In this document: in pieces, positions 1 through 22,918 of the stretch | Numbering within the stretch: position 1 is the first letter of the stretch | Layout: each line of letters starts with the position of its first letter | IMG/VR virus record: IMGVR_UViG_3300035703_002597 | Location: 1 to 22,918 of that record | Direction: 5' to 3' (one strand) | DNA: 22,918 bases | DNA from: a virus | Program-made: the position numbers and the translations under genes | The notes under the pieces: generated by a model | Database searches by the model: none | What the model was told of the DNA's origin: nothing | What the model saw: only the letters and a program-made list of their open reading frames with translations

Positions 1-176
1 CTTGGATTCTTGCATATAAAACTGGTAATGGTGCAAAGACATCTGATATTCGTGCTGCTCTGAACTATGCTCTGAGTTCTAAGGCACAAATGATTGCAGA
101 TGACCTTGGTTATGTTCCTCTTGCAGGTTCGGTTCTTAACAAGGCACGTATTGCGGTTGGTCGTATCGGTAACTAA
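1..176 (+). CDS. pstS: PstS-type phosphate ABC transporter substrate-binding protein, C-terminal end (partial)
   Basis: Only the last 57 codons are present; the reading frame is open from position 3 and stops with TAA at 174-176. The visible tail includes WILAYKTG, an IRAALNYALS stretch and GYVPLAGSVL. This resembles the C-terminal lobe of cyanobacterial and cyanophage PstS, the periplasmic high-affinity phosphate-binding protein. In the family, PstS delivers phosphate to the PstCAB transporter, and cyanophages often carry it as an auxiliary metabolic gene induced under host phosphate starvation. The gene is followed at once by an intrinsic terminator (188-211). The call rests on a short fragment, so confidence is moderate to high. 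Its start and any signal peptide lie outside the window. Confidence 0.8.
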   Translation, partial: WILAYKTGNGAKTSDIRAALNYALSSKAQMIADDLGYVPLAGSVLNKARIAVGRIGN

Positions 177-187
177 TATACATATGG

Positions 188-211
188 GGGGGTTGACAAA
201 CCTCCTTTTTT
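188..211 (+). terminator. Intrinsic terminator after pstS
   Basis: A 7-bp stem (188-194 with 199-205, one G-T pair, mostly G-C) closes a 4-base GACA loop and is followed by six T residues (206-211). It sits 11 bases after the pstS stop. The TTGACA of the next promoter spans the inner stem and loop, so terminator and promoter share DNA. Confidence 0.8.
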
Positions 212-221
212 ATTGTATTAT
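193..221 (+). promoter_or_regulatory. Sigma70-type promoter embedded in the pstS terminator
   Basis: TTGACA at 193-198, a 17-base spacer and TATTAT at 216-221 match the bacterial housekeeping promoter (6/6 and 5/6). Transcription would start near 228, giving a leader of about 15 bases with GGAGG at 234-238 before the ATG at 243. This is the kind of promoter T4-like cyanophages use for early genes read by host RNA polymerase. Confidence 0.75.
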
Positions 222-242
222 AAGTAACGAATTGGAGGTTGT

Positions 243-425
243 ATGTCACTTCTATCCCAGCAAGATAGAGATCTCACTCTAAAAGCATTAGAGTGTTATG
301 AGCAACAATTGAATACAATTATTGAAAGTAATCCAGATATTAATAAGTATCTCCAAAAAGAAAAAACAGAGGTTCAAACTCTCATAAATTGGATTAAATT
401 AGAAAGATATAAGAATGAAAATTAA
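243..425 (+). CDS. Small hypothetical protein, 60 aa, predicted helical
   Basis: Unrecognised small protein, charged and rich in Glu, Gln, Asn and Lys, with no membrane segment or cysteine motif. The spacing of hydrophobic residues (for example LKALECYEQQLNTII) suggests a helical hairpin. The ATG at 243 is well supported by GGAGG at 234-238 and a consensus promoter just upstream. The Shine-Dalgarno GGAGGTT (234-240) is the exact complement of the terminator's 3' arm AACCTCC (199-205), so read-through RNA from pstS could hide this ribosome site while RNA from the local promoter would not. It overlaps the next gene by 11 bases. Real gene likely; function unknown. Confidence 0.75.
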   Translation: MSLLSQQDRDLTLKALECYEQQLNTIIESNPDINKYLQKEKTEVQTLINWIKLERYKNEN

Positions 426-579
426 TCTTTGGTTTTGCAAGGATATGAATCAATGGCGTTGGACTTTGACTGATGACCATAGACCTATCATTAAACAAGA
501 GTCAGGTCAAAGGGAAAATCTTCGTGATGCTATGAATGATGTAGCAAATACAGTCGAATATCTGATGAGTCAATCTTGA
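415..579 (+). CDS. Small hypothetical protein, 54 aa
   Basis: Begins MKINLWFCKDM and runs 54 codons from ATG 415 to TGA 577-579. It starts inside the 3' end of the preceding gene (11-base overlap), which suggests translational coupling. The protein has an aromatic N-terminal half (LWFC, QWRWTL) and an acidic, helical C-terminal half with MNDVANTVEYLM, and no recognisable domain. It ends six bases before tRNA-Val. The pattern resembles short beta-hairpin-plus-helix proteins common in cyanophages, but no function can be given. Confidence 0.6.
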   Translation: MKINLWFCKDMNQWRWTLTDDHRPIIKQESGQRENLRDAMNDVANTVEYLMSQS

Positions 580-585
580 CTTTTC

Positions 586-657
586 GGGCGATTAACTCAG
601 CGGTAGAGTGCGCTCCTTACAAGTGTGAAGTCACTGGTTCGAATCCAGTATCGCCCA
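586..657 (+). tRNA. tRNA-Val (anticodon UAC)
   Basis: Complete cloverleaf. The acceptor stem GGGCGAT pairs perfectly with ATCGCCC (650-656), with discriminator A at 657. The D arm is ACTC-AGCGGTA-GAGT and the T arm is ACTGG-TTCGAAT-CCAGT. The anticodon loop CTTACAA gives UAC, reading GUA codons. The anticodon stem has one T-T mismatch next to the loop-closing pair. No CCA is encoded. Confidence 0.93.
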
Positions 658-658
658 T

Positions 659-666
659 TATAAATA
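659..666 (+). promoter_or_regulatory. T4-type late promoter box TATAAATA
   Basis: A perfect match to the T4 late-promoter consensus TATAAATA lies 19 bases before the dps ATG and directly after tRNA-Val. T4-like cyanophages carry gp55/gp33-type late transcription factors that use this box, so the Dps gene is probably expressed late. A small hairpin follows (665-670 with 678-683). Confidence 0.65.
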
Positions 667-685
667 CTTCAAAAAAAGAAGTATA

Positions 686-1120
686 ATGGAATCTTTATAT
701 AAACTTCTGAGTGATACTCAAGCATCCCTCTTTTTATTATTTCAAAAAACTTGGGTCTACCACTGGCATGTGGTCGGATCTGATTTTAAGCAAATTCATG
801 ATTTGTTCGGGGAGCAGTATCTTGCAATTCAGGAAGAAATTGATAGAATTTCTGAACACATGAGATTTTTAGGTATTAAACCTATTAGCTCACTTTCAAG
901 AGTTTTAGAAGTTTCTGGAGTTTCTGAAGCTAAAACTAATATTTCTGAAATGGAAATGATTCGTGATCTACTTGAAGACCATAAAAAAATTATTAGTATG
1001 TTAGATTCTGCCGCAGTAGAGGCAGAAAATCAAAAATCTAGAGGTACAATTAATCTCCTTGATGATTTAAATGAAGCTCATGGAAAATTTGTTTGGATGT
1101 TAAGATCGTTTACTGAATAA
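686..1120 (+). CDS. dps: Dps-family ferritin-like protein
   Basis: 144 residues, close to the usual Dps length of about 150-165, with a short N-terminal tail. Dps proteins form 12-subunit shells that oxidise and store iron using peroxide and protect DNA. The signature is clear: YHWHVVG at 25-31, then IHDLFGEQY and EIDRISEH. Family ferroxidase ligands align as H26, H38, D53 and E57. The position of the second-helix acidic ligand (D67 in E. coli Dps) is Gly42, with Glu43 next to it, so iron chemistry may be altered. The C-terminal helix ends HGKFVWMLRSF, as in the family. A late promoter box sits 19 bases upstream and the gene follows a tRNA. Product might protect packaged DNA or relieve oxidative stress during infection; this is inference. 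Confidence 0.9.
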   Translation: MESLYKLLSDTQASLFLLFQKTWVYHWHVVGSDFKQIHDLFGEQYLAIQEEIDRISEHMRFLGIKPISSLSRVLEVSGVSEAKTNISEMEMIRDLLEDHKKIISMLDSAAVEAENQKSRGTINLLDDLNEAHGKFVWMLRSFTE

Positions 1121-1138
1121 AATAAAATCTATAATACT

Positions 1139-1396
1139 ATGGAAAATTTAAGAATCAGATGCCGCTCTTGTGGTAAAGAGTTGGAAGGCATCTCTGGAAA
1201 AACTGTATCATGCGGATGTCCAAATATGGCAACAATTCGCAATGGTGTTATTTCGGCAGTTGACTTATCTAATGTTATTATGCTAAACTCTTATCATAAT
1301 AAAACAAAATCAAGTGTTCTTACTAATGAAGATATTGCTTGGCAAGAGGCACGTCGCCAACGAAAAGTAAGAAGATTAGATTTTGAAGTCCGTTGA
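1139..1396 (+). CDS. Small Cys-cluster protein, putative zinc ribbon, 85 aa
   Basis: Residues C8, C11, C25 and C27 form a CxxC-x13-CxC pattern (CRSCGKEL and VSCGCP) typical of a small zinc-binding knuckle. The rest is a short helical segment followed by a basic C-terminus (ARRQRKVRRLDF) that could contact nucleic acid. I cannot assign a named family with confidence. The ATG lies 18 bases after the dps stop with only a weak Shine-Dalgarno, so it is probably co-transcribed with dps from the late promoter at 659. It ends 11 bases before tRNA-Ser. Confidence 0.75.
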   Translation: MENLRIRCRSCGKELEGISGKTVSCGCPNMATIRNGVISAVDLSNVIMLNSYHNKTKSSVLTNEDIAWQEARRQRKVRRLDFEVR

Positions 1397-1407
1397 GGAC
1401 TTTTATT

Positions 1408-1491
1408 GGAAAGGTGTCCGAGTGGTTTAAGGAACTTGTCTTGAAAACAAGCGTGTTAGTAGCACCGTGGGTTCAAATCCCACCCTTTCCG
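1408..1491 (+). tRNA. tRNA-Ser (anticodon UGA)
   Basis: Class II tRNA with a long variable arm (GTG-TTAGTAG-CAC). The acceptor GGAAAGG pairs with CCTTTCC (1484-1490), discriminator G at 1491. The anticodon stem CTTGT/ACAAG encloses CTTGAAA, giving UGA for UCA codons. The T arm is GTGGG-TTCAAAT-CCCAC. No CCA is encoded. Confidence 0.95.
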
Positions 1492-1551
1492 TTTAAGAAA
1501 TATAACAAAATTTAAGATTGTCTTAAGCACTTTCTTGAAATCAACACAAAG

Positions 1552-1579
1552 TTGACACTCTCCAAATACTGACTAGTAT
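1552..1579 (+). promoter_or_regulatory. Probable sigma70-type promoter for the 1606-2768 mini-gene string
   Basis: TTGACA (1552-1557) is followed after 16 bases by TAGTAT (1574-1579), overlapping an alternative TATAAC (1577-1582) with 19-base spacing. The 114-base gap between tRNA-Ser and the next gene otherwise holds only a weak hairpin (1512-1517 with 1521-1526) and no coding signal. Confidence 0.55.
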
Positions 1580-1605
1580 AACTAGTAGTATTCAACTTAA
1601 ACCTT

Positions 1606-1755
1606 ATGGATCAGCACACCTACCTTAATTGGGTGAAGATCAAGGCAACTTTTGAAGAGTCTGGTAATACAGACAATATGTTTTACAAACGAGCGGTGGA
1701 AATTGTAAAAACACGCAAAGATCCTTTGGCAAAGTTTCTTGGAGATGAGAAATGA
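1606..1755 (+). CDS. Small hypothetical protein, 49 aa
   Basis: Starts MDQHTYLNWVKIK and stops at TGA 1753-1755, overlapping the next ATG as ATGA. It is soluble, helical and basic, and ends KDPLAKFLGDEK. It is the first gene after the promoter at 1552-1579 and heads a chain of eight overlapping mini-genes. No domain recognised. The coupled overlap and the fact that the frame closes exactly on the next start support it as a real gene. Confidence 0.65.
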   Translation: MDQHTYLNWVKIKATFEESGNTDNMFYKRAVEIVKTRKDPLAKFLGDEK

Positions 1756-1958
1756 TGGAACCTTTTGATGACGATTATGTATCTCGCACAGAAGTGCAGG
1801 AGATGATTGATGCAGCAATACGACGACACAACCGTAATGCTTCTATCATTAGTATGTGCGTCGGTTGGGTGGTTCTTGCTTTATTTGCTGAGGGACTTTT
1901 AAGACTTGTAGGAGTTATTCCACCAGTACTGCCATGGCTCAACATTACCTTGAAATAA
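1752..1958 (+). CDS. Single-span membrane protein, 68 aa
   Basis: Acidic N-terminus (MMEPFDDDYVSRTEVQEM) with an amphipathic helix through about residue 30. One hydrophobic segment spans roughly 33-55 (SIISMCVGWVVLALF...), followed by VIPPVLPWLN. Likely an inner-membrane protein with a cytoplasmic N-terminal helix. It is coupled to its neighbours: ATGA overlap upstream and a 25-base overlap downstream. Such short membrane proteins are frequent in T4-like cyanophages but have no known role. Confidence 0.7.
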   Translation: MMEPFDDDYVSRTEVQEMIDAAIRRHNRNASIISMCVGWVVLALFAEGLLRLVGVIPPVLPWLNITLK

Positions 1959-2113
1959 TTGGTATCGTTTTCCTGTTAGTATTTGCTGCCACGATGTTTT
2001 ATCAAGGCACGTGTATTATGAAAGGGCAAAGAGGATATTCCCTCAGAGACTATATGAAACAGGAAAGCGCAAATATGCGCCAAAGAATAGAAGAGTTACT
2101 CAAGGACAAATGA
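1934..2113 (+). CDS. Single-span membrane protein, 59 aa
   Basis: Begins MAQHYLEIIG and carries a transmembrane helix at about residues 6-23 (EIIGIVFLLVFAATMF), then a basic and helical tail (GYSLRDYMKQES, MRQRIEELLKDK). The start lies inside the previous gene (25-base overlap) and the stop overlaps the next ATG. A longer frame in another phase covers part of this stretch but lacks an independent start signal. The orientation is probably tail in the cytoplasm. Function unknown. Confidence 0.65.
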   Translation: MAQHYLEIIGIVFLLVFAATMFYQGTCIMKGQRGYSLRDYMKQESANMRQRIEELLKDK

Positions 2114-2223
2114 TATCTCTTACAGAAGAAGACTTAAAAGAATTACAAGAAAGAATATTTCATCAAAAAATGAGCGAGTTGTTTGAGGAACCATCTACTT
2201 ACGAGGACGAAAAAGATGACTAG
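2110..2223 (+). CDS. Acidic mini-protein, 37 aa
   Basis: The ATG at 2110 overlaps the previous TGA as ATGA, giving MISLTEEDLKELQERIF and a C-terminus rich in Glu and Asp (YEDEKDD). An upstream in-frame ATG at 2011 would make a 70-residue protein, but it would overlap the preceding membrane gene for over 100 bases, so I prefer the coupled internal start. The product is a single charged helix. It overlaps the following gene by 8 bases. Function unknown. Confidence 0.5.
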   Translation: MISLTEEDLKELQERIFHQKMSELFEEPSTYEDEKDD

Positions 2224-2308
2224 TAATACTATTTTTGCATCTATTGTACTTTTTGGTTCAATTGGATGCTTTATTGTGTGGGGACTGAATCACGCTTATC
2301 CACAATAA
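2216..2308 (+). CDS. Membrane mini-protein, 30 aa
   Basis: MTSNTIFASIVLFGS followed by IGCFIVWGLNHAYPQ: almost all of the protein is one transmembrane helix (about residues 5-24) with a short polar end. The length resembles small photosystem or respiratory subunits, but I see no specific match. It starts within the previous gene (8-base overlap), supporting coupled translation. With only 30 codons, reality rests on context and on the regular hydrophobic pattern. Confidence 0.5.
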   Translation: MTSNTIFASIVLFGSIGCFIVWGLNHAYPQ

Positions 2309-2312
2309 AATC

Positions 2313-2435
2313 ATGTTATTATCAAAAGCACTTTTATTTGTTTCAATTCCATTTGTTTTAGCAACACTCTATTTCGGAACACGAGGAGGATACTATGACT
2401 CCAAAGATTATAAGGGAAATGGAACCGCACACTAA
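2313..2435 (+). CDS. Membrane mini-protein, 40 aa
   Basis: N-terminal hydrophobic helix (MLLSKALLFVSIPFVLATLYF), then a Gly/Tyr/Asp-rich tail with RGGYYDSKDY and GNGTAH. The tail looks like a short exposed segment after a membrane anchor or signal. It starts 4 bases after the previous stop. Its last 41 bases overlap the next gene in another frame, so the two reading frames share DNA. I recall similar short proteins in marine T4-like cyanophages but know no function. Confidence 0.55.
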   Translation: MLLSKALLFVSIPFVLATLYFGTRGGYYDSKDYKGNGTAH

Positions 2436-2616
2436 GCAAAGATATCACTTTGCCGCATCAGCATTTGTACGAATGTGGGGACATAAATCATTAAGCGACC
2501 ATCGTATAATTGATTTTTGTGTCGAGTGGGCACATAAGGATGAAAATGCTCCATTAGATAATAGGATTCTTGATCAATATTTCTACTATGAATTCAAAAC
2601 TTGGAGAGGATATTGA
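2395..2616 (+). CDS. Hypothetical soluble protein, 73 aa
   Basis: The strong GAGGAGG just upstream (around 2382-2388) fixes the ATG at 2395, inside the preceding gene. The protein is rich in His, Arg and aromatic residues (QRYHFAASAF, MWGHKSLSDH, FCVEWAHKDE) and ends FKTWRGY. It looks like a compact helical domain and has no recognised motif. The stop TGA overlaps the next start as TGATG. Function unknown. Confidence 0.7.
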   Translation: MTPKIIREMEPHTKQRYHFAASAFVRMWGHKSLSDHRIIDFCVEWAHKDENAPLDNRILDQYFYYEFKTWRGY

Positions 2617-2768
2617 TGGGACACTTTGCAAGATGGGTATTAGAAAATCCTTATACTCTTGGAATGCTCAGTTATATTTTAATTGTTCTGCCTATTATGG
2701 GCATCTGGGCAATTCATAAATACGAATGGCAGCACTGGGCTCCATTTGACAAGGGGCACAGGAAGTAG
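2616..2768 (+). CDS. Single-span membrane protein, 50 aa
   Basis: Starts at the ATG overlapping the previous TGA (2614-2618, TGATG). It has a hydrophobic helix at about residues 14-33 (TLGMLSYILIVLPIMGIWAI) flanked by a His/Arg-containing N-terminus and a C-terminus with EWQHWAPF and a basic end. It is the last of the mini-gene chain before tRNA-Pro. The 40 bases after it contain no gene. Function unknown. Confidence 0.65.
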   Translation: MGHFARWVLENPYTLGMLSYILIVLPIMGIWAIHKYEWQHWAPFDKGHRK

Positions 2769-2808
2769 TATAATTACTTCTGTTGGGAGGCAAGACCACT
2801 CAACGCAA

Positions 2809-2884
2809 CGGAGTATCGCCTAACTTGGTCATGGCACCTGCTTTGGGAGCAGGAATAATCTCGGTTCAAATCCGGGTACTCCGA
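2809..2884 (+). tRNA. tRNA-Pro (anticodon UGG)
   Basis: Acceptor CGGAGTA pairs with TACTCCG (2877-2883), discriminator A at 2884. The anticodon stem CCTGC/GCAGG encloses TTTGGGA, giving UGG for CCA codons. The D stem is GCC/GGC and the T arm is CTCGG-TTCAAAT-CCGGG. The C1-G72 pair is characteristic of bacterial tRNA-Pro. No CCA is encoded. Confidence 0.93.
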
Positions 2885-2885
2885 T

Positions 2886-2905
2886 TGCCAGTTACTTCAC
2901 TGGCA
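2886..2905 (+). other. Perfect 7-bp hairpin downstream of tRNA-Pro
   Basis: TGCCAGT (2886-2892) and ACTGGCA (2899-2905) pair fully around a TACTTC loop. There is no T run after it, so it is not a typical intrinsic terminator. It lies between tRNA-Pro and the next promoter and may mark tRNA 3' processing or stabilise the transcript end. Confidence 0.6.
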
Positions 2906-2908
2906 CAC

Positions 2909-2937
2909 TTGACACAAAACTAATCAACCCTTATAAT
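2909..2937 (+). promoter_or_regulatory. Perfect consensus sigma70 promoter
   Basis: TTGACA (2909-2914), 17-base spacer, TATAAT (2932-2937): a full 12/12 match. The expected start is near 2944, 16 bases before the ATG at 2960. It should be read strongly by unmodified host RNA polymerase, marking the 2960-3692 genes as early. Confidence 0.92.
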
Positions 2938-2959
2938 ACTAAGGCAACAAATCAAAACA

Positions 2960-3172
2960 ATGTCTCTGATTCAAAAGTTCAAAAAGGATGTTAGCACTCT
3001 TCGCTCTGCTGCTAACGGGGAATTCTACCTTGACGTAAAGAGTCCGAAACTTTATAAAAAGGTCCGTCGCTTTTATGAAAATGAAGGCGTCGTGTTTTCT
3101 GGTGACCCCCTTGACGATTATGAAATGCTAATGGATTACATCGCCCAAGACCTTGAGGCAGTTGAAGCGTGA
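2960..3172 (+). CDS. Conserved-looking hypothetical protein, 70 aa
   Basis: First gene after a 12/12 consensus promoter, so probably expressed immediately after infection. The protein is basic at the start (MSLIQKFKKDVSTL) and acidic at the end (YIAQDLEAVEA), with a central SPKLYKKVRRFYENEG. It has no membrane segment or known motif and is probably a small alpha/beta domain. It overlaps the next gene as ATGA. Early phage proteins of this size often bind host enzymes, but nothing here shows a target. I believe similar proteins occur in other cyanophages, from memory only. Confidence 0.75.
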   Translation: MSLIQKFKKDVSTLRSAANGEFYLDVKSPKLYKKVRRFYENEGVVFSGDPLDDYEMLMDYIAQDLEAVEA

Positions 3173-3438
3173 TGAATGTCGTGAGAAAACCGACCGTTCT
3201 TATGGAGCGGTTTCCCTATCGATATGTTCAGGTCGGTACTTTGGAAATCAATGGAAAACCTGATTGCCGTATTCAAAAAGTAGATTCTTATACTGGTAGA
3301 TATCGTGATATGTATCTCTGCGATAATGAGATGCAACTGATGACTGCTATGGAAGATTACGATTACACTTGTTGGTTAGACCCTGATAGGGTTCCTTGTT
3401 ATGTAAGAGATGATGAAGAAGACACGGATGGTCTATAA
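3169..3438 (+). CDS. Hypothetical early protein, 89 aa
   Basis: Overlaps the previous stop by four bases, so it should share the 2909 promoter and be translationally coupled. It has three cysteines (DCRI, YLCDNE, YTCWLD) plus one near the end (VPCYVRD), a beta-rich middle (YRYVQVGTLEING) and a strongly acidic C-terminus (RDDEEDTDGL). The acidic tail could mimic nucleic acid, but that is speculation. No family recognised. Downstream are 26 bases before the next gene. Confidence 0.7.
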   Translation: MMNVVRKPTVLMERFPYRYVQVGTLEINGKPDCRIQKVDSYTGRYRDMYLCDNEMQLMTAMEDYDYTCWLDPDRVPCYVRDDEEDTDGL

Positions 3439-3464
3439 CAGCACTGGTCGGGAGCAAACCCCTT

Positions 3465-3692
3465 ATGTCTAAAACAAGTGTCCTAAGGTATCTTGGGAAC
3501 TTTCTCCTTTTACTTGGTTATCAAATTATGTTATGGGGAGATTTTAAAAGTGGTTTAGCAATAAAGTTTATCGGGGGTTTACTCGGTATTCCTTTTGCAA
3601 TCAAACTCAAACTCTGGGATGTGCTATTTTTGATAGCATTCTTTGGTATTACCGAAATATCAAAGTTAACCCAACTTTTCTTAGTTTCTTAA
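3465..3692 (+). CDS. Multi-span membrane protein, 75 aa
   Basis: Three likely transmembrane helices at about residues 8-24, 29-46 and 50-68, with short polar links (GDFKSG, KLKLW). It is otherwise hydrophobic and ends LTQLFLVS. The 3' end of the gene forms the first of the tandem hairpins: the stem 3680-3699 spans the last codons and the stop TAA at 3690-3692. No Shine-Dalgarno is obvious before the ATG. Function unknown; last gene of the early group. Confidence 0.65.
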   Translation: MSKTSVLRYLGNFLLLLGYQIMLWGDFKSGLAIKFIGGLLGIPFAIKLKLWDVLFLIAFFGITEISKLTQLFLVS

Positions 3693-3836
3693 AACTAAGT
3701 GGTGGAGTCGAATGACCCTCATTTTGGTTTCTTGCTTTTCCATAAAAAAGCAAGTGGTGCGGATGGGACTCTCTCCCGCCTGGTTTCTTGCCTCCAGTTA
3801 AAGGGCAAGTGGCGAGCCTGAGTACCTGAAGGTGGG
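3677..3836 (+). repeat. Three tandem hairpin repeats with compensating stems
   Basis: Three units of 51, 56 and 53 bases (3677-3727, 3728-3783, 3784-3836) share a frame: TTT, a stem beginning CTT, its partner ending AAG, then TGGYG, a variable stretch and a final GG. The stems are 3680-3687/3692-3699 (8 bp), 3731-3739/3746-3754 (9 bp) and 3787-3792/3804-3809 (6 bp). Stem sequences differ beyond the shared CTT/AAG base, yet pairing is kept on both sides. Unit lengths are not all multiples of three, so this is not a coding repeat. The last unit runs into the terminator stem. Confidence 0.7.
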
Positions 3837-3857
3837 TTGCATAAACCCACCTTTTTT
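3829..3857 (+). terminator. Strong intrinsic terminator before the glycan cluster
   Basis: A 10-bp stem (AAGGTGGGTT, 3829-3838, with AACCCACCTT, 3844-3853) closes a 5-base loop and runs into T at 3852-3857. It should end transcription from the early genes and separate them from the glycan genes. Confidence 0.88.
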
Positions 3858-3865
3858 AGTATAAT
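3837..3865 (+). promoter_or_regulatory. Possible promoter for the glycan cluster, overlapping the terminator
   Basis: TATAAT at 3860-3865 is perfect. At 17-base spacing the -35 is TTGCAT (3837-3842), a half match lying in the terminator stem and loop. A second TATAAT-like stretch at 3881-3886 is too close to the ATG at 3890 for a normal leader, although it could belong to a phage-specific promoter. Confidence 0.5.
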
Positions 3866-3889
3866 ACATATTACAGAGTTTATAATTTT

Positions 3890-4939
3890 ATGAGTCAATA
3901 TACGAAAACTGCACTTGTGCTTGGTGCAGGTGGTTTCATAGGAAGTCATATGGTTCGCAGATTGCGTTCTGAAGGATATTGGGTTCGTGGAGTTGATCTC
4001 AAACTTCCTGAATTTTCAGAGCATGAAGCGCATGAATTTATTATTGGGGATTTGAGAGATGCTTCTTTTGTCGAAAGGGTGATTCAATTTAAAGGATATC
4101 TCGGAAACTTTTATCATTTTATTTCATCAAAATATATTGACACCTTTGATGAAATTTATCAGTTTGCTGCTGATATGGGTGGAGCAGGATTTGTATTCAG
4201 TGGTGAAAATGATGCCGATATTATGCATAATTCTGCTACTATTAATTTGAACGTTCTTGAAGCGCAACGTCAATTAAATGATTTTAAAGAAGTAAATAAA
4301 ACTAAAATTTTCTATTCTGGGTCTGCTTGTATGTATCCGGAGCACAATCAACTTGACCCAGATAATCCCGATTGTCGTGAAGAATCTGCATATCCGGCAA
4401 ATCCAGACTCTGAATATGGTTGGGAAAAATTATTCTCAGAACGTCTTTATTTTGCTTATCATCGCAACTATAATATTCCTGTACGTGTTGCTAGGTATCA
4501 TAATATCTTTGGACCAGAAGGAACTTGGGAAGGGGGTAGAGAAAAAGCACCTGCAGCAATCTGCCGTAAAGTGGCCTATTTACCATCCGAAGGGGGAACA
4601 ATTGAAGTTTGGGGTGATGGTAAGCAAACTCGCTCATTCCTTTATATTGATGAGTGTATTGAAGCAACTCGTCGCCTGATGCAGTCTGATTTTATTGGTC
4701 CAGTAAATATTGGATCTGAGGAAATGGTTACAATTAATCAACTTGTGGATACTGCCTCTAAAGTTGCTAATAAAAATGTAGAAAAACAACATATTCTTGA
4801 TGCTCCTCTCGGTGTTCGTGGGCGTAATTCAAATAATGATGTAGTGCGTAGAGAACTTGGTTGGGATTATTCCCAATCTCTCGAAGATGGGATTCGTAAG
4901 ACTTATAGTTGGATTTGTACCCAAATAAATTCAAAATAA
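3890..4939 (+). CDS. GDP-mannose 3,5-epimerase-like NAD-dependent epimerase
   Basis: 349 residues of the extended SDR fold. The NAD loop GAGGFIG is at 12-18 and YGWEK gives catalytic Y176 and K180. The diagnostic GDP-mannose 3,5-epimerase blocks are present: SGSACMYPE with C147, GGREKAPAA with K219, and GVRGRNS at 308-314. C147, Y176, K180 and K219 match the plant enzyme's catalytic set with a constant offset of two. The expected reaction is GDP-D-mannose to GDP-L-galactose (and GDP-L-gulose). It is the first gene of the cluster, after a terminator and possible promoter. A 60-base line of the gene (4321-4380) counts 28 G+C, well above the interior of the cluster. Alternatives such as a generic NDP-sugar epimerase are less likely. 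Confidence 0.85.
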   Translation: MSQYTKTALVLGAGGFIGSHMVRRLRSEGYWVRGVDLKLPEFSEHEAHEFIIGDLRDASFVERVIQFKGYLGNFYHFISSKYIDTFDEIYQFAADMGGAGFVFSGENDADIMHNSATINLNVLEAQRQLNDFKEVNKTKIFYSGSACMYPEHNQLDPDNPDCREESAYPANPDSEYGWEKLFSERLYFAYHRNYNIPVRVARYHNIFGPEGTWEGGREKAPAAICRKVAYLPSEGGTIEVWGDGKQTRSFLYIDECIEATRRLMQSDFIGPVNIGSEEMVTINQLVDTASKVANKNVEKQHILDAPLGVRGRNSNNDVVRRELGWDYSQSLEDGIRKTYSWICTQINSK

Positions 4940-4956
4940 TAATTTAAAGAGGAAGT

Positions 4957-5745
4957 ATGAATATAGGTGTAATTGGAGTGGGTGTTGTTGGTAGTGCAAT
5001 TAAATTTGGATTTGAAAGATTAGGACACGATGTTTTTATACATGATGTGAAGTATGATACTTCTATTTTAGACGTAATTAACACTGAAGTATGTTATATC
5101 TGTGTCCCAACTCCATCTGATAAAGATGGTAGTTGTAACATTAAAATAGTAGAAGACGTTATTGATGATTTAGTAAAAAATTCTTATAACGGTATTATTG
5201 CAATTAAGTCTACAGTAATACCTGGAACTACAGAAAAACTTATTTCAAAATATGAAAATCTGGCTTTTGTTCCAGAGTTTTTGCGAGAGAGATGTGCTAT
5301 TTCTGATTTTATTCAAAATCATGAAGTCTGCGTGATTGGTACTCATTCTCAAAAAATTTTTGAAATCATTAAATCTAGTCATGGTAATTTTCCTAAAGAA
5401 TTTGTAATGTGTACTCCAACTGAAGCGGAATTCAGCAAGTATTTTCATAACGTTCATAATGCAATGCAGATTATACTTGCTAACAGTTTTTATGAAGTTT
5501 GCAGTAAAATGGGAGTAAATTATGAAAATGTAAAAGATTCTTTAAAAAATAGGAGCAATATTAATTTCACATATTTAAATTGTAATAAAAATTTTAGAGG
5601 ATTCGGGGGAGTTTGCCTTCCAAAAGACACTGCAGCAATGGATTATTTGTGTAAAAAATTAAATCTAGATGTTGAATTTTTTAAAAACATTTTAGATGAA
5701 AATTCAAAATATGTTACAACTGTTCCAAATGGAATGAGAATATGA
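4957..5745 (+). CDS. Short UDP-glucose/GDP-mannose dehydrogenase-family protein
   Basis: 262 residues against about 390-450 for typical UDP-glucose 6-dehydrogenases. The Rossmann loop GVGVVG (7-12), STVIPGTT (85-92), PEFLRER with E107, EFSKYFHN with K161 and N165, and the active-site GGVCLPKD with C220 are all present. The C-terminal UDP-sugar-binding domain is missing: the protein ends about 40 residues after the catalytic cysteine. The family oxidises the C6 alcohol of a nucleotide sugar to the uronic acid with two NAD+. Without the C-terminal domain the substrate or oligomer may differ. The ATG has a good AGAGGA site, and the stop overlaps the next ATG by four bases. A second, apparently standard dehydrogenase begins at 22187. 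Confidence 0.8.
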   Translation: MNIGVIGVGVVGSAIKFGFERLGHDVFIHDVKYDTSILDVINTEVCYICVPTPSDKDGSCNIKIVEDVIDDLVKNSYNGIIAIKSTVIPGTTEKLISKYENLAFVPEFLRERCAISDFIQNHEVCVIGTHSQKIFEIIKSSHGNFPKEFVMCTPTEAEFSKYFHNVHNAMQIILANSFYEVCSKMGVNYENVKDSLKNRSNINFTYLNCNKNFRGFGGVCLPKDTAAMDYLCKKLNLDVEFFKNILDENSKYVTTVPNGMRI

Positions 5746-6668
5746 ATAAAATTTTAGTAACTGGTGGATGTGGATTTATTGGGCATCATTTAGTAAAAAA
5801 ACTTTTAAGTGAAGGTTACTCCGTTTCTGTTTTTGATAATCAGCAGAGGGGAGACATAGGTTTTTTGGAAGATGTAAGAGATCAAATTGAATATTATAAT
5901 GGAGATATTCGTTCCTTAAGTGACTTAGTTGAAGCATCGAATGCGGTCGATACTATTATCCATTTAGCTTTTGTAAATGGAACAAAAAATTTTTATTCAA
6001 TACCTAGTTCAATTATTGATATTGGAATACGTGGTTTAATTAATGTTTATGATGCTGCCAAAATTAATAATGTTAAGAATTTACTACTAGCATCGTCTTC
6101 TGAGACATATCAAACTCCTTCAATAATTCCAACCCCTGAAGAAGTTCCTCTCATCATTCCAGATGTTACCAATCCAAGATATTCTTATGGTGGTACAAAA
6201 ATTCTTTATGAGTTGATGGGGCAACATTATAGAATTGATGAATTTGAAAGAGTTATAACTTTTAGACCTCATAATGTATATGGTAAAAATATGGGGACAG
6301 ACCATGTAATTCCTGAATTAATTAACAAAATTAAAATTGGAAAAGACAGCGGTCAGGTTACATTACTTGGTGATGGAACTCAAACAAGATCATTTTGTCA
6401 TATTAATGATTTTTGTGATGGTATTATTACTCTTTTAAATTATGGAAAACACCAAGAAATTTACCATATTGGGAATGATGAAGAAGTTACAATTAAAGAA
6501 TTGTGCAAAAAACTTTTGGTAAAAATGAATATTAATTTAGATATTAAATATTCTGATGCTCCAAAAGGAGAAACAAATCGTAGAGTTCCTAATATTTCAA
6601 AAATAAAATCTTTAGGATATTTACCTAAAATAAATCTTGACGAAGGTCTATCACAAATATTAAATTGA
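5742..6668 (+). CDS. NAD-dependent nucleotide-sugar epimerase/dehydratase
   Basis: 308 residues, extended SDR. TGGCGFIG binds NAD (7-14), YNGDIR follows, LASSSETY supplies the catalytic Ser/Thr region near 117-123, and YGGTK gives Y149 and K153. LLGDGTQTRSF near residues 206-216 is the usual substrate-domain motif. Closest in feel to the UDP-glucose 4-epimerase or GDP-mannose 4,6-dehydratase groups, but the exact substrate cannot be fixed: an SSSET motif rather than TDEVYG argues against RmlB. It begins in the last codon of the preceding dehydrogenase gene, so the two are probably made together and may act on the same sugar. Confidence 0.75.
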   Translation: MNKILVTGGCGFIGHHLVKKLLSEGYSVSVFDNQQRGDIGFLEDVRDQIEYYNGDIRSLSDLVEASNAVDTIIHLAFVNGTKNFYSIPSSIIDIGIRGLINVYDAAKINNVKNLLLASSSETYQTPSIIPTPEEVPLIIPDVTNPRYSYGGTKILYELMGQHYRIDEFERVITFRPHNVYGKNMGTDHVIPELINKIKIGKDSGQVTLLGDGTQTRSFCHINDFCDGIITLLNYGKHQEIYHIGNDEEVTIKELCKKLLVKMNINLDIKYSDAPKGETNRRVPNISKIKSLGYLPKINLDEGLSQILN

Positions 6669-6675
6669 GGGAAAA

Positions 6676-7104
6676 ATGAAATTAATCTATTCCAAAGTAG
6701 AACCAGAAAAACTACTTCATATCGTCTATCGTTATTCTGAAATTAATGAACGGACTGATATTGCTCCAGAAAATCAATTTTTACAATTGTCAAGTATTAA
6801 ACAAAACAAAGGTAAAAAATATAGAGCACATGAACATATTTGGAAAGAACCAAAATATGAAAAAGTAATAGCTCAAGAATCTTGGGTAGTAATTGATGGT
6901 TCTGTAAAAGTTTACATGTACGATTTGGATGGGTCTCTTCTAAATGAAGACATTATTACTAGAGGAGATTGTTCTGTTACTTTTGAAGCGGGACATAACT
7001 ATGAAATAATGGAAGATAATACTATTGTTTATGAATACAAAACTGGACCTTACGAAGGTGTTAAAAATGATAAAGTATTCTTCGATGAAAAGTACGGGAA
7101 TTGA
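6676..7104 (+). CDS. Cupin-fold protein of surface-glycan clusters
   Basis: 142 residues. The middle has the conserved cupin pattern: RAHEHIW (metal-type histidines), then VVIDGSVKVYMYD and RGDCSVTFEAGHNYEIM, ending in a TGPYEG block. Cupins in such clusters include dTDP-sugar 3,4-ketoisomerases (FdtA/QdtA), epimerases and small metal-binding proteins of uncertain role. Here the N-terminus does not look like FdtA, so ketoisomerase activity is only a possibility. It precedes an acyltransferase and an aminotransferase gene, an order that would fit N-acylated amino-sugar synthesis. The next gene starts 20 bases before its end. Confidence 0.6.
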   Translation: MKLIYSKVEPEKLLHIVYRYSEINERTDIAPENQFLQLSSIKQNKGKKYRAHEHIWKEPKYEKVIAQESWVVIDGSVKVYMYDLDGSLLNEDIITRGDCSVTFEAGHNYEIMEDNTIVYEYKTGPYEGVKNDKVFFDEKYGN

Positions 7105-7615
7105 TGTTTGTATAGATGAAATATCCAGAATAACTAGACCAAACTTGGTTGAAATTGGAAATCATGTTGCTATTGATTTTGGATTTGTCTGCACTACACA
7201 ATTAAAAATAGGGGATTATGTTCATATATCACCTCATGTTTCTGTCATTGGTGGTGCTCATGGTAAATTAGAAGTTGAAGATTTTTGTTTTATTTCTACA
7301 GGAGCAAGAGTGATTTGCTCTTCTGAGAAATTTATGGGTGATGGATTGGTTGGACCATTTATACCTGAAGAATGCAAAGATATTATCCTTCGGGGAACAG
7401 TAAAACTCGAAAGATTTTCTGGAATGTGTGCAAATTCTATAATAATGCCAGGTGTTACCTTAGCAGAAGGATCTGTGTTAGGTGCTAATTCTTTTCTTAA
7501 AGAATCGACAGAACCTTGGGGAATTTATGCGGGTAGCCCTGCTAAGTTGATTAAAAAGAGAAGAAGTGATATAATTTATAATAATGCTAAAAAAATGGGA
7601 TATGTTTATGAGTAA
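7085..7615 (+). CDS. Hexapeptide-repeat acyltransferase
   Basis: 176 residues from ATG 7085 (MKSTGIDVCIDEIS); an in-frame ATG at 7067 and an earlier one at 7025 would only extend it into the preceding gene. The protein is built of left-handed beta-helix repeats: VEIGNHVAID, LKIGDYVHIS, VSVIGGAHGK, SIIMPGVTLAEGSVLGANS, then the typical AGSPAKLIKKR exit. Such enzymes transfer acetyl or other acyl groups from acyl-CoA to sugars. A loop around residues 85-105 (FMGDGLVGPFIPEE) resembles the acceptor loop of maltose/galactoside acetyltransferases. With the adjacent aminotransferase it could N-acylate an amino sugar; O-acylation is equally possible. Confidence 0.8.
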   Translation: MKSTGIDVCIDEISRITRPNLVEIGNHVAIDFGFVCTTQLKIGDYVHISPHVSVIGGAHGKLEVEDFCFISTGARVICSSEKFMGDGLVGPFIPEECKDIILRGTVKLERFSGMCANSIIMPGVTLAEGSVLGANSFLKESTEPWGIYAGSPAKLIKKRRSDIIYNNAKKMGYVYE

Positions 7616-8201
7616 CTTTGATGTAGTCACTGAGCTTGAATCTAAAGTTGCAGAATTTTTTGGATCTCCATATGCTGTTGCCGTTGATTGTTGCACTCAT
7701 GGAGTTGAACTGTGTCTTCGATATGAAAATGTAAAGAAAATTACGGTCCCAGTGAGAACTTATATTTCTATTCCTTTTCTCGCTACAAAACTTAATTTGG
7801 AGTGGGAGTGGGACGAGACCGTATGGGATGATTATTATTACTTAGGTGATACAAAAATTATTGATGCTGCTGTTCTTTGGAAAAAAAATAGTTATATTCC
7901 AAAAACTTATATGTCTCTTAGTTTTCAATTTCAAAAGCATTTAAGCCTTGGTAGGGGTGGAATGATTTTATTAGATGACTTGGATGCTAAAAATGCTCTT
8001 AAAAAAATGTCATATGATGGTAGGGAGCATGGTATTCCATGGAGAACTCAAAATATAAGTACCATGGGATATCATTATTATATGACCCCAGAAACAGCAC
8101 AGTTAGGGTTGGATAAACTAGATGCTGCTATAAATTCAGAACCTAGAAAATGGGTTTACACTGATTGGCCAGATTTAAGAGAAATGGACGTATTCAAATG
8201 A
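7608..8201 (+). CDS. Compact DegT/DnrJ-type PLP aminotransferase
   Basis: 197 residues from ATG 7608 (GGGA at 7597-7600 upstream), about half the usual 370-400. The large-domain landmarks are kept in order: FFGSPYAVAVDCCTHG near the cofactor phosphate site, IIDAAV with D86 where the PLP-ring Asp lies, SLSFQFQKHLSLGRGG with K110 as the PLP lysine, GREHG, and MTPETAQLGLDKL in place of the usual MSELQAALG motif. Everything after that, the whole small domain, is absent. The family transfers an amino group from glutamate to a 3- or 4-keto nucleotide sugar. A second protein with the same compact layout lies at 15587-16621, so this is not a simple truncation. It starts before the acyltransferase gene ends and its stop overlaps the next ATG. 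Confidence 0.72.
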   Translation: MSNFDVVTELESKVAEFFGSPYAVAVDCCTHGVELCLRYENVKKITVPVRTYISIPFLATKLNLEWEWDETVWDDYYYLGDTKIIDAAVLWKKNSYIPKTYMSLSFQFQKHLSLGRGGMILLDDLDAKNALKKMSYDGREHGIPWRTQNISTMGYHYYMTPETAQLGLDKLDAAINSEPRKWVYTDWPDLREMDVFK

Positions 8202-9061
8202 TAGGATTTAACGAACTCGGACGAAAAGGGTGGTTGGGAAACCAAATGTTTCAGTATGCTTCATTACGGGGTATTGCTGCGAATAGAGGGTATGATTTTT
8301 GTGTTCCTCCAAATGACCATACTCGAATTCATAACTATTCTCTTTTCGAATGTTTTGAATTGACTAATTGTAGTAATATTGGGTATATTAATGCTCAAAC
8401 TTATTACGCCGATACCACCGATTTACCTCATTCATGTTGTTTTGAATTCAGTGAAAAACTTTTTAATGAGTGTCCAGATAATGTAAATATTAATGGATTT
8501 CTTCAAACGGAAAAATATTTTAAACATATTGAAAGTAGCATAAAAGAAGACTTTACTTTTAAGAAAGATTATCTTGAACCATGTATTGAGTTTATATCTC
8601 AGTTTAGTGAAAGACCTTTGTTTTTACACGTAAGAAGAAATGACTATGTGAAGCATCCAGATTTTCATTATAATCACTCTGTAGAATATTATATTGAATC
8701 TTTAAAATATTTTGATGATGATCTAGAAGTTTTAATTTTTTCTGATGATATGGAATGGTGTAAGCAGCAAGAATTCTTTAATCAAGATAGATTTTATTTT
8801 TCAGAATCAACTGATAGATTTAATAATGTTGTTCCAGATTCTGTTCATACTCAACCAGCTTTAATTCCATTTGTAGATCTTTGTTTGATGTCATTGTGCA
8901 ATGGTGCTATTATTCCTAATAGTACTTTGAGTTGGTGGGGATCTTGGTTGCAAAAAGATAGGGATAGAAGTATCATTTGTCCAACTCCAGACAAATGGTT
9001 TGGACCACAGTATCCAGTAAATACAAAAGATATTTGCCCAGAAAATTGGATTAGGGTGTAA
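8198..9061 (+). CDS. GT11-family glycosyltransferase (alpha-1,2-fucosyltransferase-like)
   Basis: 287 residues from ATG 8198, which overlaps the preceding TGA; an in-frame ATG 33 bases earlier is not favoured because MIGFNELG plus GNQMFQYA (14-21) is the natural N-terminus. The family signature HVRRNDY (144-150), EVLIFSDDMEWC and DLCLMSLCNGAII...STLSWWGSWL are all present. GT11 enzymes transfer L-fucose from GDP-fucose in alpha-1,2 linkage, usually to galactose, making an H-antigen-like terminus. No GDP-fucose pathway is visible in the window, so the donor may come from the host, from outside the window, or be GDP-L-galactose. A second GT11 is at 11721-12566. Confidence 0.88.
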   Translation: MIGFNELGRKGWLGNQMFQYASLRGIAANRGYDFCVPPNDHTRIHNYSLFECFELTNCSNIGYINAQTYYADTTDLPHSCCFEFSEKLFNECPDNVNINGFLQTEKYFKHIESSIKEDFTFKKDYLEPCIEFISQFSERPLFLHVRRNDYVKHPDFHYNHSVEYYIESLKYFDDDLEVLIFSDDMEWCKQQEFFNQDRFYFSESTDRFNNVVPDSVHTQPALIPFVDLCLMSLCNGAIIPNSTLSWWGSWLQKDRDRSIICPTPDKWFGPQYPVNTKDICPENWIRV

Positions 9062-9063
9062 AG

Positions 9064-9795
9064 ATGAGTAGATTAACTGTTATTTTACCTTGCGCTGGTG
9101 AGGGGTCGAGATTATCTTTACCCTATTCTAAAGAAGTTTTTTCTATTGAAAAAAATAAGTCTTTGATAGATTATTCTTTTGATTTATTTCAAGATTATGG
9201 CAGAAAAGATGTTGAATTTGTAATTACAATTAATGAAAAAAAGTTAGATTTAATTAACTATCTTAGCAAATATAAAAGTAGATTTAATATTAGTTTTACT
9301 TTTTTTAATCCTAATGAAACTGAGTATACTGGATCTATTAAAAGTGCAAAGCATCTTTTTGGGGACAAAAATTTAGTTCTTCTTCCAGATACATTTTTAA
9401 AAATGAAATCTCACCAAGATATTATTGATTTGATTTCTGATAGTTTGTTTGAAACTGGATTTACATTTTTCTATAAAAATGAGAATAGTGGTGAAATGTT
9501 GAAGACTAAAGGAGCATTGAACATTTCCGAAGATGGATTAGTCTTAGATTATAGTGATAAACCAGAATCTAACTTTGAATCTTATAATGCTTTTTGGACT
9601 GCATTTGCTTTTAAAAAAAGAGTTTTTGATAGTTGTATCGAGTTTATGGAAAAATCAACTTTGAGACATCGTGTTTCGGTAGATGAAATTCAAAAAACAC
9701 CAATATACAAATCCAAAGCTATAGAAGTGGATAGATATGTGGATTTAGGTACTTGGTCTGAAGTATATAAGTTTATAAATGAAAATAATAACTGA
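9064..9795 (+). CDS. Sugar-phosphate nucleotidyltransferase (RmlA-like)
   Basis: 243 residues. The N-terminal nucleotide loop is PCAGEGSRL (9-17), followed by SKEVF with the conserved lysine at 23. LLPDTFLKM carries the metal-binding Asp, and the C-terminus has VDLGTWSEV. This is the glucose-1-phosphate thymidylyltransferase / UDP-sugar pyrophosphorylase superfamily, shorter than RmlA (about 290), and the loop departs from the usual GGxGTRL. With rmlB at 16618 it could give dTDP-4-keto-6-deoxyglucose; another NDP-sugar is possible. It overlaps the HAD gene by 17 bases. Confidence 0.75.
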   Translation: MSRLTVILPCAGEGSRLSLPYSKEVFSIEKNKSLIDYSFDLFQDYGRKDVEFVITINEKKLDLINYLSKYKSRFNISFTFFNPNETEYTGSIKSAKHLFGDKNLVLLPDTFLKMKSHQDIIDLISDSLFETGFTFFYKNENSGEMLKTKGALNISEDGLVLDYSDKPESNFESYNAFWTAFAFKKRVFDSCIEFMEKSTLRHRVSVDEIQKTPIYKSKAIEVDRYVDLGTWSEVYKFINENNN

Positions 9796-10357
9796 TTGTG
9801 ATGGAGTTCTCCTTGATTGGGCATACGCATTTGATGTATGGATGTCTGAACTTGGGTATGAGCGATTGGAGAACACAACTCATTTCTATGATCAAAGTGA
9901 TAGATATGGAATAACTCAAGAAGAATCTATAAAGTGTATTCAAAAATTCAATGAATCTGGTTGTGTTGGTTTTATTCCAGCATATAAAGATTCTGTAGAA
10001 TATGTAACTAAATTGGCAAATTTGGGATATCGTTTTGATGTAATCAGTTGTTTAGCACAGGATAAATATTCTCAACATCTTCGAAAAAAAAATTTAGTAC
10101 ATTTATTTGGGAATGTATTTGATTATATTGACTGTGGTATACCTCTCACTGGGGGTAAATATGATTATTTAAAAGAACGGTATAATGGAAAAAAATATTT
10201 CTGGATAGAAGATTCTATATCACATGCAATATCTGGCACAAAAGTTGGATTAAAAAGTGTACTCATGAATCATCCATATAATAAAAAATGGGATGGTTTG
10301 CGAGTAAATAATTGGAAAGAAATTTTTGAACTTATTACAAATGACTCCACATATTGA
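9779..10357 (+). CDS. HAD-family phosphatase, 5'(3')-deoxyribonucleotidase-like
   Basis: 192 residues. The HAD motif I DCDGVLLDW is at the very N-terminus (D6 and D8 catalytic), motif II is around VISCLAQD, a lysine block follows at GKYDYLKERYNGKK, and motif IV is FWIEDS. A helical cap occupies about residues 20-75. The first motif and size resemble small nucleotidases that dephosphorylate (deoxy)nucleoside monophosphates, though sugar-phosphate phosphatases share them. It overlaps both neighbours: 17 bases with the nucleotidyltransferase and about 17 with the purine nucleoside phosphorylase. That position next to deoD favours a role in nucleotide breakdown or salvage. Confidence 0.68.
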   Translation: MKIITDCDGVLLDWAYAFDVWMSELGYERLENTTHFYDQSDRYGITQEESIKCIQKFNESGCVGFIPAYKDSVEYVTKLANLGYRFDVISCLAQDKYSQHLRKKNLVHLFGNVFDYIDCGIPLTGGKYDYLKERYNGKKYFWIEDSISHAISGTKVGLKSVLMNHPYNKKWDGLRVNNWKEIFELITNDSTY

Positions 10358-11030
10358 AGCTCAGAACGGAAGTTATGCGAAAACCGTTCTTATGCCGGGT
10401 GATCCATTAAGGGCAAAGTATATTGCTGAAAATTTTTTAACTGATATTAAGTTGGTAAATTCAGTTAGAAATTGTCTTGGATATACTGGAAGATACAAAG
10501 GAAATTTAGTCTCAGTTCAAGCTAGTGGTATGGGACATGCTAGTCTTGGAATATATGCCCATGAACTTTTTAATTTTTATGATGTTCAGAATATTATTAG
10601 GGTTGGAACATGTGGTGGTATATCCGAAAAAGTAAATGTCGGTGACATTGTAGTTGCTATGACATCTTTTACTGACAGTTCTATTACAGATAATCTAGTT
10701 TCGGGATTTAGATTTTCTCCATGTTGTGATTATAATCTTCTTAAAAATTTCATGAAAGTTTGTCCAGAATCTCACGTCGGTGCAATTTGTTCGAATGATT
10801 ATTTTTACCAGCCTAATATTAATTGGTGGAAAAGTCTTCAAGAGATTGGTGTTTTGGCAGTTGACATGGAGACTACTATGCTTTATAGTCTAGCAATGAG
10901 ATTCTCAAAGTCTGCATTGACTGTTAATCAAGTATCTGATCATTTATCTGGAGGAAAAGTTTATTCTTCGAAAGAGAGAGAAGTTGGACTTAATAAAGTT
11001 ATTGAAAAAGTTTTAGATTCTTTGGAATAA
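10341..11030 (+). CDS. deoD: Purine nucleoside phosphorylase, DeoD type
   Basis: 229 residues from ATG 10341 (an upstream ATG at 10326 adds five residues not seen in the family). It closely follows E. coli DeoD (239 aa): MTPHIEAQNG with H4, VLMPGDPLRAKYIAE with R24, R43, IIRVGTCGG with R87, GVLAVDMET (170-178) for ribose binding, and VNQVSDH with the catalytic D200. The enzyme splits purine (deoxy)ribonucleosides with phosphate to free base and (deoxy)ribose-1-phosphate, in the cytoplasm. A complete active site suggests it works. The gene lies between a HAD nucleotidase-like gene and a probable glycosyltransferase. This is unexpected in a glycan cluster: salvage of host nucleosides and supply of sugar phosphates are both plausible. 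Confidence 0.9.
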   Translation: MTPHIEAQNGSYAKTVLMPGDPLRAKYIAENFLTDIKLVNSVRNCLGYTGRYKGNLVSVQASGMGHASLGIYAHELFNFYDVQNIIRVGTCGGISEKVNVGDIVVAMTSFTDSSITDNLVSGFRFSPCCDYNLLKNFMKVCPESHVGAICSNDYFYQPNINWWKSLQEIGVLAVDMETTMLYSLAMRFSKSALTVNQVSDHLSGGKVYSSKEREVGLNKVIEKVLDSLE

Positions 11031-11033
11031 ATT

Positions 11034-11699
11034 ATGAAAGTTGCAGTTGCATATAAAGGTATTTTGAATGCCAAAAAAATAGAACAAGAAGGTTTAACTG
11101 AAGATACATTTGATTATTGTAAGTTACTTATAGAAAATCATAAGAATCATTTATATGAATTTTTTGATAACTGTGATATAGATTTTTATTTTAGCACCTA
11201 TAATTTGAATCAAGATATAAATTCTTTATATCAATCCGAATTTAATCCCAAAAAATATTTTTATCTAGAAAATTATTTTTTAAGAAATGAGTTAACTTGG
11301 TCAGCTCAACTACGTCATTATCGTAACCTTATTAAGGGTATTAAAGAACAAAATGATGATTATGATTTATTTGTTTTTTCGAGAGTAGACATTAGATTTC
11401 TGAAAAAATTTGAATCATTAAATATAGATTTTTCAAAGTTTAACATTGTTCTTGAACATCCTTCTAAAAATTGTGATGATGCATTTTGGATTTTTCCAAA
11501 AGAATTTTTGAATGCTTTTGAAGATTCTGTTAATCAACTCTTTGCCGATAATAGAATAACCCATGAAATAAATCATGAGTTAACTAAGAGATCTGTTGAC
11601 ATAAATTATATGGTTGATTTTGATAAAAATTTAGGTAAACCGAATGAAGATATTCTTCTTGGACATGATGTGTTTATACCATCGACTTGGGACCAATAA
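11034..11699 (+). CDS. Putative glycosyltransferase-like protein, 221 aa
   Basis: I do not recognise a named family. The N-terminus MKVAVAYKGI is a beta strand as in GT-A folds. YDLFVFSRVDIRF near 110-122 resembles the R-x-D metal/nucleotide motif of some bacterial glycosyltransferases, and CDDAFWIFPKEFL follows as in proteins that position an acceptor. Size and context, three bases after deoD and before a GT11, support a transferase. No signal peptide or membrane segment is seen. The nature of the sugar is unknown. Confidence 0.5.
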   Translation: MKVAVAYKGILNAKKIEQEGLTEDTFDYCKLLIENHKNHLYEFFDNCDIDFYFSTYNLNQDINSLYQSEFNPKKYFYLENYFLRNELTWSAQLRHYRNLIKGIKEQNDDYDLFVFSRVDIRFLKKFESLNIDFSKFNIVLEHPSKNCDDAFWIFPKEFLNAFEDSVNQLFADNRITHEINHELTKRSVDINYMVDFDKNLGKPNEDILLGHDVFIPSTWDQ

Positions 11700-11720
11700 A
11701 TTAAAAATGGATGAATTACT

Positions 11721-12566
11721 ATGATTACTTTTTTACAATTGGGTCAGTATGGAAGACTTGGAAATCAGTTATTCCAGTATGCAGCTTTAAAATCTTTATC
11801 TTTGTGTAGGGGATATGAAATAAAATTGCCGAGAAATATCTATGAAACTTCTTGGCATAGTCAAAAATGTTTACTTTCAAATTTTAATCTTAAATTTTCT
11901 GATCTAGAAAATAATGATCTATACCAATTGAAGACATATGACCAATATAGTTTAACTGGAAGTGGTCAGGCATTCGATCGGAATTTTTTTAACTTAGAAG
12001 ATAATACTAATTTAATCGGATTCTTTCAAAATTTAAAATATTTTGAAGAATATTCTGAGAGTGTAAAAGAAGATTTTAAAATTAAATCTAGTATTGTAGA
12101 ACAATCTGAAAAATATTTAAGGGATAAGTTTTCTCTTAAAAGACCTGTAGTAAGTATTCATGTTAGGAGAGGTGATTATTCAGATGCACAATTTTCGAAT
12201 CAACAATTGATACAAGCGTATATAGAAAAATGTATATCTTATTTTAATGATGAAGTCGACTTTTTATTATTCACCGGTGGATCAAGAGAACCGGGTGAAA
12301 ATAATATTAATGATGTTGAATACTTGAAAGATAATTATCGAAGAACTAACTTTTATTATAGCGAGACGAACAATCCAATGATTGATTTTTCGTTGATGAC
12401 TATGTGTAATCACAATATTATTTCTCATGATAGTACCTTTAGTTGGTGGGCTGCATATTTAAACGACACTAAAGATAGAAAAGTTTTTGCACCTAAAAAT
12501 CCAAGGAGCCTTGATCAAACTATTGAATATGATAATTTTTATCCAGATGATTGGATTCTTTTATAA
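11721..12566 (+). CDS. GT11-family glycosyltransferase (second alpha-1,2-fucosyltransferase-like)
   Basis: 281 residues. GRLGNQLFQYAA (11-22) and HVRRGDY (147-153) match the GT11 GDP-binding motifs even better than the copy at 8198. The C-terminal block CNHNIISHDSTFSWWAAYL aligns with that copy's STLSWWGSWL. Overall the two share the family core but differ widely elsewhere, so they are probably not a recent duplication and may act on different acceptors. The predicted reaction is alpha-1,2 transfer of L-fucose (or a related sugar) from a GDP donor. A promoter begins three bases after the stop. Confidence 0.88.
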   Translation: MITFLQLGQYGRLGNQLFQYAALKSLSLCRGYEIKLPRNIYETSWHSQKCLLSNFNLKFSDLENNDLYQLKTYDQYSLTGSGQAFDRNFFNLEDNTNLIGFFQNLKYFEEYSESVKEDFKIKSSIVEQSEKYLRDKFSLKRPVVSIHVRRGDYSDAQFSNQQLIQAYIEKCISYFNDEVDFLLFTGGSREPGENNINDVEYLKDNYRRTNFYYSETNNPMIDFSLMTMCNHNIISHDSTFSWWAAYLNDTKDRKVFAPKNPRSLDQTIEYDNFYPDDWILL

Positions 12567-12568
12567 AA

Positions 12569-12597
12569 TTGAATAATAATCAAAATCATGTTATAAT
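12569..12597 (+). promoter_or_regulatory. Internal sigma70-type promoter within the glycan cluster
   Basis: TTGAAT (12569-12574), 17-base spacer, TATAAT (12592-12597) lie in one of the few real gaps in the cluster (12567-12618). The expected start is near 12604, about 15 bases before the ATG at 12619. This would let the second half of the cluster be transcribed independently. Confidence 0.65.
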
Positions 12598-12618
12598 TGA
12601 TCAATTGCCTTTAATTTA

Positions 12619-13272
12619 ATGTTTGAGAATATTAAAATACCTAGTAATATAGAAAAAATTTATATTGATGTGGGATTGGCGGCTGATGCCCCACATTCTT
12701 TTAGTTGGTTATCGTCAGATCCAAATAGTTTTGTATTTGGATTTGAGCCTGTAAAAGAAAATTGTAAAAGAGTTTCAACTAAAATTAAGGAACTAGGATT
12801 TAAATCTAGATATAAACTTTATGAGTGTGCAGTAGATAATGTTATCGGTGAACAAATAAAGGACTTTTATGTCACTTGTAATTCTGAAGTTAATGGTGAT
12901 CATGGACAGTCCAGTCTTTTTAAACTAAAAGATGAATTAAAAGAGTCACATGGAACCAAATATTGGGTAGAAAAAACAGTCCCAACAAAGTGCGTAAATT
13001 TATCTGATTTACTTTCTAAAATTGATTGGGAAAGATTCAAAGAAATTACTTGTCTTAAGACTGATACTCAAGGAAATGATTTGAACATTCTTAAATCTAT
13101 TGAAGGATTTTTTGATAAACTTCCTTTGATTTATTGTGAATCATATGCCAATAATCAATATCAAAAAGAGGATGATAATCCTAATATTGTTTATGAATAT
13201 ATGACAAATAATGGATATAGATTGTTTAATTGCAGTATTGATTCTGCTGATCACTATTATCAAAGAGTTTGA
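12619..13272 (+). CDS. FkbM-family SAM-dependent methyltransferase
   Basis: 217 residues. IYIDVGLA begins the Rossmann core, FGFEPVKENCKR is the acidic motif after strand 2, CAVDN follows, and CLKTDTQGNDLNILKS is the hallmark FkbM block. FkbM enzymes O-methylate hydroxyls, often on sugars of surface glycans. It is the first gene after the internal promoter at 12569, with no clear Shine-Dalgarno (the leader is short and AT-rich). A likely role is methyl capping of the glycan. The family assignment is good, the substrate unknown. Confidence 0.82.
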   Translation: MFENIKIPSNIEKIYIDVGLAADAPHSFSWLSSDPNSFVFGFEPVKENCKRVSTKIKELGFKSRYKLYECAVDNVIGEQIKDFYVTCNSEVNGDHGQSSLFKLKDELKESHGTKYWVEKTVPTKCVNLSDLLSKIDWERFKEITCLKTDTQGNDLNILKSIEGFFDKLPLIYCESYANNQYQKEDDNPNIVYEYMTNNGYRLFNCSIDSADHYYQRV

Positions 13273-13277
13273 TTTGT

Positions 13278-14234
13278 ATGAGAATTGTAGCGGACGGTTC
13301 TGGTGACTATCCAGATGGACCAACAGTAAAAATTAATCTAACTCGTTTCAATCATCCTGATAATGAAACAGTTCTTTTTTATGGGTATAATTCTGTCTTT
13401 AATCAAGATTTAAGAGAAGAGTATAAAAATTACAAAAAGAAAATTCTTCTTAATCTTTGGATGCCTACGGAATATAATGGAGACCCACCTATTTTATCAG
13501 GAATGACTGACTATCAACCTGATGGAAAATTTGTAGAATATTTTGATGTTGTTTATTCTATTTGCCCATATACAATTGATTGGATAAATCAAATGACTGG
13601 GGATAACCGTTATAAGTTTATTTGGCATCCTTTTGCATCTCCAAGAGATTATAATGGACCTGAACTTTCATATCAAAAAATATATGATGTTTGCTATTTT
13701 GGAGGAATACATGGTAGATACCATGAAGAAATAGCGCATGTTGTGAGAGAGTATGGGGGCAGAATCTCTTACATTTACCCTAATCAATATACAACAGACG
13801 TTGGATTAACTCATCATGGTAAAATGCAAATGGCTGCAAATTCTAAAATAACAGTAGTCATTAATCAATGTCCATTGACAAGTAATCATATTAATTCTAT
13901 TACACGATACAAAAATTGGAGTCAAAACAAAGCATTTGATGGTTTAAATTTTGATATTCCTACGGTTCCTCAATATAAATGTAGAACTGCAGAAGCCGCA
14001 TATGCTCGTAGTGTAATTCTTGTCAAACGTGATCAGTGGAATATTATTGAAAACTTTTTTGATTTAGATGAGTTTGTTTATTTCGATGATATGGAAGATT
14101 TAAGAACTAAAATAAATTATATTTTATCTCATTATGACGAGTATCAACCTATGCTAGAAAAGGCATATTTGAGATCGTTAAATATGGATGGTGAGGGAAC
14201 ATTTAAAAAAATTAAGGAGAATGAAAATGTTTGA
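13278..14234 (+). CDS. Glycosyltransferase with a group-1 type C-terminal domain
   Basis: 318 residues from ATG 13278 (a TTG nine bases earlier is an alternative). The N-terminus MRIVADGSGDYPDG is glycine-rich like a GT-B nucleotide loop. From about residue 210 it shows the pattern of GT-B transferases with a glycosyl-transferase-1-like C-terminus: KAFDGLNFDIP, RTAEAAYARSVILVK, FDLDEFVYFDD and ILSHYDEYQPM. That block binds the nucleotide sugar. Overlaps the next methyltransferase gene by eight bases. The sugar is unknown. Confidence 0.65.
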   Translation: MRIVADGSGDYPDGPTVKINLTRFNHPDNETVLFYGYNSVFNQDLREEYKNYKKKILLNLWMPTEYNGDPPILSGMTDYQPDGKFVEYFDVVYSICPYTIDWINQMTGDNRYKFIWHPFASPRDYNGPELSYQKIYDVCYFGGIHGRYHEEIAHVVREYGGRISYIYPNQYTTDVGLTHHGKMQMAANSKITVVINQCPLTSNHINSITRYKNWSQNKAFDGLNFDIPTVPQYKCRTAEAAYARSVILVKRDQWNIIENFFDLDEFVYFDDMEDLRTKINYILSHYDEYQPMLEKAYLRSLNMDGEGTFKKIKENENV

Positions 14235-14769
14235 TACTACATCAAGGAAAAAGTTTGTTGCTTCGTTTCCTGATTCTTTTTTAACAGGCGCAGAAGTTGG
14301 AGTTTCAAGTGGTGATTTTTCAAAAAATATTTTGTCAGTCACTAAAAATATAAAGTTGTATTGTGTTGATATTTGGGAGCAAAATTATCAACTACCCGAT
14401 CCCGAAAGATCATATAATGAAACTTATAACAATCTTATTCCTTTTGGGCAAGAAAGATTTGAATTGATTAGAGAGGGATCTCCAAATTCTGCCTCAAAAT
14501 TTGAAGATGAATTTTTTGACTTCGTTTATATTGATGCGGACCATCATTATGAACCGGTTTTGGAAGACCTCAAAGCTTGGTATCCAAAAATTAAAAAAGG
14601 TGGTGTATTCTTTGGACACGATTATAATAGTCCTTGGGACGGGGTAGTTAAAGCTGTTGATGAATTTTTTGCAGAAAAAAATTATGAAGTTGGAGTAATT
14701 TCTTCGGTTGGTTATGCTGATGGAGATCAAGATGGTGGATCTCAGAGTTGGTACATTATTAAGAGGTAA
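14227..14769 (+). CDS. Class I SAM-dependent methyltransferase (Methyltransf_24-like)
   Basis: 180 residues from ATG 14227, chosen because AAGGAG (14214-14219) is seven bases upstream; in-frame ATGs at 14188 and 14221 fit less well. Motif I is GAEVGVSSGDFS, then YCVDIW, then the family block DFVYIDADHHYEPVLEDL, and GGVFFGHDY. Such enzymes methylate hydroxyls, often of sugars or macrocycles. The aspartates and HH pair of YIDADHHY could bind a metal. A second methyltransferase beside the FkbM-type one suggests a glycan with two methylated positions. Confidence 0.75.
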   Translation: MFDTTSRKKFVASFPDSFLTGAEVGVSSGDFSKNILSVTKNIKLYCVDIWEQNYQLPDPERSYNETYNNLIPFGQERFELIREGSPNSASKFEDEFFDFVYIDADHHYEPVLEDLKAWYPKIKKGGVFFGHDYNSPWDGVVKAVDEFFAEKNYEVGVISSVGYADGDQDGGSQSWYIIKR

Positions 14770-14779
14770 TTGGAATAAG

Positions 14780-15583
14780 ATGATTGAACACGATTATTTA
14801 AAAGATTTTGATAAATTAAAGTCAAAATTAATCGAAGGGGAAAACTTTGCTTTTTTAAGATTTTCTGATGGTGAAGGATTTATTCTTTACAACCAATACT
14901 TAGAGTTAAGTGACAGTGGATACAATTTAGATGGATCTCGTGGATATGCTTATTATGGAAAAGAAGAACATAAATTATTCGATCCAGATAAGCATTCATT
15001 TTATAGGGATAGGTTGATTGAGTCTTTGGAGTATGTTAGTGATAACTACTACAAAGGTCTTCCTATGAAGGATGCCTGCCCTGCTTTTAGTGGAATTTTT
15101 GATGAGATTGTTGAAAATGCAGGTGGGGATAGTGAATATTTAACTTTTGCTAATCTTTGGAATAATGCAAACTATCCAAGATTTATTGAGGAAATTGTGC
15201 CAATTTTTTCTGATAAAAAAGTTGTGATGATTGTGAATGAGTGTGCTGACATTGAGAAGTTACCATTTCCAGTTGTGAAGGATTTTAGAGTCGGATCTAA
15301 CTGTTTTATTGATAACTATGATATAATAGATGATATTAAAACTTATGTAACTGATAACGACATCAAAAATCATGTCTTTCTAGTTTCAGCAGCTAGTCTA
15401 AGCAATGTGATTATTCATCAATTGTATGAAATGAATAATCAAAATACTTATATTGATATTGGTAGCACACTTAATCCAATGATGAATATGACTGGTTGGA
15501 AGGGAACTAGAGTTTACTTAAATCAATATTGGAATCCTAGTGGAGACCAATCTCAATTAAAACTTGTAGATATTTGGCATTAA
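14780..15583 (+). CDS. Probable GT-D-fold glycosyltransferase
   Basis: 267 residues from ATG 14780; an upstream in-frame ATG at 14708 would overlap the methyltransferase gene by 62 bases and is not favoured. Near the N-terminus FAFLRFSDGEGFI (23-35) matches the R-[FY]-x-DGE signature of GT-D enzymes, where the Asp-x-Glu (D30, E32) binds metal and the sugar nucleotide. VVMIVNE and VFLVSAASLSN look like the later strands of that fold, and YIDIGSTLNP is near the C-terminus as in the family. The assignment is by motif only. It is followed two bases later by the GNAT-aminotransferase fusion gene. Confidence 0.6.
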   Translation: MIEHDYLKDFDKLKSKLIEGENFAFLRFSDGEGFILYNQYLELSDSGYNLDGSRGYAYYGKEEHKLFDPDKHSFYRDRLIESLEYVSDNYYKGLPMKDACPAFSGIFDEIVENAGGDSEYLTFANLWNNANYPRFIEEIVPIFSDKKVVMIVNECADIEKLPFPVVKDFRVGSNCFIDNYDIIDDIKTYVTDNDIKNHVFLVSAASLSNVIIHQLYEMNNQNTYIDIGSTLNPMMNMTGWKGTRVYLNQYWNPSGDQSQLKLVDIWH

Positions 15584-15586
15584 TTT

Positions 15587-16621
15587 ATGAAACTGATACC
15601 TAACAATCAAGAACATTGGCAGTTTATTCGAGAACTTAGATACCATCCTAAAAATATTTCTGGATTTGTAACTTCTGATAAAGTTACTTATGAAGAGCAA
15701 ATAGAATATATGAAAAAATATAATGACAATTATTATATTTGTTTAGATGGAAATAATACTCCTGTGGGATTCATTGGAGAAATTGGTGGTGATATTCGTT
15801 TAGCTGTAGACCCAGAACAAAAAAATAAAGGTATTGGTAAATTTATGTTGGATGAGTTTATGAAGACTCATCCATTTGCGACTGCCAAAGTTTTGCATGA
15901 TAATATAGCAAGTCTCAGAACATTTTATTCTTGTGGATTCATTTCTCACAAATTTGATGGAACGTTTTTTTATCTTACAAAAAATGAGCACGGATATTAT
16001 AAAATCAAACATAATCCATATAAAATTGTAAGAATGTTTGAAGAATCTATAGCTGATTATACAGGAGCTCCTTATGCAGTATCTGTAGATTCTTGTACAA
16101 ATGCACTGTTTTTATGTTGTAAGTATTTAAATGTCGCGCAGGTTTCTATTCCCTCTAAAACATACTTATCAGTTCCACAATCAATTATTCAATCTGGTGG
16201 TACTGTTGTTTGGGATGAGAGTAGAAATAATTGGACAGGCACATATCAATTAGAACCTTATCCTATTTGGGACTCTGCTAAAAGATTAACGTCGAGTATG
16301 TATATTCCAGGATCTTTTATGTGCCTGTCATTTCATATTAAAAAAACCTTGAAAATTGGAAAGGGTGGTATGATTTTGACAGATAATCCAGATGCTGTAG
16401 ATTGGTTTAAGAAATCTAGGTATGAAGGTAGAAGTGAAGTTTTATATAAGGAAGACAATATTAAAACAATAGGATGGAATATGTATATGACACCACAACA
16501 AGCCGCACATGGTCTTTGTTTATTGCAAAATTATCCTTTACATGTTCCTGATCTTGGTGAAGATAATGGATATTTAGATTTGAGGAATTATGATTTATTT
16601 TCTGAAATTGGTGCAGTATGA
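15587..16621 (+). CDS. GNAT acetyltransferase fused to a compact DegT-type aminotransferase
   Basis: 344 residues in two parts. Residues 1-130 are a GNAT N-acyltransferase: RLAVDPEQKNKGIGKFML (71-88) is the acetyl-CoA loop and SLRTFYSCGF (109-118) the usual C-terminal motif. Residues 145-344 resemble the compact aminotransferase at 7608: YTGAPYAVSVDSCTNA, WDSA with D229, SFHIKKTLKIGKGG with PLP lysine K253, YEGRSE, and MTPQQAAHGL. The small domain is again missing. One polypeptide could aminate a keto-sugar and then N-acylate it, a pairing seen as separate enzymes in amino-sugar pathways. It overlaps rmlB by four bases, which supplies a 4-keto sugar. Confidence 0.78.
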   Translation: MKLIPNNQEHWQFIRELRYHPKNISGFVTSDKVTYEEQIEYMKKYNDNYYICLDGNNTPVGFIGEIGGDIRLAVDPEQKNKGIGKFMLDEFMKTHPFATAKVLHDNIASLRTFYSCGFISHKFDGTFFYLTKNEHGYYKIKHNPYKIVRMFEESIADYTGAPYAVSVDSCTNALFLCCKYLNVAQVSIPSKTYLSVPQSIIQSGGTVVWDESRNNWTGTYQLEPYPIWDSAKRLTSSMYIPGSFMCLSFHIKKTLKIGKGGMILTDNPDAVDWFKKSRYEGRSEVLYKEDNIKTIGWNMYMTPQQAAHGLCLLQNYPLHVPDLGEDNGYLDLRNYDLFSEIGAV

Positions 16622-17508
16622 AATTTTTAGTTACTGGTGGTAGAGGTTTTATAGGAAGTCATTTTGTTGAACGTTGTTTGGATGAAGGGCATAAAGTTAT
16701 AGATATTGATTCTGTAACTTATGCTGCTAACGAAAAACTTCCTTGGGATAATCATAAAAATTATAAACATGTAAAAGAAGACATATGTGATTTAAAACAT
16801 TTACCATCTGCAGATATTTTGGTTAATTTTGCTGCTGAAAGTCATGTTGATAATTCTATTATTCAACCCAATATTTTTGTAAAGACTAATGTGCTAGGTA
16901 CACAAAATCTTCTAAATTTAGTTAGAGGTAAAACTTATAATAGACCTTTATTTGTTCATATAAGCACTGATGAAGTTTATGGTGATATTGTTAACGGTTC
17001 TTTTGATGAGAATAGTAAATTATCACCTTCTAATCCATACTCAGCATCAAAAGCTGCGGCGGAGATGTTAGTTGTTTCTTATGCTAGAACTTATCAGATG
17101 GAGTATCAAATTTGTAGAAGTTCTAATAATTATGGTGCTAGACAATATCCAGAAAAACTTATTCCGAAAATTATAGAATGTTTGGAAGAGAATAAATCAA
17201 TACCAATTCATGGTGATGGATCTTATGTAAGAGATTGGACATATGTAAAAGATAATGTAGATGGAATTTATAAGGTTTGTTTTTCTGAAGAAAAAAATGA
17301 AGTATGGAATATATCATCTAATAATTGTTTAAGTAATTTGCAGGTAGTTGATTTTGTATCAAAATGGATGAATAAGACTCCAAAAGTAGATTTTATTGAG
17401 AATAGACATGGACAAGATATTCGATATTCAATTTCTTCTAGTAAAATTATTGAAAAATTGCAATGGAATCCTGAGCATAAATCCCTCTACAATTTCACCT
17501 CTAAATAA
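16618..17508 (+). CDS. rmlB: dTDP-glucose 4,6-dehydratase
   Basis: 296 residues (family about 330-355). The dehydratase marks are clear: TGGRGFIG (7-14), DSVTYAAN, NFAAESHVDNSI, HISTDEVYGD with T117, D118 and E119, YSASKAA with Y141 and K145, SSNNYGARQYPEKLIP and a C-terminal RHGQDIRY block. It converts dTDP-glucose to dTDP-4-keto-6-deoxyglucose with bound NAD+, the branch point to rhamnose, Qui3N/Fuc3N, Qui4N and related sugars. The C-terminal region is somewhat short. It follows the GNAT-aminotransferase by a four-base overlap. No rmlC or rmlD is seen, which favours an amino-sugar product over rhamnose. Confidence 0.9.
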   Translation: MKFLVTGGRGFIGSHFVERCLDEGHKVIDIDSVTYAANEKLPWDNHKNYKHVKEDICDLKHLPSADILVNFAAESHVDNSIIQPNIFVKTNVLGTQNLLNLVRGKTYNRPLFVHISTDEVYGDIVNGSFDENSKLSPSNPYSASKAAAEMLVVSYARTYQMEYQICRSSNNYGARQYPEKLIPKIIECLEENKSIPIHGDGSYVRDWTYVKDNVDGIYKVCFSEEKNEVWNISSNNCLSNLQVVDFVSKWMNKTPKVDFIENRHGQDIRYSISSSKIIEKLQWNPEHKSLYNFTSK

Positions 17509-17548
17509 TTTAAATTAAATTTATTGTATTAAAACTGACTTGAGTATT

Positions 17549-18301
17549 ATGGCAAAAAGTGTTACTGTTGTTCTTAATGGGTATAAGAGGAATAACTTAA
17601 GAGAGCAAGTAGAAGCGATTCGAAATCAAACTGTTCCTGTAAAAGAAATTTTTTATTGGCAGAATACTGTTCCTGGATTTTCATATGATGAAGATACTTA
17701 TTGTGAATTAAATGCAGCACTGAGTAACTATAATTATGGTGTCTGGGCAAGATTTGCATATGCATTAAATGCAAGAACAGATTATGTTTGTGTGTTTGAT
17801 GATGATACAATTCCAGGAACTCGTTGGTTGGAAAATTGTATCAACACTTATGAAACACACCCAGGTTTACTTGGTGGCATTGGACTTTGGTTTAAAAATA
17901 AAAATTACGAACTAGAAGTCCTTGAAAACGGAGATCCTGCTAGATTTGGGTGGCATGTAAATAACGATTCTACCGTTCAGGTTGATATTGTTGGACACTC
18001 TTGGTTTTTTGCAAGAGACCTTCTTTCTGTTTTTTGGAGAGAACTTCCAGAAGAGCATTGGACTATGTTGTGTGGGGAAGATATTCATTTTTCATATATG
18101 CTTCAGAAATACACTGATTTGAAAACCTGGGTTCCTCCACATCCTTCTGATGACACTTCAATGTGGAGTAGTTTAAAGGCTCTTCAATATGGTGGTGATC
18201 ATTTGGCAACTGCCAATACAACGGTTCAAACTGGAGAGATGGCAAAGTACCTATCATACTGTGTTGATAATGGATTTAAACTTCTGAAGGATTTGAAATG
18301 A
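17549..18301 (+). CDS. Glycosyltransferase family 2
   Basis: 250 residues from ATG 17549; a TTG nine bases upstream is possible but less likely. GT-A fold: VTVVLNGYKRNNLREQVEAI is the family-2 N-terminus, VCVFDDDTIPG (81-90) contains the metal-binding DxD, and WTMLCGEDIHFSYML the late acidic ED motif. It inverts at the anomeric carbon, making a beta linkage from a nucleotide sugar. It is the first gene after a 40-base gap (17509-17548) with no convincing promoter, and overlaps the next gene by four bases. Confidence 0.85.
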   Translation: MAKSVTVVLNGYKRNNLREQVEAIRNQTVPVKEIFYWQNTVPGFSYDEDTYCELNAALSNYNYGVWARFAYALNARTDYVCVFDDDTIPGTRWLENCINTYETHPGLLGGIGLWFKNKNYELEVLENGDPARFGWHVNNDSTVQVDIVGHSWFFARDLLSVFWRELPEEHWTMLCGEDIHFSYMLQKYTDLKTWVPPHPSDDTSMWSSLKALQYGGDHLATANTTVQTGEMAKYLSYCVDNGFKLLKDLK

Positions 18302-19176
18302 TTAATATTTTTTATTCTGAATCATATTTCAACTACACAAATAGAATGTGTGGACCTAAAAAAGTTGTATTTAATTTGATAGAATCTTTAGAACAAGAAA
18401 AAGTTCCATATTCTATTAATGAAGATATTTACGAATATAACCTTTTACTTCAGTATGATGCAATTGGATATGAAAAACATGAAAAATTGGAACATGATAG
18501 TTGTATCATTGGACCACAATTTTGGACATTTGATTCAAATCCTTATGGGCAGTTTTTAATAAACAATCCGCAGTATTATAAAAAACTAGTTGCTCCATCT
18601 TATTGGGTTGAAAATTTACTGGTTGAAAAATTAAATGTCCCGCAAAATAAAGTATGTATTTGGCCAGCTGGTATAAAAGATTTTTCACATTTAAAGAAAG
18701 AAACAAGTTCAATTGATTGTTTAATTTATTTCAAATCTAGGTCTAATCAAGATCTTTCTTTAGTCGAAGAATTTTTAAAGGATAAAAATATTACATATAA
18801 AGTTGTAAAATATGGGACATATTCTCAAGAAGAATTTTATGAAGAAATTTCTAATGTAAAATTTTGTTTTATTCTTGATCATACTGAGAGTCAGGGAATT
18901 GCAATTCAAGAAATGATGTCTGCAAATATTCCACTTCTTGTTTGGGATGTTAAATTTTGGGATCATCAGGGTGAGCAATATAAATTACCTGCAAGTTCTG
19001 TTCCATATTGGAATTCTGAATGTGGTGAAAAATTTTATGAATATTCGGAACTTGAAGACACTTTTGAAAAATTTTATGATAACATTGATAAGTATAATCC
19101 GAAAAAACTTATTGATTCTGAGTTATCTTATAAAGTAACAGTTGAAAAAATTTTGATGGCATTTAAAGAAAAATGA
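18298..19176 (+). CDS. GT4-like glycosyltransferase
   Basis: 292 residues. The N-terminus has MCGPKKVVFNLIESL, a GT-B glycine/lysine loop, and VAPSYWVENLLVEKLNVPQNKVCIWPAGI is typical of the inter-domain region. The C-terminal sugar-nucleotide motif is ESQGIAIQEMMSANIPLLVWD, an E-x7-E pattern with E195ish and a second Glu seven residues on. This is a retaining or inverting GT-B enzyme, shorter than the usual 350-400 residues. Overlaps neighbours by four bases on both sides. The substrate cannot be read from sequence. Confidence 0.72.
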   Translation: MINIFYSESYFNYTNRMCGPKKVVFNLIESLEQEKVPYSINEDIYEYNLLLQYDAIGYEKHEKLEHDSCIIGPQFWTFDSNPYGQFLINNPQYYKKLVAPSYWVENLLVEKLNVPQNKVCIWPAGIKDFSHLKKETSSIDCLIYFKSRSNQDLSLVEEFLKDKNITYKVVKYGTYSQEEFYEEISNVKFCFILDHTESQGIAIQEMMSANIPLLVWDVKFWDHQGEQYKLPASSVPYWNSECGEKFYEYSELEDTFEKFYDNIDKYNPKKLIDSELSYKVTVEKILMAFKEK

Positions 19177-19865
19177 AAATTTGCATTTTAACAATAGCAA
19201 CAAATAAGTATCTTCAATTTGTTGAAAAATTATACGATGATATTGCAGAAAGATTTATACCTGGTTCCGAAATTAATTGCCTTCTTTTTACGGATCACGA
19301 AGTAGAAACTTCTGACAATGTTAAAGTTCATTATATTGATCATGAGCCATGGCCAATGCCAACTCTTAAGAGATATAATTATTTTATCAAGGAAAAAGAC
19401 TTTATTCTTCAGCACGACTATTGTTTTTACTTTGATGCTGATATGAGGATTGATAATCCTGTTGGAGAAGAAGTTTTGGCTGATGGTGTTGTTGCAACTA
19501 AGCATCCATATCAATCTTTTCATTCGATTCGGGATATGTCTTATGATAGGAATCCTGAATCTCTTGCATATATTCCTTATGGTGAAGGTAAAACATACTA
19601 TGCTGGGGGATTTAATGGTGGAAAGACTGATAAATTTATTGAAATGGCAGAAACTATTTCTGAACGAGTTAATAAAGATTTGGAAAGGGGTATCATTGCT
19701 CTGTGGCATGATGAAAGTCATATGAATAGATACTTGATTGATAACCCACCCGCTTTAGAATTAACACCTTCGTATTGTTATGCTGAAGAATTTTACGGGA
19801 CAGACTATCCCCACGAACCAAAAATTATTGCACTGAGGAAAAATCACAATGAACTTAGATCTTAG
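19173..19865 (+). CDS. GT6-family glycosyltransferase (ABO blood-group transferase-like)
   Basis: 230 residues of the family that includes the human A/B transferases. FYFDADM gives the DxD (D88, D90). SLAYIPYGEG, TYYAGGFNGG and ALWHDESHMNRYL (176-188, E181 as candidate nucleophile) line up with the vertebrate enzyme; PEYL becomes PSYC. At the donor-specificity positions, Leu/Met266 and Gly/Ala268 in humans, this protein has Ala144 and Gly146. GT6 enzymes add Gal or GalNAc in alpha-1,3 linkage, in A/B synthesis to a Gal carrying alpha-1,2 fucose. Bacterial members often replace DxD by NxN, but this phage form keeps it. It overlaps the next gene by 17 bases. Confidence 0.9.
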   Translation: MKICILTIATNKYLQFVEKLYDDIAERFIPGSEINCLLFTDHEVETSDNVKVHYIDHEPWPMPTLKRYNYFIKEKDFILQHDYCFYFDADMRIDNPVGEEVLADGVVATKHPYQSFHSIRDMSYDRNPESLAYIPYGEGKTYYAGGFNGGKTDKFIEMAETISERVNKDLERGIIALWHDESHMNRYLIDNPPALELTPSYCYAEEFYGTDYPHEPKIIALRKNHNELRS

Positions 19866-20493
19866 AGAAATTCCTGCTGTTTATTTAAATTTGCAACAGC
19901 ATACTGAAAAAAATGAGAGTATGCAAAGTCTTCTTAAAGAATGTGGATTTAAAAATATTATTCGTGTTGAGGGTGTTGCTCGACCAGATAATACAGTTGC
20001 TGGTTGTTCCGCTGCTCATTATAAGGGATTATGTGAGATTGATACTCCATTTATTCTTTTTGAAGATGATTGTGTGGTTAAAAATTTTAGACCAGAAGTT
20101 GAAGTTCCTGATGATGCCGATGCAGTTTATCTTGGCATTTCATCTTGGGGGAGAATGAATGGGCATTCTGGTCCATATCTTCAATATGAACATGTAAAGG
20201 ATGATTTGTATAGAGTACATAATATGCTTGGTGGACATGCAATCTTGTATTTGACTGAAGAGTATGTTAAGATGTGTCAAAGAATTGCATATCACGCAGG
20301 ATATGTAATTGAAGATTATCAAGATATTGGATTTGCTGAAATTCAAAGGTGGTTCAATGTTTATGCTTTTGATGATCCATTTTTCTTCCAAACCAGTGGA
20401 TATCATGGAACTGTAAATCCATTGACAAGTTATCCCACTGAAGAATGCTTTACTTATAATAAAACTTATTTTCTACCTGAGAGAGTTGTATGA
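19849..20493 (+). CDS. GT25-like glycosyltransferase
   Basis: 214 residues. VYLNLQQHTEKNESM fits the family-25 N-terminus (the usual INLDRxxxR is modified), GCSAAHYKGL is its signature, and FILFEDDCVV its acidic EDD motif. NMLGGHAILYLTEEY and VIEDYQDIG follow as in LPS galactosyltransferases. The family transfers galactose or glucose to LPS core or other glycans. It lacks the longer C-terminus of many members. Overlaps the GT6 gene (17 bases) and the next epimerase gene (four bases). Confidence 0.72.
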   Translation: MNLDLREIPAVYLNLQQHTEKNESMQSLLKECGFKNIIRVEGVARPDNTVAGCSAAHYKGLCEIDTPFILFEDDCVVKNFRPEVEVPDDADAVYLGISSWGRMNGHSGPYLQYEHVKDDLYRVHNMLGGHAILYLTEEYVKMCQRIAYHAGYVIEDYQDIGFAEIQRWFNVYAFDDPFFFQTSGYHGTVNPLTSYPTEECFTYNKTYFLPERVV

Positions 20494-21395
20494 TCAAATC
20501 ACTAGTTACTGGTGGTGCTGGATTTATTGGTTCGAACCTTGTTGATCGTTTGCTTGAAATGGGTCATGAGGTTGTTGTAATTGATAATGAATATTCTGAT
20601 GCTCATGATCAATTTTATTGGAATGACAAGGCACAAAACTATAAGTATGATATTCGTGATTATGAAAGCACACGTCCACTCTATGATGGAGTTGATTATG
20701 TGTTTCATATCGCAGCAGAGGCACGTATTCAACCTGCTATCGAAAATCCCATCGAAGCAGTTAGCATTAATTCTGTTGGTACTGTGACCGTTCTTCAATG
20801 TGCTCGTGAGGCAGGAGTGAAACGTGTGATGTATTCTTCCACATCTTCTGGATATGGAATGAATCAAACACCTAATATTGAAACTCAACCTGATGATTGT
20901 TTGAATCCTTATTCGGTTTCAAAAGTTAATGGTGAAAAATTGTGTAAGATGTACACTAACCTTTATGGTCTTCAAACAGTTTGCTTCCGTTACTTTAATG
21001 TCTATGGGGAACGCCAACCTCTACGTGGACAGTATGCTCCTGTAATCGGTATTTTCCTTCGTCAGAGAGCAGCAGGAGAACCTCTGACCGTTGTTGGTGA
21101 TGGAAACCAACGTCGTGACTTTACTTATGTTGGTGATGTTGTGAAGGCAAATATTATGGCAGCAATCTCAAATCCAGATCCAGAAGCATTCGGTCAGGTT
21201 TATAATGTTGGAACCGGTACTAATTATTCAATTAATCAGATTGTTAGAATGATAAATCATGAAAAAATTAATATTACTCCTCGTCCTGGTGAAGCAAGGG
21301 TAAGTCTTGCAAATAATCAAAAACTTCGTAAAACTTTTGGTTGGGAACCAACAGTCAAATTAGAAGATTGGATCTTAAAGCAATTGAAAAAATAG
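20490..21395 (+). CDS. UDP-glucose/GlcNAc 4-epimerase-like SDR
   Basis: 301 residues. TGGAGFIG (7-14) binds NAD, SSTSSGYG supplies the Ser/Thr, and YSVSK gives Y141 and K145. YFNVYGERQ and DGNQRRDFTYVGDVV are the substrate-domain landmarks of GalE/WbpP-type epimerases. The product might be UDP-Gal or UDP-GalNAc, the donors a GT6 would need; this is inference. The gene is richer in G+C than its neighbours (30 of 60 in 21001-21060), with a preference for codons such as CGT and GGT. The promoter of nadE begins inside its last codons. Confidence 0.8.
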   Translation: MIKSLVTGGAGFIGSNLVDRLLEMGHEVVVIDNEYSDAHDQFYWNDKAQNYKYDIRDYESTRPLYDGVDYVFHIAAEARIQPAIENPIEAVSINSVGTVTVLQCAREAGVKRVMYSSTSSGYGMNQTPNIETQPDDCLNPYSVSKVNGEKLCKMYTNLYGLQTVCFRYFNVYGERQPLRGQYAPVIGIFLRQRAAGEPLTVVGDGNQRRDFTYVGDVVKANIMAAISNPDPEAFGQVYNVGTGTNYSINQIVRMINHEKINITPRPGEARVSLANNQKLRKTFGWEPTVKLEDWILKQLKK

Positions 21396-21412
21396 TGTTT
21401 ATCATGTATAAT
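21384..21412 (+). promoter_or_regulatory. Sigma70-type promoter for nadE
   Basis: TTGAAA (21384-21389), 17-base spacer, TATAAT (21407-21412), 5/6 and 6/6. The -35 lies in the end of the upstream epimerase gene. The expected start is near 21419, 16 bases before the nadE ATG. Confidence 0.78.
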
Positions 21413-21434
21413 TAAGTTACTTGTAAAATTTTTA

Positions 21435-22190
21435 ATGAATAGAATTTTAGATTATTTTACTCTAAAAAATAGAGTTGTAACTTGGATTAAAGACTACGCT
21501 AAATCTAATAATATTAAATCACTTGTAGTAGGTATTTCTGGAGGTATTGATTCTTCAGTTGTATCTACTCTTTGTGCTGAAACGGGATTGCCAACCTATG
21601 TTTTGTCAATGCCTCTGAATCAGATTCAATCACAATCCGATCTTTCTGATGTTCATAGAAAATTTCTTTCTGACAAATATGAAAATGTAATTCCTATGAA
21701 AATCGATCTTTCATCTGTTTATGAGCAGTTTGTAAAGAGCACTAAGTTTTGGTTAGGTGATGAGTATGGAGAATCGAAGCATTCTCTTGCAAATACAAAA
21801 TCACGTATTCGTATGGTAACTCTATATCAAGTTGCTGGGGATGTTGGTGGTATTGTTGTGGGAACAGGTAATAAAGTTGAAGATTATGGTGTTGGATTCT
21901 ATACTAAATATGGTGATGGGGGAGTTGATATTGCTCCTATTGCAGATCTTTATAAAACTGAAGTATGGGAACTTGGAAAGCATCTTGGTGTAGATCAACG
22001 TATTATTGATGCACAACCTACAGATGGTCTCTGGGAAGACGGAAGAACTGATGAAGATCAGATTGGAGTTTCTTATGCTGAACTTGAAGAAGCAATGGAA
22101 AATGGGACTGGACCAGCAGTTAAAATTTTGGCAAAGTTCAATTCTCAAAATCAACATAAAATGAATTCTATTCCTACGTTTAAACTATGA
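21435..22190 (+). CDS. nadE: NH3-dependent NAD+ synthetase
   Basis: 251 residues (E. coli NadE 275). The ATP-pyrophosphatase loop SGGIDSS is at 35-41, followed by LSMPLNQ. VVGTGNKVEDYGVGFYTKYGDGGVDIAPIADLYKT spans the deamido-NAD and ATP binding block with the invariant TKYGDGG, and QPTDGLWEDGRTDEDQIG matches the P2-type region. There is no glutaminase domain, so ammonia is the nitrogen source. It makes NAD+ from nicotinate adenine dinucleotide in the cytoplasm. It has a near-consensus promoter of its own and overlaps the next gene, an NAD+-using sugar dehydrogenase, by four bases. Apparently complete and functional. Confidence 0.93.
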   Translation: MNRILDYFTLKNRVVTWIKDYAKSNNIKSLVVGISGGIDSSVVSTLCAETGLPTYVLSMPLNQIQSQSDLSDVHRKFLSDKYENVIPMKIDLSSVYEQFVKSTKFWLGDEYGESKHSLANTKSRIRMVTLYQVAGDVGGIVVGTGNKVEDYGVGFYTKYGDGGVDIAPIADLYKTEVWELGKHLGVDQRIIDAQPTDGLWEDGRTDEDQIGVSYAELEEAMENGTGPAVKILAKFNSQNQHKMNSIPTFKL

Positions 22191-22918
22191 AGATTGGAGT
22201 AATCGGAGCTGGAAGACTGGGTATTTGTTTTGCCCTTCTTTTAGAAAAGGCTGGATATGAAGTTATAGTTTCTGACTGTCGCCACGAGTATGTAAATGAT
22301 CTAAACAATAGAGTAATTAATTCTAATGAACCTTATGTTGCGGAGTTACTCTCAGAATCTAAAAATTTTAAAGCAGTCACCGACAATGTTGAAGTCATTA
22401 AAGAATGTAGTATTGTTTATACTTTAGTTGCTACACCATCTCTTCCTTCTGGAAAATATGATGTTAGTTCTGTATGGGAAGTTATTAAAGACTTTCAAAA
22501 TTGCGATTTTCCAATTAATGGAAAGACATTTGTAATTGGTTGTACTACTAATCCTGGGGATTGTGATGATTTTCAATCTCAATTAAATGCCTATGGCGTT
22601 GACGTTTTTTATAATCCCGAATTTATTGCTCAGGGATCTATTATAAAAGATCTTCAATATGCCGATATGGTTTTAATTGGTGGTGAAGAAGGAAATAAAT
22701 TAGATTCTATTAAAGAAATTTATTATAAGATTCAATTAAATACTCCTAACATTTGTACAATGGCAGCAAAGTCTGGAGAAATAACTAAAATTGCCATTAA
22801 TTGTTTTCTTACTTCTAAGATTAGTTTTGCAAATACAATAGGACAAGTAATGTGTCTTTCTGGATTGGAAAGTGAAGTGAGTAAGGTGTTAGATGCTATT
22901 GGTAGTGATAGCAGAATT
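22187..22918 (+). CDS. UDP-glucose 6-dehydrogenase family, N-terminal part (runs off the window)
   Basis: 244 codons are visible, without a stop. GAGRLG (7-12) is the NAD loop, LVATPSLPSGKYDVSS the family's TPSxxDGSxD block in variant form, NPEFIAQGSIIKD the NPEFL motif, and EITKIAINCFLTSKISFAN the central helix with the catalytic Lys and Asn. The active-site Cys lies beyond the edge. It oxidises UDP-glucose (or another NDP-sugar) to the uronate with NAD+, and it starts inside the nadE gene by four bases, so cofactor and consumer are co-translated. Differs strongly from the short homologue at 4957. Confidence 0.88.
   Translation, partial: MKIGVIGAGRLGICFALLLEKAGYEVIVSDCRHEYVNDLNNRVINSNEPYVAELLSESKNFKAVTDNVEVIKECSIVYTLVATPSLPSGKYDVSSVWEVIKDFQNCDFPINGKTFVIGCTTNPGDCDDFQSQLNAYGVDVFYNPEFIAQGSIIKDLQYADMVLIGGEEGNKLDSIKEIYYKIQLNTPNICTMAAKSGEITKIAINCFLTSKISFANTIGQVMCLSGLESEVSKVLDAIGSDSRI

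Follow-up and report, generated by a model that had tools for sequence, protein, structure and literature searches.

A glycan gene cluster of a T4-like marine cyanophage with GT11 and GT6 glycosyltransferase genes and a possible blood-group-A-type cap

Does a marine phage carry the enzymes for a glycan of the ABO blood-group kind? The question is raised by a 22,918-nt virus record (IMGVR_UViG_3300035703_002597:1-22918; the whole stretch analysed, hereafter the window), for which a preliminary description had proposed that the full logic of an A/B-type cap is present in one phage. The nearest relative of the window is a 215-kb linear contig, G001 (IMGVR_UViG_3300046804_003469), with 78-82% DNA identity across the shared stretches, and G001 was classified as a cyanomyovirus because it encodes a T4-type Gp23 capsid gene. 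The phage-record relatives of the GT6 and GT11 families are mainly from Synechococcus and Prochlorococcus phages, and the GT6/GT11 genes of the window are situated in a glycan cluster of a T4-like marine cyanophage. By gene calling and Pfam search, both GT11 genes and the GT6 gene were located on the plus strand, together with the following genes.

3890..4939, plus strand: GDP-mannose 3,5-epimerase (GME) homologue, predicted source of GDP-L-galactose/GDP-L-gulose (PDB matches and residue fingerprint)
8198..9061, plus strand: GT11a, alpha-1,2-fucosyltransferase-like (PF01531, E 8.9e-18; phrog_2644, E 4e-96)
11721..12566, plus strand: GT11b, a second, divergent GT11 with the motif HVRRGDY (PF01531, E 1.9e-18)
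16618..17508, plus strand: dTDP-glucose 4,6-dehydratase-like SDR (TIGR01181, E 4.5e-95, below the curated cut-off)
17540..18301, plus strand: GT2-like glycosyltransferase, opening the overlapping run with GT6 (PF00535, E 5e-5; next gene overlapped by 4 bp)
18298..19176, plus strand: glycosyltransferase-like protein (4-bp overlap with GT6; 48% identity to PSSM2_266)
19173..19865, plus strand: GT6, predicted alpha-1,3-N-acetylgalactosaminyltransferase, A-synthase-like (PF03414, E 8.3e-34)
19849..20493, plus strand: phrog_24091, GT25-like glycosyltransferase (PF01755 matches within the family, hhalign, adjacency to GT6)
20490..21395, plus strand: UDP-hexose/N-acetylhexosamine 4-epimerase-like SDR, predicted supply of UDP-GalNAc/UDP-Gal (GalE and WbpP matches)

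The genes around GT11 and GT6 are tightly packed and often overlap. Between the GT2 gene at 17540 and the epimerase gene at 20490, consecutive genes share 4 to 17 bp, and thus GT6 is very probably co-transcribed with the GT2, GT-like, GT25-like and SDR epimerase genes. Upstream of the glycan cluster are three tRNA genes (Val, 586-657; Ser, 1407-1492; Pro, 2809-2884) and a Dps/ferritin-like gene (686-1120), while an NAD synthase gene (21435-22190), 81% conserved in G001, follows directly after it; several further cyanophage loci also carry NAD synthase close to GME. Two short DegT-type aminotransferase-like proteins are encoded, one of 205 aa (7584-8201) and the other a part of about 200 aa that follows a GNAT domain in a fusion protein (15587-16621). 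Both keep a motif resembling that of the PLP lysine (FQFQKHLSLGRGG and FHIKKTLKIGKGG) within a length well below the about 370 aa of full-length DegT, and the conservation of both in G001 (81-86%) speaks against gene remnants in decay. A 142-aa protein lacking any Pfam match (6676-7104) is 100% identical to its G001 counterpart over 140 residues, even though the DNA is 90% identical and the neighbouring proteins are 80-88% identical, indicating unusually strong purifying selection.

The presence of two GT11 genes and one GT6 gene, as described at the outset, was confirmed by the Pfam matches and by the folds. GT11a carries the HxRR motif of the family in the form HVRRNDY, and its AlphaFold2 model (pLDDT 89) gave by Foldseek, among the matches listed, only GDP-fucosyltransferases (FUT8, NodZ, POFUT1 and plant FUT1); a PDB sequence search for a GT11 structure had yielded chance matches only. 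We describe GT11a as alpha-1,2-fucosyltransferase-like; an enzyme of this kind would take GDP-L-fucose as donor and the 2-OH of galactose as acceptor, with GME offering another possible donor. In the family tree, GT11a falls into a large group whose members are found in further GT6 loci, while GT11b, with few close homologues, is divergent and stands outside the GT6-associated clade. Of the two genes originally assigned to an ABO-like cluster, one is thus of the GT6-locus type, and if either is the partner of GT6, it would be GT11a. G001 carries a third GT11 (contig 1, 17689-18585), for which the match spans an internal TGA, representing a frameshift, the gene end or a sequencing error.

The GT6 protein scored 117 bits against PF03414 (curated cut-off, 25), and its best matches were Bacteroides ovatus GT6a (BoGT6a, a histo-blood-group A synthase; E 1e-40), followed by the human ABO transferases (E 6e-28). 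The AlphaFold2 model (pLDDT 91) showed the GT-A fold of GT6 enzymes and superimposed on BoGT6a (4ayj) with a TM score of 0.92 and on human GTA/GTB with scores of 0.83-0.90. After alignment with 81 phage GT6 proteins, the DxD, AGG and WHDESH motifs, claimed beforehand, were indeed located at D88-A-D90, A144-G-G146 and W178-H-D-E-S-H183, respectively, with E181 as the catalytic Glu. D88, D90, H111 and W178-H-D-E181 are invariant across the 81 proteins. The contacts to the acceptor galactose are kept as H111 (GTA His233), S123 (Thr245), W178 (Trp300) and E181 (Glu303); the Ser at position 123 is conservative, Ser or Thr being present in 79 of the 81. Equivalents of human Lys346 and His348 were also found, but the overall identity to GTA/GTB is 28-29%, and the phage enzyme differs in the lack of a membrane stem and in Tyr113 and Ala204 at positions 235 and 326, respectively. 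BoGT6a shares the AGG donor motif, WHDE and equivalents of His122 and Lys231, but is metal-independent (NxN) with Gly at position 235, whereas DxD is present in all 81 phage proteins, implying that the phage enzyme is metal-dependent.

As to the donor, the equivalent of Gly268, provided by A144-G145-G146, is conserved in 79 of the 81 phage proteins. Gly at position 266 or 268 has been proposed as needed for GalNAc transfer (PMC4692239), and BoGT6a, carrying the same AGG, produces A-antigen products (PMC3961637). UDP-GalNAc is thus a likelier donor than UDP-Gal, so that we predict an A-synthase-like GalNAc transferase; of the A/B-type cap first suggested, the A-type is favoured over the B-type. 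The 4-epimerase proposed at 20490 was in good agreement with our analysis, in that the gene product is a UDP-sugar 4-epimerase-like SDR matching GalE (4zrm, E 2e-51) and WbpP (1sb8, E 2e-41). It has Ser at the position that in WbpP we take to be the gatekeeper admitting N-acetyl sugars, and this Ser is compatible with a predicted supply of UDP-GalNAc but not diagnostic, because Thermotoga maritima GalE likewise has Ser.

GT6 and GT11 are linked well beyond the window. Of 54 viral loci with GT6 and a length of at least 15 kb, 50 carried GT11, as did 32 of the 36 left after reduction to non-redundant loci (GT6 mutually less than 90% identical). Among 56 control loci anchored on dTDP-glucose dehydratase, GT11 was found in 5 and GT6 in none; the resulting p-value (3e-15) should not be taken literally because the significance is inflated by shared cassette ancestry, which accounts for part of the co-occurrence, and by the origin of the control loci from other phage lineages. 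UGDH, nucleotidyltransferase and GT2 were rejected as control anchors, the 2-13 loci being too few and mostly the same cassettes. For the 68 GT6 loci with GT11, both genes were always on the same strand (68/68), with GT11 upstream in 56 and a median distance of 2.1 kb. The co-occurrence in the non-redundant set, always on the same strand, indicates that the pairing is not by chance. In the reverse direction, only 8 of 46 GT11-anchored loci carried GT6. GT6 is thus nearly always accompanied by GT11 while GT11 mostly occurs without GT6, as the ABO order predicts if GT6 needs the product of GT11. A GT6 match was detected in only one of 151 sampled picocyanobacterial host genomes, and thus the cap would be brought by the phage. 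This sole host match (L430; host genome G127, contig 1, 149538-149972) could be phage-derived or independently acquired.

Taken together, we propose that the cluster is a cyanomyovirus glycan-decoration cassette yielding a blood-group-A-type branched cap, a proposal that we regard as evenly poised between right and wrong. GT11a would add an alpha-1,2-linked L-fucosyl-type sugar onto a terminal beta-galactose, and the metal-dependent GT6 would then add alpha-1,3-GalNAc onto the same galactose, using UDP-GalNAc supplied by the 20490 epimerase. GT11 would take as donor either GDP-L-fucose of the host or the GDP-L-galactose that the phage GME would produce. The cap would be placed on a glycan not started by the phage, most likely the lipopolysaccharide or another surface glycan of the host during infection, and less likely a virion protein.

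The origin of the GDP-sugar is the step at which the full logic initially claimed is not borne out for this phage. Neither GMD nor GDP-fucose synthase (GFS) was detected in the window, which is a fragment, or in the 215-kb linear contig of G001. Instead, the SDR at 3890 gave GME as all of its best PDB matches (including 8sg0/2c59; E about 1e-81 to 1e-79), compared with about 1e-18 for GDP-fucose synthase, and it carries the GME fingerprint of SAC147, YxxxK, GREK219 and GVRGR. The two enzymes are told apart by the Cys acid, the Lys base and an Arg in place of His/Lys (PMC8787198). From these residues, the 3890 SDR is a GME rather than a fucose enzyme, with GDP-L-galactose as the predicted product; G001 also carries a GME with the diagnostic residues. 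With GME present and GMD/GFS absent from these sequences, the sugar in 2-O linkage may be either L-galactose or fucose supplied by the host. The use by GT11a of GDP-L-galactose in place of GDP-L-fucose is unlikely in our judgement, although several lines of evidence point to it. Of 42 GME-anchored loci (at least 15 kb each), 32 carry GT11 but only one GFS, with GT11 often located close downstream of GME; the GT11 clades follow the GME versus fucose type of the locus, with 11 changes against 47 after shuffling; and several fucosyltransferases, including an Arabidopsis alpha-1,2-fucosyltransferase, accept GDP-L-Gal in vitro (PMC8787198). On the other hand, GMD was found in 89 and a strong GFS match in 88 of the 151 picocyanobacterial host genomes (about 59%), so that host GDP-fucose could suffice for the phage, and the GME product could feed another enzyme. 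The mutual exclusion of GME and GFS was rejected as proof, since the pooled value (p = 6e-7) is confounded by locus anchoring: the two genes coexist in GT11-anchored loci, where the exclusion is gone, and p = 0.17 was obtained for the non-redundant GT6 loci. Because the apparent avoidance is lost once the least biased or the non-redundant loci are considered, the genomic data decide for neither fucose nor L-galactose. We consider it quite unlikely that in certain cyanophages L-fucose beneath the GalNAc added by GT6 is replaced by L-galactose of the phage GME, giving an analogue of the A antigen.

The ABO-like order of GT11 followed by GT6 is supported by the near-exclusive occurrence of GT6 with GT11 and by the A-synthase-type donor and galactose-contacting residues, and is unsupported on the side of GDP-fucose genes. 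It would also fail if GT6 acts on unfucosylated galactose, as do alpha-1,3-galactosyltransferase and Forssman synthase, while the GT11 proteins decorate other positions or chains and the linkage reflects only a shared glycan cluster. We think this unlikely, even though Tyr113 of the phage enzyme aligns with GTA Gly235/GTB Ser235. This bulky residue could exclude a 2-O-fucosylated acceptor or alter the acceptor of GT6, and thus calls for caution as to its dependence on alpha-1,2-fucose. Tyr is found in 50 of the 81 phage proteins, and alpha-1,3-galactosyltransferase, the user of unfucosylated acceptors, presumably has Trp at this position; a few GT6 loci are without GT11 in reach, and two GT11 genes per cluster imply further acceptors. 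In contrast, H111 agrees with His233 of GTA/GTB, where alpha-1,3-galactosyltransferase presumably has Gln, Gly is present at the 235 position in 30 of the 81 phage proteins and in BoGT6a, and the association with GT11 is very strong. Residue 235 was rejected as a marker of the donor type, because Tyr and Gly both occur with GME and with GMD/GFS cassettes.

The galactose to be capped under the proposed A-type scheme may also be provided by the phage. The gene for phrog_24091 directly follows GT6 in 49 of 80 loci, and the family is a remote GT25, with PF01755 matched by 9 of 22 members (best E 3e-6) and an hhalign value of 97.9% against the GT25 of P-SSM2. As GT25 includes beta-galactosyltransferases for lipopolysaccharide, phrog_24091 is a candidate for making the galactosyl acceptor of GT11 and GT6. 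Searches of P-SSM2 and G001 gave neither an initiating sugar-phosphate transferase (PF02397) nor a flippase (PF01943), and therefore the cassette would decorate either a glycan begun by the host or proteins. Glycosylation of virion proteins such as tail fibres or capsid, rather than host surface glycans, would agree with this lack of lipid-linked initiation and with the location of P-SSM2 tail-fibre genes in the same 40-kb region, but is improbable, since glycan start and export are possible by host enzymes, and modification of lipopolysaccharide or the cell surface is the published view of such cyanophage genes (PMC9602691).

This kind of cassette is already known, GT11 and GT6 being annotated in the cultured Prochlorococcus phage P-SSM2 (AY939844, PSSM2_257-271), and the window adds two GT11 genes and GME instead of GMD/GFS. 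In P-SSM2, GT11, GT4-like, GT6, GT25-like and 4-epimerase genes form one strand-wise block, in the order GMD and GFS, then GT11, GT4-like, FkbM, GT6, GT25-like and epimerase; GMD and GFS likewise adjoin GT11 in several other GT6 contigs. Identity to the window is 48-68% over GT4-like, GT6, GT25-like and 4-epimerase (60% between the 20490 epimerase and PSSM2_270). PSSM2_266, the homologue of the protein at 18298..19176, lies directly after the P-SSM2 GT11 and has a weak Glyco_transf_4 match. P-SSM2 has one GT11 with GMD and GFS, in contrast to the two GT11 genes and GME in the part of the phage seen here. For the cultured Synechococcus phage S-SCSM1, compared by its published description, the text consulted reports GME and an alpha-1,2-fucosyltransferase as in the window but with GMD and GFS beside GME, both routes thus being present, and makes no mention of GT6 (PMC9602691). 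GT6 genes in two cyanophages have been mentioned (PMC3961637), and no statement of the GT11-GT6 A-antigen logic for cyanophages was found in the literature searched.

If the order of GT11 followed by GT6 is true, A-type caps would be a recurrent and nearly phage-only trait of cyanophages, of use in studying how phages alter the surfaces of their hosts, for instance to keep out competing phages or grazers. The difference between GME and GMD/GFS cassettes offers a simple testable prediction of the L-sugar used, and the phage GT6 enzymes, as small, stem-free proteins of the DxD type, are of interest beside the human ABO transferases.

Follow-up and report, generated by a model that had tools for sequence, protein, structure and literature searches.

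The closest described systems to the one considered here aminate a keto-sugar and then acetylate the resulting amine. In E. coli, WecE and then WecD aminate and acetylate dTDP-4-keto-6-deoxyglucose, following the action of RmlA and RmlB (PMC7439462), and in Mimivirus the amination and N-acetylation for viosamine are provided by L136 and L142 (PMC9614988). A literature search, itself incomplete in its coverage, found no example of a DegT domain fused to an acetyltransferase.

Just such a fusion is present in the window, a term used here for the whole stretch of viral DNA that was analysed (22,918 nucleotides, positions 1 to 22,918 of IMG/VR record IMGVR_UViG_3300035703_002597). Given the presence of this GNAT-DegT fusion, and of the same parts as neighbouring genes in many related phages, the virus probably encodes the two final steps towards an N-acetylated amino sugar.

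The fusion gene

Positions 15587-16621 (+ strand) form an uninterrupted ORF that translates to 344 aa and starts 3 bases past the end of the upstream gene. The GNAT domain (residues 1-131; 15587..15979, + strand) was identified from Pfam (PF00583 at residues 34-118, scoring 25.4 bits against a cut-off of 20.7), from alignment A1, and from a search of the PDB with a profile of this half, for which the best match was PseH (4xpk, E 1.9e-7). It contains an acetyl-CoA P-loop-type motif, QKNKGIG, at residues 78-84 (15818-15838); this conforms to the Q/RxxGxG/A type, and G82 and G84 of its KGIG portion are invariant in alignment A1. There follow a short, disordered linker (residues 132-144; 15980..16018, + strand) and a compact DegT-type PLP aminotransferase domain (residues 145-344 plus the stop; 16019..16621, + strand), the latter recognised by phmmer, alignment A6, the structural model and Pfam (PF01041, 72.8 bits against a cut-off of 19.8, in two stretches of which the first covers 145-209).

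Folding made use of alignments A3 and A6 (A4 and A5 were excluded, as they placed stand-alone GNATs in the wrong columns). The AlphaFold model of the whole protein has a mean pLDDT of 92.3 with values below 50 solely at residues 135-139, although the whole-protein pTM of 0.62 means that the relative placement of the two domains in the model should not be relied upon. An earlier note on this DNA had described a GNAT domain joined, through a linker near residues 131-145, to a compact aminotransferase similar to the 7608 protein. That description holds up well: both Pfam domains score above cut-off and the fusion recurs in other contigs (see below), the poorly modelled residues all lie inside the range given for the linker, and the 7608 protein is indeed a homologous compact DegT protein, with 37% identity. 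What the note had not anticipated is that the two-gene form is the usual one, that most of the C-terminal domain of the aminotransferase is missing, and that elsewhere a hexapeptide acyltransferase or a formyltransferase takes the place of the GNAT.

Acyltransferase partners and proposed function

Once loci picked solely through the GNAT profile are set aside, 95 compact DegT genes remain, and 49 of these have an acyltransferase as direct neighbour (GNAT in 27 cases, hexapeptide in 17, formyltransferase in 7). Shuffling the gene order gave an expectation of 13.8 +/- 3.3, and none of 2000 shuffles reached 49. One query included the GNAT half and may have inflated the GNAT count, but the excess of hexapeptide (17 against 7.2 expected) and formyltransferase neighbours (7 against 1.9 expected) is independent of that query. 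In the cultured Flavobacterium phage immuto, for instance, the compact DegT gene overlaps a gene for an acetyltransferase of the NeuD/PglB/VioB family. Similarly, the window itself has a second compact DegT protein, of SFQFQK type (7584..8201, + strand; likely start 7602 or later), which is a paralogue of the C-terminal half of the fusion, and its gene is overlapped by one for a hexapeptide acyltransferase (7025..7615, + strand; ORF start uncertain) that matches PF00132 and the NeuD-family model TIGR03570. This excess of acyltransferase neighbours supports amination followed by N-acylation of a nucleotide keto-sugar, as carried out by WecE/WecD or PseC/PseH.

From the families to which the two halves belong, we infer the reactions, their order and the likely substrate, together with the amino donor and the fate of the sugar. 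The DegT half, with PLP on K253, would transfer an amino group, probably from glutamate, to the keto carbon of a nucleotide-activated 4-keto-6-deoxyhexose, most likely supplied by an RmlB-type 4,6-dehydratase (here the next gene), and the GNAT half would then acetylate the resulting amine using acetyl-CoA. The product, an NDP-4-acylamino-4,6-dideoxyhexose, would pass to the phage glycosyltransferases; the fusion would keep the two activities in a fixed ratio and might possibly hand the amine on from one to the other. That the gene encodes a bifunctional enzyme catalysing both amination and N-acetylation is, taken as a whole, a reading to which we incline with some reserve. Against it stand the stretches that the aminotransferase has lost, the equivalog scores far under cut-off, the 7 of 15 related records with no strong RmlB match, the restriction of rmlB adjacency to the window, and the compact DegT genes of cells that have no recognised acyltransferase beside them (each described below). 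The connection to N-acyl amino-sugar synthesis made in the earlier note is supported by the retention of key motifs in both domains and by purifying selection, and its functional reading is plausible.

Directly upstream of the fusion is a gene for a putative GT-D-like glycosyltransferase (14708..15583, + strand), a homologue of which is found in the same position in 61 of 77 pairs, the family match being a weak one. Other gene arrangements were seen in the window and in related loci. One locus has a GNAT fused to a formyltransferase domain (PF00551; L099:6001-6996) directly 5' of a compact DegT gene, so that a single protein offers two possible N-acyl groups; another has a GNAT of this kind joined to a methyltransferase (PF13578; L043:4723-6381), again directly 5' of a compact DegT gene; and on a Neomarinimicrobiota contig a protein combining a weakly WecD-like N-terminal part with a MaoC domain (L165:6660-7790) is encoded directly upstream of a compact DegT. 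At 6676-8201 of the window, genes for a WbuC-like cupin, the hexapeptide acyltransferase and the second compact DegT protein are consecutive; L188 (Neomarinimicrobiota) and the fused-gene locus L010 have similar clusters, made up of cupin, compact DegT and GMD-like genes. Elsewhere in the window, a nucleotide-sugar dehydrogenase homologue (4957-5745) has 262 aa as against the 413 positions of TIGR03026, its C-terminal part apparently being missing, and an ORF within the glycan cluster (21435-22190) resembles NAD synthetase, with a NadE-type SGGIDSS motif and relatives in about 10 loci. Finally, L003:2386-3759 encodes a HAD-type hydrolase, the C-terminal part of which resembles a sugar nucleotidyltransferase and which has relatives in about 24 loci.

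Source and identity of the keto-sugar

The gene following the fusion (16618..17508, + strand) encodes an RmlB-like 4,6-dehydratase with TDEVYG and YSASK motifs, scoring 318.4 bits against TIGR01181, which is below the equivalog cut-off of 365.1. The two genes share the four bases ATGA at 16618, exactly the overlap with rmlB that the earlier note had reported and had linked to supply of the keto-sugar. As regards position this link is peculiar to the window: of 124 SFH-type compact DegT genes, just this one directly adjoins an RmlB-like gene, which rules out a conserved rmlB adjacency. What does survive is a linkage at the level of the genome, since strong RmlB homologues (E<=1e-86) are present in 8 of 15 large related phage records, the other 7 (some of which may, like any of the 15, be fragments) having no strong match. 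In the record that includes L004, RmlA lies next to RmlB.

RmlC had no match in the 15 large related records, which argues against use of RmlB for rhamnose, and the failure to match FdtA in 16 records (possibly incomplete ones) weakens the case for a 3-amino route. A nonulosonate pathway, leading to pseudaminic or legionaminic acid, was a candidate in view of the best-scoring models for the fusion, PseC, LegC and PseH, each of which it matches well under the equivalog cut-off (PseC, TIGR03588, 41.2 bits against 423.5; PseH, TIGR03585, 13.7 bits against 93.1; LegC also far under). NeuB, however, had no match in the 15 large related records, nor did PseB have any over its cut-off in the large related records, so that a full nonulosonate route is not seen there. 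Taken together, RmlB in 8 of 15 records, RmlA beside RmlB, and no match to RmlC, NeuB or FdtA in the records searched fit a dTDP-4-amino-4,6-dideoxyhexose; a UDP sugar, as in Mimivirus (PMC9614988), would also be compatible with the sequence.

This last point leads on to the most serious of the alternatives, namely that the same amination and N-acylation take place on a different ketone, which could be a keto-sugar carried on UDP or GDP, a precursor of nonulosonates or an aminocyclitol-like compound, and that rmlB is adjacent only by chance. The nearest relatives of the two halves lend this some weight, in that the GNAT profile is closest to PseH and the best NCBIfam model for the DegT half is PseC, both of them UDP-sugar enzymes, as does the patchy distribution of RmlB just described. 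GDP-mannose-dehydratase-like genes adjoin the SFQ-type compact DegT relatives in 4 of 8 cases, and WecB-type epimerase genes are frequently found close to compact DegT genes in phage loci. There is also a cyanophage locus (L194, Synechococcus phage S-SCSM2R, PQ898602.1, 957-9665) in which a compact DegT gene is accompanied by genes for a radical-SAM protein, a 2OG-Fe(II) oxygenase and a glycosyltransferase and by an annotated inosamine amidinotransferase gene, a set that hints at some unusual sugar or cyclitol carrying an amino group. Set against these are the NeuB and PseB results and the observation in the window of just a single dehydratase-type SDR with a TDEVYG motif, and on balance we regard a different substrate as improbable, if well worth bearing in mind.

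The compact aminotransferase domain

At about 200 aa, the DegT half departs from the usual architecture of its family (two domains, ~360 aa, with a C-terminal domain). Aligned with perosamine synthase, it is some 42 residues shorter in the middle of the domain and stops where most of the C-terminal domain would come; since its solved relatives have both of these stretches, substrate binding should not be taken for granted. By sequence alignment it nonetheless has both the Schiff-base Lys and the cofactor-activating Asp: phmmer places K253 (codon 16343-16345) opposite the Lys that is catalytic in GDP-perosamine synthase (the title of entry 3dr4 names a K186A mutant), and D229 (codon 16271-16273) and S248 accompany it (in domain numbering these three are K115, D91 and S110). 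Their equivalents are invariant in all 53 members of alignment A6, a diverse set from phages, bacteria and one archaeon, extending down to 37% identity, every one of which matches PF01041.

Modelled alone as a single chain, the domain gave a pLDDT of 95.6 and a pTM of 0.92, and the top Foldseek match was GDP-perosamine synthase (3dr7, E 1.1e-11). Sugar aminotransferases and near relatives of the same family make up the structural matches listed, among them 7b0d (VIA Z 20.3, rmsd 2.6, 200 aligned), 3dr7 (Z 19.8, rmsd 2.7, 201 aligned), WecE 4piw (Z 18.9, rmsd 2.6, 195 aligned) and PseC 2fn6 (Z 18.2, rmsd 2.8, 202 aligned); matches within 1 Z of one another are effectively tied, so structure does not pick out a substrate.

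Since the compact half has lost the C-terminal domain and some of its core, the question arises whether it is a transaminase at all: it might bind PLP or sugar but act as a dehydrase, a scaffold or the partner of a full-length DegT, leaving the GNAT half alone as catalytic, and phage immuto does also have a full-length DegT about 3 kb away. In the window, on the other hand, no full-length DegT was seen, selection on the domain is strong, and the three invariant residues include the Lys that holds PLP and the Ser that binds phosphate, besides the Asp. Sugar 3-dehydrases such as ColD have His in place of the Lys. A non-catalytic or non-transaminating role therefore seems to us decidedly unlikely.

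Compact DegT genes are not confined to viruses: one is surrounded by ordinary chromosomal genes on a Sediminibacterium contig of 377 kb, and others come from records of Prochlorococcus and Woesearchaeota. Some of the cellular examples have no recognised acyltransferase neighbour; a plasmid search returned distant matches to the full family only. A more far-reaching proposal would be that these proteins represent an undescribed but widespread class of minimal sugar aminotransferase of about 200 residues, in which the place of the C-terminal domain is taken by a partner N-acyltransferase, be it of GNAT, hexapeptide or formyltransferase type, that completes or caps the active site, fusions simply freezing this complex in one chain. 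This is doubtful, and is put forward very tentatively. The compact aminotransferase family with its interchangeable acyltransferase partners is, all the same, a stronger finding than the fusion itself.

Split and fused forms

Using profiles of each half, 79 distinct pairs of GNAT and compact DegT were gathered, of which 60 are adjacent, 14 lie within 3 kb of each other and 5 are fused; roughly half of the loci were fetched by the GNAT query, so that as a sample of compact DegT genes these 79 are biased. Where the two ORFs are adjacent, an overlap of a few bases is common. The fusion is thus a rare, covalent version of a conserved and common two-gene module. A tree built from the two domains requires three switches between the split and the fused state, at least two of them forced by well-supported branches (fused L005, for example, clusters with split L086); as the three may include losses of fusion, the safe statement is that there were at least two events.

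The same fusion occurs in contigs from other metagenomes, with identities of 83% (L003), 81% (L004), 56% (L005) and 54% (L010/L011). Comparing the window with L003 and L004, the differences in both domains, and in the conserved 13-residue linker, are mostly synonymous; dN/dS is 0.08-0.17 for the GNAT and 0.05-0.09 for the DegT domain (rough figures, as dS is high), and both halves are under purifying selection. That the fusion might be an assembly or sequencing artefact joining two genes is accordingly not a credible reading, even though most relatives are split and in 7 of the adjacent pairs little more than a single stop codon parts two genes that share a reading frame. The independent contigs L003 and L004 have the same fusion with synonymous differences, L005 and L010 are fused as well and do not form one clade with that of the window, and the sequencing error that the earlier note had itself raised as a possible objection fails on the same grounds.

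Comparison with known systems

If the proposed function is correct, the genomes of many aquatic phages specify the two final reactions leading to an N-acylated amino sugar, and such phages could build glycans that the host may lack, with consequences for superinfection, receptors or virions. The compact domain would then be an unusually small sugar aminotransferase, showing what portions of the DegT fold are required for catalysis, while the existence of three interchangeable partner families suggests a route by which phages might swap acetyl for formyl on surface sugars.

Among known systems, WecE/WecD shows the same succession of a DegT aminotransferase and a GNAT; WecE (4piw) is a structural match, and WecB-type genes are common in the phage loci. 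These are, however, separate proteins, WecE (~375 aa) includes a C-terminal domain, the GNAT of WecD is longer and made of two parts, and the fusion scores only 23.8 bits against the WecE model (PRK11706; equivalog cut-off 375). PseC and PseH of pseudaminic acid synthesis are likewise a consecutive aminotransferase and GNAT, acting on a UDP sugar, and provide the best family and PDB matches of the two halves, but they too are separate, PseC is full-length, and the large related records gave no NeuB match and no PseB match over the cut-off. GDP-perosamine synthase with an N-acetyltransferase resembles the present case through the top Foldseek match and through the GMD-like genes that adjoin SFQ-type compact DegT genes, yet the synthase is a two-domain protein of ~370 aa and the fusion gene is not near a GMD gene. 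The R141-L136-L142 set of Mimivirus is similar in being a virus-encoded dehydratase, DegT-type aminotransferase and N-acetyltransferase (PMC9614988); there L136 is full-length, and the PglB-like acetyltransferase is joined to a glycosyltransferase domain instead of to the aminotransferase. A possible parallel fusion, known here by structure match only, is the giant-virus (Solumvirus) protein A0A3G5AKE8 (569 aa), which is named for a PglD N-terminal (acetyltransferase-type) domain and matches the fused model. Viewed against all of these, the fusion system is a variant of known sugar-nucleotide enzymes rather than a new kind of system.
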